A DNA stretch of 64,000 nt from Luteithermobacter gelatinilyticus (GCF_005849285.1 NZ_CP040517.1:1246501-1310500), one strand, 5' to 3'. Numbered from the stretch's first letter, positions 1 through 64,000 are shown. Numbers and translations: made by a program. Notes: a model not told the origin generated them from the letters alone.

Positions 1-864
1 CGGATAATCATCATAGGTTTGGAGCATGTCCATGTCTCGCGGGCCAAGGCCGGCCTTGTGATACATCTCGTCGGCATAAGCCGCCCAGCCGCCGCGGATT
101 TGTATTGGATCATCGGGAAAGGAATTGTGCAGTTCGCCGGTGCTGAGAATTTCTGCATAAGCCAGTCCCAAATGGTGGGCCCGTTCCGTGCTCATCACCA
201 GAAATGCCTCCGCCCCAGCGCAAGGCATGACACAGTCCAGAAGATGCACCGGCCCGGCGATGGGACGGGCGGAAAGGTAATCTTCCCGGGTCATGGGTTT
301 GTTTCTGAACAGGGATAGGTCGAAATGATTGGCGTTGTGGCGCTGACTGAGTGCAATACGGGCGAAGTCCTCCCGCGTGGCACCGAACCGGTCCATGTAA
401 TGCTGGGTGATCTGGGCAAAGGCCATGTTGGGCCCTCCGGCGCCGTACCAGTAGGCGGAACTGTTGGAAAAACTGCTGAAGTCATGCACCAGTTTTTTGA
501 AACTTTCCGCATTGGCCGTATCGCCACCGATACAGGCGATAATATCTGCGTCTCCGGCCTGGACGGCACGAGCGGCCCGTTGCAGGGCAATCACCCCGGA
601 TGCCCCGCCATAGGGGAGGTCCGCGATCCACCGGGGGCTGAGGCGCAGATATTCGGTAAGGGTAATGGTGCTGTCCGGCCGCAATGTGAAACTAGAGGTG
701 GCCAGACCGTCAATCTGGTCTTTTTTCAGACCGCTGGTTTTAAGCAGTTCTCTGAGTGCAGAACCGATAAACCACGGAGCGCCATACGGGCTGCTTTTCA
801 CGTAAGGCAGCGTCACCGGCGCGGTCAGCGCAACTCCCTCATATCCGCCGGATGCCTTGCTCAT
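1..864 (-). CDS. Thiolase-like acetyl-CoA acetyltransferase, C-terminus cut by window edge
   Basis: Reading the minus strand from an ATG at 864 gives an open frame of 288 codons that runs off the window. It resembles the SCP-x/thiolase family: an N-terminal half with LPYGGASG followed by AGDADIIACIGGD, then the segment FAQITQHYMDRFGATREDFA and a TREDYLSARPIAGP stretch. In true thiolases the loop at GGASG carries the nucleophilic cysteine (NACATG-like). Here no Cys is visible at that place, which is common in the lipid-transfer/thiolase-like branch that may not cleave acyl-CoA. The ATG overlaps the stop of the upstream CoA ligase gene (ATGA), so the two are translationally coupled and probably act on the same acyl-CoA. 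The family call is good; the reaction is uncertain. Confidence 0.75.
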   Translation of the reverse strand, partial: MSKASGGYEGVALTAPVTLPYVKSSPYGAPWFIGSALRELLKTSGLKKDQIDGLATSSFTLRPDSTITLTEYLRLSPRWIADLPYGGASGVIALQRAARAVQAGDADIIACIGGDTANAESFKKLVHDFSSFSNSSAYWYGAGGPNMAFAQITQHYMDRFGATREDFARIALSQRHNANHFDLSLFRNKPMTREDYLSARPIAGPVHLLDCVMPCAGAEAFLVMSTERAHHLGLAYAEILSTGELHNSFPDDPIQIRGGWAAYADEMYHKAGLGPRDMDMLQTYDDYP

Positions 865-2483
865 GTGCCGGTTCCTTCGGTCTTGGGGCGTTTCTTCAGG
901 GATCTGAGATCATAGGTCTTTCCCTGTTCGACAAGTCTGCGGCATAAGGTTTTCACCTCACCGCGTTGCAGTTTTTCGGACGGGGTTTTCGGCAGCTTGT
1001 CCACAAAGGCGATATATCCCGGCAGCTTATAATAGGCGAGCAGGGGCATGGCCGTTTCAAAAATCTGCTGGGCCAGGTCCGCAGAATCCTCGAAGCCTTC
1101 AGCCAGTTCGATGGCGGCCATGACTTCATCCCCACGCAGGTCGTCAGGAACCGCTGTGACGGCCACGGTGCCGATGGGCTCCTGCTGCTGAAGGATGGAT
1201 TCCACCTCAACGGCAGAAATGTTTTCGCCACTGCGGCGGATGATGTTTTTTTTGCGGTCTACAAAATAAAACGCCCCTTCCGCGTCCTGTCGCGCAAGGT
1301 CCCCCGTGTGCAGCCAGCCGCCCTCCCAGATTTCTTCGGTCGCGGCCGGATTCTTATAATAGCCGGAGAAGAAACCTTTTCGCGGATTGTTTCCCTTGCG
1401 CCGGACCAGAAGTTCGCCGACCTCGCCACAAGGTACATCCTGTCCCGTGTCATCTACAAGACGCGCTTCCACATCCGCCGGGGCCTTGCCAAAACAGCTT
1501 TGGCCCACATGGCGGGGTTCCACATTTGCGGTGATGCAGCCGCCGCTGCCGGATTCGGTCATGGCCCAGCTTTCAATTAGGGGAAAGCCAAAGCGTTCTT
1601 CAAAGGCGGCGTGATGTTTGGGGTTGACCCCGGCGCCAAAGCCGAACTTGACCTGATGGGCACGATCATAGGGGCCTTCCGGGATCTGCAGAAGAATAGC
1701 CGGCAGAACGCCCAGATAATGCACGATGGTGGCGTTGCTTTCCGCAATGCTTTGCCACCAGGTGCGCGGATGGAAGCGGTCCAGCTGAATAATACAGCCG
1801 CCGTTCATCATCATGCCCATGGTGGAACAGGCAAGCGCATTCATATGCACCAGCGGCAGTGGCGTGAGCAGACGTTCCTTGCCAGGCTCTAGCGTACAAT
1901 AGCCGCCAATATCCCGGTACCAATGGCCAAATTCCAAGAAATATTCGTTGCTCAGCATGCAGGCTTTGGGTTTTCCAGTGCTGCCCGAGGTGAACATCAG
2001 CGCGCATTCAGTCTGTTCGGTCTTCTCCCCTGTCACAGCTTCCGGCTGTTGCGGCAGGGTTTCAAGATCCGAAAGGTTGACCACGGGACAATTCAGGTCC
2101 TTCACAGCCGAGGCGATATAGGCCGCGCGTTCATCCAGGCTGATCACAGCGGCGGCTTCGCTATGCGAGACGAGATAGTTGATTTCTTCTGGGGAAAATT
2201 CGGGATTGATCGGTACAATACTGACACCAAGCGCATTGAGGGCCAGCCAGTGCATGAAAAAATCCGGCCGGTTTTCCAGGACAAGGCCCATTCTTTGGCC
2301 GGTGGTCAGGCCGCGCCTCTGATAAAAGACGCGCAAGTGTTCCACCTTTTGCGCCATTTCGCCATAGGTGAAATCAATGGGGCCATCGTGATAGGCGGTA
2401 CAGGCGGTCGCGGGGATATGCAGAAAAGGGCGGTTCCCATAGGTGGCCACGCTGTTCTGAAACGCGTCATATACTGTTGTCAT
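861..2483 (-). CDS. AMP-forming acyl-CoA ligase (CaiC-like)
   Basis: A 540-residue member of the ANL superfamily that activates a carboxylic acid with ATP and transfers it to CoA. The AMP-binding loop TSGSTGKPKACML lies near residues 165-177. The motif GWLHTGDL and the hinge DRKKNIIRRSGENISAVEVE lie in the last third, followed by the lysine-bearing C-terminal lid (KLPKTPSEKLQR). The length and the hinge wording resemble crotonobetaine/carnitine-CoA ligases more than long-chain acyl-CoA synthetases, but the substrate cannot be read from the sequence. The stop overlaps the start of the thiolase-like gene by ATGA, so the two form an operon. Upstream is an AT-rich intergenic stretch with a long inverted repeat, a likely control site. 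Confidence 0.85.
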   Translation of the reverse strand: MTTVYDAFQNSVATYGNRPFLHIPATACTAYHDGPIDFTYGEMAQKVEHLRVFYQRRGLTTGQRMGLVLENRPDFFMHWLALNALGVSIVPINPEFSPEEINYLVSHSEAAAVISLDERAAYIASAVKDLNCPVVNLSDLETLPQQPEAVTGEKTEQTECALMFTSGSTGKPKACMLSNEYFLEFGHWYRDIGGYCTLEPGKERLLTPLPLVHMNALACSTMGMMMNGGCIIQLDRFHPRTWWQSIAESNATIVHYLGVLPAILLQIPEGPYDRAHQVKFGFGAGVNPKHHAAFEERFGFPLIESWAMTESGSGGCITANVEPRHVGQSCFGKAPADVEARLVDDTGQDVPCGEVGELLVRRKGNNPRKGFFSGYYKNPAATEEIWEGGWLHTGDLARQDAEGAFYFVDRKKNIIRRSGENISAVEVESILQQQEPIGTVAVTAVPDDLRGDEVMAAIELAEGFEDSADLAQQIFETAMPLLAYYKLPGYIAFVDKLPKTPSEKLQRGEVKTLCRRLVEQGKTYDLRSLKKRPKTEGTGT

Positions 2484-2520
2484 GATATTGCTCTTGCCAT
2501 CCCTGATATGGTCTTTGTTA

Positions 2521-2593
2521 AATTATCCATATGATATACCAACAAAAAATATATGAAAAGTGAAAAATAGAAAAATCATATATATGGATAATT
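2521..2593. promoter_or_regulatory. AT-rich inverted repeat upstream of the CoA ligase operon
   Basis: The arms AATTATCCATATGAT (2521-2535) and ATCATATATATGGATAATT (2575-2593) are inverted copies; the outer 12 bases match perfectly and the right arm carries an extra ATAT. The stretch lies between the ligase start (2483) and the stop of the lrp-like gene (2632), both on the minus strand, so it is placed to control the ligase-thiolase operon. Spaced AT-rich half-sites fit a dimeric regulator such as the adjacent Lrp protein, but this is inference. Confidence 0.45.
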
Positions 2594-2631
2594 CTACTCT
2601 TTTTTCAAAAGTATAGCATGAAGCAGAGGGG

Positions 2632-3108
2632 CTATGAAGACAACTTCAGGGGCAGGGCAGTGGTGTATTTGACCTTGGTAACGGCGAACCGGGAATGAAC
2701 TTCGTTAACCATATCCATTTTCAAAAGCTTGTGGCGCAGGAAATTTTCATAAGCGGTCATGTCCGTGGTGATGATTTTCAGGACATAATCCATAGAACCG
2801 CTAATGGTGTAGCATTCGGTAACCTCGGGATAGACCTTGATCAGGCGCTCAAAATCCTCAAGCGCATTGTCCCGGTGGTGGGACAGTTTGACATTGGCGA
2901 AGGAAACGATGTTCAGGCCGAGTTTTTCGGCATTGAGCAGGGCGACCCGTTTGTCAATCAGGCCCATCTCTTCAAGTTTCCGGATGCGTCGCCAGCAGGG
3001 GGCGGTCGATAGTCCCACCTTGTCGGCCAGCTCTGTATTGGTGAGGCTGTTATCTTCCTGAAGAGCGGCGAGAATCTTTTTGTCTATGTCGCTTAATTTG
3101 TCCAGCAT
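2632..3108 (-). CDS. Lrp/AsnC-family transcriptional regulator
   Basis: At 158 residues it has the standard length. The N-terminal winged helix spans about residues 5-60 (DKKILAALQEDNSLTNTELADK, then STAPCWRRIRKLEEMGLI). The C-terminal RAM ligand-binding domain follows, with the VTECYTISGSMDYVLKI core typical of the family. Lrp proteins form dimers to octamers and respond to amino acids. The gene is divergent from the indolepyruvate oxidoreductase gene, and the 140-bp gap between them carries an inverted GCGAAAT repeat, so it most likely regulates that gene, and itself, in response to an aromatic or branched-chain amino acid. A second possible target is the CoA ligase operon downstream. The family assignment is firm; the effector is unknown. 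Confidence 0.9.
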   Translation of the reverse strand: MLDKLSDIDKKILAALQEDNSLTNTELADKVGLSTAPCWRRIRKLEEMGLIDKRVALLNAEKLGLNIVSFANVKLSHHRDNALEDFERLIKVYPEVTECYTISGSMDYVLKIITTDMTAYENFLRHKLLKMDMVNEVHSRFAVTKVKYTTALPLKLSS

Positions 3109-3157
3109 TATTTTTCCTCTTATTGCGTCTTAAAGGCAAAAATATAGCCAAAATTAC

Positions 3158-3190
3158 GCGAAATAATCTGAAAAAGAAACGTAATTTCGC
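3158..3190. promoter_or_regulatory. Putative Lrp operator between lrp-like and iorAB-like genes
   Basis: The inverted half-sites GCGAAAT (3158-3164) and ATTTCGC (3184-3190) lie in an AT-rich gap between divergent genes, with a further TTCG-rich element just downstream. The position, centred about 75 bp before the GTG start at 3249, fits control of both promoters by the Lrp protein encoded next door. Confidence 0.5.
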
Positions 3191-3248
3191 ATGATTTATG
3201 CAAAAATAATTCGAAAAATCGGGTGGCGGAAATTTACTGGAGAGTCAT

Positions 3249-6200
3249 GTGAAAAAAGACCTTATTTCCCTTGATGATAAATACATTTTGAATGAGGGCA
3301 GCGCCTTCATGTCGGGCATTCAGGCTCTGGTCCGGATTCCTCTGGTGCAACGCTGGCGGGATCGGGCGGCGGGTCTGAATACAGCGGGATTTATTTCCGG
3401 ATACCGGGGATCGCCGCTGGGGGGGTATGATCAGGCCCTGGTCAAGGCGCGCAAGTTTCTGGAAAAGGAAAATATCCATTTCCAACCGGGACTGAATGAG
3501 GAGCTGGCGGCTACCGCAGTCTGGGGCACACAGCAGGTGAACATGTTTGAAGGCGCTCGGTATGACGGGGTGTTTGGTATCTGGTACGGCAAGGGGCCGG
3601 GGGTGGATCGGACCGGCGATGTGTTCCGCCACGCCAATGCCGCCGGAACCAGCCCGCATGGCGGGGTTCTGGCCATTGCCGGGGACGATCATGCGGCTAA
3701 ATCCTCCACTTTGCCGCATCAGTCTGATCACAGTTTTTATGCGACCATGTTGCCGATGCTGTATCCGGCGGATATTCAGGAATTTGTGGAATATGGTCTG
3801 CTGGGCATTGCCATGTCCCGCTATTGTGGCTGTTGGACCGCTTTCAAGGTGACCAGCGAGACGGTTGAAACCACGGCCACCGTAGACCTCAGCCGGGAAA
3901 ACCGGGAAATCTTTCTGCCCGATGAAACGGAATTCGAAATGCCGCCGGGTGGGGTGCATATTCGCCCCAATGACGTCTGGAAGGAACAGGATTACCGCTT
4001 GCAGCGTTATAAACTTTTTGCCGCGCTGGCCTTCGTCAAGAAAAACAAGGTCGATCGCATCGTCATGGACAGCTCCAAGCCCCGCTTTGGCATTATCACC
4101 AGCGGCAAGAGTTATGGCGATGTACGCCAGGCTCTGTTCGAGCTGGGTATTGATCATGATGTGGCAGAACAAATTGGCCTCAGGCTTTACAAGGTGGGTA
4201 TGCCTTGGCCGCTGGAACCGGACGGGGTTCGGAACTTCTGTGAAGGCCTGGAAGAAATTCTGATTGTTGAGGAAAAGCGCGAGCTCATCGAAAACCAGCT
4301 CAAGCAGCAGCTCTTTAACTGGCATGCGGACAAGCGACCGAAAGTGGTCGGTAAATATGATGAACACGGCAACTGGCTGCTGCCGCCGGATAATGATCTT
4401 AGCGTGGGGCTCATCACCCATGTGATTGCGGATCGGATTTCCCGCTTCTACCATAATGATCGCATTGACGAACGGCTGGAATTCTTTAACCGGCGTGAGG
4501 CATTGCAGAAAAGTTACCAGCCGCCGATTATTCGCACGCCTTATTTCTGTTCCGGCTGTCCGCATAACACGTCGACCAAAGTTCCTGAAGGCAGCCGGGC
4601 CACAGCCGGGATCGGGTGTCACATTATGGCGCTGTGGATGGACCGCAACACCTCCACCTTTACCCAGATGGGCGGGGAGGGGGTTCCCTGGGTCGGTCAG
4701 GCGCCCTTCACCGATGAAAAACATATTTTCGTCAATCTGGGGGATGGGACCTATTTCCATTCCGGCCTTCTGGCGGTGCGTCAGTCCGTGGCTGCCGGGG
4801 TCAATGTGACCTACAAGATTCTCTATAATGACGCGGTGGCCATGACCGGTGGCCAGCCCCATGATGGCCACTTGACGGTGGAAAGCATCGCCCAGCAGAT
4901 GGTGGGCGAAGGGGTGAAGAAAATCTGGATTCTGACCGAAGATCTGGACCGGTATCGGGACCGCGGGAAAATTCCGGCGCATATCCCGATTCTGGACCGG
5001 GATGAGATGCCCGCCATTCAGGAAGAAGCCCGGAATACGGAAGGCTGCACCGTAATCATTTACGATCAGACCTGTGCCGCGGAAAAACGCCGGCGGCGCA
5101 AACGGGGCAAATATCCGGATCCGGATAAGCGCATCTTTATCAACGATCTGGTATGTGAGGGATGCGGGGATTGTTCGGAAAAATCCAACTGTGTCTCTGT
5201 CGAGCCTCTGGAAACGGAATTCGGTCGCAAGCGGACCATCAACCAGTCCACCTGTAACAAGGATTACAGTTGTGTCAAAGGGTTCTGTCCTTCCTTTGTC
5301 AGTGTGCTTGGCGGTAAGGTTCGCAAACCCAAAGCCATCGGTTTTGATGCGGAGCTGGAAAACCTGCCTGAGCCTGCCATCTCTGAAATGTCCCATGCCT
5401 ATAATATTCTGGTAACCGGCGTGGGCGGCACCGGGGTGCTGACTATCGGGGCTCTTCTGGGCATGGCCTCCCATGTGGAAGGCAAGGCCTGTTCCATTCT
5501 GGATATGACCGGTCTGGCGCAGAAGGGTGGCGCGGTATTGTCGCATGTACGGCTGGGACCGGACATGGATGAATTGCGTACCCCGCATATTCTGACGGGC
5601 GGTGCGGATTTGTTGCTGGCCTGCGACTTGGTGGTGGCGGCCAGTCCCCAGTCTTTTGAAACCATGCAGAAAAGCCGAACCCGGGCTGTGATTAATGCTC
5701 ACCGTATTCCGGTGTCGTCTTTTGTGCTGAACAATAATATCGACTTTAAGCAGGAAGCCCTGAAAAAAGTCATTAACGACCATACCCGCGATGATGGTCG
5801 CTATTATGTGGAAGCGACAGAAATCGCCACGGCGTTGCTGGGTGACAGTATCGCCACCAATGTTTTCATGCTGGGCTATGCCTGGCAGCAGGGGCTTGTT
5901 CCGCTCAAACGCCAGTCCATTGAACGGGCTATCGAGTTGAATGGCGTGGCGGTGGAGCAGAATCTCAAAACCTTTGCTTGCGGGCGTCTTGCGGCCCATG
6001 CGCCGGAAAAAGTGGAGGAAATCATTCGGCCGCTGCTTGATCCGGCAAGCCATGAACATATTGCCGATACGCTGGAAGAAATTGTCGCCAAGCGGGTTTC
6101 TTTCCTCACCGGCTATCAAAGCAAGGCCTATGCTACGCGCTATCAGCAGTTGGTCGGCCGGGTGGAAAACAAAGAGAAAGAGTTGTTCTGTGCCGCCGGG

Positions 6201-6767
6201 GATTTGTCAACGGCCGTGGCCAGATATTATTTCAAGCTTCTGGCCTATAAGGATGAATATGAGGTGGCTCGGCTTTATACCAACGGCGAATTCCTGAAAA
6301 AGCTGGAAGCCCAGTTTGAAGGCGACTATAAGTTGCGTTTCCATATGGCCCCGCCCATCCTGGAGAAGAAGGACAAGGTCACCGGCCATCCCAAGAAACG
6401 GGAGTTCGGCCCCTGGATGATGAAGTTGCTGAAAATTGTGGCGAAAGGACGCATATTGCGTGGGACGCCGCTGGATATTTTCGGCTATACGGCGGAACGC
6501 AAGATGGAACGCGCCCTGATCCGGGAGTATGAGGCCGTGGTGGAAGACATTCTTACGCATTTGCATAAGGATAATTATGCGTTATGTGTCGATCTGGCCT
6601 CTTATCCCGACGGAATTCGCGGATATGGTTATGTCAAGGAAACCAATGTGGAGCGGCAGAAGAAAAAAGCCGCTGAGCTGCGGCAGGCCCTGAAAGAGGG
6701 AAAAACGCATGCCGGAAAAACAGATGACAGGACCGACAACCGGGATGATCAGCGCAAGATCGCCTGA
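3249..6767 (+). CDS. Indolepyruvate ferredoxin oxidoreductase, fused alpha-gamma chain
   Basis: A 1172-residue single-chain 2-oxoacid:ferredoxin oxidoreductase that decarboxylates aryl- or branched-chain pyruvates to acyl-CoA and passes electrons to ferredoxin. The N-terminal part carries the pyrimidine-type thiamine domain (SGYRGSPLGGYD near residue 50). TPP binding follows (GIGCHIMALWMDR, then NLGDGTYFHSG near 495). An iron-sulfur module has CEGCGDC near 637 and further cysteines up to about 680. The gamma domain starts at about 717 (VTGVGGTGVLTIGALLG). The start is GTG after a GGAGAG site. Fused chains of about 1150 residues are usual in alphaproteobacteria. The next gene, an amino-acid dehydrogenase, supplies 2-oxoacids, so the pair would degrade aromatic or branched-chain amino acids. 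Confidence 0.92.
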   Translation: MKKDLISLDDKYILNEGSAFMSGIQALVRIPLVQRWRDRAAGLNTAGFISGYRGSPLGGYDQALVKARKFLEKENIHFQPGLNEELAATAVWGTQQVNMFEGARYDGVFGIWYGKGPGVDRTGDVFRHANAAGTSPHGGVLAIAGDDHAAKSSTLPHQSDHSFYATMLPMLYPADIQEFVEYGLLGIAMSRYCGCWTAFKVTSETVETTATVDLSRENREIFLPDETEFEMPPGGVHIRPNDVWKEQDYRLQRYKLFAALAFVKKNKVDRIVMDSSKPRFGIITSGKSYGDVRQALFELGIDHDVAEQIGLRLYKVGMPWPLEPDGVRNFCEGLEEILIVEEKRELIENQLKQQLFNWHADKRPKVVGKYDEHGNWLLPPDNDLSVGLITHVIADRISRFYHNDRIDERLEFFNRREALQKSYQPPIIRTPYFCSGCPHNTSTKVPEGSRATAGIGCHIMALWMDRNTSTFTQMGGEGVPWVGQAPFTDEKHIFVNLGDGTYFHSGLLAVRQSVAAGVNVTYKILYNDAVAMTGGQPHDGHLTVESIAQQMVGEGVKKIWILTEDLDRYRDRGKIPAHIPILDRDEMPAIQEEARNTEGCTVIIYDQTCAAEKRRRRKRGKYPDPDKRIFINDLVCEGCGDCSEKSNCVSVEPLETEFGRKRTINQSTCNKDYSCVKGFCPSFVSVLGGKVRKPKAIGFDAELENLPEPAISEMSHAYNILVTGVGGTGVLTIGALLGMASHVEGKACSILDMTGLAQKGGAVLSHVRLGPDMDELRTPHILTGGADLLLACDLVVAASPQSFETMQKSRTRAVINAHRIPVSSFVLNNNIDFKQEALKKVINDHTRDDGRYYVEATEIATALLGDSIATNVFMLGYAWQQGLVPLKRQSIERAIELNGVAVEQNLKTFACGRLAAHAPEKVEEIIRPLLDPASHEHIADTLEEIVAKRVSFLTGYQSKAYATRYQQLVGRVENKEKELFCAAGDLSTAVARYYFKLLAYKDEYEVARLYTNGEFLKKLEAQFEGDYKLRFHMAPPILEKKDKVTGHPKKREFGPWMMKLLKIVAKGRILRGTPLDIFGYTAERKMERALIREYEAVVEDILTHLHKDNYALCVDLASYPDGIRGYGYVKETNVERQKKKAAELRQALKEGKTHAGKTDDRTDNRDDQRKIA

Positions 6768-6819
6768 AGGTGAAATATGAGGTAGAAGAATAAACAAACA
6801 AAAAGCGTGGAAAGATAAA

Positions 6820-7887
6820 ATGATCGAAACAAACCAGTTCAAAGGCCATGAGAAAGTTGTTTACCTTCATGACAAGGAAAGCGGCCTGAAGGCGATTATT
6901 GCGGTACACGATACATCGCTTGGCCCGGCAGCCGGTGGATGCCGCATGTGGCCCTATGAAAATGAGATGGATGCATTGACCGATGCGCTTCGTCTCTCTC
7001 GCGGGATGAGTTACAAGAATGCCGTTGCCGGTCTGAAGCTGGGCGGGGGCAAGTCGGTGATCATTGCTGACCCGCACAAAGACAAAAACGAACAGCTTTT
7101 TCGTGCCTTTGGCCGTTTTGTTGACAGCCTCAACGGCACCTATATTTCTGCCGAGGATGTGGGGATTTCTGTAGAGGATATGGAAATCGTGGCCAAGGAA
7201 ACCCGGCATGTCATCGGCTTGCAAAGCAGTGAAAACGCCAGCGGGGATCCTTCTCCCTTTACAGCCCGGGGAACCTATCTCGGCATCAAGGCGGCCGTCA
7301 AGCACAAACTGGGTCAGGACGACCTCAAGGGGTTGACCGTGGCGGTTCAGGGGGTTGGTCATGTGGGGTATCACCTGTGTAAACACCTGGATGAGGCCGG
7401 CGCTCACCTGATTGTGTCGGATATTCATCAACCCTCCCTGGACCGCGTGGTGCAGGAATTCGGGGCGAAGGTGGTATCGGTGGCGGAAATCATGTCTGTG
7501 GCGTGTGATGTGCTCGCCCCTTGTGCGTTGGGTGCCGTGCTGAATGATGCCACAATCCCGGCGCTGAGAACCCCGATTGTCGCCGGCGCCGCCAATAATC
7601 AGCTCGCCCGGGATGAACATGGTCAGATGTTGCATGACAAAGGCATTCTGTACGCGCCTGATTATGTGATCAATGCCGGCGGTATTATCAATGTCTCCGC
7701 CGAGGCCCGCGGCAAATACGACGTCAACTGGGTTAATGACAAGGTGGACAATATCTATACCACGCTCGGTACCATTTTTGAGCGTTCCGATAAAGAAGGC
7801 CGACCCACCAATGTCATTGCCGACGAGCTGGCAGAGGAAATTATTGCCGCAGCCCGGGCCCGCAAGAAACAGGAAAAGGCGGCCTGA
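6820..7887 (+). CDS. Leu/Phe/Val-type amino acid dehydrogenase
   Basis: A 355-residue NAD-dependent dehydrogenase of the Glu/Leu/Phe/Val family, oxidatively deaminating an amino acid to its 2-oxoacid. The catalytic lysine region reads GLKLGGGKSVIIADP near residues 75-90. The C-terminal Rossmann domain has AVQGVGHVGYHLC near 180, and AGGIINVSAE lies close to residue 290. The length matches leucine and phenylalanine dehydrogenases rather than the longer glutamate enzymes. It sits 52 bp after the ferredoxin oxidoreductase gene on the same strand, so its product oxoacid is probably that enzyme's substrate. Substrate preference between Leu/Val and Phe cannot be read by eye. Confidence 0.88.
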   Translation: MIETNQFKGHEKVVYLHDKESGLKAIIAVHDTSLGPAAGGCRMWPYENEMDALTDALRLSRGMSYKNAVAGLKLGGGKSVIIADPHKDKNEQLFRAFGRFVDSLNGTYISAEDVGISVEDMEIVAKETRHVIGLQSSENASGDPSPFTARGTYLGIKAAVKHKLGQDDLKGLTVAVQGVGHVGYHLCKHLDEAGAHLIVSDIHQPSLDRVVQEFGAKVVSVAEIMSVACDVLAPCALGAVLNDATIPALRTPIVAGAANNQLARDEHGQMLHDKGILYAPDYVINAGGIINVSAEARGKYDVNWVNDKVDNIYTTLGTIFERSDKEGRPTNVIADELAEEIIAAARARKKQEKAA

Positions 7888-7950
7888 TGCACATTGGCTG
7901 ATCGATAATTCCTGCTCCGACTCCCTTTAATGGAGGGCGGAAGACGAGAT

Positions 7951-7985
7951 TTTTCCAAACAGTATATTTTTTTCTGTTTAGAAAA
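7951..7985. promoter_or_regulatory. Inverted-repeat operator before the tryptophan dioxygenase gene
   Basis: The arms TTTTCCAAACAG (7951-7962) and CTGTTTAGAAAA (7974-7985) match in 11 of 12 positions, centred in a T-rich spacer. The right arm ends just before a promoter-like pair (TTGATT at 7989 and TAGAGT at 8013, 18 bp apart). A similar TTTAGRAAAATTCT string appears upstream of the XRE-cupin gene, so this is a candidate site for that regulator. Confidence 0.5.
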
Positions 7986-7988
7986 TTC

Positions 7989-8018
7989 TTGATTCTTCCG
8001 CCTTTTTCTCATTAGAGT
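7989..8018 (+). promoter_or_regulatory. Candidate promoter of the tryptophan dioxygenase gene
   Basis: A TTGATT box (7989-7994) and a TAGAGT box (8013-8018) are separated by 18 bp, directly after the inverted repeat at 7951-7985 and about 28 bp before the gene start. The match to sigma-70 boxes is moderate. Confidence 0.35.
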
Positions 8019-8045
8019 GACATGGAATAAAAACAGGAGGCGAGG

Positions 8046-8891
8046 ATGACGGAAAAAGAAACGGTGAAGGCCGTTGATCTGAGCGGTGAAAAGATTCACT
8101 GGGATCAGGATATGAGTTACGGGCAGTATCTTGTCCTGGACAAGATCCTTGAGGCCCAGATTCTGCGGTCCGGCCACCATGATGAGATGATGTTCATCAT
8201 CATTCACCAGGCTTCCGAATTATGGTTGAAATTGTGTATTCATGAACTCAGCGCAGCCATGCGGCACATCCGGGAGGATGACCTGGGGCCGGCGTTTAAA
8301 ATGATCAGCCGCATTGCCCGTATTCAGGAACAGCTCATTCAGTCTTGGAACATTCTGGCCACTATGACGCCGAAGGATTATCTGAGTTTCCGGGATGCTC
8401 TCGGACAGAGTTCCGGGTTCCAGTCCTATCAGTACCGGATCATGGAGTTTGCCTTGGGCAACAAAAACAAAAGCATGATCGAAGTGCACAAGGCCCATCC
8501 CGATATTTACGCACGAGTAAAACAGGTCCTGGAAGCACCGAGCATCTATGACCTGACGTTACAGCTTCTGAAAAAACGCGGCTTTGCGGTGCCGGGGGAT
8601 AAACTGGAACGGGACTGGAGCGAACCTTACGAGTCCAGTCCGGCGGTCGAAAAAGTCTGGCGGGACGTTTATCTTCATGCGGACCAGCATTGGGACCTGT
8701 ATGAACTGGCGGAAAAGCTGGTCGATCTGGAGCATCGCTTCCAGACCTGGCGCTTCAGCCATATGAAGACGGTGGAGCGCATTATTGGTTATCGCCGCGG
8801 TACGGGCGGAACCAGCGGGGTAAGTTATCTGGTGAAGGCCTTGGATTTGCAGTTCTTTCCGGAACTGTGGTCGGTGCGCACCTCTCTTTGA
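8046..8891 (+). CDS. kynA: Tryptophan 2,3-dioxygenase
   Basis: A heme dioxygenase of 281 residues that opens the indole ring of L-tryptophan to N-formylkynurenine, the first step of the kynurenine route. Family marks are the segment HDEMMFIIIHQASELWLK near residues 43-60, which contains the substrate-pocket residues, and the C-terminal GTGGTSGVSYLV loop that closes on the substrate. The start has a strong AGGAGG site ending 4 bases before the ATG. The gene is convergent with the formamidase gene, whose stop lies only 10 bp away. With the formamidase and kynureninase it completes the path from tryptophan to anthranilate plus alanine. Confidence 0.95.
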   Translation: MTEKETVKAVDLSGEKIHWDQDMSYGQYLVLDKILEAQILRSGHHDEMMFIIIHQASELWLKLCIHELSAAMRHIREDDLGPAFKMISRIARIQEQLIQSWNILATMTPKDYLSFRDALGQSSGFQSYQYRIMEFALGNKNKSMIEVHKAHPDIYARVKQVLEAPSIYDLTLQLLKKRGFAVPGDKLERDWSEPYESSPAVEKVWRDVYLHADQHWDLYELAEKLVDLEHRFQTWRFSHMKTVERIIGYRRGTGGTSGVSYLVKALDLQFFPELWSVRTSL

Positions 8892-8901
8892 TCGGGCTGC
8901 T

Positions 8902-9771
8902 TTATGCCCGGATCCGGCTCAATAGTGTCTGAAACAGCGGGCTGTCCGGCCGGGTCAGTTCCATCACAATGTCAAAATGATTGACCCCCGGAACAGGCAG
9001 AAGTTCCGCATCCAGCCCCCGTTCAAGCCAGGCGTCATGATAGTCATGGCTTTGTCTTTTAAATTCTGCAGTTTCATTCTCGCCATAACTGATGATCAGC
9101 GGGCAGGACCGGGGCGGAATGCGGAATAGCGGACTGCAGGCGGTGGCTTGGGCCTGGTCCATGCGCAGCGGTTCATTGATATAGGTATTCACCAGGGGGC
9201 GCAGGTCATAAATACCGCTCATCGCCAAAGCCGCCTTCAGGGGGCAGGTGGCATATCCGAGGGCCGGCCAGTCACTGGAAAGTATTTCCGCCACCAGATG
9301 GGCCCCGGCGGAACTGCCAGACAGGCTGATATTGGTCGGATTGCCGCTGAATTTTCTGGCATTTTTCAGGATGCTGATCATGCCGCGCCGGGTCTGCTCA
9401 ATAATCTGGGGCAGGCTGTAATCAGGGGCCAGTGTATAATCCAACGCAATGAATACCATGTCATGGGCGAGAAAGTTGGGAGCGGCAAAACAGCTCTCAT
9501 TTTTAGAGAGTTCCTGCCAGTAGCCGCCATGAATAAAAACATGAACAGGGAAGGGGCCGTCTCCGTCCGGGATAAAAATATCCATCATGGCACGGGGTTC
9601 CGGCCCATACCGCAGATCCTCCCGAAGCCGGCCCGCATGGTCAATCTTGGCCGCCAGACTGCGTTTTTCATACGCACGAAGAAATGGCATAATGTCCGGA
9701 ACACAGGAGCTAGGCGAATATTCCCGCTCCAGCGTGGGGATATCCATGTCCTCCCAGCATTGATGGCTCAT
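8902..9771 (-). CDS. Kynurenine formamidase-like alpha/beta hydrolase
   Basis: An alpha/beta hydrolase of about 289 residues with the family signature HGGYW in the oxyanion region. The nucleophile elbow is GSSAGAHLV, the acidic residue is probably in SYGENE, and the histidine is in GVNHFDIV near the C-terminus. This set matches the AFMID/arylformamidase group, which hydrolyses N-formylkynurenine to kynurenine and formate. The frame is open up to 9873, but the ATG at 9771 is preceded by GAGGGG at good spacing and begins a typical N-terminus, so I place the start there. Its location between tryptophan dioxygenase and kynureninase supports the role. It is not the metal-dependent KynB type. Confidence 0.82.
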   Translation of the reverse strand: MSHQCWEDMDIPTLEREYSPSSCVPDIMPFLRAYEKRSLAAKIDHAGRLREDLRYGPEPRAMMDIFIPDGDGPFPVHVFIHGGYWQELSKNESCFAAPNFLAHDMVFIALDYTLAPDYSLPQIIEQTRRGMISILKNARKFSGNPTNISLSGSSAGAHLVAEILSSDWPALGYATCPLKAALAMSGIYDLRPLVNTYINEPLRMDQAQATACSPLFRIPPRSCPLIISYGENETAEFKRQSHDYHDAWLERGLDAELLPVPGVNHFDIVMELTRPDSPLFQTLLSRIRA

Positions 9772-9853
9772 CGGTTTCCCCTCAATACTTATGGCCCCTG
9801 GCAGGGGTGGTAAGAGAGTTATACCACAGATGGCATGAGTAAAAAACTTTTCT

Positions 9854-9884
9854 TTTTGGGAAAATATTTTCATTTTAGGAAAAT
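9854..9884. promoter_or_regulatory. Direct-repeat control region between formamidase and XRE-cupin genes
   Basis: Two near-identical blocks, TTTTGGGAAAAT (9854-9865) and TTTTAGGAAAAT (9873-9884), lie 19 bp apart between the divergent formamidase and regulator genes. The second block continues as TTCTGTTATTCTGCTCCG and resembles the sequence before kynA (TTTAGAAAATTCTTGATTCT). They may be operators for the adjacent regulator. Confidence 0.45.
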
Positions 9885-9923
9885 TCTGTTATTCTGCTCC
9901 GAAAAAGGTAATCGGAAGTCATC

Positions 9924-10550
9924 ATGAGTAACTCTGCTTTTATACAACATACGGCCGGGGATGAGCACAAGGCGCTGGGAGATCGTTTGGCCCATCTGCG
10001 CAAGGAGCGTGGGCTGACGCTCCAGCAATTGAGCGCGCTTGTGGATATTCCAGTCTCCACCCTGTCCAAGGTGCAAAACCATCAGGCCACCCTGACCTAT
10101 GGCAATCTGATCAAGCTGGCCCGGGGATTGGGGGTACCCATCTCCGCCCTATTTGACGACCCGCAGGATCAGGTTCTGAAGTCCGGACGCCGGTCCATTA
10201 CCTCAAACGGGGACGGCAGCGTGAATGAGGTGGACATATACCGGGTGGAGGTTCTGGCTGCTGATCTTTTGAACAAAAGCATGTATCCCGGAATTTTGGA
10301 GGTGCCACCAGCGGGGCCACAGGATTTGGGGGCGTTGTCCCGTCACCCCGGAGAAGAGTTTGTGTATGTTCTGGAAGGTGCCGTACGGCTGTATAGTGAG
10401 GATTACAAACCCGTAACCCTCGCCCAAGGTGACAGCGCCTATCTGGACAGTCGTTCGGGGCATCGTTATGTCTCGGCCACTGCTGATCCTGCCCGGATCC
10501 TTGTGGTCTGCTCCCATGAGGTGAGTGAAACCGCGGAACAGGAGAACTGA
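9924..10550 (+). CDS. XRE-family regulator with C-terminal cupin domain
   Basis: A protein of 208 residues. An N-terminal XRE helix-turn-helix covers about residues 18-75 (LAHLRKERGLTLQQLSALVD, then STLSKVQNHQATLTYGNLIKLA). A cupin domain fills the C-terminal half (HPGEEFVYVLEGAVRLY, then LAQGDSAYLDSRSGHRYV), where small ligands bind. The stop is followed directly by the kynureninase ATG, so the two are co-transcribed. Its setting, inside a tryptophan catabolic module and divergent from the formamidase gene, points to control of kynurenine genes by a pathway intermediate. Known kynurenine regulators in pseudomonads belong to the Lrp family, so this is a different type. The effector is unknown. 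Confidence 0.85.
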   Translation: MSNSAFIQHTAGDEHKALGDRLAHLRKERGLTLQQLSALVDIPVSTLSKVQNHQATLTYGNLIKLARGLGVPISALFDDPQDQVLKSGRRSITSNGDGSVNEVDIYRVEVLAADLLNKSMYPGILEVPPAGPQDLGALSRHPGEEFVYVLEGAVRLYSEDYKPVTLAQGDSAYLDSRSGHRYVSATADPARILVVCSHEVSETAEQEN

Positions 10551-11786
10551 ATGCTGACCCGATCTGATTTCGAAAAACTAGATGCCACGGATGACCTCGC
10601 CTCTTTTCGCGAGGAATTTTTGCTGCCGGAAGGGGTGGTCTATCTGGATGGCAATTCGCTAGGGGCGCTGCCAAAGGCGTCCGCCTCGCGTGCCGAGCAG
10701 GTGGTGCGCCGGGAATGGGGACAGGATCTGATTAAAAGCTGGAACAAGGCCGGATGGGTGAGCTTGTCCGAACGCATCGGGGATAAGATTGCCGCCCTGA
10801 TTGGGGCGGCGCCTGGCGAGGTGGTGGCCTGCGATGCCACTGGGATCAATCTGTACAAGGCATTGGGCATGGCGCTCAGCCTGCGTCCGGAGCGGAAAAA
10901 AATTCTGGTGGAAGGGTCAAACTTTCCTACGGATCTGTATGTGACCCAAGGGCTGGTGCAGCAATTGGACCGCGGACATGAGATTGTCTATGCCGAACAT
11001 GAGGAAATTCTTGATGCCATCACCGAAGAGGTGGCCGTTGTCTCCCTGATTCATGTGCACTACAAGACGGGCCGTCTTTTGGATATGAAGGCCATTACGG
11101 AAAAAGCTCATGCGGTGGGGGCGCTGGTGATCTGGGATCTGTGTCACAGCGCCGGGGCGGTGCCGGTGGACCTGAACGGTTGCCGGGCTGACTTTGCCGT
11201 GGGCTGCGGCTATAAATATCTGAATGGGGGGCCCGGGGCGCCGGGGTTCATTTTTGTGGCCCGTCGGCATCAGGGACAGGCGATTCAGCCGCTCACTGGT
11301 TGGTTTGGTCATGAGGCCCCTTTTGAATTTCACCGGGATTACCGTCCGGCCAAAACCATCCGTCAGATGCTGACCGGCACGCAGCCGATTGTGTCGTTAT
11401 CGCTTCTGGAGGAAGGGGTGGATATTCTTGGCCGCGCGGACATGAACAAAATTCGCCGGAAATCTTCATTGATGGGAGACCTGTTTGTTCAGTTGGTAGA
11501 AGAACAGCTGGACGGCTTTGGGTTTGAGCTGGCCTCCCCGCGTGCTGCGGAAAAACGGGGCAGTCAGGTCTCGCTTCGTCATGAACAGGGGTACGCCATC
11601 ATGCAGGCGCTGATCGCGGAAAATATTATTGGCGATTTCCGTGCACCGGATATTGTGCGTTTTGGGTTTACGCCGCTGTATCTGCGATATGTGGATATCT
11701 GGGACGCGGTGGCGGGCCTGCGCCGGGTGATGGAACAGAAACTCTGGGATTTGCCTGATTATCAGGCAAAGGCTGCTGTGACCTGA
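10551..11786 (+). CDS. kynU: Kynureninase
   Basis: A PLP enzyme of 411 residues that cleaves L-kynurenine to anthranilate and L-alanine. Characteristic segments are FLLPEGVVYLDGNSLGALPK near residue 25, IWDLCHSAGAVPVDL near 195 with the PLP-contacting Asp, and the Schiff-base lysine in GYKYLNGGPG near 222. The gene begins on the base after the regulator stop, with AGGAG upstream, so it forms a two-gene operon. No anthranilate-degrading gene is visible nearby, so anthranilate may be used elsewhere or excreted. Confidence 0.94.
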   Translation: MLTRSDFEKLDATDDLASFREEFLLPEGVVYLDGNSLGALPKASASRAEQVVRREWGQDLIKSWNKAGWVSLSERIGDKIAALIGAAPGEVVACDATGINLYKALGMALSLRPERKKILVEGSNFPTDLYVTQGLVQQLDRGHEIVYAEHEEILDAITEEVAVVSLIHVHYKTGRLLDMKAITEKAHAVGALVIWDLCHSAGAVPVDLNGCRADFAVGCGYKYLNGGPGAPGFIFVARRHQGQAIQPLTGWFGHEAPFEFHRDYRPAKTIRQMLTGTQPIVSLSLLEEGVDILGRADMNKIRRKSSLMGDLFVQLVEEQLDGFGFELASPRAAEKRGSQVSLRHEQGYAIMQALIAENIIGDFRAPDIVRFGFTPLYLRYVDIWDAVAGLRRVMEQKLWDLPDYQAKAAVT

Positions 11787-11811
11787 TCTGTCACAGCTCT
11801 TAAACAAGACT

Positions 11812-11837
11812 GGCCTTGGCCTTTTTTCGGCCAGGGC
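11812..11837 (+). terminator. Rho-independent terminator after kynU
   Basis: The stem GCCTTGGCC pairs with GGCCAGGGC across a TTTTTTC loop, with one G-T wobble, and is followed by a run of T. It lies about 25 bp after the kynureninase stop. Confidence 0.75.
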
Positions 11838-12032
11838 TTTTTTTATGGGGCTGGTCCATATATTATAAAAGATCTCTCTGCATGGCGCTTATGCGATGTG
11901 TCTTGTCTCAATTTAAATACCCTTTATCCGCTTTGACTGTACACAGACGCCTCAGATGTGCAAAATGCATGTCGGTAACCCCTTGGGGATAGGGGGGAGT
12001 CGTGTCATAACAGGATTTGGCGTAGTGCCGGG

Positions 12033-13145
12033 ATGCAAAAGTATAAAATATTTCATATCACGATGACCTCTCATGTCAGAACGTCAGGGCGTTTCAGAAT
12101 GTCAGGGCGTTGTCTCTTTTGGGGGCTGATGGCGTTATGTCTGGTTTTGGCCGGGCAGGCACTGGCCCAGCCCCAGCTTCAGCCCTCATCGTCTCCAGGG
12201 CCGCCGCCCGGGCCGATGCAGGAAGTTCCTTCCGAACCGCCGGCGGTGTTATCGGAGAGTTTCAAGAAAATCAGGGCCAAAGCCGAATATCGGGTTTACT
12301 GGGCGGGGTTCGTGGTGGCGGATGTCTGGTCCGAACTGGTGTTGAGCGAAGAGAGCTACAAACTGGACACGGCATACAGAACCCGGGGCATTTTGAGTTT
12401 TTTCAGCAAAGCCGAAAGTGAAACTTTTGCGGTGGGGAAAATCCGCGATGACGGGACCTATCAACCACTGCTTTATAAGAAACAGGGGCATTGGGGCGGC
12501 ACATCCTATAAACATTTTATCGAACGTGATCCAGAAAACGGCGCGCCGCTCAAGATTTCCATCTATAACGAAGATCATAAATGGAACCGGGAGCCTGTGC
12601 CAGAAAAATACTGGTCTCTGGTGGACCCCGCCACCTATATGGCCCGGCTGCTGACCCGGGACCGCAAAAGGCTTCTGCCAGGTCTGCAAGGAGAAGGATC
12701 CCGGACTCTGGGCCAGATTTTTAATGGCGCGGTTGCGGCGGAATATATGCATCACTGCCCGCAAATGGATCATCTCGAAAAACGCCGGAAGTCCCTGTAT
12801 GAAGGGAAGGCCGTGCGGTGTGAATTCACTGCGCGACTCCTGGCTGGCTGGTCTGAGGAGGAACGGGAACGTCAGGAAGAAAGAGAGGGGCAACAGCATG
12901 AGCGCGACGCGGACCCTATTGAGATCTGGTTTGCCCCCTGGAAAGATTTGCCGATGATGATCCCGGTTCAGTCCCGCTTCAAGACCGGGTGGGGCACCGC
13001 CACCATGTATCTGACCAGGCTAAATATCCAGGTTTTGCTTGATGATACAGCGCAGCCGGAGGAAGATGAGCTGGTTCCGGTTGATCCATCGGATCAGGAC
13101 TCAAAACAGCATCGGGAAGAGTTTCTCGACGGTAATCATTTGTGA
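12033..13145 (+). CDS. DUF3108-family periplasmic protein
   Basis: A secreted protein of up to 370 residues. The likely signal peptide begins at the internal Met at 12099 (SGRCLFWGLMALCLVLAG, then ALAQ), so the start may be 12099 or 12063 rather than 12033. No start has a clear ribosome site. After a Pro/Ser-rich linker the body reads AEYRVYWAGFVVADVWSEL and SKAESETFAVGKI, the pattern of DUF3108 proteins, whose function is unknown and which are thought to act in the envelope. The acidic, Gln/Glu-rich stretch RQEEREGQQHERD near residue 280 is not typical. It stands alone, convergent with xthA. A short direct repeat GTCAGGGCGTT near 12081 and 12102 lies in the leader. Confidence 0.65.
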   Translation: MQKYKIFHITMTSHVRTSGRFRMSGRCLFWGLMALCLVLAGQALAQPQLQPSSSPGPPPGPMQEVPSEPPAVLSESFKKIRAKAEYRVYWAGFVVADVWSELVLSEESYKLDTAYRTRGILSFFSKAESETFAVGKIRDDGTYQPLLYKKQGHWGGTSYKHFIERDPENGAPLKISIYNEDHKWNREPVPEKYWSLVDPATYMARLLTRDRKRLLPGLQGEGSRTLGQIFNGAVAAEYMHHCPQMDHLEKRRKSLYEGKAVRCEFTARLLAGWSEEERERQEEREGQQHERDADPIEIWFAPWKDLPMMIPVQSRFKTGWGTATMYLTRLNIQVLLDDTAQPEEDELVPVDPSDQDSKQHREEFLDGNHL

Positions 13146-13229
13146 ATGTGATCCGCCGGGATATTGGCACGCGCATTTTTCGCAAAAAAATGAGGCTTAA
13201 CACCTGTTTCAATAGGGTTTTGGGCCCGT

Positions 13230-14000
13230 TCAAACCTCCAGTTCGCACCAGATGGGGGTATGGTCGGAGGCTTTTGCCTTGCCCCGCGGCACCCGGTCAA
13301 TGGCACAGGTTTTGAGACGGTCAGCGGCTTGGGGCGACAACAACAGGTGGTCGATCCTGAGACCATTGTCCTTCTGCCAGGCCCCGCCCTGGTAATCCCA
13401 ATAGGTGTAATTTTGTCCTGTGGGGACGATTTGCCTGAGCGCATCGGTAAACCCCAAATGTAAAAGGGTGAAAAAACGATCCCGGCTTTCCGGCCGGCAC
13501 AGCGCGTCATTGGCGAATCGTGCTGGGTCGTAACAGTCTTCGTCTTTGGGGCAGACATTGTAATCTCCCCCCAAAACAAGCACTTCTTCCCGTTTCAGGA
13601 GGTCCCGGGCGCGGTCTATCAGCCGATCCATCCAGGCGAGTTTATAATCAAATTTTTCTCCCGGAACAGGATTGCCATTGGGCAGATAGAGGGCAGCCAC
13701 GCGCACCGTGTTTACGGTCGCTTCCAGATAACGGGCCTGATCATCGGCCTCATCGCCCGGCAGGCCGCGCATAACGTCTTCAATAGGGTATTTGGACAGG
13801 ATAGCGACACCATTATAGGTTTTCTGGCCATGGGTTTCCACGTTATAGCCCAGTTCCTCAATTTCCATGCGCGGGAAATTTTCATCCACACATTTCAATT
13901 CCTGAAGCAACACCACATCGGGGGCCGCATCACTCAGCCACTCCACCACGCGCGGCAGTCTCGCTTTGATGGAGTTGACGTTCCAGGACGCAATTTTCAT
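13230..14000 (-). CDS. xthA: Exodeoxyribonuclease III
   Basis: A 256-residue AP endonuclease/3'-exonuclease of the EEP superfamily, acting in base-excision repair. It opens with MKIASWNVNSIKARLPRVVE. The metal-binding Glu lies in LLQELKC near residue 34, the Asn/Asp pair in LVLGGDYNVCPKDEDCYDP near 150, and the terminal His in KASDHTPIWCEL. The length is standard. The gene follows the iron-sulfur carrier gene by 4 bp on the same strand, so they share a transcript. Confidence 0.92.
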   Translation of the reverse strand: MKIASWNVNSIKARLPRVVEWLSDAAPDVVLLQELKCVDENFPRMEIEELGYNVETHGQKTYNGVAILSKYPIEDVMRGLPGDEADDQARYLEATVNTVRVAALYLPNGNPVPGEKFDYKLAWMDRLIDRARDLLKREEVLVLGGDYNVCPKDEDCYDPARFANDALCRPESRDRFFTLLHLGFTDALRQIVPTGQNYTYWDYQGGAWQKDNGLRIDHLLLSPQAADRLKTCAIDRVPRGKAKASDHTPIWCELEV

Positions 14001-14004
14001 AAAA

Positions 14005-14349
14005 TCAGCCTATGGCAAAGGAGGCGCCGCAGCCGCAGGCAGCCGTGGCGTTGGGGTTTTTAACCACGAACATGGATCCGGCCAGTTCCTCGACAAAATC
14101 CACTTCGGAACCCGTCAGATACAACAGCGACAGCCCGTCCACCAGCATGGTCACCCCGTCGCGTTCCACCACGATGTCGTCTTCGCGTTGCTCTTCCACT
14201 AGATCGAAGTCATACTGAAACCCGGAACAGCCGCCACCGTTCACTGACACCCTGAATTTCAGGTTGGGGCGGCCGTCCTTCTCAATCAGTTGGGCGATCC
14301 TTTTTGCGGCATTGCCGGATAAAGTGACCGGTGTTTCTGTGTTGGTCAT
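14005..14349 (-). CDS. erpA: Iron-sulfur cluster insertion protein ErpA-type (A-type carrier)
   Basis: At 114 residues it has the HesB/IscA fold. The three conserved cysteines are in NGGGCSGFQY near residue 42 and ACGCGASF at the C-terminus, which bind and transfer a [2Fe-2S] or [4Fe-4S] cluster to apoproteins. The frame is open further upstream, but the start at 14349 gives the usual family N-terminus (MTNTETPVTLSGNAAKRI). It is co-directional with xthA and divergent from dgt. The distinction between ErpA and IscA is not certain by eye. Confidence 0.85.
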   Translation of the reverse strand: MTNTETPVTLSGNAAKRIAQLIEKDGRPNLKFRVSVNGGGCSGFQYDFDLVEEQREDDIVVERDGVTMLVDGLSLLYLTGSEVDFVEELAGSMFVVKNPNATAACGCGASFAIG

Positions 14350-14365
14350 GGTTATTTCTGGTACC

Positions 14366-14399
14366 CTGATAATTGTAAAGATCTGATAATTGTAAAATA
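14366..14399. repeat. Tandem 17-bp duplication in the erpA leader
   Basis: CTGATAATTGTAAAGAT (14366-14382) is followed directly by CTGATAATTGTAAAATA (14383-14399), identical in the first 14 bases. It lies 17-50 bp upstream of the erpA start, where a promoter or operator would be, in an AT-rich stretch. Confidence 0.7.
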
Positions 14400-14556
14400 T
14401 ATGCTTTACTTCTGCTACTATATGTATGCTGTATAAGGGAATTGTCAATAATGCCGCAAAAATGCAACACCATAGAACCGGGCAAGTTTCCTGCCGCCAT
14501 ATGCAGCGATTACATATCATGACCGGATAAGATCCAAGGAAAGGGGATCTGAAGGA

Positions 14557-15759
14557 ATGTCATCAGACTTTGTGTTGTTTGAGCCGGCCTTTGAATACGC
14601 GCCTTATGCCTGTCTTGCTGCCACCAGCCGGGGGCGGTTATATCCGGAGCCGGAAACCCGGATCCGCTCACCATTCCAACGGGACCGGGACAGAATCATC
14701 CATTCCAGCGCGTTTCGTCGGCTCAAACATAAAACCCAGGTTTTTGTTTATCATGAAGGCGATCATTACCGCACGCGGCTCACCCATTCCATCGAAGTCT
14801 CCCAGATCGCCCGCAGTATAGCCCGGGTTTTGGGCCTGAATGAGGAAATTACCGAAGCCCTGTCTCTGGTTCATGATTTTGGTCATCCGCCCTTTGGCCA
14901 TGCCGGGGAAGAGGCTCTGAATCTGGTGATGGCGCCCCATGGCGGATTTGATCATAATGCCCAGTCACTCAGGATCGTCACTCGTCTGGAACGCCGTTAT
15001 GCGGATTTTGACGGTCTCAATCTGACCTGGGAAACGCTGGAGGGTCTGGCCAAACATAATGGTCCGCTGTGCCGCGGTCAGGATATGTCAGACCTGCACA
15101 GCTATTTTGCGGAATATAACGAACGGCATGATCTGGAACTCCACACTCATGCTAGCGCCGAAGCACAGGTGGCGGCATTGTCGGATGATATCGCCTATAA
15201 TAACCATGATATTGCCGATGGGTTGCGGGCAGGGTTGTTCACGATGGAGGAGCTGTGCGAAATTCCACTGGTGGCGGAAATTGTCCGGGACGTTTATAAC
15301 CGGTATGGTGCCTTGGAGGCCAGCCGGTATGAACATGAGGTCATTCGCCGCCTGATCAATCGGATGGTCAAAGATATTCTTGAGGAAAGCCGCTCCCGCC
15401 TTCTGGCGCTCAAACCCGAAACCGTGAAGGATATCCGCCAGGCTCCAGATAGCGTGGTTGCTTTTTCTTCCGCGATGCGCGAAACGGATCGGCGGCTCAA
15501 AACCTTTCTGATGCGCAATATGTATCGCCATTACAAGGTGAACCGGATGACCAGCAAAGCCAAAAGGGTGGTGCAGGATCTGTTCGAATTGTATATGGAA
15601 GAACCGGAATGTTTGCCCGAGAAATGGCAAAATAGATTGACGCAAGAGAGTGAACAAGATAGAGCCCGTCATGTTACGGATTTTATTGCCGGGATGACCG
15701 ATCGTTACGCCCTGTTGGAACACAAAAGACTTTTTGATATATCAGCGTTTGAATTATGA
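14557..15759 (+). CDS. dgt: Deoxyguanosinetriphosphate triphosphohydrolase-like protein
   Basis: A 400-residue HD-domain dNTP triphosphohydrolase that splits dNTPs into nucleoside and tripolyphosphate. HD residues appear as [18 protein letters not shown] near residue 70 and the pair [16 protein letters not shown] near 107. The N-terminal [12 protein letters not shown] is typical of the alphaproteobacterial type. The start follows GAAGGA. The stop TGA overlaps the argS ATG (ATGA), so the two genes are translationally coupled, a conserved arrangement in this class. Confidence 0.9.
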
Positions 15760-17507
15760 ATATTTACAAAGATTTACACGAAAAAGTTAAAAACATAATT
15801 GAAATCCTGTCCGAAGAAGGGAAACTTCCCGGAGGGCTTGATCTGGTGGCGATGACCGTGGAAAGTCCGCGCGATCCCTCGCATGGAGACATTTCCACCA
15901 ATGTGGCCATGGTGCTTACCAAACAGGCGCGCATGAAACCGCGTGACATAGCCATGATGGTTGCGGAAAAGCTGGAACATCTGGCGGAAGTGGACAGTGT
16001 CGAGGTGGCTGGGCCCGGATTCATCAATCTTCGGCTGAAAAACGGCTTCATTCTGGAAAGGATCAAAATGGTCCTTGAGGCCGGACCCCGTTACGGTGTT
16101 TCGGATATCGGTAACAAAGAAAAAGTTAATGTGGAATATGTTTCTGCCAATCCGACCGGCCCCATGCATGTGGGACATTGCCGGGGCGCGATCTTCGGCG
16201 ATGCCTTGGCGGCGCTGCTGGAATTTGCCGGATTTGATGTCACCCGGGAATATTACATTAACGACGCCGGGGCGCAGATTGACGTTCTGGCCCGCTCCGC
16301 CTATCTGCGGTATCGGGAGGCGCTGGGCGAAGATATTGGCGAAATCCCCGAAGGTCTGTACCCGGGAGAATATCTGATCCCTGTGGGGCAGGCGCTGGCG
16401 GAAAAATACGGGGAGCGCTGGCGGACAGCCGACGAAGCGGAATGGCTGGATCCCATACGCGAGTTTGCCACACACGCCATGATGGACATGATCCGCGAGG
16501 ATCTGGCGGCGCTGGGTATTCATCATGATGTGTTTTTCTCTGAAAAAACACTGCATACCGGCGGTGGTATCGAGGCGGCTGTGGAGGCGCTTCGGGCCAA
16601 AGGGCTGATTTATGAAGGAGTTCTTGAGCCCCCCAAGGGCAAAAAGCCCGAAGACTGGGAAGAACGGCCGCAGCTGTTGTTCAAGGCGTCGGCGTTTGGG
16701 GATGACATTGACCGTCCGTTGCAGAAATCCGATGGCACCTGGACCTATTTTGCCGCCGACGTGGCCTATCATTACGATAAGGTGCAGCGCGGGTTCAATT
16801 CCATGATTGATGTTTGGGGGGCTGATCACGGGGGATATGTCAAACGGGTCAAGGCCGCGATTGAGGCGCTGACGGATGGCAAGGGGGAGCTGGATGTCCG
16901 GTTGTGCCAACTTGTCAATCTGCTGCGCGATGGTAAGCCTGCGAAAATGTCCAAACGAGCCGGCACCTTCGTCACGCTGCGGGACGTGGTGGATGAAGTG
17001 GGCAAGGATGTGGTGCGTTTTATTATGCTGACCCGCAAAAATGACGCGGCGCTGGACTTTGATTTCACCAAGGTCATGGAACAATCCAAGGACAATCCGG
17101 TCTTTTATGTGCAATATGCCCATGCCCGGGTACATTCGGTCCTGAAAAAGGCGCAGGAGAGTTTTCCGGATCTTGACCTCTCGCGGGCGGCGCTGCTGGA
17201 TGCAGAGGTCTGGCGGCTTGATGATGAGGCGGAACTGGGGCTGGTGAAAGTGATGGCCGGCTGGCCGAAGCTGGTGGAAAGCGCGGCGCTGGCCCATGAA
17301 CCGCATCGGATCGCTTTTTATCTGTATGATCTGGCCTCGGCCTTTCATACCCTGTGGAATAAAGGCAATGACAATCCGGACCTGAAATTCATTATCGAGG
17401 GAGATCGGCATCTCACCCTGGCGCGGCTGGCGATGATATCCGCCCTTGCCAACATTATCGCGACGGGGCTAAATATACTTGGCGTGGAGCCCGTCACTGA
17501 AATGTAA
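15756..17507 (+). CDS. argS: Arginyl-tRNA synthetase
   Basis: A class I synthetase of 583 residues that charges tRNA-Arg. The HIGH-type signature is in [15 protein letters not shown] near residue 133, and [12 protein letters not shown] near 398 carries the KMSKS-type loop. The N-terminal Arg-tRNA additional domain and the C-terminal anticodon-binding DALR domain ([15 protein letters not shown], then ending [15 protein letters not shown]) are both present. It is the second gene of the operon that starts at dgt; the SPOR gene follows 42 bp later. Confidence 0.96.
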
Positions 17508-17549
17508 TCCAGATCCAGATCTGTTACCAGCCGGAAGGGGAGTGAAAGC

Positions 17550-18431
17550 ATGGCAGGGGAAGACAAACAGAAATCGCCCGGGCAGAAATCCGCAGAGCAG
17601 AAATCGGCTGGGCAGAAATCGTCATGGCTTGAACCGCTGCCGGAGGAATTCGCTTCCGATGATGGCGCAACCAGCCGTCGGATGATTGTTGCCGCGATGA
17701 CCGTTGTGGTGCTGGCCATATTCGGGGGAGTGATCTGGTACAGCTATATGGGCAAGACCACCGGCGGGCCGGTTCCGGTGGTGCGGGCCGACAAGTCCGT
17801 GATCAAGGTTAAGCCGCAGGATCCCGGTGGCATGGAAGTGCCCAATCAGGATAAGCTGGTCTATAAAAAGGTTTCGGATGCCGCCATTGAGGATCAGGAA
17901 GACCGCCTGGCGCCCAGCGCGGAAATACCGCTTGGTCGGCCAGAAGCCCAGGCAGGATCGGCGGCAGGGGAAGCCGAGAAAACTGAGAATGCCGGGGTGC
18001 CTGAGAATGCCGGGGTGAATGGCGATGCCGACGCCGTCCGGAAGGCGGACCTGCCGCCAGCGCCGCCGGGTACGACGACCCCGGAAGTTGCGGATAAATC
18101 GCAAAAGTCGCCTGAAAAGGTGGTGCCGGCCGCTGCTGCGATACAGACGACTTCTGTTGCCAGTTCCCCGGTGGCAACTGACGGGATTTTTATGGTGCAG
18201 ATGGGGGCATTCAGTAAACGGGCCAGCGCCGAAAATCTGTGGAAGACTTTGCGCCAGAAACATGCAGATGTGCTGGGTGGCCTGAAACCGGATTATATGA
18301 TAGTGGATCTGGGCCAAAAAGGAACTTTGTATCGTCTGCGTGGGGGGATGATCAAAGATCGGGCCAGTGCGGATAAAATCTGTGCAACCTTGAAGGCCCG
18401 TGGACAAAGCTGTTTGGTGGTAAAAAAATAA
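17550..18431 (+). CDS. SPOR-domain inner-membrane protein
   Basis: A bitopic protein of 293 residues. A cytoplasmic N-terminus carries a short QKS(A/P)-rich repeat, one membrane helix lies near residues 48-70 (MIVAAMTVVVLAIFGGVIWY), then a long Pro/Ala/Glu-rich periplasmic linker, and a C-terminal SPOR domain starts near 212 (FMVQMGAFSKRASAENLW, then SADKICATLKARGQSC). SPOR domains bind denuded septal glycan, so a role in cell division or envelope maintenance is expected. It sits between argS and nagZ, as in most alphaproteobacteria. Confidence 0.85.
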   Translation: MAGEDKQKSPGQKSAEQKSAGQKSSWLEPLPEEFASDDGATSRRMIVAAMTVVVLAIFGGVIWYSYMGKTTGGPVPVVRADKSVIKVKPQDPGGMEVPNQDKLVYKKVSDAAIEDQEDRLAPSAEIPLGRPEAQAGSAAGEAEKTENAGVPENAGVNGDADAVRKADLPPAPPGTTTPEVADKSQKSPEKVVPAAAAIQTTSVASSPVATDGIFMVQMGAFSKRASAENLWKTLRQKHADVLGGLKPDYMIVDLGQKGTLYRLRGGMIKDRASADKICATLKARGQSCLVVKK

Positions 18432-18448
18432 CATGATCGGAACGTGAC

Positions 18449-19474
18449 ATGCCGCGTCCGGTAATCACAGATTGTGAGGGCACGCGCCTTACGGTCGAGG
18501 AAAAGGCTCTTTTCCGCGAGGCGCCGCCATTTGGTTTTATCCTGTTCGCCCGGAACTGCCAGACACCGGATCAGGTCCGCGCCCTGACAGACGAAATGAA
18601 AGAGGTGCTGGGGCGAGAGGACATTCCCATCCTGATTGATCAGGAAGGGGGGCGGGTGATACGCCTTAATCCCGAACATTGGCGCCATCCGCCAGCGCCG
18701 TCGGTTTTCTCCAGCTTGTATGAGCGAGACCCTGACACCGCGGTGGAAGCCTTATCCATTAACACCCTGCTGATTGCTGCGGATCTTGCAGAAATCGGGG
18801 TGAATATCAACTGTTTTCCCCTTCTGGATCTGTTGTTCGATGGGGCGCATGATATTATTGGTGATCGATCTTTCGGGCGGGATCCGGCCAAGGTCATCGC
18901 CCTGGGGCTTGCCGCCTGCGAAGGGCTGATTGCCGGCGGCGTCCTGCCGGTGATCAAACATATTCCGGGACACGGCCGGGCCGCGGTGGACAGCCATGTC
19001 GCTTTGCCGGTGGTGGAGGCATCCCTGGAAGACTTGCGCAATCTGGACTTTGTGCCGTTTCAGGCGCTTTCCGGCATGTCCTGTGCCATGACGGCCCATG
19101 TCACCTATACGGCCATTGATCCCGACCATCCGGCGACCCTGTCCCCCAGACTGATCCGGCAAATCATCCGCAAGGAAATTGGCTTCACCGGGGTGCTGTT
19201 TTCTGATGACATCAGCATGAAGGCGCTTTCGGGCAGCCCGGCGCAAAATGCCAAGGCAGCGCTCAGGGCAGGGTGCGATCTGGTTCTGCACTGTAATGGG
19301 TCCCTTGAAGAACGCCGGGATGTGCTTACATCTTTGTATGACTTTAACGTGACGAACGAATCCTGGATCCGGGATATGCTCAGCCGGCGCCGCAGGCCCT
19401 GGGATCTTGACAGGGACCGCCTGTCCCGATGGCTGGATAATGCTTTGTCCGGTCTGACAACCAACAGCGAGTAA
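18449..19474 (+). CDS. nagZ: Beta-N-acetylhexosaminidase (glycoside hydrolase family 3)
   Basis: At 341 residues it has the single-domain NagZ size. It removes N-acetylglucosamine from muropeptide fragments during peptidoglycan recycling in the cytoplasm. Signatures are LIDQEGGRVIRL near residue 65, KHIPGHGRAAVDSHVALP near 170 with the catalytic His, and FSDDISMKAL near 253 with the nucleophile Asp. It lies 18 bp after the SPOR gene and 3 bp before the M50 protease gene, in one operon. Confidence 0.93.
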   Translation: MPRPVITDCEGTRLTVEEKALFREAPPFGFILFARNCQTPDQVRALTDEMKEVLGREDIPILIDQEGGRVIRLNPEHWRHPPAPSVFSSLYERDPDTAVEALSINTLLIAADLAEIGVNINCFPLLDLLFDGAHDIIGDRSFGRDPAKVIALGLAACEGLIAGGVLPVIKHIPGHGRAAVDSHVALPVVEASLEDLRNLDFVPFQALSGMSCAMTAHVTYTAIDPDHPATLSPRLIRQIIRKEIGFTGVLFSDDISMKALSGSPAQNAKAALRAGCDLVLHCNGSLEERRDVLTSLYDFNVTNESWIRDMLSRRRRPWDLDRDRLSRWLDNALSGLTTNSE

Positions 19475-19476
19475 AC

Positions 19477-20157
19477 ATGTTTTCCGAAATCATCACGAAA
19501 TTGTCCGTCTGGATCATTCCGCTTTTGCTGGCCATTACCCTTCACGAGGCGGCACATGGGTGGATGGCCTGGAAAAAAGGCGATCCCACAGCCAAACTTC
19601 AGGGCCGGGTCAGCTTTAATCCACTGGTGCATGTGGATGCCTTTGGCACGGTTCTGTTGCCGTTATTGCTGTTGTTTATGCAGGCGCCGTTCCTGTTTGG
19701 TTATGCCAAGCCAGTTCCGGTGAATTTTCGGAATCTCCAAAATCCGCGCCGGGACATGGTCTGGGTTGCATTTGCCGGACCAGGGGCCAATATTCTGCTG
19801 GCGCTGTTAGGGGGGCTGCTTCTGAATGTGCTTTATATTGCCCCGGGCTTTGCTTCGGACTGGTTGGGATATAATCTGTCAAACCTGATCCTGATCAATG
19901 CGTTTCTGGCGGTTTTCAATATGTTGCCGTTGCCGCCACTGGATGGCGGCCGGGTGGCGGTGGGGTTGCTGCCGGATGCCCTGGCGCGGCCGCTGGCCCG
20001 GTTGGAACCCTATGGTATGATGATTTTGATTGGCTTATTGTTTTTGTTGCCTTTCATCGGGGCGCAGCTAGGATTGAACTTCAACATTCTTTTCGTCATT
20101 ATAGAACCCTTCGTCGAGATGATTATGAAACTGGCCTATAGCCTGGTAATGATATGA
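19477..20157 (+). CDS. Site-2 protease family (M50) membrane metalloprotease
   Basis: A 226-residue multi-pass membrane protein. The zinc motif HEAAH lies at residues 23-27 in the first helix, and the second motif LPPLDGGRV near 155 supplies the Asp ligand. This is the compact YwhC/Rv-type M50B group without PDZ domains. Substrates are unknown. The position between nagZ and scpA is conserved in related genomes. The gene starts 3 bp after the nagZ stop. Confidence 0.85.
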   Translation: MFSEIITKLSVWIIPLLLAITLHEAAHGWMAWKKGDPTAKLQGRVSFNPLVHVDAFGTVLLPLLLLFMQAPFLFGYAKPVPVNFRNLQNPRRDMVWVAFAGPGANILLALLGGLLLNVLYIAPGFASDWLGYNLSNLILINAFLAVFNMLPLPPLDGGRVAVGLLPDALARPLARLEPYGMMILIGLLFLLPFIGAQLGLNFNILFVIIEPFVEMIMKLAYSLVMI

Positions 20158-20163
20158 GGTCCT

Positions 20164-20979
20164 ATGAACGCATCGGATGAGACGGCGTTTGAAGGCAAAA
20201 CCACCTTCCGGGAGAATTCCGACCTGCCGGAACATGAACGTCTCGTCTTGGATATTCGGGGGTTTGAAGGACCTCTGGACGTGCTTCTCGCCCTGTCCCG
20301 GACCCAGAAAGTGGATCTTAAGCAAATTTCCATTCTGGAACTTGTGGAGCAATATCTGAACTTTATTGCGGTGGCCCGGAAGCTGCGTCTGGAAGTGGCG
20401 GCGGATTATCTGGTCATGGCGGCGTGGCTGGCCTATCTCAAATCACGGTTGCTGTTGCCGGTGGAGGAAAAGGGGGAGGAACCCTCGGCCGAGGAACTGG
20501 CGGCGCGGCTGACATTTCAGCTCCAGCGGCTTGAGGCGTTGCGTGAGGCAGCCGCTGCGCTGATGTCCCGCAATCAGCTGGGGCGCGATGTTTTTGCCAG
20601 AGGGGCGCCGGAGCCGGTGCGCATCACCCGCAACGCCACCTATGAACTCAGCCTTTATGAGCTTTTAAAAACCTATGCGGAGCATAAAATCCGCCGATCC
20701 GTTTCCGACATCAGGATTCATAAACGAAAGGTTTATACCCTTGATCAGGCGCTGGAACGGTTGGGGGCTATGATTGGGCAGGTACTTGACTGGACCAGCC
20801 TTGAAGCCTTTCTGCCTTCTGAGTTGCAGGACCGGGACATGATCAGATCCGCCAAGGCCAGCCTGTTTACCGCTACGTTGGAAATGGCGCGGCAGGGTAA
20901 GGCCGAAATCGTACAGAAACAGGTGTTCGGCCCTTTGATGATCAAGGGCAAGGCCGGACGGGAGACCGGGGAAAACTAG
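20164..20979 (+). CDS. scpA: Segregation and condensation protein A
   Basis: The 271-residue kleisin subunit of the SMC-ScpAB condensin. The N-terminal signature GFEGPLDVLLALSRTQKVDL is at about residue 35, followed by the hydrophobic ADYLVMAAWLAYLKSRLLLP helix that binds Smc. The winged-helix C-terminus (YELSLYELLKTYAEH) is present. It starts 6 bp after the protease stop and is followed by scpB 2 bp on. Confidence 0.93.
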   Translation: MNASDETAFEGKTTFRENSDLPEHERLVLDIRGFEGPLDVLLALSRTQKVDLKQISILELVEQYLNFIAVARKLRLEVAADYLVMAAWLAYLKSRLLLPVEEKGEEPSAEELAARLTFQLQRLEALREAAAALMSRNQLGRDVFARGAPEPVRITRNATYELSLYELLKTYAEHKIRRSVSDIRIHKRKVYTLDQALERLGAMIGQVLDWTSLEAFLPSELQDRDMIRSAKASLFTATLEMARQGKAEIVQKQVFGPLMIKGKAGRETGEN

Positions 20980-20981
20980 GC

Positions 20982-21578
20982 ATGGAACAGTTGGAACAAC
21001 TGAGAATTGTTGAAGCGTTGTTGTTTGCCAGCAACAAACCTTTATCCTCCATTGCGCTGGCGGAACATCTGCCGGAAGGCGCACCGGTGGAGGATCTGCT
21101 GGTGACATTGAAGCAACAATATGAGAAACGCGGCGTTATCCTGGTGGAAGTCGCCGGCAAATGGATGTTCCAGACGGCACCGGATCTGGCATTTCTGCTG
21201 CGTCGGGAAGTGGAGGAGGAAAGGCGGTTGTCCCGCGCCGCGGTGGAGACGCTCGCAATCATTGCCTATCATCAGCCGGTCACCCGCGCCGAGGTTGAGG
21301 AGGTTAGGGGGGTGAGTCTCAGCAAAGGCACATTGGATGTGCTGATGGAAGCCGGCTGGGTGCGCCCGATGGGTCGGCGCCGTACACCGGGACGCCCTAT
21401 GACCTATGGCACTACCGATCATTTTCTGGTGCATTTCGGGTTGCAGAGCATCAAGGATTTGCCGGGACTCGCGGAACTGAAGGCGGCAGGGTTTTTGGAT
21501 AATGTCAACACCTCACGCCTTAACCTTCTTGAGGACCCAAAACCTCAAGAAGAACAGCCGGAATTGCCCACGTCCTGA
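20982..21578 (+). CDS. scpB: Segregation and condensation protein B
   Basis: A 198-residue dimeric winged-helix protein, partner of ScpA. Family segments are LRIVEALLFASNKPLS at the start, RRLSRAAVETLAIIAYHQPV near residue 82, and GRRRTPGRPMTYGTT near 130. It forms an operon with scpA. The 150-bp gap that follows has CTTTGGA/TCCAAAG arms but no convincing terminator; transcription may continue into tatA. Confidence 0.92.
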   Translation: MEQLEQLRIVEALLFASNKPLSSIALAEHLPEGAPVEDLLVTLKQQYEKRGVILVEVAGKWMFQTAPDLAFLLRREVEEERRLSRAAVETLAIIAYHQPVTRAEVEEVRGVSLSKGTLDVLMEAGWVRPMGRRRTPGRPMTYGTTDHFLVHFGLQSIKDLPGLAELKAAGFLDNVNTSRLNLLEDPKPQEEQPELPTS

Positions 21579-21728
21579 ATCTTTGGAACGGGCGCATCTT
21601 CCGTATTCTTGCTGGATCACGGCTCCAAAGAGGGAAGTCGGGGATTTTTTGTGGCTGAGGACAAGTTTTTATTGATTTTAAACGCCAAAGTTTTAGCAAT
21701 AGGCTAGATAAATCTTAGGAGAAAGATC

Positions 21729-21962
21729 ATGGGTCTGAGTGTGTGGCAAATTTTACTGGTCGTGTTGTTGGCGATTTTGCTGTTTGGTCGGGGGCGTATT
21801 TCCGATCTGATGGGGGATGTGGCCAAGGGCATAAAAAGCTTCAAAAAAGGCCTGTCTGACGAGGATGAGGAAAAAGCAGCAAATAAGGAAGATCCCAAAA
21901 AGTTGCAGCAAAATTCCGAAATTGCCGATCGGAACAAGACACCGGAAAACAATAACAGCTGA
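21729..21962 (+). CDS. tatA: Twin-arginine translocase subunit TatA
   Basis: A 77-residue protein with one N-terminal helix ([18 protein letters not shown]), the [19 protein letters not shown] amphipathic helix, and a charged C-terminal tail. It forms the pore of the Tat pathway that exports folded proteins. The start follows TAGGAG. It heads the tatABC group. Confidence 0.92.
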
Positions 21963-21981
21963 TTTTGCGTAAGGACGTCCC

Positions 21982-22341
21982 ATGTTTGACATCGGCATGT
22001 TGGAAATGTTTGTCCTTTTGGTGCTGGCCATTATTGTGGTTGGCCCCCGGGACCTGCCCAAGCTGATGCGTAATGTGGGTCGGTTTGTGCGCAAGGTCCG
22101 GGAGTTGGGCAACGAGTTTCAGAGCGGCCTCAAACAGATTGCTGACGAGGTGGAACTGGAAGAGGTCACCCGCAGACTGAATGAGGCAGGCAATATCCCG
22201 CTTGAGGACCTGGAAAAGCGGAAGCCCGACATCCTGCCGGAGCCTGATCCCGTGAAAGATGAATTCGAGAGTAAAACGGGCAAGGGGGACGCACCCCAGA
22301 AGCCGGATCCGACGTTGCCCGAGGGGGATAAAAACTCATGA
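21982..22341 (+). CDS. tatB: Twin-arginine translocase subunit TatB
   Basis: A 119-residue protein with the TatB N-terminus MFDIGMLEMFVLLVLAIIVV, the hinge GPRDLPKLMRNVGRF, and a long amphipathic region followed by an acidic Pro-rich tail. With TatC it recognises twin-arginine signal peptides. Its end overlaps the tatC start by 4 bases (ATGA), so translation is coupled. Confidence 0.93.
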   Translation: MFDIGMLEMFVLLVLAIIVVGPRDLPKLMRNVGRFVRKVRELGNEFQSGLKQIADEVELEEVTRRLNEAGNIPLEDLEKRKPDILPEPDPVKDEFESKTGKGDAPQKPDPTLPEGDKNS

Positions 22342-23159
22342 GCGTGGACAGTGAGGACAATCTGGACCAGACGGCAGCCCCCCTGATCGACCATCTGATC
22401 GAATTGCGCCAGCGACTGATCTGGTGTGTAGCCTATATCATCATCACATTCGGCATTTGCTATTTTTTTGTTGAAGAAATTTATGCCTTTCTGGCGCAGC
22501 CCTTTGTGGATGTGTCCCTGAAATATGGGCAAAACCCCAAAATGATCTACACCGGGCTGCATGAGGCGTTTTTTGTGTATATCAAGGTGGCGTTTTTCGC
22601 CGCCATCTGCGTTTCGTTCCCGTTGATTTCCATGCAGATATGGAAATTTGTTGCTCCCGGGCTTTATAAAAACGAAAAACGCGCCTTTTTGCCGTTTCTA
22701 ATCGGGACGCCCATTCTTTTTACTCTGGGGGCGGCCTTGGCCTATTACATCATTATTCCCCTGGCCTGGGATTTTTTCATTTCCTTTCAGGTTAGCACCA
22801 ACAGTGCAGCAGAGGCCGGAACGGGTCTGAACAAGGAACATGTGGCGTCCTTGTTGTCTATTGAGGTGCTGCCGACGGTTAAGGAATACTGGTCGCTGGT
22901 CATGATGCTGATTTTGGCGTTTGGCTTGAGTTTTGAACTGCCGATTCTGCTGTTGCTGTTGGCAAGGGTGGGACTTGTAACTGCCGATGGATTGGCCAGC
23001 AAGCGCAAATATATGGTGGTCGGGGCGTTTCTTTTTGCGGCCGTCATGACCCCGCCCGACATCGTCAGCCAGATCGGGCTTGGCATTCCCATTCTGCTGC
23101 TTTATGAACTGTCCATCATTGCCATAAGACTAACGATTAAGGAAAAAGCGGATGTTTGA
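22338..23159 (+). CDS. tatC: Twin-arginine translocase subunit TatC
   Basis: A 273-residue, six-helix membrane protein that binds Tat signal peptides. Signatures are [15 protein letters not shown] near residue 14, [17 protein letters not shown] near 108, and [18 protein letters not shown] near 195 with the conserved Glu of the membrane core. The last 8 bases overlap the start of serS in another frame. Confidence 0.95.
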
Positions 23160-24426
23160 TATCAAGGCTATACGGGAAAATCCGGAAGCATTTGATGAGG
23201 GCTGGAAAAAGCGCGGTCTTGAGCCACAGGCCGAGGCGTTGCTGGCGTTGGATCAGGCCTGGCGCGACAAACAAAGGGAATTGCAGGATTGCCAATCCCG
23301 CCGCAATGAGGTCTCCAGGGCGATTGGGCAGGCCAAGGCCCGGGGCGAGGATGCTGAAGATCTGATTGCGGAGGTTGCCGCCCTGAAAAAAAGAATGCCC
23401 GAACTGGAAGAGGAAGTGCGGGCCCTTGAGGAAGATCTTAATGCGCGACTGTCCCGCCTGGACAATATCCCGGCTGATGATGTGCCCTTTGGCGAAGGGG
23501 AAGAGGAGAACCAGGAAATCCGGCGCTGGGGGGAAAATCCCGCTTTTGACTTTGCCCCGAAACAGCATTTTGAGATTGGCGAGGCCCTAGGTCAGATGGA
23601 TTTTGAGGGTGCCGCGAAAATGTCAGGCGCGCGGTTTGTGACGCTTACGGGGGATCTGGCGCGGCTGGAACGGGCCCTGGCGGCCTTTATGCTGGATCTG
23701 CATACGACGGAATTCGGCTATACCGAGGTTTCCCCGCCGGCACTGGTGCGGGATGCGGCATTGTACGGTACCAGCCAATTGCCCAAGTTCGAGGAGGATT
23801 TGTTCAAAACCGACACCGGACATTATCTTATTCCCACGGGGGAGGTGCCGCTGACCAATCTGGTGCGGGAAGAAATTCTGGACGAAGAGCGCCTGCCGTT
23901 GCGTTTTACGGCGCTCACCCCCTGTTTTCGGTCCGAAGCGGGATCAGCCGGTAAAGATACCCGCGGCATGATCCGTTTGCACCAGTTCCAGAAAGTGGAA
24001 CTGGTCAGTATCACCACGCCCGAACAATCCTGGGACGAACTGGAACGTATGACGGGGATTGCCGAGGAGGTTCTCAAGCGGCTGAATTTGCCATATCGGG
24101 TCATGACCCTGTGTACTGGAGATATGGGCTTTGCTGCCCGAAAAACCTATGACATTGAGGTCTGGTTGCCGGGGCAGGATACTTATCGGGAAATTTCCAG
24201 CTGTTCCAATACCGGGGATTTTCAGGCCCGGCGCATGCGGGCCCGATGCCGTCCGGCAGGGGAGCGCAAGACCCGTTTTGTGCATACCCTGAACGGGTCT
24301 GGCCTGGCGGTGGGGCGCACCCTCGTGGCGGTTCTGGAAAATTACCAGCAGGCGGATGGTTCCGTCATTATTCCGGAAGTCTTACGGCCGTATATGGGCG
24401 GCAGAGAGGTTATAAAACCGCAATGA
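23152..24426 (+). CDS. serS: Seryl-tRNA synthetase
   Basis: A class II synthetase of 424 residues. The N-terminal coiled-coil arm spans about residues 30-105. The core holds motif 2 ([17 protein letters not shown] near 260) and motif 3 ([18 protein letters not shown] near 383). It charges tRNA-Ser and tRNA-Sec. The gene begins inside tatC and ends overlapping surE by ATGA, so four genes here are translationally linked. Confidence 0.96.
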
Positions 24427-25205
24427 TGGTCCCTGATACAAAACGTATCCTGATTACAAATGATGATGGCATTCATGCGCCCGGCCTGAAACTCTTGGAA
24501 GAGATTGCCCGACAGTTGAGTGATGACGTTTGGGTGGTGGCGCCGGAAGTGGAACAAAGCGGCATGGGGCATGCGCTGACCCTGGCTGAACCCTTGCGAT
24601 ATCGCAAGCTGGAGGAACGCCGTTATGCGGTGCGAGGCACGCCCACGGACTGTGTCATGATGGCCATGCACAAAATTATCGAGGGCGATAAGCCCACCTT
24701 GCTGCTTTCGGGTATTAATCGGGGGGGTAATCTGGCCGAGGATATGACCTATTCAGGCACCATTGCGGCGGCCATGGAGGGGACTATTTGCGGCATTCCT
24801 TCTATCGCGCTCAGTCAGGAAATCAGTTCGGTTAATCGGCAAACGCCCTTTGCCGTTGCGCAGGAATTCGCTTTGCTGGTGATCCGTGATATTCTGACCC
24901 AGAGCTGGGAAGACGGTATTCTTGTTAATGTCAATTTCCCCCCGGATATACGCAACATTCACGGGATCAAGACCACGCAACAGGGGTTCAGGGACGAGGC
25001 GGAACTGTTTGTCAAGGAACGCGAAGATCTGCGTGGGGGCCATTATTACTGGCTGGGATTCCGTAGGGCTTACGGCAACCCGGCTGAAGGCACCGACCTT
25101 GAGGCCATACGGGACGGGTATATTTCCATCACGCCGCTGCATCTTGATCTTACGCATTATTCCACATTCAACAGTTTCCGGAAAAATCTGAACAAAGACT
25201 TCTGA
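24423..25205 (+). CDS. surE: 5'/3'-nucleotidase SurE
   Basis: A 260-residue metal-dependent nucleoside monophosphate phosphatase. The diagnostic N-terminal [14 protein letters not shown] carries the Asp pair that binds the metal. [19 protein letters not shown] near residue 100 carries the Ser and Asn ligands. The frame is open farther upstream within serS, but the ATG at 24423 (ATGATG, overlapping the serS stop) places the motif at the expected distance. It precedes pcm, the usual stationary-phase pair. Confidence 0.93.
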
Positions 25206-25861
25206 TGGCAATTCCTTCTTTGACACAGAAAAAGCGGCGCCTTCTGGAGATCCTGAAACGGGAAGGTATTACGGACGAGGCGGTGCTTAGGGCGATAGCG
25301 GAGGTGCCGCGCGAAAAATTCGTCCCCAATTATCTGCGCCATCAGGCTTATGAAAATGCCGCCCTGCCTATTGAGAGCGGGCAGACCATCAGCCAGCCTT
25401 ATGTGGTGGCCTATATGACTCAGGAGTTGCGGGTGGGGCGAAAAATGAAGGTTCTTGAGGTGGGAACCGGTTCGGGATATCAGGGGGCTGTGTTGTCCCG
25501 GTTGTGTCGCAGACTGTTTACCATCGAACGCCATCTGCCCCTGTTGAACACGGCCGAGGCTTTGTTTCGTGAGCTTGGCTATTTCAATATCACCACATTA
25601 TTTGGCGACGGTATGAAAGGGTGGCCGGAACAGGCGCCTTTTGACCGTATTATGGTAACGGCGGCGGCGGAAAAGGTGCCCCAGCGGCTTCTGGATCAGC
25701 TGGCCGAAGACGGCGGTATCATGATCATTCCCATCGGTGGTCAAGAGGAAACGCAGCATATTTACCGCATTACCCGCCAGGGTGAGGATTTTGAGACGGA
25801 AATTCTGTTGCCGGTCAAATTTGTGCCGCTGTTGGGCGGCATCGTGCATGATTCATCGTGA
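25205..25861 (+). CDS. pcm: Protein-L-isoaspartate O-methyltransferase
   Basis: A 218-residue SAM-dependent enzyme that repairs isoaspartyl residues in aged proteins. It has ALPIESGQTISQPYVVAYMT near residue 55, the SAM loop LEVGTGSGYQGAVLS near 85 and GWPEQAPFDRIMVTAA near 140. The start uses the last base of the surE stop (TGATG). Confidence 0.94.
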   Translation: MAIPSLTQKKRRLLEILKREGITDEAVLRAIAEVPREKFVPNYLRHQAYENAALPIESGQTISQPYVVAYMTQELRVGRKMKVLEVGTGSGYQGAVLSRLCRRLFTIERHLPLLNTAEALFRELGYFNITTLFGDGMKGWPEQAPFDRIMVTAAAEKVPQRLLDQLAEDGGIMIIPIGGQEETQHIYRITRQGEDFETEILLPVKFVPLLGGIVHDSS

Positions 25862-25884
25862 TGCAGCATCATGAGTCATAAAGT

Positions 25885-26931
25885 TTGTTGATCTTCCAGG
25901 AGGGGCTTTTTAAACTTCCTTCCATGACCGGGGCCACTGAAAAATTTATCTGTAAAAAACTCATCGGTGTAAGAGTTATCCGTGAAAAATATATCCGTGT
26001 GGCGGGGACGGCGGCAGTGTGTCTTGTGCTGCTTGCAGGGTGTCAGGAGGGCCATCCCTATCAGATCGGGTATAAAAATTCACTGCCCGGTCGGGTGGCG
26101 AAGAACAGCCCTTATCCCATTCCCGTTCCTCGATCCAAACCCACACCCCCCCGGCAGTTTGCCGCTGTGCCCCGGAGGCACAAAACGAGCGTCGTTCAAG
26201 GCGCAAGTGTTACAGTGCGCAAGGGAGATACGGTTTATGCCATTTCCCGCCGTCACAAGGTGACCGTGCGTGATCTGATTACAGTCAATCGTCTGAGGCC
26301 GCCTTATCTGTTGCGGCCCGGACAGAAACTGTTGCTGCCGGTGGCCGGCCGGCACATTGTTAGAAAAGGCGATACGGTTTACAGTATTTCCCGCCGATAT
26401 AAGGTGGATATGACCGAACTGGTACGGCTCAACCGGCTCAAAAAACCCTATATTTTGCATGTGGGGCAGGTCCTTAATGTGCCGGGAGGAAACCGGGCAG
26501 GCGGTACTCAGGCAGCGGCCCGTGTGGCGATACCCACGCCCCCGCCAAGCTCGGGGCAAGGTTTCCTCTGGCCTGTTAAAGGCCAGATTATTTCCCGTTT
26601 CGGTCCCAAGGCCAATGGTTACCATAATGACGGAATCAATATTCTGGCGCCCCCCGGTGCTGCGGTGCGGGCCGCGGAAAGCGGGGTTGTAGTCTATGCC
26701 GATAACAAGCTGAAAGGGTATGGCAATTTGGTTCTGATTCAGCATGAAGGCGGCTGGATCAGCGCCTATGCGCACAATAAAACCCTGTTGGTTCGCAAAG
26801 GGCAGAAGGTGGTCCGCGGACAGACCATTGCCAAAGTCGGACAATCCGGCAGAGTGACCCGCCCCCAGCTTCATTTTGAGCTGCGTAAGGGATCCCGAGC
26901 GGTAAACCCTGAAAGGTATTTGAAAACATGA
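25885..26931 (+). CDS. nlpD: NlpD/DipM-like lipoprotein with two LysM and a degenerate M23 domain
   Basis: A lipoprotein of up to 348 residues. The lipobox LVLLAGC lies near residue 47, so the true start may be an internal codon. Two LysM glycan-binding modules follow (VRKGDTVYAISRRHKVT and VRKGDTVYSISRRYKVD). A C-terminal M23/LytM domain starts near 230. Two of the usual zinc sites look changed: the H-x-G-x-D box reads NDGIN, and the H-x-H box reads QLHFE. This pattern is that of NlpD/EnvC/DipM proteins, which activate amidases at the division site rather than cut peptidoglycan. Its position after surE and pcm agrees with nlpD. Confidence 0.85.
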   Translation: MLIFQEGLFKLPSMTGATEKFICKKLIGVRVIREKYIRVAGTAAVCLVLLAGCQEGHPYQIGYKNSLPGRVAKNSPYPIPVPRSKPTPPRQFAAVPRRHKTSVVQGASVTVRKGDTVYAISRRHKVTVRDLITVNRLRPPYLLRPGQKLLLPVAGRHIVRKGDTVYSISRRYKVDMTELVRLNRLKKPYILHVGQVLNVPGGNRAGGTQAAARVAIPTPPPSSGQGFLWPVKGQIISRFGPKANGYHNDGINILAPPGAAVRAAESGVVVYADNKLKGYGNLVLIQHEGGWISAYAHNKTLLVRKGQKVVRGQTIAKVGQSGRVTRPQLHFELRKGSRAVNPERYLKT

Positions 26932-27122
26932 GGAATACAAAGGGGCGGCTCATGGTTTTTCTTTGGGATCTCTAGCTTCTTCCAAAACCGCAGGGATGCA
27001 GAAGGTGTTTTCATGGTCCCGGGAGTAGCCGACGGGGGGAAAGAGCTGTATGATGCTGAGACAACTACTCATGAGAGGCGAGCAAAATAAGTGGGATAAC
27101 AAAAACAAGGGGATAAAATATT

Positions 27123-28319
27123 ATGATGTGTTTCATTCGAAGAGGCTTCTACGCAGTTGTAATCGCCTTGGGGCTTGCCTTGGGTCTCGTTTGGGAACTG
27201 GCTCGTCCGGGATATGGCATGGAGACGTTGGTGCCCTCACCGGCCTATCCCGTTCAAACCTTTCAAACCGAAGACTATTCTGTGCGTGTGGAAACCATTA
27301 CCAGCCGCCTGCGTTTTCCTTGGGCTATGGATTTTCTCCCGGATGGGTCGGCAGTGATTACGGAAAAACCGGGTACCATGCGGCATCTTTCCGGCAACAA
27401 GCTTTCCAAGCCCTTCGCGGGGGTGCCGGAAGTCAAATATGCCGGGCAGGGCGGGCTGCTGGATGTGGCGGTAGATCCCGATTTTGCCAAAAACCAGCTT
27501 ATTTTTTTCAGTTATGCGGAACCTGCTGAAGAGGGCCGGCTGGCCGGGACCGCCGTGGCGCGTGCTCGTCTGATTCTGGGGGAGGCGCCGCGACTGGAAG
27601 ATGTCCACGTGATTTTCCGAATGAATAGGAAAACCGACAAGACCCATCATTACGGATCCCGTATCACCATTGCCCCGGACGGCACCCTGTTTGTCACCCT
27701 CGGCGACAGGGGCGAATGGGACCGGGCGCAGGATCCCTTTGATCATGCAGGGGCGGTGATCCGGATCAACAAGGATGGGTCGATTCCGGCTGATAATCCC
27801 TTTGCTGACGGGAGGCAGGCCGCGCCGGAAATCTGGTCCATTGGTCATCGCAATGCCCAGGGGGCGGCTTGGAACAAAGATGCCGGGATGTTATGGACCG
27901 TGGCGCATGGTGCGCGGGGAGGAGACGAGATCAATGAGCCGCGCGCGGGCCGCAATTATGGCTGGCCGGTGATCACCTACGGCCGGAACTATAACGGGGA
28001 GAAAATCGGGATCGGCACTCATAAGGAAGGCATGGAACAGCCGTTGTATTATTGGGATCCGTCCATTGCCCCCTCCGGCATGGCCTATTATGACGGCGCG
28101 GCCTTTCCCCGGTGGCGTGGCAATATCTTTGTCGGGGCGCTCAAGGATGAAATGCTGGTACGTCTTGAATTCCGGGAAGACAAGGTAGTGAAGGAGGAGC
28201 GCCTGCTTCAGGGGCAATATGGACGAATCCGGGATGTGGTGCAGGGGCCGGACGGATATATCTATTTTCTGACCGATGAGAAACGCGGTAAAGTCCTGCG
28301 GTTGCGCCCTGCCTCCTGA
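27123..28319 (+). CDS. PQQ-dependent sugar dehydrogenase (soluble aldose dehydrogenase type)
   Basis: A 398-residue exported beta-propeller enzyme. The N-terminal hydrophobic stretch FYAVVIALGLALGLVWELA acts as signal or anchor. Blade signatures of the YliI/soluble-GDH group are FPWAMDFLPDGSAVITEKPG near residue 75, GGLLDVAVDPDF near 117, HHYGSRITIAPDGTLFVTLG near 176, and GRNYGWPVITYG near 280. The group oxidises aldoses with PQQ in the periplasm; no PQQ synthesis genes are in the window. It interrupts the otherwise conserved order between the nlpD-like gene and yajC-secDF, so it is probably an insertion. Confidence 0.88.
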   Translation: MMCFIRRGFYAVVIALGLALGLVWELARPGYGMETLVPSPAYPVQTFQTEDYSVRVETITSRLRFPWAMDFLPDGSAVITEKPGTMRHLSGNKLSKPFAGVPEVKYAGQGGLLDVAVDPDFAKNQLIFFSYAEPAEEGRLAGTAVARARLILGEAPRLEDVHVIFRMNRKTDKTHHYGSRITIAPDGTLFVTLGDRGEWDRAQDPFDHAGAVIRINKDGSIPADNPFADGRQAAPEIWSIGHRNAQGAAWNKDAGMLWTVAHGARGGDEINEPRAGRNYGWPVITYGRNYNGEKIGIGTHKEGMEQPLYYWDPSIAPSGMAYYDGAAFPRWRGNIFVGALKDEMLVRLEFREDKVVKEERLLQGQYGRIRDVVQGPDGYIYFLTDEKRGKVLRLRPAS

Positions 28320-28411
28320 TATCTGCGTCATCCCTTGTTATCCGTACTTTAATATAATGGCATGGGGGGCGAAGCAGACGCGCCCCGCCCCGCCTGAAAT
28401 GCCCTTATGTC

Positions 28412-28449
28412 TAGAGTGAATCGAGCCAACCTATTCACAATTCACTCTA
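28412..28449 (-). repeat. Dispersed palindromic element, copy 1 (short, inverted orientation)
   Basis: A 38-bp hairpin bounded by TAGAGTGAAT and ATTCACTCTA, the reverse complement of copy 6 except for one base in the right arm and one in the loop. It lies between the sugar dehydrogenase and the PEP-CTERM gene. Confidence 0.85.
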
Positions 28450-28472
28450 AAAGAGAGTGTCGGGAAATTTTA

Positions 28473-28500
28473 CAGTTTCACCCTTATAAGGGTGAAACTG
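28473..28500. promoter_or_regulatory. Perfect 28-bp palindrome upstream of the PEP-CTERM gene
   Basis: CAGTTTCACCCTTA (28473-28486) is followed with no spacer by its exact reverse complement. It lies 126 bp before the gene start. A spacer-free 14-bp half-site is more like a protein-binding operator or a cruciform than a terminator, and no T-run follows. Confidence 0.6.
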
Positions 28501-28626
28501 AACGTTCGCTCGCAAGGGCCTTTGACTAAGTTATTGATTCAATGGAGGTTTATAAACTCTGGTATGATTTATGCTTGCCGATAATTCATTTAGGCAGAGT
28601 GGAAATTTATGGAAGGATGGCGAGAG

Positions 28627-29358
28627 ATGAAACAAATTTTGCATAACATGGCGGGGGGAAGAAAAGTCCTTCTGGCTGCGGCCGCAATTGTGGCGCCTTT
28701 GATGGCGAGCCCGGCCCAAGCCGCGTTGATTTCCTGGGCTGACTGGACGGCAAGCACCTCAACGACGGTTGACGGTACTCTGACGGTCGGCTCGACCAAT
28801 GTCAATGTGGATGTGTCCAGCAGTAGTAATTTTCATTTTGTAACCACAGGCACGGGAACCAATTTCTGGACCGAGGGCAGCCCTGCCCCCTATACGGGTA
28901 ATACATTGGTAGACAATGCGCCGCCGGCCAGTGACATCATTGCGCTGGGGGCGGGAGGAACGATTACAGTCACCTTTGACCAAGCGGTTGAGGATCTTAT
29001 TGTGGCTCTGGTGAGCTGGAATGGAAATGTGGTGAATTTCAGTGATCCCATTGAGATCATCGGAGAAGGAAGAGGCTTCTGGGGGGATGGTGCCTTTTCC
29101 GCTGTTACCTCGACAGGATTCACCGGTTCTGGCGAACTGCATGGGGTGGTTCGCCTGCCGGGCGAATTCACCAGCTTCAGTTTTACCCATACCAGCGAAT
29201 TCTGGCACGGTTTCACCATCGGCGTGGCAGGTCTGGCAGACCCGGAACCTGATCCAAATACTATTCCGGAACCTGCTGCACTGGCATTGTTTGGTATGAG
29301 TTTGATTGGCCTTGGTGTCGGCCTTGGCCGTGCCCGCCGGCGTCAAAAATCGGCCTAG
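28627..29358 (+). CDS. PEP-CTERM sorted exported protein
   Basis: A surface or exopolysaccharide-associated protein of about 243 residues. The signal peptide is MAGGRKVLLAAAAIVAPLMA followed by SPAQA. A Ser/Thr-rich beta-type body has few charged residues. The C-terminal PEP-CTERM tag consists of IPEPAALALFGMSLIGL, then GVGLGRARRRQ: the PEP motif, a hydrophobic helix and an Arg cluster. Exosortase recognises this tag; no exosortase is in the window. I prefer the ATG at 28627 (AAGGA 9 bases upstream) to 28609. The stop TAG is the first triplet of repeat copy 2, so the last residues may have been set by that insertion. Confidence 0.82.
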   Translation: MKQILHNMAGGRKVLLAAAAIVAPLMASPAQAALISWADWTASTSTTVDGTLTVGSTNVNVDVSSSSNFHFVTTGTGTNFWTEGSPAPYTGNTLVDNAPPASDIIALGAGGTITVTFDQAVEDLIVALVSWNGNVVNFSDPIEIIGEGRGFWGDGAFSAVTSTGFTGSGELHGVVRLPGEFTSFSFTHTSEFWHGFTIGVAGLADPEPDPNTIPEPAALALFGMSLIGLGVGLGRARRRQKSA

Positions 29359-29479
29359 AGTGAAGCGTGCAGAAGTTAGCCGGGCCGTACCGCCAGTATG
29401 GCCTGCGCCAAATCCCTTGCTGCTGAACCAGACCTGACCGGCAGAATGGGTCAACCTATGCACAATTCACTTCACTCTA
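29356..29479 (+). repeat. Dispersed palindromic element, copy 2 (long, 124 bp)
   Basis: It begins TAGAGTGAA, has a decayed left arm, and ends in CAATTCAC followed by a duplicated TTCAC and TCTA. Positions 29384-29479 align with 41571-41661 of copy 5 with five substitutions and one 5-bp insertion. Its first three bases are the stop codon of the PEP-CTERM gene. Confidence 0.85.
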
Positions 29480-29577
29480 AAGCGGATAAAAGAGGCAGAC
29501 GGCGCAGACGGCCAGGATTATCTGGGAATTATCCGGGGGATTACGATCGCTTATCCGGCAGCAAAACAGCCTCTGGG

Positions 29578-30435
29578 TCAGAGCCTGATCCCGTGTCGTC
29601 CGGCCAGATCCTGAATAAATTGCCAGGCGACCCGGCCGGATCGCGCCCCGCGGGTGGTCGCCCATTCCAGGGCCTGGGCATGGGCTGCTTCCTGTGTCAC
29701 GGGGATATGATAGTGACTGACATAGCAGTCGACCATTTTCAGATAAATGTCCTGGGGGCAGCTATGAAAGCCGAGCCACAGGCCGAAACGATCGGAAAGA
29801 GAGACTTTTTCTTCCACCGCTTCTGAGGGGTTGATGGCGGTGGAGCGTTCATTTTCCATCATCTCCCGGGCCATCAGATGCCGCCGGTTTGAGGTGGCAT
29901 AAAAGACAACATTTGTGGGCCGGCCTTCAATACCGCCTTCCAATACTGCTTTTAGGGATTTATAACTGCTATCTTCTGTATCAAACGATAAATCGTCGCA
30001 AAATAAGATGACCCGCCGGCGGCTATTGCGGATCACGTCCAACAGGCGCGGCAGGGAAGGGATGTCCTCACGATGGATTTCCACCAGGGCGAGTTTTGCG
30101 CCGTCGGGCGTCCTGACTTCCGCGTGCAGCGCCTTGATCAGCGAACTTTTGCCCATGCCGCGCGCGCCCCACAGCAGGGCATTGTTGGCCGGCAGACCAC
30201 GGGCGAACTGTTCTGTATTGTTCCGCAGAATATCCGTGACATGATCAATGCCCTTGAGCAGGGATAAAGGTATATGGTTCACTTCCGGGACGGCAGTCAG
30301 GCGGTCCGGATCGGTATGCCAGACAAAAGCGTCCCCCTGCTCCAGAGAAGGGGATGGGGGCCTTTTCGGGGCCAGCCTGTCCAGGGCATCGGCAATTCGG
30401 GCCAGAAGGGGAATCAGATCTTTTTTATCGGCCAT
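29578..30435 (-). CDS. DUF815-type ATPase
   Basis: A P-loop ATPase of about 285 residues in the AAA-related DUF815 family, function unknown. The Walker A region ALLWGARGMGKSSLIKALHA is near residue 88 and the Walker B-like region VILFCDDLSFD near 141. NVVFYATSNRRHLMAREMMEN near 178 and DRFGLWLGFHSCPQ near 213 are family segments. I choose the ATG at 30435, preceded by AAGGA at 9 bases, over the longer frame to 30489. It is divergent from yajC; the family commonly sits by yajC-secDF in alphaproteobacteria. Confidence 0.85.
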   Translation of the reverse strand: MADKKDLIPLLARIADALDRLAPKRPPSPSLEQGDAFVWHTDPDRLTAVPEVNHIPLSLLKGIDHVTDILRNNTEQFARGLPANNALLWGARGMGKSSLIKALHAEVRTPDGAKLALVEIHREDIPSLPRLLDVIRNSRRRVILFCDDLSFDTEDSSYKSLKAVLEGGIEGRPTNVVFYATSNRRHLMAREMMENERSTAINPSEAVEEKVSLSDRFGLWLGFHSCPQDIYLKMVDCYVSHYHIPVTQEAAHAQALEWATTRGARSGRVAWQFIQDLAGRHGIRL

Positions 30436-30604
30436 TCTGCAAATCCTTTTTTCTTTCGCTCTAACACAGAACGCCGGGCGGTTAAACAAATTCTGCCTTG
30501 TTTTTTGTTCTTAAGCTTCCTATATCCCACAGGTGATTGCAAAATATTCGGGGCGCGTTATAGTTCCCTCAACCCAAGATCTTAAAAATAACAGGGATAA
30601 CAAG

Positions 30605-30955
30605 ATGTTTATTTCTACGGCTTACGCACAGGATGCCGCGGCAGGCGGCGATCCGTTAATGGGATTTCTGCCTCTGATACTGATTTTTGTGGTATTTTAT
30701 TTTCTTCTGATCCGTCCGCAACAAAAACGCGCCAAGGAACACAAGCAGATGATTGAAAATCTGCGTCGCGGTGACGTGATTGTGACTTCTGGCGGTATCA
30801 TTGGCAAAATCACCAAGATTGTGGATGACAATGAAGTGGAAGCCGAAATCGCTTCCGGCGTGAGAATTCGCCTGATCCGCAATATGATTTCCACGGTTCA
30901 GGGCAAAACATCTCCCGCTAATGATTCTGCCAAGACGGACAAGAAAAGCTCCTAA
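30605..30955 (+). CDS. yajC: Preprotein translocase subunit YajC
   Basis: A 116-residue protein with one membrane helix (FLPLILIFVVFYFLLIRPQQ) and the YajC soluble part (RRGDVIVTSGGIIGKI). It associates with SecDF and the Sec channel. The start ATG at 30605 gives the normal N-terminus; the frame is open 72 bases farther upstream. secD follows 48 bp later. Confidence 0.93.
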   Translation: MFISTAYAQDAAAGGDPLMGFLPLILIFVVFYFLLIRPQQKRAKEHKQMIENLRRGDVIVTSGGIIGKITKIVDDNEVEAEIASGVRIRLIRNMISTVQGKTSPANDSAKTDKKSS

Positions 30956-31003
30956 AGAACAACGTCAGATAACCATTCACGCTGAAACGGAACGGATAAG
31001 CTT

Positions 31004-32620
31004 ATGCTGAACTTTCCCCGCTGGAAGGTCATTTTGATCACTCTGGTATCCCTTTTGGGGATTCTTACGGCCTTTCCGAATTTTCTTACAGAAGAGCAGG
31101 CCAGGTCGCTTCCTTCATTTCTGCCCAGCAAACAAATTACGCTGGGGCTGGATCTTCAGGGCGGGGCCCATCTGTTGATGGAAGTCGAAGTTGACAGTGT
31201 GATTCAGGATCGCCTGGAAGATAAAAGCGAAGAAATCCGCGAAGCCCTGAGGGACGCCAAAATCCGGCACCGTCGCCGGGTCAGCGAGGGGAAGGTGATT
31301 GTCACCCTGACTCATCCCGAGGATCTTGACCGGGCGGTTTCCGTCATTCGCAAGGAAGCGTCCGGCAGTGTGGGGGCCTCTCTGACTGGTCTTGGGGTAT
31401 CCGACATTGAGCTGGCCCAACGTCCCAACGGCATTATTGAGGTCAGCCTCAGCGAGGCCGCCATCCGGGAGCGGGCCCAGCTTGCGGTATCCCAGTCCAT
31501 CGAAATTGTCCGTCGCCGTATTGACGAAATGGGCACCAAGGAACCCACCATCCAGCAGAATGGCGATGATCGTATCCTGATTCAGGTGCCGGGCATTGAC
31601 AATCCGGATGAGCTGAAACAAATTCTGGGTAAAACCGCCAAGCTGGAATTCCGGCTGGTGGATCTGTCGGTTTCGCCGGAAGATATTGAACGCGGTAGGG
31701 TGCCGCCGGGCACGGAAATCCTGGAGGCGGCCGAAAGCGAAAGGGCCCAGGGCTTCCCAGCCAAATACGCTGTACGCAAACGTGCCATTCTGACGGGGGA
31801 AAACCTGGTGGATGCAAGCCTGGGCTATGACGAGAATCAGCAACCGGCGGTGAATTTCCGTTTCGACAATTCGGGCGGCAAGAAGTTTGCCGATGTGACC
31901 CGCAAAAATGTGGGCAAGCCTTTTGCCATTGTGCTGGATAATAAGGTCATTAGCGCGCCCCGCATCAACAGCCCGATCCTTGGCGGGTCCGGTATCATTA
32001 CGGGGAATTTCACCATTGACAGTGCCAGCGAACTGGCGCTTCTGCTCAGAGCCGGGGCGCTGCCGGCGCCACTTAAGGTTCTGGAAGAACGTACTGTGGG
32101 GCCGGATTTGGGGGCAGACTCTGTTGCCGCTGGTGAAATCGCTGCCATGATCGGTCTGGCCGCGGTGATGATCTATATTTTATTGAGTTACGGATTTTTC
32201 GGGCTGATCACCAATCTGGTGCTCATCGTGAATATTTTCCTGATTTTCGGAATTCTCTCGACACTGGGGGCGACGCTCACCCTGCCGGGAATTGCTGGGA
32301 TTGTCCTGACCATAGGGATGGCAGTGGATGCCAATGTGCTGATTTACGAACGCATCCGGGAAGAACTGAAAAACGGCAGGAACCCGCTAACGGCGCTGGA
32401 TCAGGGCTACCAGAAAGCTATGAGCACCATTGTGGACGCCAACATTACCACCCTGATTGCCGCCCTGATCCTGTTTCAGTTCGGATCGGGGCCGGTGCGC
32501 GGGTTTGCCGTGACACTGGCGGTGGGTATTTTTACGTCGGTGTTTACGGCCGTTATGCTCTCGCGTCTGATCATTGCCACATGGGCGCGCAAGAAACGCC
32601 CGCAAACGTTAAAGCTTTGA
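31004..32620 (+). CDS. secD: Protein translocase subunit SecD
   Basis: A 538-residue, six-helix RND-type subunit that uses the proton gradient to help pull proteins through SecYEG. It has LGLDLQGGAHLLMEVEVD near residue 47, the large periplasmic P1 region, and the conserved membrane segments PAPLKVLEERTVGPDLGADS near 350 and AVDANVLIYERIREEL near 444. It is followed by secF after 13 bp. Confidence 0.96.
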   Translation: MLNFPRWKVILITLVSLLGILTAFPNFLTEEQARSLPSFLPSKQITLGLDLQGGAHLLMEVEVDSVIQDRLEDKSEEIREALRDAKIRHRRRVSEGKVIVTLTHPEDLDRAVSVIRKEASGSVGASLTGLGVSDIELAQRPNGIIEVSLSEAAIRERAQLAVSQSIEIVRRRIDEMGTKEPTIQQNGDDRILIQVPGIDNPDELKQILGKTAKLEFRLVDLSVSPEDIERGRVPPGTEILEAAESERAQGFPAKYAVRKRAILTGENLVDASLGYDENQQPAVNFRFDNSGGKKFADVTRKNVGKPFAIVLDNKVISAPRINSPILGGSGIITGNFTIDSASELALLLRAGALPAPLKVLEERTVGPDLGADSVAAGEIAAMIGLAAVMIYILLSYGFFGLITNLVLIVNIFLIFGILSTLGATLTLPGIAGIVLTIGMAVDANVLIYERIREELKNGRNPLTALDQGYQKAMSTIVDANITTLIAALILFQFGSGPVRGFAVTLAVGIFTSVFTAVMLSRLIIATWARKKRPQTLKL

Positions 32621-32633
32621 AAAGGAGCCTGAG

Positions 32634-33584
32634 GTGATGTTGTTAAAGCTGGTTCCTGAAACCACCAAAATTTCCTTTATCAAGTTCCGGAAAATCGCCT
32701 TTGTGTTTTCCCTGGCGCTACTGGTGGCGTCCTTTGCCATGTTTTTTACGAAAAACCTTAATTACGGCATTGATTTCGAAGGGGGTATTTTGATTGAGAT
32801 CCAGACGGAACAGGATGCCGATCTGTCGGTTATTCGCCGCACCGTCAGCGGCTTGGGCATGGGAGATGCTGCCGTGCAGACCTTTGGGGCACCGACCGAA
32901 GTGTTGATCCGCCTGGAATATCAGGAGGGTAAAAGCTTGGAAGAGGTGGTGGCGATGGTCAAGTCTGCGCTTGCACAAACCGTGCCGGGAGAGATCAGCT
33001 ACCGTCGGACGGAAACGGTGGGGCCCAAAGTATCTGGCGAGTTGATCATGGACGGGATTCTGTCGGTGACGCTGGCCATGGTGGCGGTGCTGATTTATAT
33101 ATGGTTCCGTTTTGAATGGCAGTTTGGTCTGGGCGCCGTCATTGCCCTGTTTCATGACGTTCTGATTACCATCGGCATGTTTTCCTTTACCCAGCTGGAA
33201 TTCAATCTGTCGGTGATTGCCGCCATTTTGACCATTGTGGGATATTCATTGAATGATACGGTGGTGGTCTATGACCGGATACGGGAGAATTTGCGGAAAT
33301 TCCGCAAAATGGATATTCCGGCGCTTCTTGATCTCAGCATCAATGATACGCTCTCGCGCACCATCATGACCTCGCTGACCACGTTGCTGGCGCTTTTTGC
33401 CCTGTTTTTCTTTGGCGGGGAAAATATCAAAACCTTCACGGCGGCCATGATTTGGGGTATTTTTATCGGAACCTATTCCTCTATTTTTATCGCTTCGCCG
33501 GTGTTGTTGTGGTTCGAATTGCGTCGTGAACCCGATACTTCGCCACAGGAAGGCGTGGAAGTTCTGCCCCCGGAAAAAGGCTGA
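32634..33584 (+). CDS. secF: Protein translocase subunit SecF
   Basis: The 316-residue partner of SecD, with YGIDFEGGILIEI near residue 43 and IVGYSLNDTVVVYDRIRENL near 200. The start may be GTG at 32634 or the next codon ATG at 32637; AAGGAG at 32622 suits the ATG slightly better. Confidence 0.95.
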   Translation: MMLLKLVPETTKISFIKFRKIAFVFSLALLVASFAMFFTKNLNYGIDFEGGILIEIQTEQDADLSVIRRTVSGLGMGDAAVQTFGAPTEVLIRLEYQEGKSLEEVVAMVKSALAQTVPGEISYRRTETVGPKVSGELIMDGILSVTLAMVAVLIYIWFRFEWQFGLGAVIALFHDVLITIGMFSFTQLEFNLSVIAAILTIVGYSLNDTVVVYDRIRENLRKFRKMDIPALLDLSINDTLSRTIMTSLTTLLALFALFFFGGENIKTFTAAMIWGIFIGTYSSIFIASPVLLWFELRREPDTSPQEGVEVLPPEKG

Positions 33585-33607
33585 CAAGCACAGGCCGGTA
33601 CAGACAG

Positions 33608-33997
33608 GTGAATAACCCGATGAAATTGGAAGAAATCACGTCTCAGGAAGAAACCACTATTGCCGGTTACGGCAATGGCGGGTTTCGTGTCGGGGAACAT
33701 CAGCGGGTGGAAGGGTCTGTTTTGCTCACCCCCAAAGGGTATTATCCCTGGCCGGTCCGCGTGCATCAGGACATTACGCTGGCAACACTTTCACAGATTA
33801 CCGAAATGGCGGATGACCTGGAACTGCTGATTGTGGGCATGGGCGAAAATATGGCTTTTCTGAACCGTGAGGTCCGTGCTGCACTAGAAGGATACGGCAT
33901 TGCCGTGGAAATCATGGCGACTGGCGCGGCAGCGCGCACCTATAATGTACTGCTGACGGAAGGACGCCGGGTGGCTGCGGCCCTGATTGCGATTTAA
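33608..33997 (+). CDS. Mth938-like domain protein (DUF498)
   Basis: A 129-residue protein of the Mth938/NDUFAF3-like fold. Family segments are IAGYGNGGFRVGEHQRVEGS near residue 15, LIVGMGENMAFLNREVRAAL near 76, and MATGAAARTYNVLLTEGRRV near 103. Its function in bacteria is not settled; the human relative assists complex I assembly. It closes the yajC-secDF operon, a common order in alphaproteobacteria. Confidence 0.85.
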   Translation: MNNPMKLEEITSQEETTIAGYGNGGFRVGEHQRVEGSVLLTPKGYYPWPVRVHQDITLATLSQITEMADDLELLIVGMGENMAFLNREVRAALEGYGIAVEIMATGAAARTYNVLLTEGRRVAAALIAI

Positions 33998-34037
33998 CCA
34001 GATCTCATCTTTTAACAAAGCCGAATGAGTCGGGGCT

Positions 34038-34066
34038 TAGAGTGAATTGTGAATAGGTTGACTCTA
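34038..34066 (+). repeat. Dispersed palindromic element, copy 3 (deleted)
   Basis: A full left end TAGAGTGAATTGTGAATA plus GGTTG is joined directly to ACTCTA. Compared with the 38-bp form it lacks GCTCAATTC. Confidence 0.85.
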
Positions 34067-34191
34067 AATGGTCTTGGGCGGAAAGCTTGGCTTTGTCCCT
34101 CTCGGAATCAACCATAGGTATAGAACTTATAGATATATTGCGATTTTCGCGATAGTGTCTATAATAAAGGTTGAAAAAAGGGGAGGGATGG

Positions 34192-34671
34192 ATGAAAAAC
34201 AACCATCTGTTTTATCAGCTTTCTGTATCCTGTCTGGCTCTTCTGATCCTTATCGGATTTCCTGCTGAAACTTATGCGGCGGGGAACTTTACGGCCTTTA
34301 AGAATTGTATTATCGACAAACTCATCAGTATGCTGGATATCGGGGTGATTATTCTGCTAATCTCCATTATCTGGGAAAAACTGACGGGGGAAGTTGTTGT
34401 GCTGAGCATCGGCGGAGAGGCCGCCGCTGCTGGTGCAGCCGGCGCTGGGGAAGCCGGGGCAGCAGCTGCCGCTGCGGAGGCAGCAGGCGGCAGAACACTA
34501 ACCAAGGTTCTCAAAAAAATCGCCGAATTTGTTGGCAAGAAGCTGATTCCCATTGTGGGGATCGCCTTGTTGCTGGGGTGGCTATTATACATGCTGGTGG
34601 ACTGTCTGCCGCATCTGGCGGGCTATAACGGTATCGGCGACCTGATTGACCAGCTGCTTGACGGAAACTGA
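34192..34671 (+). CDS. Unknown secreted or membrane protein with Ala/Gly-rich linker
   Basis: A 159-residue protein that I do not recognise. An N-terminal signal sequence ends around PAETYAA. A first hydrophobic segment (LDIGVIILLISIIW) follows. Next is a low-complexity stretch of about 30 residues made almost only of Ala, Gly and Glu (near 80-110). A cationic amphipathic segment (TLTKVLKKIAEFVGKKLIP) leads into a second membrane helix (IVGIALLLGWLLYMLV). The ATG at 34192 has GGGAGG at good spacing; the earlier TTG at 34171 is less likely. It is followed 15 bp on by a small two-helix protein, and repeat copies 3 and 4 bracket the pair. A pore-forming or bacteriocin-like role is possible but speculative. 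Confidence 0.6.
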   Translation: MKNNHLFYQLSVSCLALLILIGFPAETYAAGNFTAFKNCIIDKLISMLDIGVIILLISIIWEKLTGEVVVLSIGGEAAAAGAAGAGEAGAAAAAAEAAGGRTLTKVLKKIAEFVGKKLIPIVGIALLLGWLLYMLVDCLPHLAGYNGIGDLIDQLLDGN

Positions 34672-34686
34672 GGGAGGGAAGGTACG

Positions 34687-34911
34687 ATGCTTATTATCTT
34701 TACACTTTTGGCCCTGGCCCTTTTTATCTATCTGCTGGTGGCTGATACGTCCAAATGGATGACCAGAGATAAAAACCTGACTCTGTTGCAGGCCAGTTTG
34801 TGCTGTTTCTGTTTAGGGCTTGCGCTGTTGTTGCAGCTGCCTCTGCTCATCCTGGCGTTTATCACCGTCTGGATGATTGTTTCCTTCTGGCACCTGACGC
34901 TGGTGGATTAG
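34687..34911 (+). CDS. Small two-helix membrane protein, unknown
   Basis: A 74-residue protein, nearly all hydrophobic: helix 1 LIIFTLLALALFIYLLVA, a short loop DTSKWMTRDKN, and a second hydrophobic region with CCFCLGLALLLQLPLLILAF. A purine-rich GAGGGAAGG lies before the ATG. It is clearly in one unit with the preceding gene. Small polytopic partners of this kind occur as immunity proteins or subunits, but no family is recognised. Confidence 0.55.
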   Translation: MLIIFTLLALALFIYLLVADTSKWMTRDKNLTLLQASLCCFCLGLALLLQLPLLILAFITVWMIVSFWHLTLVD

Positions 34912-34924
34912 GAGGAGTTGTGGC

Positions 34925-34963
34925 CAGAGTGAATTTGTGCATAGGGTGGCTCAATTCACTCTA
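34925..34963 (+). repeat. Dispersed palindromic element, copy 4
   Basis: A 39-bp form starting CAGAGTGAATT and ending AATTCACTCTA. It has one extra T and a few changes in the loop relative to copy 6. It lies between the small membrane gene and purB. Confidence 0.85.
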
Positions 34964-35030
34964 GCTGATCCGGATCCGTCACCGCCCCCCAACAGGGGCG
35001 ATGACGAACTGTCCTGGGCGGTGAGGCTGC

Positions 35031-36326
35031 CTATTCGCCGAACACCCGCTTGAAAATAGTGTCCACATGTTTGGTGTGGTAACCGAGATCAAACTTGTCG
35101 TCGATTTCGGCGTCTGACAGCCGGGCGGACACTTCGGGATCGTTTTTCAGCTCGGTGGCGAAATCGGCGCCCTGTTCCCAAACCTTCATGGCATTACGCT
35201 GTACCAGCCGGTAAGCGTCCTCGCGGCTCACCCCGGCCTGGGTCAGCGCCAGCAGCACCCGTTGGGAATTATGCAGGCCACCCAACTTGTCCATGTTTTT
35301 CTGCATGTTTTCGGGGTAGACCACCAGTTTGTCCATGACCATGGTCAGTCGCGCCAGCGCAAAATCCAGTGTTACCGTAGCATCCGGACCGATCATCCGT
35401 TCCACGGAGGAATGAGAGATGTCCCGTTCGTGCCACAACGCCACATTTTCCATGGCAGGGATGGTATAGCCGCGAACAATACGCGCAAGGCCGGTAAGGT
35501 TTTCGGTCAGCACCGGATTGCGTTTATGGGGCATGGCGGAGGAGCCTTTCTGCCCTTTGGAGAAATATTCCTCGGCTTCCAGTACTTCGGTACGCTGCAG
35601 GTGGCGGATTTCCACAGCGAGGCGTTCGATGGAGCTCGCGATCACGCCCAGTGTGGCGAAATACATGGCATGGCGGTCGCGGGGAATAACCTGAGTGGAC
35701 ACCGGCTCCACTTCCAGGCCCATGGCCTTGGCCACATGTTCTTCCACATAGGGGTCGATATTGGCGAAGGTGCCCACCGCGCCGGAAATGGCACAGGTGG
35801 CAATTTCCTTGCGGGCATTTTTCAGGCGGGTGCGGCAGCGGTCAAATTCCGCATAGGCCGCCGCCATTTTCAGGCCAAAGGTCACCGGTTCGGCATGAAT
35901 GCCATGGCTGCGCCCGATGCAGACGGTGTATTTATGCTCCTGTGCCCGACGTTTGAGAACCTCGAGAAGTTTGTCCAAATCGTCAAGCAGGATGTCCGTG
36001 GCCCGGACCAGTTGCACATTAAAGCAGGTGTCCAGCACGTCGGAAGAGGTCATGCCCTGATGCACAAATCGGGCTTCTTCGCCCACATGTTCGGCCAGTG
36101 AGGTCAGAAAAGCAATCACATCGTGTTTGACTTCTCGTTCGATTTCGTCGATGCGCTCGATGTCGAAACTGCCCCGTTCCCACACTGCCTTGGCGGCTTC
36201 TTTGGGGATCACCCCCAGTTCCGCCTGCGCATCGCAGGCATGGGCTTCAATTTCAAACCAGATCTGGAACCGGCTTTTGGGGTCCCAGATGGACGTCATG
36301 ATGTCACGGGAATAACGGGGTATCAT
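35031..36326 (-). CDS. purB: Adenylosuccinate lyase
   Basis: A 431-residue tetrameric lyase acting twice in purine synthesis: SAICAR to AICAR, and adenylosuccinate to AMP. The N-terminus MIPRYSRDIMTSIWDPKSRF, the segment RFVHQGMTSSDVLDTCFN near 86, and the signature loop GSSAMPHKRNPVLTENL near 266 with the catalytic Ser identify it. Length is typical of the shorter bacterial type. It stands alone between small membrane genes and an acyl-CoA dehydrogenase. Confidence 0.95.
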   Translation of the reverse strand: MIPRYSRDIMTSIWDPKSRFQIWFEIEAHACDAQAELGVIPKEAAKAVWERGSFDIERIDEIEREVKHDVIAFLTSLAEHVGEEARFVHQGMTSSDVLDTCFNVQLVRATDILLDDLDKLLEVLKRRAQEHKYTVCIGRSHGIHAEPVTFGLKMAAAYAEFDRCRTRLKNARKEIATCAISGAVGTFANIDPYVEEHVAKAMGLEVEPVSTQVIPRDRHAMYFATLGVIASSIERLAVEIRHLQRTEVLEAEEYFSKGQKGSSAMPHKRNPVLTENLTGLARIVRGYTIPAMENVALWHERDISHSSVERMIGPDATVTLDFALARLTMVMDKLVVYPENMQKNMDKLGGLHNSQRVLLALTQAGVSREDAYRLVQRNAMKVWEQGADFATELKNDPEVSARLSDAEIDDKFDLGYHTKHVDTIFKRVFGE

Positions 36327-36406
36327 TTTCCAACCTGTCTTGTTTTGAGAAGAGTTTCAGATATGGGGCAGGATGTAGCAGAGTTTCACCCAAGTCTCAA
36401 GCTTCT

Positions 36407-36426
36407 TGGGCCCGCTGTGGGGCCCA
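36407..36426 (-). terminator. GC-rich hairpin after the aidB-like gene
   Basis: TGGGCCC and GGGCCCA pair around a GCTGTG loop, between the aidB-like stop and the purB start. No T-run follows on either strand, so it may be only a stabilising stem. Confidence 0.35.
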
Positions 36427-36462
36427 GGAGCAGAGGTTCAAATGAATTGTCAGGAGAGAGGG

Positions 36463-38157
36463 TCAGGCGCCGGGCAGCGCGCGGTCCAATATTTTCTGCA
36501 CGTCTGCTGCTTGGGGCAAGGCGCCATAGACAGTATGGCGGTCCTGACTGAGGCGGGCGGCGCAGAATAGATCGTTGACCTCAGCCGGGCTGTGCCGGAG
36601 AACAAGAGACGCCTGTAACAAAAGCGCCATTTTTTCCACAATTCGGCGCGCATTGCGTTCCGCATTGGCAGTATCTGTCAGCAATTTCTTAAGTTCGCCA
36701 AGCGTGTTGTCGAAATAGGCATTAGTCCCTTGTGCCGGCCTGATTTCAGCAAAATACTGCTCCAGCGCCACTGGTTCTTTTTGAAAGGTGCGCAGAATGT
36801 CCAGGCAGATTACATTGCCCGATCCTTCCCAAATGCTATTCAGCGGAGCTTCGCGATACAGCCGCGGCATGATGTTTTCTTCCACATAGCCTACGCCACC
36901 CAGGCATTCCATGCACTCATAGACAAAATTGGGGCAGCGCTTGTTATGCCAAAATTTGGCGATGGCGACGGCAAGACGGGCATAACGGCGGGCTTCCATA
37001 TCTGCCATGCTGTCGTCAAATTTGCGGGCAAGATGCATAAACAACAAAGTGCCGGCCTCGGCTTCCACGGCCAGATCCGCAAGCACATTTTGCATCAAAG
37101 GCTGGTCGATGAGTTTTTTCTGAAACACGCTGCGGTGACGGCAATAATGAATGGCCTGGCTTAAAGCCTGGCGCATCAGGGAGACCGGCGCGATGCTGGT
37201 ATCCAGCCGGGTATGGTGGACCATTTCAATGATGGTGGGGACCCCGCGTCCTTCTTCCCCAACCATCTGCGCCCAGGTATTATGATATTCGATTTCACTG
37301 GAGGCATTGGCCCAATTCCCCAGTTTCTGTTTCAGGCGCTGGATAAAGAAGTTGTTGCGGCTGCCGTCCGGTCGGAAACGAGGCACGAGGAAACAGCTCA
37401 GTTTCCGTTCCTTGAGCCCCTGTTCCGTATAGGCGAGAGTGAGAAAGGCGTCACACATGGGGGCGGAACAGAACCATTTGTGACCTGTGAGTTCATATTC
37501 GCCGCCCGGGCCGCCCTTGCCCAGGGGGGAGGCGATGGTGCTGTTGGCGCGCACGTCAGAGCCACCCTGTTTTTCGGTCATGGCCATGCCCATGGTGCAG
37601 CCGGTTTTCTGATCCGCCGGAATCATGCGGGCGTCATAGGACCGTGAAATAAGTTTGGGAAGCCAGAAATCTGTAAGGTCGGGCGTGAGGGCCTTCTGGG
37701 CCTGGAGCGCGGCGATACCGGCATAGGTCATGGTCTGCGGGCAGCAAACGCCGGCTTCCACCTGATGCACCATATATTCGATGACGGCATGCTGAAGATG
37801 ACCGTATTTGCTGTCTTTTTCCCACGGCAAAGACGCCATGCCGGCCTCTTTGGCCAAACCCATCATGTGATGATAAGCGGGATGAAACTCCACTTCATCA
37901 ATGCGTTGTCCTAACCGGTTGAAGGTTTTGAGCACCGGGGGAAATTCATTGGCCAGACGGCCCTGATCAAGGGTTTCAGCACGTCCCAGTTCTGCGCCGA
38001 CACTGTCCAAATGATCCTGCGCCGCATTATTGCTTTCCCTTTTGAAAGCTTCCAGCAGTGGCGCGTCGCTCGTAAAAAGATTGTAATTTTCCAATGCCGG
38101 GGGCTGGTTGGTGACTTCATGGGTCGGCAGTTCGGTAATCGGATTGTAAAAAGACAT
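36463..38157 (-). CDS. AidB-like acyl-CoA dehydrogenase
   Basis: A flavoprotein of about 564 residues, longer than ordinary acyl-CoA dehydrogenases (about 380) and matching AidB. It has GCTMGMAMTEKQGGSDVRAN near residue 185 and KWFCSAPMCDAFLTLAY near 225. ECLGGVGYVEENIMPRLYRE near 417 lies close to where the catalytic Glu would be, and a C-terminal helical extension follows. AidB is induced by alkylation stress in E. coli and binds DNA weakly; the related alphaproteobacterial enzymes may be plain dehydrogenases. The ATG at 38157 is preceded by GAGGGAG; the open frame extends 45 bases farther. It does not form an operon with its neighbours. Confidence 0.82.
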   Translation of the reverse strand: MSFYNPITELPTHEVTNQPPALENYNLFTSDAPLLEAFKRESNNAAQDHLDSVGAELGRAETLDQGRLANEFPPVLKTFNRLGQRIDEVEFHPAYHHMMGLAKEAGMASLPWEKDSKYGHLQHAVIEYMVHQVEAGVCCPQTMTYAGIAALQAQKALTPDLTDFWLPKLISRSYDARMIPADQKTGCTMGMAMTEKQGGSDVRANSTIASPLGKGGPGGEYELTGHKWFCSAPMCDAFLTLAYTEQGLKERKLSCFLVPRFRPDGSRNNFFIQRLKQKLGNWANASSEIEYHNTWAQMVGEEGRGVPTIIEMVHHTRLDTSIAPVSLMRQALSQAIHYCRHRSVFQKKLIDQPLMQNVLADLAVEAEAGTLLFMHLARKFDDSMADMEARRYARLAVAIAKFWHNKRCPNFVYECMECLGGVGYVEENIMPRLYREAPLNSIWEGSGNVICLDILRTFQKEPVALEQYFAEIRPAQGTNAYFDNTLGELKKLLTDTANAERNARRIVEKMALLLQASLVLRHSPAEVNDLFCAARLSQDRHTVYGALPQAADVQKILDRALPGA

Positions 38158-38283
38158 GATATCTATCTCCCTCTGGACCCCGAATCCTACCACTAAAATC
38201 ACAAAATTAAAACGATTGTTTGGTTGGTAAAAGGGGTCGTATCGGGTCTGTGTTGTTGCAGGGGGTGCTGAGGGATATTTTTG

Positions 38284-39006
38284 TCACAAAAGCCCCAAGG
38301 TTTTGAAGCTGCACTGGCCGCTCCGGGCAATAATCAGGTGGTCATGGAGCAGAATACCCAGTTGTTTGCCTACGTCCTCGATTTTACGGGTCATGAGGAT
38401 ATCGTCCTGGCTAGGCGTGGGGTCGCCACTGGGATGATTATGGACCAGGATGATGGCCGTGGCCTGAAGCTCCAAGGCGCGCTTGATGACTTCACGCGGA
38501 TAGACCGGGGTGTGATCCACCGTGCCTTCCTGCTGAACTTCATCGGCGATCAGCCGGTTTTTGCGGTCCAGAAACAGAATGCGAAATTGTTCCTTTTTCT
38601 GGTGCCCCATACTGATCTGGCAATAATCCAGCAACGCCTGCCAGTTGGACAGCACCGGTTTGTTCAGCACGCGGCTCTGGGCCAGGCGCTGGGCGCTGGC
38701 TTCTGCCAGCTTCAGGGCGGCGATGGCTGTCTCGCCAATGCCGGGAATTTCACGCAGGCGTTCCCGGGGAGCGCTGATGGCTTCGGCAAAATTGCCAAAT
38801 TCCCGGATCAGTGTTTTTGCAAGCGGCTTGACGTCGCGACGTGGTATGGCCAGGCACAGGAGCAGCTCCAGAATCTCGTAATCGGCCAGCGCCGCTCCGC
38901 CGCTGTTCAGGAACTTTTCTTTCAGGCGTTGACGATGACCGGTGTAATGGGCCTTTGTTCGTTGGTCATTGCCGTTTTTTGTGTCGTCTGCCATCTGTCC
39001 CCCCAC
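38284..39006 (-). CDS. radC: RadC/JAMM-domain protein
   Basis: A 240-residue protein. The N-terminal helix-hairpin-helix part reads LREIPGIGETAIAALKLAEA, and the C-terminal MPN/JAMM metalloprotease-like domain has HNHPSGDPTPSQDD near residue 190. The historic link with DNA repair is doubtful; related proteins are tied to mobile elements and transformation. It is 20 bp downstream of map on the same strand. Confidence 0.92.
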   Translation of the reverse strand: MGGQMADDTKNGNDQRTKAHYTGHRQRLKEKFLNSGGAALADYEILELLLCLAIPRRDVKPLAKTLIREFGNFAEAISAPRERLREIPGIGETAIAALKLAEASAQRLAQSRVLNKPVLSNWQALLDYCQISMGHQKKEQFRILFLDRKNRLIADEVQQEGTVDHTPVYPREVIKRALELQATAIILVHNHPSGDPTPSQDDILMTRKIEDVGKQLGILLHDHLIIARSGQCSFKTLGLL

Positions 39007-39026
39007 ATTTCAGGTTTGACCCGGTC

Positions 39027-39848
39027 TTACAGATAAGGCGGTTTGGTCCAGCCCTTTGGTGAAAGTGTGAAGATTTCACAGCCGTCACTGGTCACGCCCA
39101 GGCTGTGTTCAAACTGGGCGGACAGGGACTTGTCTCGGGTCACAGCAGTCCAGCCGTCCTTGAGAATCTTGACGTCTGGCCGGCCCAGGTTGATCATCGG
39201 CTCAATGGTGAAAAACATGCCTTCCTTGAGTACGGCGCCTTCGCCGGGGCGGCCATAATGCAACACATTGGGCGCATCGTGAAATACCCGCCCCAGCCCA
39301 TGCCCGCAAAAAATTTCCACCACGCTACAGCGTTGGCTTTCGGCATAGGTCTGAATGGCATGCCCGATATCGCCCAAGGTCGCGCCGGGCCGGACCACTT
39401 CGATACCTTTCATCAGGCAGTCATAAGTGATGTCCACAAGGCGTTTGGCCTTGACGGAAGGTTCGCCGACAAAAAACATGCGGCTGGTGTCTCCGTACCA
39501 GCCGTCCACAATGGTGGTCACGTCAATATTCAGAATATCGCCGGATTTCAATTTCTTGGGGCCTGGAATGCCGTGGCAGACCACGTGATTGACCGACGTA
39601 CAGATAGATTTGGGAAACCCGCGATAATTGAGCGGGGCCGGGATGGCGCCATGGCTGGTGATAAAGTCATGACACAGCCGGTCCAACTCCTCGGTGGTGA
39701 CACCCGGTTGAATATGAGGGGTGATAAAGTCCAGCGTCTCCGCCGCCAGTCGTCCGGCCTTGCGCATGCCCTCAAAGTCCTTGGGGTCATGCAGTTTGAT
39801 TTCCGATGTGGCTTCCAGCGGCGCTTCCGATGCTTTAATGTATTTCAT
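39027..39848 (-). CDS. map: Methionine aminopeptidase, type I
   Basis: A 273-residue dinuclear metallopeptidase removing the initiator Met. Metal ligands are visible in LNIDVTTIVDGWYGDTSRMF (the two Asp), GHGLGRVFHDAPNVLHYG (His) and FTIEPMINLG (Glu), with the last Glu in AQFEHSLGVT. It follows the sfsA-type gene by 10 bp and precedes radC by 20 bp, forming one unit. Confidence 0.95.
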   Translation of the reverse strand: MKYIKASEAPLEATSEIKLHDPKDFEGMRKAGRLAAETLDFITPHIQPGVTTEELDRLCHDFITSHGAIPAPLNYRGFPKSICTSVNHVVCHGIPGPKKLKSGDILNIDVTTIVDGWYGDTSRMFFVGEPSVKAKRLVDITYDCLMKGIEVVRPGATLGDIGHAIQTYAESQRCSVVEIFCGHGLGRVFHDAPNVLHYGRPGEGAVLKEGMFFTIEPMINLGRPDVKILKDGWTAVTRDKSLSAQFEHSLGVTSDGCEIFTLSPKGWTKPPYL

Positions 39849-39858
39849 ATATTACCCA

Positions 39859-40566
39859 TCAGGTCCCAATGATGTTGAGCGGACGGTTCACGATGATTTC
39901 TTCCGGTCCCAGCCTGCAATCGTAACACAGGGCCTCAACGCCCGTATCCAGCGCCATCTTTAGCGCGTCTTGATAGGCCGGGTCAATATCTTCGGCAATT
40001 TTGAAGGTGTCGCAGTCTTCGCGTTGAACCAAATAGACCATGACGGCCCGGAACCCCTCCCGGACCATGGTGGCCAGTTCCTGAAGGTGTTTGGTGCCGC
40101 GTGCGGTGACCGCATCGGGAAATTCGGCGACACCATCTTCGCGTTTGAGGGTGACGTTTTTCACTTCCACGTAACAGTCAGGATGATGGTCCGATCCTGA
40201 CAGAAACAGGTCGATGCGGGAGTTACGGCCGTATTTCATTTCCCGTCGGTGGGCTGAATAGCCTTGCAGTTCGGCAATCGTACCGCCTTGGACCGCTTCC
40301 TCGACAAGATAGTTGGGGCGGGCGGTATTGATGCCCACCAGGCTGCCATTTACCCGCACCATTTCCCATTTATAGGGCAGTTTTGCCTTGGGGTTGGTGG
40401 CCGGTGACAGCCAGACTTCATTGCCCGGATCCACCAGTCCCATCATGGAGCCCGAATTGGCACAATGGGCCGTGACCATCTCGCCGTTTTCCAGCTCTAC
40501 ATCGGCCAGAAAACGTTTGTAGCGCCGGATCAACCGCCCACGTGTAAGTTTTGCTGTAAATTTCAT
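39859..40566 (-). CDS. sfsA: SfsA family protein
   Basis: A protein of about 235 residues with the SfsA nuclease-like fold: RGRLIRRYKRFLADVELENG at the N-terminus, ANSGSMMGLVDPG near 40, CYVEVKNVTLKREDG near 130 and FPDAVTARGTKHLQEL. E. coli SfsA was linked to maltose metabolism, and its real function is uncertain. The start is either 40566 (MKFTAKL, matching family N-termini) or 40587; neither has a clear ribosome site. It leads the sfsA-map-radC run and is divergent from the cinA-like gene. Confidence 0.9.
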   Translation of the reverse strand: MKFTAKLTRGRLIRRYKRFLADVELENGEMVTAHCANSGSMMGLVDPGNEVWLSPATNPKAKLPYKWEMVRVNGSLVGINTARPNYLVEEAVQGGTIAELQGYSAHRREMKYGRNSRIDLFLSGSDHHPDCYVEVKNVTLKREDGVAEFPDAVTARGTKHLQELATMVREGFRAVMVYLVQREDCDTFKIAEDIDPAYQDALKMALDTGVEALCYDCRLGPEEIIVNRPLNIIGT

Positions 40567-40635
40567 GAGCACAGGGTATAGTCCCATCTGAAGCCCAAGG
40601 CAATTCCTTTATAACCTGCATGGTGAAACCAAAAC

Positions 40636-41394
40636 ATGAAGAACCAAACCATTGTTACCGCGGCCGTGATCCTGATTGGTGATGAAATCCTGTCCGGACG
40701 GACCAAGGATGCCAATCTGAATCACCTGGCCCTGTGGCTGGGCGAGCGGGGAGTCAGCCTCAGGGAAGCTCGTGTCATTCCAGATGAAGGGGATGTGATC
40801 GTGCGCACGGTCAATGAGTTGCGTCACAGTTTCGATTATGTTTTCACCACGGGCGGCATTGGGCCTACTCATGATGATATTACTGCTGAATACATCGCTC
40901 GGGCGTTCGGGGTGCCGTTCCGGCAAAACCCGGAGGCGGTGAAGATCATGACCGATCATTACGGCAAGGAAAACCTGACAGAGGCCCGGTTGCGCATGAC
41001 CATGATGCCCGAAGGGGCGACACTGATTGCCAATCCGGTCAGTCGCGCCCCGGGGTTCCAGATGGAGAATGTTTTTGTCATGGCCGGTATTCCGGTGGTG
41101 ATGCAGGCCATGCTGAAGGATATTGAACCGCGTCTTGTGGGCGGAGACAAAATGCACACCATTACGATGCATGTCTATGAGGGGGAAAGTTTCTTTGCCC
41201 AGTGCCTGACAGAAGTGAATGAGGCGTTCGAGACCGTGACCATCGGCAGTTATCCGTTTCATCGCAACAGAACCTATGGCGCGAGTTTTGTCCTGCGCTC
41301 GGCCTTCCCAGACGATCTTGCCAAGGCGGCGGCGCAGTTGAAAGATAAAATCAGTCTGCGCGGTACCAAAGTTTACGACGGGGAGCCGGACTAG
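40636..41394 (+). CDS. CinA-like molybdopterin-binding domain protein
   Basis: A 252-residue protein holding only the MoCF/MoaB-type domain of CinA: ILIGDEILSGRTKDANLNHL near residue 14, VFTTGGIGPTHDDITAEYIA near 72, and RAPGFQMENVFVMAGIPVVM near 138. Full CinA adds a C-terminal pyridine-nucleotide deamidase, absent here. Such short forms are usual in alphaproteobacteria and are named competence/damage-inducible A-like; the function is not known. The TAG stop is also the first triplet of repeat copy 5. Confidence 0.88.
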   Translation: MKNQTIVTAAVILIGDEILSGRTKDANLNHLALWLGERGVSLREARVIPDEGDVIVRTVNELRHSFDYVFTTGGIGPTHDDITAEYIARAFGVPFRQNPEAVKIMTDHYGKENLTEARLRMTMMPEGATLIANPVSRAPGFQMENVFVMAGIPVVMQAMLKDIEPRLVGGDKMHTITMHVYEGESFFAQCLTEVNEAFETVTIGSYPFHRNRTYGASFVLRSAFPDDLAKAAAQLKDKISLRGTKVYDGEPD

Positions 41395-41661
41395 AGTGAA
41401 TTGTGAATAGGTTGGCTCAATTCTGTTGGCGGATTGTGGCCCGCCTCACGCGGAAGACGGCGCCGGGCGATGCGGGGCATCGGGCCAGGCGTCTGACAAA
41501 GTGAGCGGCCCCAAGCCGCCACCCCGAAGGGCCGGGCCGATCTGGTCCAGTTCCGGCGGGGTTTGGCTTGGCCGTACCGCCAGTATGGCCTGCGCCAAAC
41601 CCCTGGCTCCTGAACCAGATCTGACCGGCAGAATGGGTCAACCTATTCACAATTCACTCTA
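41392..41661 (+). repeat. Dispersed palindromic element, copy 5 (long, 270 bp, MITE-like)
   Basis: The longest copy. The ends are 23-bp perfect inverted repeats beginning TAGAGTGAATTGTGAATA. The left end continues into the GCTCAATTC of the short form, and the interior holds about 220 bp of GC-rich sequence. The last 91 bp align with copy 2. It contains no transposase frame; two short open frames on opposite strands end within it. It fills most of the gap between the cinA-like gene and the chemoreceptor gene; the remaining 91 bp to the chemoreceptor stop show nothing notable. Confidence 0.88.
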
Positions 41662-41752
41662 AGATTCCTGGTTGCCGCTCGGGGGACGGGTGCCGCTAGG
41701 GGCGGGATCCCGACCGGGTTTTGAGGACCGGACGGGAAACGGAACCCCGAAA

Positions 41753-43948
41753 TCAGGCTTTTCGGACATTCTGGAGGAACTGTTCAACATCTTTTTTCAG
41801 GTTTTCCGCAACGCGGTTCAATTCTGTCGAGACAGATAACACCTGCTCGCCGACGGCCCCGGTTTCCATGGCGCCCTGGGCAACATTTTTGATGTTGGAG
41901 GAAACATCTTCTGTTCCCACGGCAACACGTTGGATATTCTGGGAAATCTCGTTGGTTGCGGCAGATTGCTGATCGACGGCCGCCGCAATGCCAGTCATTG
42001 TTTCATTGGATTTCTGGTTGACGGCGACGATGACTTCTATGCTTTTCACGGCGTTTGCTGTGAGGGTCTGCATTTCGGCGATCTGGTTGGAAATTTCCTC
42101 AGTGGCGTTAGCCGTCTGGCCGGCCAGCGCCTTAACCTCATTGGCCACCACGGCAAAGCCCTTGCCGGCTTCTCCGGCGCGGGCCGACTCTATGGTGGCG
42201 TTGAGCGCCAGAAGATTGGTTTGTTCGGCGATGTCGTTGATCAGATTGATGACCTCGCCGATGCGGCTGGCGGAGTCTGCCAGCGCCTGAATGGACATGC
42301 TGCTTTGCCCGGCCTCCCGAACCGCCTGTTCGGAAATGTCGTTGGCCACTTGTACCTGACGGCTGATTTCGTGAATGGAGGACGACAGCTCTTCCGCCGC
42401 TGCTGCTACCATCTGTATATTGTTGGCGGCTTGTTCTGAGGCGGAAGCCACCGTGGCGGACTGTTCCTTGGTGTTGTTGGAGGTATCCACCATCTGATGG
42501 GCAGCGGCGCTCATCTGGCTGGAGGAGGCGGCGAGGATCTGCAAGGCTTCGGCCATGTTCCGGTCAAAATTTTCAACCAAGCTGTTGATTCTTTCTGCCC
42601 GCGCCTGTCGGCGGGCCATGTCGGCCCGCTCCCGTTCGGCTTCGGCTTTGGTGCGGGCTTCTTCCGCCTCGCGTTCCTGCTGCTCGCGTTTGCGCATTTC
42701 TTCTTCGGCTGCCTTGGTTTCCGCCTCAAGGCGTTCCCGTTCAATGGCATTGGTCTTGAAAACTTCCACTGAACGGGCCATTTGCCCCACTTCATCGGTG
42801 CGGCCCAGGCCCGGAACAGTGATGCTGTTATTGCCTTTCGCCAAGCTGTTCATGGCCGTTGTCATTCTGACGATCGGGGTGACAATGGAACGGGCCGTCA
42901 TGGTGACGATGACGCCGCCGCCGCCCAGACCCGCCAGAAGAACGAGCCACATGACGATGGTCAAACTGTCGGTGGTGGCGACCGTCGCTTCGACGTCATT
43001 CGACAGCAGCTTTCTCTGATCTGCCACCATGCCGCCTTGGCCGTCTGTACCCACCAGGATATTCAGCAGGCGTCGGGCGTGCGGGGCGGCCTCTGTTTCC
43101 AGAAGATAGTTGGCCATGTCCCACTTTTCCGATTCGCGAATCTCGAACATTCGATCGGGAAGGGGGGCGAAATCACGCCGCTGGGCAGTGAAAATCTTGA
43201 AAGCGGCGGACTGTTTGGGGCCAAGCAGGGAGCTGGCCCGCTGCAAATCGCCAAACCTTGTTTCATTCTTGCGCCACAATCTGGCAAAATTTTCCCGGAA
43301 CTCAGGCTCCCCCGTGAGCAGGAAGGCCCGGATATTGGCCAAGGCCATACCAAGCGTTCCGCGAACATCGGCCATAATGCCCAGAAGGCGCTTGCGCTCC
43401 GCTGTGGCCGGCATGCCGCCTTCCAGGTCGATCATTTCGGTGATCTTGTCGATCATGAGGGTGGCCCGGGGAGCCGCCTCCTGCAGCAGGATGGCATTGG
43501 CCGGAAACTGTTCCTGGCTGTTGGCGATGGCCTCTACCTTCTGCTGTGCTGTGCGAAATTGTTCCAGCGTAACCTTGAAGGTTGCCCAGGCCTGCACATT
43601 ATCGGGATTGGTCCAGTCGCCTGACAGCGCGTCCATGCGCGATGCTACTTCATCGATTTTTGCCCAGGTTTCCTGGCGGCTGGTCTTGAACGCGTTGTCA
43701 CCGGTAAGCATCCAGTCCCGCAAATGGGCGAGAGAGGCAAATATTTCCTGGGCCAGCTGGGAGCTGGTGGCGGAGGTGGGCATCCGCAGATCATTAATGC
43801 GGGTGACCTGGCGGTCAATGGATCCCAGATTGACCAGTGTCATGCCGACGGCGATAATCAGGATCAGATTGATGGCGCCAAAGCCAAGCAAGAGTCGGCT
43901 TTTGATATTCAGTCCGGCAAGAAAGGTAACTCCCTTGGACAATTTCAT
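41753..43948 (-). CDS. Methyl-accepting chemotaxis protein
   Basis: A 731-residue chemoreceptor. The first membrane helix is near residues 17-38 ([20 protein letters not shown]). A long all-helical periplasmic sensor of about 270 residues may be the bimodular (HBM) type, judged by its size and repeats. The second helix is near 325 ([20 protein letters not shown]). HAMP follows at about 345-400. An unusually charged coiled coil comes next (Glu/Arg/Ala heptads near 405-455), then the signalling domain with the hairpin tip [20 protein letters not shown] near 600. No C-terminal CheR-binding pentapeptide is seen. No che genes are near, so it is an orphan receptor feeding a remote pathway. The ligand is unknown. 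Confidence 0.92.
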
Positions 43949-44295
43949 TATTTCTCCCTCCTTGGGTCACATTTTGCGATTTTTTTTGATTTGTCTGTCC
44001 GACAAAAAGGTATTTGCAGGAGGGTTAACAGGAAATTAAACCTGACGGGGAATAGTCCATAAAACATCCCTCTCTATCTCCGTGGATATATGTCCTTGGG
44101 CGGGGCAGAGGGAAAATCCGGCCTCGATCCGGGCTACGCCGCCCGCTACGGGGCATGATTCGCAGAGCAGATGGTCAGCATTCAGGGAAAGTGATCCTCA
44201 CGGTGGGCCTTTTTCTTCCGGCATCAGGCATTTCATGGTTTATTTTAAAGGCGGAATATGTCATATCCCTGTTCAGCTTCTCATCGTCAGCACAG
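43949..44295. other. Intergenic region between chemoreceptor and tRNA-Leu
   Basis: This stretch holds the upstream region of the chemoreceptor gene. Close to that gene is a small hairpin, TTTGTC/GACAAA around TGTCC near 43998-44014. No open frame of credible quality, repeat copy or RNA fold is recognised in the remaining part. Confidence 0.4.
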
Positions 44296-44383
44296 GCGGG
44301 CGTGGCGAAATTGGTAGACGCAAGGGACTTAAAATCCCTCGGTCATTGCGACCGTGCCGGTTCGAGTCCGGCCGCCCGCACCA
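44296..44383 (+). tRNA. tRNA-Leu (anticodon UAA)
   Basis: An 88-base gene with encoded CCA. The acceptor stem GCGGGCG pairs with CGCCCGC. The D arm is GTGGCGAAATTGGTAGACGC, and the anticodon stem AGGGA/TCCCT holds the loop CTTAAAA, giving anticodon TAA. A long variable arm (TCGGTCATTGCGACCG) fits a type II tRNA, and the T arm has GGTTCGAGTCC. Confidence 0.96.
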
Positions 44384-44427
44384 ACTACCTTCCAAGAGAT
44401 TCTTTGAGCCCTGTCCGGTTTTCCCTT

Positions 44428-45573
44428 TTATTCAGAGGGGGTGCCCACCACGCGCTGTTTTAGCAGCCGCTCAATCTCGTTCTGTGTCAGTCCCAGTTCC
44501 GTCAGAATTTCCGAGCTGTGTTGTCCCGGTGTGACCGGCCCCCACCGGACACTGCCCGGAGTTCTGCTGAACTTTGGCGTCGGGGCCGGCTGGAGGAGGC
44601 CGTCTATGTTGATAAAACTGCCGCGGCTTTTGTTATGCGGATGTTCAGGGGCTTCCCAGAAGGGGAGCACCGGGGCAAAACAGGCGTCGCTGCCTTCCAG
44701 CATCTCACACCAGTCTTTCTGATCCCGTGTTTTGAACAGTCGGGTCAGCTCCTCCTTGCGTTCCGGCCAGCGTGTCGGGACCATGTGATCGTCCAGCCAG
44801 TCTTCTGGCAATCCCGCCTTTTCAATCAAAACTTTCATAAAAGGACGCTCAATGGCGCCAAGGGCAATATACTTGCCGTCGCGGGTTTCGTAACAGTCAT
44901 AGAACGGCGCGCCTCCGTCCAGCAGGTTGCTCCCCCGGGCTGGGGTCCACATCTTGCTGGCCATCAGGGCGTGAAATACACTCATCAGCAGGGAGGACCC
45001 TTCGACCATGGACACGTCCAGCACCTGTCCCTTGCCGCTGTTGCGGGCTTCCAGTAAGGCACAAACAAGGCCAAAGGCCAACATCATACCGCCCCCGCCA
45101 TAATCGCCGATCAGATTGAGCGGTACGGTTGGTGGTCTGTCCCCGGGGCCCATGGCATGCAATGCCCCGGACAGGGCGATATAGGTGATGTCATGTCCGG
45201 CGCATCCGGCCAGCGGGCCGTCCTGACCCCACCCGGTCATGCGGGCGTATACTAGCCGTGGGTTATGCGCATGGCAGATTTCCGGCCCCAGGCCCAGTTT
45301 TTCCATCACGCCTGGGCGATACCCTTCAAATAGGGCATCGGCTGTTTCACAGAGTTTCAGGAAAATTTCCCGTCCCGGTTCGGACTTCAGATCCAGAATG
45401 ACAGACTTCTTGCCGCGTCGGTTCACATCGACGGGCAGGGCCGGGACGTCTGGGGTATCCAGCCGGTCCACGGCGATCACTTCCGCTCCCATATCCGCCA
45501 GCAACATGCCTGCAAACGGTCCGGGCCCCAATCCCACAAGCTCGATGATTCTAATGCCGGTCAATGCGCCCAT
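44428..45573 (-). CDS. CoA-transferase family III / alpha-methylacyl-CoA racemase-like
   Basis: A protein of about 381 residues of the CaiB-BaiF/AMACR family. The N-terminus GIRIIELVGLGPGPFAGMLL, the block GHDITYIALSGALHAMGPGD near 125 with the racemase His, and NLIGDYGGGGMMLAFGLVCA near 153 with the racemase Asp match alpha-methylacyl-CoA racemase better than formyl-CoA transferases. It would invert the 2-methyl centre of branched acyl-CoAs so they can enter beta-oxidation. The ATG at 45573, with AAGGA 8 bases upstream, is favoured over the frame to 45609. Confidence 0.87.
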   Translation of the reverse strand: MGALTGIRIIELVGLGPGPFAGMLLADMGAEVIAVDRLDTPDVPALPVDVNRRGKKSVILDLKSEPGREIFLKLCETADALFEGYRPGVMEKLGLGPEICHAHNPRLVYARMTGWGQDGPLAGCAGHDITYIALSGALHAMGPGDRPPTVPLNLIGDYGGGGMMLAFGLVCALLEARNSGKGQVLDVSMVEGSSLLMSVFHALMASKMWTPARGSNLLDGGAPFYDCYETRDGKYIALGAIERPFMKVLIEKAGLPEDWLDDHMVPTRWPERKEELTRLFKTRDQKDWCEMLEGSDACFAPVLPFWEAPEHPHNKSRGSFINIDGLLQPAPTPKFSRTPGSVRWGPVTPGQHSSEILTELGLTQNEIERLLKQRVVGTPSE

Positions 45574-45689
45574 ATCCCGTTTCCTTATTGTCTGTCTTCT
45601 TGGTGGCATAGGGAAAAATACGGCTTATGTGGTTTTTGTGCAATGTCTTGCCATGGTTCGGAGATGAAAACCGAACTGGTTCACGGCCC

Positions 45690-45727
45690 TAGAGTGAATT
45701 GTGTATAGGTTGGCTCAATTCACTCTA
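45690..45727 (+). repeat. Dispersed palindromic element, copy 6 (short consensus form)
   Basis: A 38-bp element with TAGAGTGAATT and AATTCACTCTA as perfect 11-bp arms around a 16-base loop. It lies just beyond the cspA terminator. Confidence 0.88.
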
Positions 45728-45739
45728 GGGCGGATGATC

Positions 45740-45774
45740 AAAAAAAACCACCTTCAGCGGAAAACTGAAGGCGG
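45740..45774 (-). terminator. Rho-independent terminator of cspA-like gene
   Basis: Read on the minus strand, CCGCCTTCAG pairs with CTGAAGGTGG around a 7-base loop and is followed by eight T. It lies about 50 bp after the cold-shock gene stop. Confidence 0.85.
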
Positions 45775-45822
45775 TTGAATAAACGGGGCAGATGTTTGAC
45801 CCCAAATCAATAGGCTGTCAGA

Positions 45823-46032
45823 TCAGTCGCTGATGACCAGGTTTTCCGCAGAAAACTTGCCGTTTTGCCCTTGCAAAAGATCATAAGAAACCTTTTGGCC
45901 TTCATTCAGCGTGCTGTGTCCGGCGCGCTCAACGGCTGAAATGTGAACAAACGCATCCTTGGAGCCGTCTTCGGGTTCAATAAAACCAAAGCCTTTGGTG
46001 GAATTAAAGAATTTTACAGTACCAGTAGTCAT
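45823..46032 (-). CDS. Cold-shock domain protein
   Basis: A 69-residue single cold-shock domain that binds single-stranded RNA and DNA. RNP1 reads [11 protein letters not shown] and RNP2 [10 protein letters not shown]. The start at 46032 ([10 protein letters not shown]) follows AGAGGAA. It is flanked by a clear terminator and a long untranslated upstream stretch, as usual for cspA-type genes. It may act in cold adaptation or growth-phase control. Confidence 0.93.
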
Positions 46033-46490
46033 AGTTATTTCCTCTAACAGGAGATTCGTTTCACGTCCCATCCATTGTGAAGGGACGCAGTTAAGGTAGT
46101 GCTTGCAATGTCAGGGGATAACTAAGTAAAACGGCGGACCGGTTGTCCAAGTATCTCGAAACAAGTTTACACGTGCGTCTACTGTGTAAAGTAAATCCCG
46201 ATAATGTCAATGGTTGATTGAAAATTTTTGAAAAAATGTTTGGTATGATTAACTCCAGATAAGGTCAAAGTGGAAATAGCGGCCTGGGAAGTTGGCAGAA
46301 TTCGAAAGGGCAAAAAACGAGAACCCGTAAAATTCTGTTTCAAAGACCGGAATAAAACTGTAATAAAGAAGGGCTACCTCATTGTGTGCTGAGGGAGATC
46401 ATTTGATTGCGGATTAGGACACAGTTCCTAAAAGCATTCGATGGTTCCGCTGATCAGGTTGTCTTAATTCTGCCGTGATCATCGGGCCTG
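46033..46490. other. Long intergenic region: cold-shock leader and desaturase upstream region
   Basis: The 458 bases have no credible gene. Next to the cold-shock gene is a hairpin with arms CGTCCC (46064-46069) and GGGACG (46082-46087), suited to a structured leader. Farther on are inverted arms TTTACAC (46166-46172) and GTGTAAA (46184-46190), a possible promoter or operator site. The part nearer 46490 is AT-rich and could hold the desaturase promoter. Confidence 0.45.
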
Positions 46491-47609
46491 ATGAGATACA
46501 CTTTTAAAAGATACAGGACACATACTATTTCCATACATCAATTGCCTAGTGACACGTCGATGGCCTCGGATGCCGGGTCTACCGATACTGCCGGCTTGCG
46601 TAAATATAACCATGAATGGTCGAAAATTATCCGCCCGTACGCCGAGCCGGTCCCTTGGCGAAGTATTTTGCAGTTAGTGACGACGATACTGCCCCTGGCC
46701 GGATTATGGACGGGCATGATGCTCACAGTCGATCAGGCCTATTATATAACATTGTTGATGGCGGTTCCCACGGCTGCATTCATTGTACGGCTGTTTATCA
46801 TCCAGCACGATTGCGGGCATCGTTCGTATTTTCGGTCCCGCCGGCTTAATGATCTGGTCGGAAATCTCATCGGAATCATTACTCTGACACCACATGCCTA
46901 TTGGCGCCGGGCCCACAATATTCACCATGCCACCTGTGGCAACCTGGAGCAGCGGGGGATTGGTGATGTGGATGTGCTTACAGTGGCGGAATACAGGACG
47001 TTGTCTTTCTGGAAACGTCTGGCCTATCGCATTTATCGCGCCCCTGCCATTATGTTGGGGATCGGGCCAGTCTATTTATTTGTGATCAAATACCGCCTTC
47101 CTCTGGATTTGATTCGTCGTCATCCGAAACTGTTCATCAGTGTGATGGGAACAAATTTCGGTATTGCCGGTGTTTTGACAGCGCTGGGGGTCAGTTTTGG
47201 CTTTATGAACGTTATGATGGTTCATGCGCCGGTTGTGTTTCTGTCTTCTGCCATTGGAGTTTGGCTGTTTTATATTCAGCACCAGTTTGAGCAAACATAT
47301 TGGAAAATGGAAGGTGACTGGAACTTTCATGAGGCTTCGGTCATGGCTAGCAGCTATTACGACCTGCCGCAGCCGTTGCGATGGTTTTCCGGCGACATCG
47401 GTATTCATCATATCCATCATCTGTCTTGTCGCATTCCCAATTACCGTCTTCGGGCTGGTCTGGCAGAGATTCCTGAATTGCAGCAACTTAACCGCATTGG
47501 TCTTCGGGACAGCCTGTCATGTTTTCGGCTTGCGCTTTGGGACGAAAAAGCACAACGCCTGATATCATTCAGGAACCTGCGCCAACAGCAATCGTCAGGC
47601 ATTGGATAA
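46491..47609 (+). CDS. Fatty acid desaturase-family membrane protein
   Basis: A diiron membrane desaturase of up to 372 residues. It has the three His boxes: HDCGH near residue 106, HNIHH near 143 and HHIHH near 306, with membrane helices between them (LVTTILPLAGLWTGMMLTVD near 60 and others). The length and boxes fit acyl-lipid desaturases of the DesA type. The first 23 residues look unlike the rest, and an alternative ATG lies at 46560; no start has a strong ribosome site. Being beside a cold-shock gene, it may help keep membranes fluid at low temperature, but the two are divergent. Confidence 0.85.
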   Translation: MRYTFKRYRTHTISIHQLPSDTSMASDAGSTDTAGLRKYNHEWSKIIRPYAEPVPWRSILQLVTTILPLAGLWTGMMLTVDQAYYITLLMAVPTAAFIVRLFIIQHDCGHRSYFRSRRLNDLVGNLIGIITLTPHAYWRRAHNIHHATCGNLEQRGIGDVDVLTVAEYRTLSFWKRLAYRIYRAPAIMLGIGPVYLFVIKYRLPLDLIRRHPKLFISVMGTNFGIAGVLTALGVSFGFMNVMMVHAPVVFLSSAIGVWLFYIQHQFEQTYWKMEGDWNFHEASVMASSYYDLPQPLRWFSGDIGIHHIHHLSCRIPNYRLRAGLAEIPELQQLNRIGLRDSLSCFRLALWDEKAQRLISFRNLRQQQSSGIG

Positions 47610-47715
47610 AGTTCTATAAGGGGAAGAACTCAGCGCGTGTTTCAAGCCGGAAAGGTGTGAGCCGCAGCGGGGTGGCATCCTTTGGAAACATATAAATATA
47701 AATTACGAGATTAAT

Positions 47716-48531
47716 ATGAAACTAAAAAACACCATCCACAATATGGCTATTTTTTGCGATTTTGAAAATGTCGCCCTTGGTGTCCGTGACGCCAAATATG
47801 AGGCTTTTAATATCCAGAAAGTACTGGAGAGACTCCTCCTTAAAGGTAATATTGTGGTCAAGAAAGCCTATTGTGACTGGGCGCGTTATAAAGAATTCAA
47901 ATCCGCCATGCATGAGGCGACTTTCGAATTAATCGAAATTCCGCATGTTCGCATGTCAGGGAAAAATTCCGCCGATATCCGCATGGTGGTGGATGCCCTG
48001 GATCTTTGTTATACCAAATCCCACGTTGATACTTTCGTGGTCATCAGCGGTGATTCAGACTTTTCCCCTCTGGTTAGCAAACTGCGTGAAAACAACAAAA
48101 TGGTTATTGGCGTGGGAGTGAAAAATTCGACGTCTGACCTGCTGACGTCGAATTGCGATGAATTTATCTATTATGATGACCTGATCCTTGAGGCGGAAAA
48201 ACAAGGAAAAGAGAAACGCCGCAGAACAGCAGAGGCTCAGCCCCGGAAAGGCAGTTCCAGTGACGAGGAGGAAAAACAACTGGCCGGACTTACGCTGGTT
48301 CTGGAAACAATCGAGGATTTATTGAAGGAGCGTGGTGAGGAAGAAAAGGTCTGGGGGTCCATGGTCAAACAAACCCTGAAACGCCGAAAACCCGGTTTCA
48401 GTGAATCCTATCACGGTTACCGAACGTTCACAAAACTCCTAGAAGATGCGCAAAAACGCGGAATGTTGGATCTGGAATATGATAAAAAATCCGGCGGATA
48501 CATTATCAAGAGCCTCTTACAGGACAAATAA
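47716..48531 (+). CDS. NYN-domain protein with C-terminal LOTUS/OST-HTH domain
   Basis: A protein of 271 residues. The NYN (PIN-like RNase) domain covers residues 8-150: AIFCDFENVALGVRDAKY, then SADIRMVVDALDLCYT and VVISGDSDFSPLVSKLRENN, supplying the acidic residues that bind the metal. After a basic and Glu-rich linker the C-terminal part (SMVKQTLKRRKPGFSESYHG, then YRTFTKLLEDAQKRGMLDLE) matches the OST-HTH/LOTUS fold that binds RNA. The combination, known from DUF88/LabA-like proteins, suggests RNA degradation or processing. It stands alone. Confidence 0.85.
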   Translation: MKLKNTIHNMAIFCDFENVALGVRDAKYEAFNIQKVLERLLLKGNIVVKKAYCDWARYKEFKSAMHEATFELIEIPHVRMSGKNSADIRMVVDALDLCYTKSHVDTFVVISGDSDFSPLVSKLRENNKMVIGVGVKNSTSDLLTSNCDEFIYYDDLILEAEKQGKEKRRRTAEAQPRKGSSSDEEEKQLAGLTLVLETIEDLLKERGEEEKVWGSMVKQTLKRRKPGFSESYHGYRTFTKLLEDAQKRGMLDLEYDKKSGGYIIKSLLQDK

Positions 48532-48575
48532 GGGGGGTGAGGGAATGTGGACCGCGGTGTCCCGACCCTTACATT

Positions 48576-48617
48576 CCCGTTGTTATTTTAGAGTGACCCG
48601 TTGTTATTTTAGAGTGA
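48576..48617. repeat. 21-bp tandem duplication ending in the repeat element
   Basis: CCCGTTGTTATTTTAGAGTG plus A occurs twice in direct succession (48576-48596 and 48597-48617). The second unit runs into repeat copy 7, so the first carries a partial copy of the element's left end. Confidence 0.85.
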
Positions 48618-48639
48618 ACTGTGAATAGGTTGGCTCAAT
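48610..48639 (+). repeat. Dispersed palindromic element, copy 7 (right end missing)
   Basis: TAGAGTGAACTGTGAATA is followed by GGTTGGCTCAAT and then by the reading frame of the MaoC-like gene; the right arm is lost. The TCA at 48635-48637 is the stop codon of that gene on the minus strand. Confidence 0.85.
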
Positions 48640-49060
48640 CGGTATCGAAGGGAAAAACCAGAACAGCACGGGCCGTGAATTTTTCTTCTTCCCACTGGTT
48701 GGTCACCACGATTTTCACGTCAATCCTTTTTTCCGTTGCTGTGTCATATGTATCGGTAATCATGGCTTGTGCCTGTAAGATGTCTTCAAGCTGGGTGAGC
48801 GCCGTAAAGCGCCCCTCATAGGAGCGGATACAGTGCGGGGGGACCTGACTTGTGAGGATATTGGCGGCATAGGCCATGACCAGCATGCCCTGGGCAAAAA
48901 CATCCTCCATACCGGCGGCCCGGGCGAATGCCCGGTCAAGATGAATGGGGTTATGGTCCCCCGAAACGGCGGCATAAGAGGCGAGCAGGGCCCTGGTGAT
49001 CCGGAGCGGGGCCGGGCGGGATAACATCTGGCCGGGCTCAAGATGTTCATGGTTAAGCAT
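48635..49060 (-). CDS. MaoC-like hydratase, C-terminal-half subunit
   Basis: A single hot-dog domain of 141 residues. It has RALLASYAAVSGDHNPIHLD near residue 24, containing the Asp and His of the R-hydratase motif, and VFAQGMLVMAYAANILT. It is expected to hydrate a trans-2-enoyl-CoA. The first 8 bases overlap the end of the preceding MaoC-N-type gene, so the two polypeptides are made together and probably form a heterodimer. The stop codon lies in repeat copy 7, so its natural C-terminus may be altered. Confidence 0.82.
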   Translation of the reverse strand: MLNHEHLEPGQMLSRPAPLRITRALLASYAAVSGDHNPIHLDRAFARAAGMEDVFAQGMLVMAYAANILTSQVPPHCIRSYEGRFTALTQLEDILQAQAMITDTYDTATEKRIDVKIVVTNQWEEEKFTARAVLVFPFDTD

Positions 49061-49565
49061 GGGATTGTTCTCTGGCGGCAGTAGGGGTATGGCGGACCGC
49101 GAAAGTTGATCGCATTTCGGCGATTTTTCCCCCGCTGGTAAGGCGAAGACGATCCCTCGTATCAGTTGTAGTGGTGACAAGGGTTTCTTTGATGATAAAG
49201 GTCAGTGTGCCGCTCTTGCGGCCTGTTTTGTCATAGATGTCGGCGATACGAGAAGAGATTTTGACATTTTCCCCGGCATAAAGGGGAGAATGATAAAGAA
49301 AATATTGTCCCGCATGTAACAGGTCATGCTGATTGACCCCCATGTCAAACAGCCACGCATAGGGATCTGCCTGCATAAAATCCAGACAAAACAGATAGGT
49401 GGGTGGCACCGGCAGGGCAGGGTGTCCCATTGCGCGGGCATACCCTTCCTCCAGATAGAGCGGGTTGTTCTGCCCGGTGGCACGGGCAAAACGCCTCAGG
49501 TTATCTGTCCGGATTGTGACGATATGGCTACCCAGTGTTTTCCCGATATGTTTCCGGTCAATCAT
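49053..49565 (-). CDS. MaoC N-terminal-type dehydratase subunit
   Basis: A 170-residue hot-dog protein of the MaoC_dehydrat_N/FAS1-like group: IGKTLGSHIVTIRTDNLRRF at the N-terminus, PLYLEEGYARAMGHPALPVP near 42, and HAGQYFLYHSPLYAGENVKI near 90. In bacteria that degrade steroids or mesaconyl-type acids, such a domain is the structural partner of an active MaoC half. The ATG at 49565 overlaps the end of the hydrolase gene by 8 bases. The longer open frame up to 49928 is inside the hydrolase gene and is rejected. Confidence 0.82.
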   Translation of the reverse strand: MIDRKHIGKTLGSHIVTIRTDNLRRFARATGQNNPLYLEEGYARAMGHPALPVPPTYLFCLDFMQADPYAWLFDMGVNQHDLLHAGQYFLYHSPLYAGENVKISSRIADIYDKTGRKSGTLTFIIKETLVTTTTDTRDRLRLTSGGKIAEMRSTFAVRHTPTAAREQSHA

Positions 49566-50508
49566 GCTGAAGCTTTGCAACAAATTCTTCCAGGGCTGTG
49601 ATGGCTTCCGGCTCGTCCAACATGGGAGCATGTCCCCGGTTCGGAATGGTGACCGGGAAAAACTGCGGGTGGCGGGCGGCCATTTTTTGTTGTGTTTCGG
49701 CAGACAGAATATCGGACAGTTCGCCGCGAATGGACAGGATGGGAATATTCCCAAGCCGCCCAAAAAGACGCCAAAGGTCCCCAAAAACCAGGCGCTTGAG
49801 AAAAGCCAAAACCCGGGCTTTGAGGACGTGGAGTTTGCTGGTGGGCGCAGCGAAAGGGAGCGCGATGGCGTTGTCATAGGCGGGTATGGGCCGTCCGTTT
49901 GTGTCAAGTTTGTAAGATCGCCGTGCAAATTTCATCCAATCTTCCTGGGTATAGTCCGGAAAAGCTAGGGCATTGATCTGGCGTACCCGTTTGGCGGCTT
50001 CCTCCCACGAACCCACCGGCCGGCCCTTGCCCACATACTGCTTGATCCGCTCAAGACCCGCCGGGTCAATTTCCGGACCGACGTCGTTAAGCACGATGCC
50101 CCTGAACAGATGGGGTTTCATGGCGGCCATCACCATAGCCATCAGGCCACCCATGGAGGTCCCCACAAGGATAATGTTGTTGAGCTTCATATGATCAATG
50201 AGCCTGAACATGTCGGCTATATAATACTTGATGTCATAATGAGCTGGATTAGGGTCATAGTCGGAACGACCGCGGCCGCGCTGATCCGGGGCGATGATCC
50301 GGTACTGCGGAAGCATCTCGGCCAGCGGTTCGAAGTCAAGGGAGTTGCGGGTCAGGCCATGCAGGCAGAGCAGAGGGAGGTCCTGTGCCTCTTGCCCGAT
50401 CGTATCTGAAGCCGTGTCCCGGGCAAAAAGTTTCAGCCCATCCCTGCTGTGGTAATGGAGTTCGTTCTGCCAGACGGTGCCGGTCTCAGTCACAGGTAAT
50501 ATTTCCAT
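49558..50508 (-). CDS. Alpha/beta-fold hydrolase
   Basis: A 316-residue serine hydrolase of the esterase/C-C hydrolase type: LCLHGLTRNSLDFEPLAEML near residue 48 (oxyanion HG), PDQRGRGRSDYDPNP near 74, nucleophile elbow GTSMGGLMAM near 117, and His in NRGHAPMLDEPEAI near 295. The gene overlaps the end of the ligase gene by 23 bases. In this operon it could be a thioesterase, lactonase or ester hydrolase of an intermediate; the sequence does not tell. Confidence 0.85.
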   Translation of the reverse strand: MEILPVTETGTVWQNELHYHSRDGLKLFARDTASDTIGQEAQDLPLLCLHGLTRNSLDFEPLAEMLPQYRIIAPDQRGRGRSDYDPNPAHYDIKYYIADMFRLIDHMKLNNIILVGTSMGGLMAMVMAAMKPHLFRGIVLNDVGPEIDPAGLERIKQYVGKGRPVGSWEEAAKRVRQINALAFPDYTQEDWMKFARRSYKLDTNGRPIPAYDNAIALPFAAPTSKLHVLKARVLAFLKRLVFGDLWRLFGRLGNIPILSIRGELSDILSAETQQKMAARHPQFFPVTIPNRGHAPMLDEPEAITALEEFVAKLQHD

Positions 50509-52036
50509 ATTTCTCTCGCAGGATGTTTTTGAGGATCTTGCCGTTGGGATTGCGCGGCAAATGATTTACAATTTTTAGCATCGAAATTTTTTGCTGTCGG
50601 CCCAGACGGGCATTACACCATTCCCGAATGTCTTCCGCAGGGACGGGTTTTCCCTTGTGCAGAACGACAAGCGCCAGCGGCGTTTCGCCCCACCGGCGGG
50701 ATTTTATTCCGATGACGGCGGCTTCGCTGATCGCATCATGCTGCATCAGGACGGTTTCCAGGTCTTCGGGATAGATATTCTGCCCGCCGGACAGGATCAT
50801 GTCCTTCAATCGTCCGGTGAGATATAAAAATCCTTCTTCGTCAAGATGACCCAGATCGCCAGTTCGCAGCCATTTTTTGCCCGCCTCATCCGTCCAAGTC
50901 GCTTCTTCTGTAGCATCCTTGCGGTTAAAATAACCGGACATCAGGAAACTGCTGCGGCCGACGATCTCCCCTTTTTCACCGGGCGGCATTTCCCGGCCAT
51001 CGGGACCGATAATTTTTAGATCTACGCTAAGGTTGGGTTTGCCCACCGAGGCGGGTCGCAGCAGGCCGTCTTCGGGCTCTATGGTGGTGCTGATCCCTTC
51101 GGTCAGGCCGTATAGCTCGATCAGGGAACCGGAAAGACGGGCACAAAGTTTTTCTTTCAAGGAGGCATGAAGGGGGGATCCACAACTCATCACGGCCCGC
51201 AGAGAGCTTAAATCGAATTTTTCTTGGCCCTTGAGCTCTAAAATTTGTTGGAATTGAACCGGCACCATCGAACAATGGGTGATGCGTAACTCCTGAACGG
51301 CTGTCAGGAAATCCAACGCGTCAAATTTTTTTTGGATGATGAGGGTTCCCCCGTTCAAGAGGGTGCATATCATGGAGACCCAGCTGATATTGGAATAGAG
51401 CCCGATATTGACCAGAGTGCGGATTTTGCCACTATAATGTAAGGCCAGGGAAATGGCCTGGGCAAAATTAAGACGCCCTTGCTGGGTGTGGACAATGCCC
51501 TTGGGCGTACCGGTGGTGCCGGAACTGTAAATGATGTTGATGGGATCGTCGGGCGCGAGGGGGATATCCGGCGGGTCTGAAGGCTGATTTTCTTTCCAGG
51601 TGGCGTAATCAATCCAGTTCTCGTTCACCTCGCCTGCGCAAAGGCGGAGGGGCGCCAGGTCATGGGGAAGGGCGGCGAAGCGGGAAGCCTGATCCGCGGT
51701 CACGATCAGGGCTCTGGCGCCGCAATCTTTAATCATGCGTACAATGTGGTCATCGGAAACGGCAAGATTAAGTGGCACGGCAACACATCCCGCCCGGAAA
51801 ATGCCGAACAGGATTTCGACCATTTCGATGCTGTTGCTCATAACAACAGCTACCCGATCTCCTTTCTTAAGGCCCAGCGCCAAAAGGCCGTGGGCCACTC
51901 TGTTCTGGTTTTCTGCGAACGCCTGCCATGTAACAAGGCGATCTTCGCAAATGAGGGCGGGGTCCGAGGCGCGCCATTTGCCATGAAGGGCAATGATATC
52001 GGGCAATAAGGGCGTTTGAAGGGGAAAAACTGTCAT
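50486..52036 (-). CDS. AMP-dependent acid-CoA ligase
   Basis: An ANL enzyme of about 516 residues: NIIYSSGTTGTPKGIVHT near residue 165 (P-loop), EGISTTIEPEDGLLRPASVG near 310, LRTGDLGHLDEEGFLYLTGR near 398 and the lysine LPRNPNGKILKNILRE at the end. It activates an acid, plausibly aromatic or medium chain, for CoA-dependent degradation. I place the start at the ATG at 52036 (MTVFPLQTPLLPDI), not at 52144, since the upstream residues are unlike the family. A hairpin lies in the gap to the TonB gene. Confidence 0.86.
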   Translation of the reverse strand: MTVFPLQTPLLPDIIALHGKWRASDPALICEDRLVTWQAFAENQNRVAHGLLALGLKKGDRVAVVMSNSIEMVEILFGIFRAGCVAVPLNLAVSDDHIVRMIKDCGARALIVTADQASRFAALPHDLAPLRLCAGEVNENWIDYATWKENQPSDPPDIPLAPDDPINIIYSSGTTGTPKGIVHTQQGRLNFAQAISLALHYSGKIRTLVNIGLYSNISWVSMICTLLNGGTLIIQKKFDALDFLTAVQELRITHCSMVPVQFQQILELKGQEKFDLSSLRAVMSCGSPLHASLKEKLCARLSGSLIELYGLTEGISTTIEPEDGLLRPASVGKPNLSVDLKIIGPDGREMPPGEKGEIVGRSSFLMSGYFNRKDATEEATWTDEAGKKWLRTGDLGHLDEEGFLYLTGRLKDMILSGGQNIYPEDLETVLMQHDAISEAAVIGIKSRRWGETPLALVVLHKGKPVPAEDIREWCNARLGRQQKISMLKIVNHLPRNPNGKILKNILREKYGNITCD

Positions 52037-52104
52037 CGGGATCTTGCCTGTGTTTTTCTTGCGGTTTCTGAAATTGGGGGCAACGGTCACAAAATCTTGG
52101 AGAT

Positions 52105-52133
52105 GATGACGGAACCGGCCTGGTTCCGTCATC
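52105..52133. other. Perfect 12-bp-stem hairpin in the operon gap
   Basis: GATGACGGAACC (52105-52116) pairs exactly with GGTTCCGTCATC (52122-52133) around GGCCT. It is between the stop of the TonB receptor and the start of the ligase. No T-run follows, so it may be an mRNA processing or partial termination site that lowers expression of the distal genes. Confidence 0.6.
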
Positions 52134-52147
52134 CCTGTGTCCATAGG

Positions 52148-54463
52148 CTAGAAACTATATCCTACGGTAAAGGTTACGGTTCGCGGCGGGCCGAAAAAGG
52201 CCGTGATATTGTTTTCCAGTCCCAGCGGAGTATAGGGCGCGCCGAAATTATAACCGGCCGTTTTGTAGCGCTTGTCGGACAGGTTTTTACCATGCAGCCC
52301 CAGGCTCCAGACACCCTCGTTGTCGGTCCAGACCAGACTGGCATCAAACAGGCTGTAGGCGTCTTGGTCGATTTCCGGCACTGGCATTTCAAACTGAACG
52401 ACGGACCCTTTGTGGGACCAACTGCCGGACAGCGACAATTTACCGTCCGCCAGGGGCACGCTATAGGTTAGTTGCAGGAAAGACATGAATTCCGGGGTGT
52501 TCTGAACCTCCCGTTCATCGGCGATATTCACACCGTTGAAAATCCATTCATTGATTTCGGCGTCCAATACACTCAGACTGCCGCGCAGGACAAGATTATC
52601 GGTGATCAGAAGGGTGCCTTCGGCCTCGATGCCTTTGATGGTGGCGGAACCCGCGTTGGTGACCGTGCCGACAAAATCGTCGTTGACACCGTCGCCATTG
52701 GTATCAATGGGCAGGGATCCCGGAATCTGCATGTCACTATAATCGCTGTAAAAGGCCGCCAGATTCAGGCGCAGACGTCCGTCCGCCAGGGTGGATTTCA
52801 CCCCGATTTCATAGGTCGTCAGGTTTTCCGGTTCATAGCCGTTTTCCACATCTTCGCCGCCGGCCACCAGATTGGCACCGCGCGGGTCAAAGCTGCCGGC
52901 CTTGAAGCCCTTGGAGAAAGATGCATAGGTGGTGGCTTCCTCTGAAATCGCATAATCCAGAACCACGCGCGGCGTAAATTTATTGAAGGTCCGTTCCGCC
53001 TCAAAATCACTGGAGGTGGCGAGAAGAATGGCGGCGTCGTTGCCAAAAAAGATGGACGGCACGCCGAGGAAAGACTGCCGCAACACATCCGCGGAACGTT
53101 TGTCGCTGGTATAGCGCCCGCCAAGGGACAGGGACAGGCGGTCGGTCAAGTCATAGGTGAAATCGGCGAAAATGGACCAGGCTTCGGTGTCCACCACCCC
53201 ACCGGTATAGGCGGTCAGTTCGCTGCCAAAGGCGATACGGCCCAGCTGCCCCAGCACCACGTCAAAATCGTTGGCAGCCGACGCATTAAGATAATAAAAA
53301 CCGATCAGGCCTTTGATCCGGTCCGAAGTATAGGAAATCTGGAACTCCTGACTGAATTGCTGGTTGTCGTAGATGACGGCAGCATCCAGATCATCAACTT
53401 CCAGGCTGTCAAAATCAATCACTGATTCCGTATAATCTTCCCGATAGGCGGTGATGGACTTGAAGCTGATGGTTTCACTGACCTGCCATTCCAGAAGGCC
53501 GTTGATCCCTTTGACCTTTACTTCGTTATTGCCGTCAATACCGGAAGTGGAGGCGTTGATTTCAGCCCCGGCGCGGGTGTCAAAGACATTGTCCAGGACT
53601 GGCGCACCGCTGACAGCGCCGGGATTGACCCGGTGGCCGTGGCGGGCGTTGGAGTCATCGTCCGTATAATCGCCACTGAGGCGGATGAACACATCTGGCG
53701 TGGGCTCCCATTCCAGGCTGGCGCGGAACGCGAGGATTTCCTTGTTATAATTTTCCGCGCCGGTGGTCAGGTTGGTGCCATATCCGTTGCGGTTCAGGGA
53801 CGCCACGGCACCACCGATCCGCAAAGTGTTGGTCAGGGGGACGGACCCCTTGGCCACGCCGTCAATCTGGCCGAAGTTGCCTACGGAAGCGCGCAACGAC
53901 AGGCTGGGATCGGTGGAAAGGCGACGGGTGACATATTTAATGGCCCCGCCCACCGCGTTACGGCCATAAAGTGTGCCCTGTGGGCCCCGCAGCACCTCGA
54001 TCCGTTCCACATCATAAATATCCAGAAGGGTGCCCTGGGGACGGGCCAGATATACGTCGTCCAGATAAATCGCCACCCCCTGTTCAAACCCGGCCAGCGG
54101 GTCCTGCTGGCCCACCCCGCGAATAAAGGCGGTCAGGGTACTGTTGGTGGCGCGTGAGGGTTCCAGGGTGACGCTGGGCGCGCTTTGCGCCAGTTCGGAA
54201 ATATCCCTGATGCCGTTGAATTCCAGATCCTTACCGGTAAAGGCCGTAATGGCCACGGGTACTTCCTGCAGGGATTCATCCCGGCGGCGCGCTGTCACGA
54301 TAATCTCTTCCAGGGTCAGGGCCGTTTCCGCCTCTGCCTTTGCCTCTGCATCATTGATGTCATTGTCTCCCATAGCCAGGCTGGGCGCTGCACGGGTCAT
54401 ATCAAGAACGAAAACGCTGGCCAGCAGAGCGGCTTTCATGGGTAAGGTTTTAAGCAGTCTCAT
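52148..54463 (-). CDS. TonB-dependent outer-membrane receptor
   Basis: A 771-residue receptor. Signal peptide at residues 1-29 (ALLASVFVLDMTRAAPSLAM). The TonB-box region is EEIIVTARRRDESLQEVPVA, then the plug domain (PQGTLYGRNAVGGAIKYVTR) and the beta-barrel, ending in aromatic F (VTFTVGYSF). The sequence type is the one common in sphingomonads and marine alphaproteobacteria for uptake of hydrophobic or aromatic compounds, rather than siderophores. It is the first gene of a TetR-controlled operon with a ligase, hydrolase and MaoC pair. The ligand is unknown. Confidence 0.92.
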   Translation of the reverse strand: MRLLKTLPMKAALLASVFVLDMTRAAPSLAMGDNDINDAEAKAEAETALTLEEIIVTARRRDESLQEVPVAITAFTGKDLEFNGIRDISELAQSAPSVTLEPSRATNSTLTAFIRGVGQQDPLAGFEQGVAIYLDDVYLARPQGTLLDIYDVERIEVLRGPQGTLYGRNAVGGAIKYVTRRLSTDPSLSLRASVGNFGQIDGVAKGSVPLTNTLRIGGAVASLNRNGYGTNLTTGAENYNKEILAFRASLEWEPTPDVFIRLSGDYTDDDSNARHGHRVNPGAVSGAPVLDNVFDTRAGAEINASTSGIDGNNEVKVKGINGLLEWQVSETISFKSITAYREDYTESVIDFDSLEVDDLDAAVIYDNQQFSQEFQISYTSDRIKGLIGFYYLNASAANDFDVVLGQLGRIAFGSELTAYTGGVVDTEAWSIFADFTYDLTDRLSLSLGGRYTSDKRSADVLRQSFLGVPSIFFGNDAAILLATSSDFEAERTFNKFTPRVVLDYAISEEATTYASFSKGFKAGSFDPRGANLVAGGEDVENGYEPENLTTYEIGVKSTLADGRLRLNLAAFYSDYSDMQIPGSLPIDTNGDGVNDDFVGTVTNAGSATIKGIEAEGTLLITDNLVLRGSLSVLDAEINEWIFNGVNIADEREVQNTPEFMSFLQLTYSVPLADGKLSLSGSWSHKGSVVQFEMPVPEIDQDAYSLFDASLVWTDNEGVWSLGLHGKNLSDKRYKTAGYNFGAPYTPLGLENNITAFFGPPRTVTFTVGYSF

Positions 54464-54503
54464 GAGTGGTGTTCCCTATATAATTTATCATTCTGAAATA
54501 AAC

Positions 54504-54543
54504 TGGACATTTGTCCAATTATTATTACTGGACGATTGTCCAG
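54504..54543. promoter_or_regulatory. Two TetR-type operators between receptor and regulator
   Basis: TGGACATTTGTCCA (54504-54517) and CTGGACGATTGTCCAG (54528-54543) share the half-site TGGAC with a four-base spacer. Their centres are about 25 bp apart. They lie between the divergent TonB receptor and TetR genes, 41 bp upstream of the receptor start, as expected for autoregulated repression. Confidence 0.8.
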
Positions 54544-54625
54544 GAGTCAATAATGTTTTGTGTCGGTCGGGGAAATGGGGTTATATGACGAACAGGAGAG
54601 GTCAACAGACAGGCCAGGAAAGAAG

Positions 54626-55321
54626 ATGTCGATGTCAGAACTCGCAAAAAACAGAACTGGTAAAAAAAATTCCAGAAAAGAACTTATTCTTGATGCGGCG
54701 GAGGAATTGTTTTCCATTCACGGTTATGACGGCGTAACCTTGCGGCAGGTGTCAAAAAAGGCGGGCGTCAAGCTGGCGCTGATTGATTATCATTTTGGGC
54801 GAAAACGGGATCTATTTGAAAGTGTTTTTCTGAGGCGGGCCAAGATCCTGAACGATGCCCGTCTGAAGGCATTGGAAGAATGTGAAAGGGCGGCGGGACC
54901 GGAAGGGCCTTCAGTGGAAAGTATTATTGAAGCTTTTTTGCGGCCATTGGAGTTTGTTCAGGAAAGTGAGGATCCGGGCTGGAAGCATTATTGTGCTCTA
55001 GTGGCATATATCAACAATTCTTCCGTATGGGGCAACGTTATGATCGGCAAACATTTTAATCCATTGGTGCTGCGGTTCATCGAGGCCTTGAAAAAGGCCA
55101 TGCCAGGGGTCCGGGAAGAGAAAATTTTCTGGGGCTATCATTTCCTGTCCGGGGCCCTGACCCTGACCTTTGCGCAAACCGGGCGCATTGACGAACTGTC
55201 CGGCGGGCTATGCAAGTCGTCCGACTTTCAGGCAATTTATAATCGCATGATCCCGTTCTTTTCCGCCGGATTCAAGGATATTGAAAAAGACAATGCTGAC
55301 AAGACTCTGAACGGGGCCTGA
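54626..55321 (+). CDS. TetR-family transcriptional regulator
   Basis: A repressor of about 231 residues. The helix-turn-helix is in RKELILDAAEELFSIHGYDG and VTLRQVSKKAGVKLALIDYH near residues 17-60. The ligand domain continues with a C-terminal region like that of the CerR/PsrA-type (FLRPLEFVQESEDPGWKHYC). The ATG at 54626 follows AGGAAAGAAG; an upstream GTG at 54560 is unlikely. It is divergent from the TonB receptor operon and convergent with the acyl-CoA dehydrogenase gene; the operators found between them show it probably represses the receptor operon until a substrate or CoA ester binds. Confidence 0.87.
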   Translation: MSMSELAKNRTGKKNSRKELILDAAEELFSIHGYDGVTLRQVSKKAGVKLALIDYHFGRKRDLFESVFLRRAKILNDARLKALEECERAAGPEGPSVESIIEAFLRPLEFVQESEDPGWKHYCALVAYINNSSVWGNVMIGKHFNPLVLRFIEALKKAMPGVREEKIFWGYHFLSGALTLTFAQTGRIDELSGGLCKSSDFQAIYNRMIPFFSAGFKDIEKDNADKTLNGA

Positions 55322-55374
55322 AAGGCAAAGCCGGGGCATGAAGCTCACCTTGCCCTGAACCTGTCGATGGGATC

Positions 55375-56577
55375 TCAGACACCCCAGTGCCAGAAGTCGG
55401 CACTATTGCTCATGAACTGGCGGGCGAGCACCATTTTATGCACTTCGCTGGCCCCGTCCACCAGCTTGGCCTGGCGGGCATAACGGTAAATCCATTCCAG
55501 GATACTGTCCTTGGAATACCCCTGTGCGCCCATCAGCTGGATGGCGGTGTCCGCCGCCTTGTTCAGGGTGTCGGCCACATGGATCTTGGCCATGGAGACC
55601 TCCTTGCGGGCGAAATCGCCCTGATCCAGCATCCAGGCGGCGTGCATGGTCAGCAGGCGGCCGATCTGGATGTCCTTGGCCACTTCGCCGACCATCCATT
55701 GCACCCCTTCATGATCGGCGAGAGTGGAGCCGAAGGCTTTGCGTTCCTGCACATATCCCGAGGCGGTTTCCATGGCCCGGCGCGCAAGCCCCAGCCAGCG
55801 CATGCAATGGGTGAGCCGCGCCACACCCAGGCGGATCTGGGTGGCCTTCAGCCCGTCGCCCACTTCCATCAGCCGGTCTTCATCGGGGATTTCCAGCCCG
55901 TCAAAGACGATTTCACAGTGTCCGCCATGTTCTTCCGGGCCCATGATGCCGATGCGCCGGTCAATGCGCCAGCCCGGCTGGTCCCGGTGAAACAGAAAGG
56001 CGCTAAGCCCCCGGCGCGGATCGTCGGACGTGCGAGCGACGAGAATAAAATGGCTGGCAATTTCGGCCCCGGTGATGAACCATTTGCGCCCGTGAATGAC
56101 CCAGTTGTCGCCTTGTCGGGTGGCAGTGGTTTTCATCATGCCCGCCGGATCGGATCCGGATCCGGGCGCGGGTTCGGTCATGGCAAACGCTGACCAGACC
56201 TTGCCGTCGATGATCGGCTGGAGCCATTTTTGTTTTTGTTGCTCTGTCGCGACCTTGTTCAGTAGGATCATATTACCGTCGTCCGGCGGGGCGGCATTAA
56301 ACACTGCTGGCCCAAACAACGACCGGTTCATTTCTTCGTAACAGGCCGCCATGCCCACTATCGGCAGTCCCTGGCCGCCGCGGTCTTTGGGCATTTGCAA
56401 GGCCCAGAGTCCTTCGGCCCGGGCTATTTTGCGCAGTCGGTCAAGTTCCTCGATTTTCAGGTTTTCGTGGGCATCGCGCGCCTCGGGCTGATTTTCCACC
56501 GGGATTATATGCCGGCTGACAAAATCGCGGATCCGGCGGCGGTATTCTTCGATTTCCGGGGAGAGAGCAAAATTCAT
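55375..56577 (-). CDS. Acyl-CoA dehydrogenase
   Basis: A 400-residue flavoprotein. The FAD segments read AFAMTEPAPGSGSDPAGMMK near residue 134 and WFITGAEIASHFILVART. The C-terminal catalytic region is LEWIYRYARQAKLVDGASEV, whose Glu near 380 may be the base. It introduces the 2,3 double bond in an acyl-CoA that the MaoC pair could then hydrate. It is the last gene of the co-directional run from the carotenoid oxygenase gene; the SDR gene lies 11 bp upstream. Confidence 0.88.
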   Translation of the reverse strand: MNFALSPEIEEYRRRIRDFVSRHIIPVENQPEARDAHENLKIEELDRLRKIARAEGLWALQMPKDRGGQGLPIVGMAACYEEMNRSLFGPAVFNAAPPDDGNMILLNKVATEQQKQKWLQPIIDGKVWSAFAMTEPAPGSGSDPAGMMKTTATRQGDNWVIHGRKWFITGAEIASHFILVARTSDDPRRGLSAFLFHRDQPGWRIDRRIGIMGPEEHGGHCEIVFDGLEIPDEDRLMEVGDGLKATQIRLGVARLTHCMRWLGLARRAMETASGYVQERKAFGSTLADHEGVQWMVGEVAKDIQIGRLLTMHAAWMLDQGDFARKEVSMAKIHVADTLNKAADTAIQLMGAQGYSKDSILEWIYRYARQAKLVDGASEVHKMVLARQFMSNSADFWHWGV

Positions 56578-56588
56578 TTTCCAATCCC

Positions 56589-57353
56589 TTAGATTAATCT
56601 CACATGATGGCCGCCATCGACGGGCAGGGCGACACCGTTGATAAAACTTCCGGCCTCGCTGGCCAGAAGTAGGGCAGGGCCCACCAGTTCTTCAAGCTGA
56701 CCCAGCCGGCCGGGCGGCGTCTTCCGGACATAAGCCTGGCCTTTTGTCGATGAGAAAAAGGCGTCGTTCATTTCCGTCTGGAAATATCCGGGACACAGGG
56801 CATTGACCCGGATGCCCTTGCCAAACAGCTCCAGTGCCATGGTGCGGGTCATCTGGATGACACCGGCCTTGGATGTGGCATAAAGGGTATATCCCGGCTG
56901 GGTGCCGACCCCCAGGATGGAGGAGATGTTGATGATTGAGCCGTTCATCTTGTGAGCAAGCATTCTGGCGGCGGCTTCCTTGGCGACCCGCCAGACGGCC
57001 TTGAGATTGACGTCCATGACAAAATCCCAGTCGCCTTCCGCCTGCTCCCAACTTTGCCCGTTTCGCGCCACGCCAGCATTGTTGATCAGCACCGTGACCG
57101 GCCCGAAGGCCTGTTCTGCCGCCACGAAGGCCTGCCGCACACTGTTGGGACTGGTGACGTCCATGCTTGCGGCAAGGGCATTTTCCCCGATTTCTCCGGC
57201 CAGCAAATCCAGGTTTTCCCGACGCCGGGCGCAGAGCACCACATTCGCTCCCCGCGTGGCAAAGGCGCGGGCCAGATGAGCGCCGATGCCGGATGAGGCG
57301 CCGGTGATCAGTACGGTTTTATCGGTAACGTCAAAGTCGGTGTTATGAGACAT
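56589..57353 (-). CDS. Short-chain dehydrogenase/reductase
   Basis: An NAD(P)-dependent oxidoreductase of about 254 residues: TGASSGIGAHLARAF near residue 16, LINNAGVARNGQ near 92, Ser in INISSILGVG and the YATSK active-site motif near 165. Its sequence type is close to 3-hydroxyacyl-CoA or acetoin-type SDRs. The start at 57353 overlaps the end of the aldehyde dehydrogenase gene by 11 bases, so translation is coupled. It could oxidise the hydroxyacyl-CoA formed by the MaoC hydratase. Confidence 0.87.
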   Translation of the reverse strand: MSHNTDFDVTDKTVLITGASSGIGAHLARAFATRGANVVLCARRRENLDLLAGEIGENALAASMDVTSPNSVRQAFVAAEQAFGPVTVLINNAGVARNGQSWEQAEGDWDFVMDVNLKAVWRVAKEAAARMLAHKMNGSIINISSILGVGTQPGYTLYATSKAGVIQMTRTMALELFGKGIRVNALCPGYFQTEMNDAFFSSTKGQAYVRKTPPGRLGQLEELVGPALLLASEAGSFINGVALPVDGGHHVRLI

Positions 57354-59022
57354 GGGGATACCTGATTTGGATGATACGAAAACGGTTGGCGACAAAGGCA
57401 AGGTCGGTGAGGCAGGCATTGCCCGCTGGATTCAGCCCCGTTACGTGATAGTCGCTATAGGCCGCCGCGAAATTGAGCGGCATGGGGCCGGTGAGATTAC
57501 AGGTGAGTGACGCGCCCGCATTGGCGAAGGCCATCTGTCCTTTGGCCAGGAAATCAGGATCGGTGCTGTAGAAATAACTGGCGATGGCGCCGTGCGTGCG
57601 GGCGTCACTGGTGGCCTGTTGCAGGGCCTGCTCGCGGGTTTCGGATTTGATGATGAAGGCGATGGGCGCGAAAACCTCTTCCTGATAGATGTCGCGGTCT
57701 GTAACCTCCAGCTCAATCATGAGCGGGGTCGCGGTGCGCGCCTCGGGAAAATGCGGATGGGCATAAGGAGTCGATTGCCGCAATATCCTGCCCCTCTCGC
57801 GGCCAATCCGTTCATACTGTTCCAGGAGTCTGAGGCTGTTTTCCGACTGGATGGCGCCAAACAGGTTGGGGGCCAGCTTTTCATTACGGGCGCGGACTTC
57901 GACCGCCTCCACCAATTTTGCGACCACCTCGTCATAGGGCACCTTTTGTCCAGCTACAGTGATTCCCAATGCCGGGATATGGATGTTCTGGGGGCTGGTG
58001 CACATCTGGGCGGAAAACAGGCACAGGGTCTGGGCAATGCTGCCGAGTGTGGCATCCAAGTTGTCCACAGATTCCAGCACCACGCTATTGACTCCGGCGG
58101 TTTCCGTATAGACCAGCGCATTGCGGATATTCTGTTCGATCCAGGTCCCGAAACGGGCGCTACCTGTATAATCCACAATTTTGGTGGCCGGATGGGTCAT
58201 CAGTTCCTTGGTAATCGGCGCATCCGCCAGGTCCGGAGCAAGGGTGACCAGATTGGGATCATGCCCCAGTTCACTGAGCACCTGGCGCATGGTTTTTACA
58301 GCAATGGCCATTGGTAGAATGCCATTGGGATGTGGTTTGACGATCACCGGATTGGCCGTCGCCAGATTGGCCATGATCGCCGGATAGGCGTTCCAGGCGG
58401 GGAAGGTGGCGCAGCAGATCACAATGGCCACGCCACGCGGCCGCAGAAGATATCGTTTTTCCAGTCGGACATCCTGTCTGCCGAACTGTTTTTCCCATTG
58501 TGCGGTGGCGGGAATTTCCGTCATGGCGCGATAGGCATGAGCCAGCGCCTCCAGTCCTCTATCAAGGGCGTTGGAACCACTACCGGCAAAACCCATGGGA
58601 AAGCTCTGCCCGGCCGTATGCATGGTAGCATGGGCATTTTCGAAAGCCTGTTCTGAGAGTTTCGTCAGGATTTCCAGTAATACGCCACAGCGTTCCTCAA
58701 CGCTTTGTTCCTGCCAGCTTTCCTGGGCTTTTCCAGCGGCCTTAAACAGGACTTCGATGTCCGGTTTGGGATAATCAATACCCAGCGGCGTTTGGGTGTA
58801 GGGGGAAATTTCATGGCCCGTGCGCCCGATGGTGCCGGGTTGTTCCAGATCAAAACTCTTGCCCAGATGGGCTTCAAAGGCGGCCTGACCCTGCCTGATT
58901 TTTTCCTCGCCGTGAAGGCGGGGACTGGGATTGTCGATGAAGGGACTCCAGTTATAACGTTTCCGGCAGGCCTCCAGGGCCTTGTTTAATGTTTCCTGAT
59001 GCTTTCTGAAAATATCACTCAT
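57343..59022 (-). CDS. PaaN-type aldehyde dehydrogenase
   Basis: A 559-residue enzyme related to PaaN of phenylacetate degradation rather than to common aldehyde dehydrogenases of about 480. The N-terminal WSPFIDNPSPRLHGEEKI and GSNALDRGLEALAHAYRAMT near 155 are PaaN-like. Cofactor residues appear in VKPHPNGILPMAIAV; the Glu is in VYTETAGVNSVVLES near 308 and the nucleophile Cys in AQMCTSPQNIHIP near 340. It would oxidise a ring-opened or side-chain aldehyde to an acid. It lacks the hydratase domain of PaaZ. Confidence 0.83.
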   Translation of the reverse strand: MSDIFRKHQETLNKALEACRKRYNWSPFIDNPSPRLHGEEKIRQGQAAFEAHLGKSFDLEQPGTIGRTGHEISPYTQTPLGIDYPKPDIEVLFKAAGKAQESWQEQSVEERCGVLLEILTKLSEQAFENAHATMHTAGQSFPMGFAGSGSNALDRGLEALAHAYRAMTEIPATAQWEKQFGRQDVRLEKRYLLRPRGVAIVICCATFPAWNAYPAIMANLATANPVIVKPHPNGILPMAIAVKTMRQVLSELGHDPNLVTLAPDLADAPITKELMTHPATKIVDYTGSARFGTWIEQNIRNALVYTETAGVNSVVLESVDNLDATLGSIAQTLCLFSAQMCTSPQNIHIPALGITVAGQKVPYDEVVAKLVEAVEVRARNEKLAPNLFGAIQSENSLRLLEQYERIGRERGRILRQSTPYAHPHFPEARTATPLMIELEVTDRDIYQEEVFAPIAFIIKSETREQALQQATSDARTHGAIASYFYSTDPDFLAKGQMAFANAGASLTCNLTGPMPLNFAAAYSDYHVTGLNPAGNACLTDLAFVANRFRIIQIRYPHVS

Positions 59023-59031
59023 GGGGTGCCT

Positions 59032-59472
59032 CTATTTTTTAAACCAGATCAGGCGGTGATGACGGATCAGGTCGGTTTCTGGCAAAACCTCGTTGGCGCT
59101 TAAAGTCAGTTTATTGTCCTGAAACGCCATCTGGCGTACCTGTTCCGTCCCCAGCATATTGGGGTTGAGGGCATGTTGGACAGTATGGGTCACGGTTTGT
59201 CCATTGATGCGGTAGGGGCCCGCATAACTGAAATTGCTTTCAAAGGCGGCGATTTTCTCTTCGGGCGTGGCGCGACGCAGGCTGCCGCCGGAAAGTCGCG
59301 GTCTGTGGGCGGCGGAAATATTGGCGGACATGTATCCGTCTTCGGTATAGACCAAAATGCCGATGGCGTCAGGGCCATAGGGATAACTGTCGGGACGGTC
59401 GTCGGAATAGGAAATCTTCCATTCCAGCAAGTGCCAGGTCCCGACCAGCGGGTTTTCCAGAGAGGGTGTCAT
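59032..59472 (-). CDS. Lipocalin-like domain protein
   Basis: A 146-residue protein of the lipocalin-like (pfam13924-type) group: LVGTWHLLEWKISYSDDR at the N-terminus, YGPDAIGILVYTEDGYMSAN near 35 and EEKIAAFESNFSYAGPYRIN. No signal peptide is seen. The fold binds hydrophobic molecules, and a relative has been linked to fungal and bacterial small-molecule processing. It is 9 bp before the PaaN-type gene, so it belongs to the operon. Its role is unknown. Confidence 0.78.
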   Translation of the reverse strand: MTPSLENPLVGTWHLLEWKISYSDDRPDSYPYGPDAIGILVYTEDGYMSANISAAHRPRLSGGSLRRATPEEKIAAFESNFSYAGPYRINGQTVTHTVQHALNPNMLGTEQVRQMAFQDNKLTLSANEVLPETDLIRHHRLIWFKK

Positions 59473-59496
59473 AAGCCTTCACGTTTTTTTGAAAGA

Positions 59497-59519
59497 CGGG
59501 ACGGGATTCCCCCGTCCCG
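59497..59519 (-). terminator. Hairpin after the second TonB receptor gene
   Basis: CGGGACGGG and CCCGTCCCG form a perfect 9-bp stem around ATTCC in the 60-bp gap before the lipocalin-like gene. On the minus strand it is followed by TCTTTC, a weak tail, so partial termination is possible. Confidence 0.6.
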
Positions 59520-59532
59520 ACAAAAGAGGTGA

Positions 59533-61824
59533 TTAGTTAAACTGCCAGGTGAGTGTGACGCCATAGCTGCGCGGCAGGCCATATACGACGGCGGCACTGT
59601 TGGTCAGACCAAAGGGGCCGCGTCCATCAATGCCATGCACCCGATACAGTTCATCGGTAAGATTCTTGCCCCACAGCTTGACTTCCAGGCCCTGCTGGAC
59701 AAATTCCAGCGCCACATAGGCGTCCAGCAACGAACGGCTGCCGTCTCCCACCAGAATACGTCCATCATCAAGGCGGAAATTATCCGGGTTAAAGAAAATT
59801 TCGTCGCGATAGGCATAATCGCCCTGCAAGGTCAGGACTCCCCAATCGCCCAGATCCCGTTGATAGGTCATGGCGATGTTGAAGCTGTGCTCCGGGGAGC
59901 GGGTCAGGCGATTGCCGGAGAAATCTTCGCCGTCTTCCGTGATATAGGAAGAATAGCTGGCGTCGAGATAAGCATAATTGGCGTTGAACGTCAGTTCTTT
60001 GGTCAAGGCCGCGGTAAGTTCGGCTTCAAATCCTTTACTGGTGGCATCGGCCGCATTGTCGATGACCAGTTCTGCGCCGTTGACTAGCTGGAAAACCTGC
60101 AAGTCCGTGTAGTCAATATGGAAGGCGGTCAGATTGAGGCGCACCTGTCCGTCCAGCCACATGGATTTTAGCCCCACTTCCCATTGTTTGGCTTTTTCCG
60201 GATCAAACCCCCGCAGGGCTGCGGCCTCGGAGGAAGCGGAGCCGTTAAAACCGCCGCTTTTGAAGCCTTCGGAGTAGCTGACATAGACCATGGCATCTTC
60301 GGTAACTTTATAGTCCAGGGTGGCTTTCGGGGTGAAGGAGTTCCAGCTTTGGCTGGGGCTCACGTCATAGGGCGCGGCCAGAAAACCGCCCGTGGGATCA
60401 AACCCGAAGCCGTTGATTTCGGCGTCTTTTTTCTCATGGGTATAACGGGCGCCAAGGGTAATGCTGATCTGTTGCGTCAGATCATAGGTGGCCTGACCGA
60501 AGGCGGCATAACTGTTGGTGGTGTTGAATTGGTCAAAAAAGATGTTAAAGGGGGCCTGTCCCCAGGGTTGACCGGTGAGCGGCAGAAGCTGCCCCCAGGT
60601 CAGCCCCGGTACGGGAGAGGGGGTAACCATGACGGCGGCATCATTGCCGCGGAAATCATTATTGTCCAGCCGGTCGATTTTTTCATTGAAATAATACAGG
60701 CCGGCGATCCATTTAAACCGACCGTCTTCGGACACATCGCCCAGGCGCAGTTCCTGGGAAAACTGTTTGGCGTCCTCGTCCACATTATTGATCACCAGAT
60801 TGGCGTCAGAGCCGGAAAAATCCTCCTGGAACTCAAAGTCACTGTTGCGGTAGGCGGTAATGGAGGTGAGTTCCCCTAGTCCGGTTTGCCAGGTGATTTT
60901 GCCGGAAACGCCCCAGACGTCGCGGTTCTGGAATCCGTTGACGGTTTTTTCATTGACAAAGGGGTCTTCGCTACAGGGGCTTGCCCCCAGAGGCTGCCCA
61001 GGGGCGAACCACGGGAAAAAGACAAACTGTTCCCCGAAACAGTCACGGCTGTTGCCGGCCAGCCGGTCGCGGGAATAATCGGCGGACAGCAGAAATTCCA
61101 CCTCTTCATTGGGGGTGAATAAAAGCTGGGCGCGGGCGGAAAAGTTGTTTTCATCGCTCAATTTTCTGCCGTCGATGGAACTTGTGCTATGGCCGTCGCG
61201 TTCCACTTTGGACAGGCTCAGTTTGGCGTTGACCGTGTCGCTGAGTGCGCCGTTCACCAGACCGCGTAACTCGTAACGGTTAAAATTGCCATAGGAGCCC
61301 CGCAGCTTGACCTGCGTCTCGGCGGATGGTTTTTTGGTAATGATGTTTACCGCTCCGCCCACAACGTTTTTGCCGTAAAGTGTGCCCTGGGGACCGCGTA
61401 GCACTTCAAGGCGTTCCAGGTCCATCAGGTCAAAATCAGAACCGCCGGCGCGGCCTACATAAACTTCATCGACAAAAACGCCAACCGATTGATCGCCAAA
61501 AGCGGAATCATCCGTGGAGCCGATGCCGCGGATAAACAGTTGCGGCTGGGCCATATTGAAGCGGGACATGGTGAATCCCGGTGTGCGGGTGCTGACTTCA
61601 TCAAGAGCCACAATACCGGAATCTTCCAGAAACTTACCGGACATGGCGGTCACGGCAATGGGCACTTCTTGCAGATTTTCAGATCTTTTCTGGGCTGTCA
61701 CCACAATTTCTTCCAAAGTGACGGCTTCTTCGGCATATGCTTTATTCGACGTGTTCGCGATTGTAGCGACAAGGGTTGCCGCCAAGGTCGTGCTTAATAG
61801 TTTGTGTTTTGTTTTCAGTGTCAT
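59533..61824 (-). CDS. TonB-dependent outer-membrane receptor
   Basis: A second receptor, 763 residues. Signal peptide KLLSTTLAATLVATIANTSN with cleavage near NKAYA. Then VTLEEIVVTAQKRSENLQEV, the plug with SAFGDQSVGVFVDEVYVGRA and PQGTLYGKNVVGGAVNIITK, and a C-terminal beta-barrel ending SYGVTLTWQFN. It resembles the first receptor only in general plan and may recognise a different ligand. The start has GGGAGG. Between the esterase and lipocalin-like genes it belongs to the same catabolic run, and so probably imports that esterase's substrate or product. Confidence 0.92.
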   Translation of the reverse strand: MTLKTKHKLLSTTLAATLVATIANTSNKAYAEEAVTLEEIVVTAQKRSENLQEVPIAVTAMSGKFLEDSGIVALDEVSTRTPGFTMSRFNMAQPQLFIRGIGSTDDSAFGDQSVGVFVDEVYVGRAGGSDFDLMDLERLEVLRGPQGTLYGKNVVGGAVNIITKKPSAETQVKLRGSYGNFNRYELRGLVNGALSDTVNAKLSLSKVERDGHSTSSIDGRKLSDENNFSARAQLLFTPNEEVEFLLSADYSRDRLAGNSRDCFGEQFVFFPWFAPGQPLGASPCSEDPFVNEKTVNGFQNRDVWGVSGKITWQTGLGELTSITAYRNSDFEFQEDFSGSDANLVINNVDEDAKQFSQELRLGDVSEDGRFKWIAGLYYFNEKIDRLDNNDFRGNDAAVMVTPSPVPGLTWGQLLPLTGQPWGQAPFNIFFDQFNTTNSYAAFGQATYDLTQQISITLGARYTHEKKDAEINGFGFDPTGGFLAAPYDVSPSQSWNSFTPKATLDYKVTEDAMVYVSYSEGFKSGGFNGSASSEAAALRGFDPEKAKQWEVGLKSMWLDGQVRLNLTAFHIDYTDLQVFQLVNGAELVIDNAADATSKGFEAELTAALTKELTFNANYAYLDASYSSYITEDGEDFSGNRLTRSPEHSFNIAMTYQRDLGDWGVLTLQGDYAYRDEIFFNPDNFRLDDGRILVGDGSRSLLDAYVALEFVQQGLEVKLWGKNLTDELYRVHGIDGRGPFGLTNSAAVVYGLPRSYGVTLTWQFN

Positions 61825-61877
61825 AGATGACCTCCCTTTAGTAGTACTTCAGCCAATTTTCCCGATGGTTTACATTG

Positions 61878-63428
61878 TTATTCACAGCGATAACTCATGG
61901 ACAGATCGGGATTTCTGCCCTGAATCAGTGTTGCGGTCTTGGGGTATGCACAGATGGGGCGGCTTCGGATGACGTCGCCTTTCCCGGATTTCTGTACAGC
62001 ATTGAGTGTGTCCGGAGCCTGGTCCCGCTCCAGCCAGTCTTCCAGGGTCGCAATCGGATCGAACAGATCCGGACCCGTGCCCGGCACGCCCCAGCAATGG
62101 CCATGACCGGGCACCATAAACATCCGGAAATAGGTCTGCGTGATTTCCATGGAGCCGTCGCGGGTCGTGACTTGCTCGTAATACTGAACGGTGCGCTGCG
62201 GCAGAATCAGGCTGTCGGCCCAGCCGTGCCAAAGCAGAAGTTTCCCGCCATTTTTGCGAAAGGCGGAGAGATCCGTGTCGGTGGCGTCCAGAAGGTCTGG
62301 AAGCGAGGAGTGCGTTAGCACTGCCGGATGACGATTGAAATCAAATGTTGGGGCTTTCAAATCAGGGACGTTCAAAAGATGTGCCGCGAGTTTCAGATAA
62401 TTTTCCCCTGCGCGCTGTCCCCAGCCGGGCCTATTTTCATCGCCGGTAATCCACAACGGCCAATTATGTTCGCCGCCCGGCGCAATGCCAAAAAATAATG
62501 GCCTGCCGTCCTTATCCTGTGCGCCTTGGTATAATTTCCAGGCGGCGGCAATTTCATCGGAAGTCAGGCAGGGAAGAACTGTCCTGGCGTTGCAGGACAA
62601 TTTGTCCAGGTCAGGCTTGCACCGGCCGGGTCGGCTGATAAGGCCGTCTTTTTGACCATCCAGGGCATCACATTGCGCCAGGATCTCTTTTTGCAAAAGC
62701 GCGGCTGTTCTTGGCGTCAAAATCCGGTCGCCGTCGGGTGTGGTGTTGCTGCGGGACAGCCAGGCGCCGTGAATGCCGGCATTGCCGGTCATGTCCAGAA
62801 TGGGACCACCGACCAGAATGCCGTCAAACAGTTCCGGATATCGTTGAGCCGCCACGAGCCCCAACCGACCGCCATTGGAGCAACCGGAATAAAGTTTTCT
62901 GTGGGCAGGCTTTTGATAAAAAGAATGAGTCAGTTCCTCCAGCCCCTGGATGGTCAAAGGCAAGAGTTTGTGGGCGAAAATTTCCAGGGCTTCCGGATCG
63001 TCATAAGCCCAGCCGGTCTTATGGTTTTGTCCTTTATGGCCGCCATCCGTGGTGATAACGGCATATCCTTTTTTCAGGGCCGGGAGGATGCTGTTGGAAA
63101 AACCGGGTTTGTCCGGCAGTAGCGTACCGCAAAAGCCGCCACATCCCGCCATGAACAGCGCCCCGTTCCAGTCTGCGGCCGGCAGGCGGGCCTCAAAGCC
63201 GATTTTCCCGGCAATCTGGCCACGAATTTTGCAGAAGGCCGGCAGGGTGGACGAGGCCGGGACCATGTCTGCGGTCTGCACGGTAAGGTCCTTGCGGGCC
63301 AATGTCTTCATGTCACTGCAGGTCCCGGCGGCTGCTATAGCGCCGGAAGAGGCAGTGATAGAGACAGCCGCAGACACTAAAAGGCCCGCAAGAAACCCCC
63401 CGACCCTCGAAGACGTACTGCCGTTCAT
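61878..63428 (-). CDS. Tannase/feruloyl esterase-family protein
   Basis: An exported 516-residue serine esterase. A signal peptide is at residues 1-35 (FLAGLLVSAAVSITASSGAI). The nucleophile loop YSGCSNGGR near 185, the Asp in LLWHGWADSLILP near 400 and the His in PGHGHCWG near 445 show the family CS-D-HC arrangement, in which Cys residues next to Ser and His form a disulfide. Cysteines in AGCGGFCGTLLPD near 95 are also expected. The family cleaves esters of hydroxycinnamic and gallic acids or bis-hydroxyethyl terephthalate. The preferred ester is unknown. Confidence 0.88.
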   Translation of the reverse strand: MNGSTSSRVGGFLAGLLVSAAVSITASSGAIAAAGTCSDMKTLARKDLTVQTADMVPASSTLPAFCKIRGQIAGKIGFEARLPAADWNGALFMAGCGGFCGTLLPDKPGFSNSILPALKKGYAVITTDGGHKGQNHKTGWAYDDPEALEIFAHKLLPLTIQGLEELTHSFYQKPAHRKLYSGCSNGGRLGLVAAQRYPELFDGILVGGPILDMTGNAGIHGAWLSRSNTTPDGDRILTPRTAALLQKEILAQCDALDGQKDGLISRPGRCKPDLDKLSCNARTVLPCLTSDEIAAAWKLYQGAQDKDGRPLFFGIAPGGEHNWPLWITGDENRPGWGQRAGENYLKLAAHLLNVPDLKAPTFDFNRHPAVLTHSSLPDLLDATDTDLSAFRKNGGKLLLWHGWADSLILPQRTVQYYEQVTTRDGSMEITQTYFRMFMVPGHGHCWGVPGTGPDLFDPIATLEDWLERDQAPDTLNAVQKSGKGDVIRSRPICAYPKTATLIQGRNPDLSMSYRCE

Positions 63429-63502
63429 GAATGCTCCCTGTGCGCATTATCAATTTAATCTGTTATGACGTGAGGCGATCTTTGTTGTTATGGTTCTGTA
63501 AA

Positions 63503-63543
63503 GACCGGCCCCGGTCGGGACGAAGGCCCTGTCAGCCTTCGTC
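63503..63543 (-). terminator. Tandem hairpins after the carotenoid oxygenase gene
   Basis: Two adjoining stems: GACCGG/CCGGTC (63503-63516) and GACGAAGGC/GCCTTCGTC (63519-63543). They lie 11 bp beyond the oxygenase stop. The T-rich tail is short (TCTTTA), so termination is plausible but not certain. Confidence 0.6.
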
Positions 63544-63553
63544 GGATCGGATT

Positions 63554-64000
63554 TTATTTCCAGATGTCTTCGCCACGGACCCAATTGGAATGGAACCCAT
63601 AGGGCAGGCGATGCGGCAGATGGATACGGGCGATGGGCCCCTGCTTGACATTTTTCGCATCAAAGATCAGGCAATATGATTTCCAGGTTTTGGCGTCTGT
63701 GGTGAAGGTAATCAGATAACCGTCATCTTCGGGGTCGTTCCGGGTGGCGCCTTTGCGCGGGGCAAAGGGAGTTTCGCTGCCGAAAACGTCTTTGCCATAA
63801 TTATACCGTTCATAACCGCCGCTTTCGGTGTCATATTTGATCAGTCCGCCGAATGCCAGCGTGCGGGCCTCATCCGGGGCTGTCATGATATACTGATTAT
63901 AGGAATATCTGTTTTTCACACCGCCATAGAGCGGATTGATGCGGGGAAATTCCGTATTCAGGGTGCAGATGTCGTGCTCCACCACTTCGCCGGTTTTCAT
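63554..64000 (-). CDS. Carotenoid oxygenase / lignostilbene-type dioxygenase, N-terminus cut by window edge
   Basis: The visible 148 residues are the C-terminal part of a nonheme iron dioxygenase of the carotenoid cleavage family. Diagnostic is RLPYGFHSNWV near the end, holding the last His iron ligand, and the blade-like FGGLIKYDTESGGYERYNYG and NDPEDDGYLITFT segments. The first ATG read (64000) is probably internal, since family members are about 480-500 residues. Members oxidatively cleave C=C bonds in carotenoids, stilbenes or phenylpropenes. The genes beside it favour a lignin-derived or phenolic substrate. Confidence 0.85.
   Translation of the reverse strand: MKTGEVVEHDICTLNTEFPRINPLYGGVKNRYSYNQYIMTAPDEARTLAFGGLIKYDTESGGYERYNYGKDVFGSETPFAPRKGATRNDPEDDGYLITFTTDAKTWKSYCLIFDAKNVKQGPIARIHLPHRLPYGFHSNWVRGEDIWK

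Follow-up and report, generated by a model that had tools for sequence, protein, structure and literature searches.

In Luteithermobacter gelatinilyticus, the core of an operon around a carotenoid/lignostilbene-type dioxygenase of the CCO family (operon A) is half of a widespread module comprising a CCO, an SCP2-type thiolase, a second thiolase, a CoA ligase, a FabK-like nitronate-monooxygenase-family protein (NMO) and an HxlR regulator; the other half lies 772 kb away. This split regulon and the recurrence of the CCO–thiolase–HxlR set in other genomes are the most useful result of the analysis reported here. On balance, we consider operon A to be one half of an HxlR-linked catabolic regulon built around a CCO that is not a lignostilbene dioxygenase, with the neighbouring operon B a separate system.

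Gene organization and the recurrent CCO–thiolase–HxlR set

The stretch of DNA analysed (the window) has 64,000 nucleotides and corresponds to bases 1246501-1310500 of the closed 3.15-Mb genome; positions below 100 kb are counted from its first letter. ORF calling combined with Pfam and NCBIfam searches recovered all the genes that had been named in the initial annotation, including the pair of hydratase subunits. The ‘two facing runs’ of that annotation do not exist, since all genes of the cluster are on the minus strand apart from a single plus-strand gene, which encodes a TetR regulator with a PsrA-like C-terminal domain (54560-55321; PF17939, 3.2e-35). This inverted gene separates operon A from operon B and is divergent from the latter. 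Extending the window to the right, as had been advised, completed the CCO gene, revealed an AMP ligase gene upstream of it, and placed the end of the cluster at rpoH.

Operon A spans 65.1 to 55.4 kb, with the upstream CoA-ligase gene beyond the window edge. In order of transcription, this gene (65287-67089), which encodes a 600-aa PRK12582-like AMP ligase, is followed by CCO (PF03055), which is truncated by the window edge (3' part at 63554-64000) and at its full length of 512 aa reaches 65092; a CS-D-HC hydrolase of the tannase/feruloyl esterase family (61878-63428; PF07519, 2.4e-99); TonB-dependent receptor 2 (59533-61824; PF00593/PF07715); a 146-aa Lipocalin_5 protein (59032-59472; PF13924, 5.8e-34); a PaaN-like aldehyde dehydrogenase (ALDH; 57343-59022); an SDR dehydrogenase (56589-57353; PF13561), whose start was placed at an internal ATG, with an overlap of ~11 nt with the PaaN-like gene; and an acyl-CoA dehydrogenase (ACAD; 55375-56577). 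The 600-aa ligase scores 587 bits with PRK12582, below the cut-off of 777, and we do not claim it as a feruloyl-CoA synthase. Operon B (54.5 to 48.6 kb) encodes TonB-dependent receptor 1 (52148-54463; PF00593/PF07715); an AMP-dependent acyl-CoA ligase (50486-52144), whose best model points to the fatty-acyl type (PRK06187, 396 bits, below the cut-off of 476); an alpha/beta hydrolase (49558-50508; PF00561); and hydratase subunits of FAS1_DH type (49053-49571; PF13452, 3.1e-30) and MaoC type (48635-49060; PF01575, 8.3e-19).

A genome of the same family, G021, keeps the order PaaN-lipocalin-TonB receptor 2-CCO-ligase (65, 55, 72, 67 and 51% identity) in a locus without the tannase, SDR, ACAD or operon B. 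Directly beside this CCO set are genes for an HxlR regulator, an NMO, a DSBA-like protein and two thiolases, and G011, from another family, has nearly the same gene set. When the G021 thiolase and NMO were used as queries, matches in L. gelatinilyticus were found at 2.082-2.087 Mb (75 and 68%), in a locus (2.081-2.088 Mb) where an HxlR gene is divergent from NMO-ligase-DSBA-SCP2 thiolase-thiolase. Both thiolases pass NCBIfam cut-offs (PRK06289 and PRK08242), while the NMO is nearest to FabK, at a score below cut-off. The genes of the module are thus present in the genome, at 772 kb from CCO rather than within 15 kb of it.

A profile scan of genome contigs, based on an alignment of five CCOs, yielded 80 loci in Halieaceae, alphaproteobacteria, actinobacteria, Chloroflexi and myxobacteria; the module itself ranges over marine gamma- and alphaproteobacteria, actinobacteria (including mycobacteria), Chloroflexi and myxobacteria. 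Neighbouring ORFs were then clustered around CCO at 100 loci from several phyla, where counts for families borne by the window include the window itself. The SCP2-type thiolase was found at 45 loci, the AMP ligase at 33, the classical thiolase at 32, HxlR at 32 (in two groups), the NMO at 20, PaaN at 17 and TonB receptor 2 at 10. Tannase (five loci) and lipocalin (seven) accompany only a minority of CCO genes, and the SDR and LvaC-type ACAD were seen alongside CCO in this genome only, among the loci examined. Related modules are also carried by plasmids of Cupriavidus and Sphingopyxis.

Among 149 genomes sampled from the order, 38 have the CCO, 29 the SCP2-type thiolase and 28 both; the CCO is present in 28 of the 29 genomes with the thiolase, as compared with 10 of the remaining 120 (Fisher exact 8e-21, kinship ignored). 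In 27 of the 28 genomes with both, the two genes are at most 15 kb apart, the exception being L. gelatinilyticus. In the related loci examined, the search for the set in other genomes that the initial annotation had suggested returned the core of operon A, without operon B. No described account of this gene set was found in the open-access literature, and it is apparently undescribed.

Putative operators and the place of operon B

The sequence TAACTTTCATAAAA is common to the gap between CCO and the ligase gene and to that between HxlR and NMO. In other genomes, the motif AACTTTCATAAAA occurred upstream of module genes in 16 of 275 module regions, as compared with 7 of 1172 other regions; in the control for the former count, 200 permuted motif cores averaged 1.3 module regions and never exceeded 10. 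A matrix was built from other genomes only. Its top three sites in the 83-kb extended window were at 65229 (27.7 bits) and 65190 (26.9), both in the CCO promoter gap, and at 67137 (19.6), before the ligase gene, and its best site at the second locus was in the HxlR/NMO promoter (34.0 bits), scores to which the match of the core contributes in a partly circular way because the training sites were picked by likeness to the core in this genome. The highest scores in 20 Markov sequences of equal length ranged from 9.8 to 21.2 bits. The positions of the sites, the flanking columns and the permutation control are the parts of this evidence that are free of circularity. The motif before both halves is a candidate HxlR operator, to which HxlR is predicted to bind on the strength of the sequence.

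The HxlR-type motif is absent before operon B. In the gap between TetR and TonB receptor 1 there is instead a tandem palindrome, TGGAC-N4-GTCCA (54504-54542; copies at 54504 and 54529), which occurs nowhere else in the extended window and probably forms the TetR operators. The PsrA-like C-terminal domain of TetR suggests an acyl-type ligand; the match to the PsrA model NF053516 (3.3e-29) is below cut-off, and a search for the PsrA-type consensus [GC]AAAC..GTTT[GC] found no site. The window's MaoC and FAS1-type hydratases, alpha/beta hydrolase, TonB receptor 1 and TetR had no match in the 80 CCO loci within 10-kb flanks. As flanks of this length extend no further than the near end of operon B, the evidence for separateness is strong but incomplete. 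The alpha/beta hydrolase was rejected as a marker of operon B because it is too widespread, being present in 119 of the 149 genomes of the order.

The initial annotation had drawn a single pathway from both runs and had named, as grounds for giving it up, regulation of the runs by unrelated signals or their separate occurrence in most genomes. In related loci the core of operon A is found apart from operon B, and the putative operators differ; on these grounds the single pathway is not supported. The best explanation of operon B is a separate unit for acyl-lipid uptake and beta-oxidation under its own PsrA-like TetR. Cooperation between the operons, with TetR controlling both and operon B supplying hydratase and ligase steps for the products of operon A, would explain why they are adjacent and co-directional and why a hydratase is missing from operon A and present in operon B. 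We regard it as unlikely, because the TetR palindrome is restricted to its one gap, the HxlR-type motif precedes CCO and the ligase gene but not operon B, and operon B genes were unseen near CCO elsewhere, as far as the flanks reach.

The CCO and its substrate

The four His that bind Fe in the CCO fold are intact in the window CCO and, by alignment, in nearly all of 73 relatives. This protein and nearly all of the same relatives have lost the first Glu of the family's second shell, so that the activity of the window CCO may be unusual or weak. In lignostilbene dioxygenases, Tyr101 and Lys134 hydrogen-bond the 4-hydroxyl of stilbenes (PMC8191317). The window CCO has neither; it has Val at position 101 and Trp or Tyr, depending on the alignment, at 134. 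Position 101 is Val, Leu or Ile in 61 of the 73 relatives, none of which has Lys at 134 in the alignment. The protein scores 242 bits with the lignostilbene-alpha,beta-dioxygenase model (NF053778; cut-off 800) and 249 bits with that for 8'-apo-carotenoid 13,14-cleaving dioxygenase (NF052295; cut-off 675), falling short of both. Its nearest solved structure, by sequence and by fold, is plant CCD1, with ~32% identity across the fold match. The fold search gave TM values of 0.81-0.88 for nearly all structures of the family, carotenoid and stilbene enzymes alike, and we drew no conclusion on the substrate from it.

A search of the genome for ring-cleavage enzymes covered intradiol dioxygenases and LigB, and so bore on the protocatechuate route rather than on gentisate, homogentisate or benzoyl-CoA routes. 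It found no intradiol dioxygenase, and the one LigB-family protein is HpaD; a protocatechuate route would thus be lacking for products of the vanillin or ferulate type. We favour as substrate class an imported, lipophilic, non-phenolic alkene resembling an apocarotenoid or another isoprenoid.

The aromatic or stilbene substrate of the initial annotation has to be weighed against this. It envisaged that an aromatic ester, or a compound resembling a lignostilbene, was degraded in a single pathway, with the esterase acting outside and the CCO inside to give aromatic aldehydes. Both the CCO and the tannase/feruloyl-esterase families are known from aromatic catabolism, the lignostilbene score of the CCO is near its apocarotenoid score, and there are related modules on the plasmids of Cupriavidus and Sphingopyxis, the latter with a Rieske oxygenase that would be compatible with an aromatic substrate. 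The replacement of Tyr101 and Lys134 in the CCO and throughout its clade nevertheless makes such a pathway improbable, as do the distance of both scores from their cut-offs, the results of the ring-cleavage search, and the lack of a link between operons A and B; moreover, the publications on stilbene pathways that we compared make no mention of a thiolase. That the CCO converts endogenous carotenoids into retinal or apocarotenoid signals, as membership of the CCO family and the nearness of CCD1 might suggest, is very improbable, since the TonB receptor in the operon and the linked thiolases indicate uptake and catabolism and since the only candidate phytoene synthase is the genome's one SQS_PSY protein, which adjoins a TrmFO-like gene and resembles NDUFAF6 (neighbour and type judged by eye), so that the cell is unlikely to have carotenoids of its own and probably does not make the substrate itself.

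Accessory enzymes and the proposed pathway

The tannase-family protein has GCSNGG at residue 182, the Asp of GWADSL at 402 and GHGHC at 441, completing CS-D-HC. Its N-terminus resembles a signal peptide, and its nearest solved structures are MHETase and fungal feruloyl esterases; it may cleave esters outside the cytoplasm. The lipocalin is a predicted beta-barrel (AF2 pLDDT 93) and recurs adjoining CCO or PaaN in other loci; its PDB matches are lipocalin-like and weak (TM about 0.4-0.5), and no function was assigned from them. The PaaN-like ALDH scores 622.6 bits with the PaaN model TIGR02288, above the cut-off of 578.75. In a tree it falls within a CCO-linked group that is split from canonical PaaN with 100/100 support, and the canonical PaaN of this genome is at 2.214 Mb, by paaH/I/J/K-like genes, with PaaA/PaaC at 0.597 Mb. 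We therefore rejected membership of the phenylacetate pathway for the gene in operon A.

The ACAD has the hallmarks of the LvaC/ACAD10/11 type, namely Arg-x7-HCMR (HCMR at residue 257) and an Asp at 374 that replaces the usual Glu. Enzymes of this type convert phosphorylated 4-hydroxyacyl-CoA to enoyl-CoA (PMC12440821, PMC11342911). The window's ACAD shares 71% identity with an Azospirillum ACAD that has SDR, phosphotransferase and DUF6285 genes on its flanks, and the SDR is 47% identical to an Azospirillum SDR adjoining an LvaC-type ACAD and a phosphotransferase. An LvaA-type kinase is absent among the ORFs of the cluster, while APH proteins occur elsewhere in the genome. The pairing of SDR and ACAD, with these hallmarks, points to a 4-oxo or 4-hydroxy acyl-CoA.

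The established part of our explanation consists of the genes present, their conservation and co-location, the motif common to both halves, and the motif residues; every reaction is inferred, as are HxlR binding and the substrate class. A lipophilic alkene, possibly esterified, would be imported via TonB receptor 2; where an ester is present, the tannase-family esterase may hydrolyse it outside the cytoplasm. In the cytoplasm, the CCO would split a C=C bond to give aldehydes or ketones, the PaaN-like dehydrogenase would oxidize an aldehyde, and the AMP ligases would form CoA esters; chain shortening would fall to the FabK-like NMO and to the SCP2-type and second thiolases, whose genes lie 772 kb away. 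The SDR and the LvaC/ACAD11-type ACAD would fit a 4-keto/4-hydroxyacyl-CoA branch, for example for levulinyl-type isoprenoid fragments; we speculate that a 1,5-diene isoprenoid cut twice could give levulinaldehyde, whose oxidation and activation would feed this 4-oxo/4-hydroxyacyl-CoA branch. In outline, gene content supports the sequence that the initial annotation had proposed (import, possible ester cleavage, C=C cleavage, aldehyde oxidation and CoA ligation), with thiolysis as the degradative step, shorn of its aromatic substrate and of the idea of a single pathway.

In Sphingobium SYK-6 and Novosphingobium aromaticivorans, the pathways for lignostilbenes and stilbenes (LsdA-LsdH, NOV1) likewise use cleavage of a C=C bond to aldehydes by the CCO family and oxidation by an ALDH, and TonB uptake is known in that field too. 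Our locus differs in that the phenol clamp is replaced, in that the module includes thiolases, a FabK-like NMO, HxlR and a PaaN-like ALDH, and in that no protocatechuate ring-cleavage gene was found in this genome. Bacterial apocarotenoid-cleaving CCOs (NACOX1, MtCCO, SaCCO, PpCCO) and plant CCD1 share the fold and Fe site of the window CCO (PMC5133782), but identity is only ~32%, the first second-shell Glu is replaced, the score is below the NF052295 cut-off, and the setting here is a CoA catabolic operon. The ALDH is of the same family as the phenylacetate PaaN, scoring above the TIGR02288 cut-off, but falls in a separate clade. The ACAD shares the Arg, HCMR and catalytic Asp of the 4-phosphoacyl-CoA enzymes LvaC, ACAD10 and ACAD11; in contrast to the LvaC-type loci of Azospirillum and Paroceanicella, no LvaA-type kinase or DUF6285 gene adjoins it. 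PF07519 and CS-D-HC are common to the tannase, MHETase and fungal feruloyl esterases, but a tannase accompanies CCO in few loci.

The broadest reading, which we put forward tentatively and rate as rather unlikely in its full form, is that the module serves the HxlR-controlled assimilation of environmental isoprenoid alkenes (apocarotenoids, pieces of algal xanthophylls or similar) in several phyla, that CCOs of a new subfamily, altered in their second shell, cut the chain, and that in this lineage the LvaC/ACAD11-type enzyme handles the 4-oxo/4-hydroxy, levulinyl-like CoA fragments so produced. Should the substrate turn out to be an isoprenoid, such as an apocarotenoid, the module would be a bacterial recycling route for a large environmental carbon pool, one for which the open-access literature offered no described gene set. 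For CCO genes of this sort, the family name alone is a poor ground for assignment to lignin-stilbene catabolism. What the analysis provides is a testable regulon, in which a single regulator with a predicted operator would govern two operons far apart, together with a defined set of enzymes that is found again in other phyla.

Second half of the module and the CCO clade

The second half of the carotenoid cleavage oxygenase (CCO) module lies on the same chromosome as the window (G000:C1:2081413-2088270), where an HxlR gene is divergent from genes for the NMO, an AMP ligase, a DSBA protein that is HCCA-isomerase-like, an SCP2 thiolase and a thiolase. In alignment A3 (loci L057-L136), nearly all members of the CCO clade have another residue in place of the first second-shell Glu of carotenoid oxygenases, in most cases Gln, Asn, Leu or Met.

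Other genes of the window and the genome

No kinase gene adjoins the LvaC/ACAD10/11-type acyl-CoA dehydrogenase gene (window 55375-56577). A further cluster, of acyl-CoA dehydrogenase, phosphotransferase and SDR genes, is located at ~1.489 Mb in the genome; its acyl-CoA dehydrogenase is ~35% identical to the Azospirillum acyl-CoA dehydrogenase, and a scan for the HCMR pattern gave no match in it.

The gene for a DesA-like fatty acid desaturase (window 46491-47609; 366 bits, below the cut-off of 500) is flanked by a CoA-transferase family III gene (44428-45609) on one side and an NYN-domain gene on the other. A lone match to the HxlR-type motif (18.1 bits, window 44824), within the CoA-transferase gene, is probably due to chance.

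Plasmid-borne relatives

Related CCO modules are carried by plasmids pENH92 of Cupriavidus necator and pRW412b of Sphingopyxis granuli, the latter accompanied by a Rieske oxygenase, an SDR and an ALDH. Both lie close to integrases or transposases, and the gene set therefore appears to be mobile.
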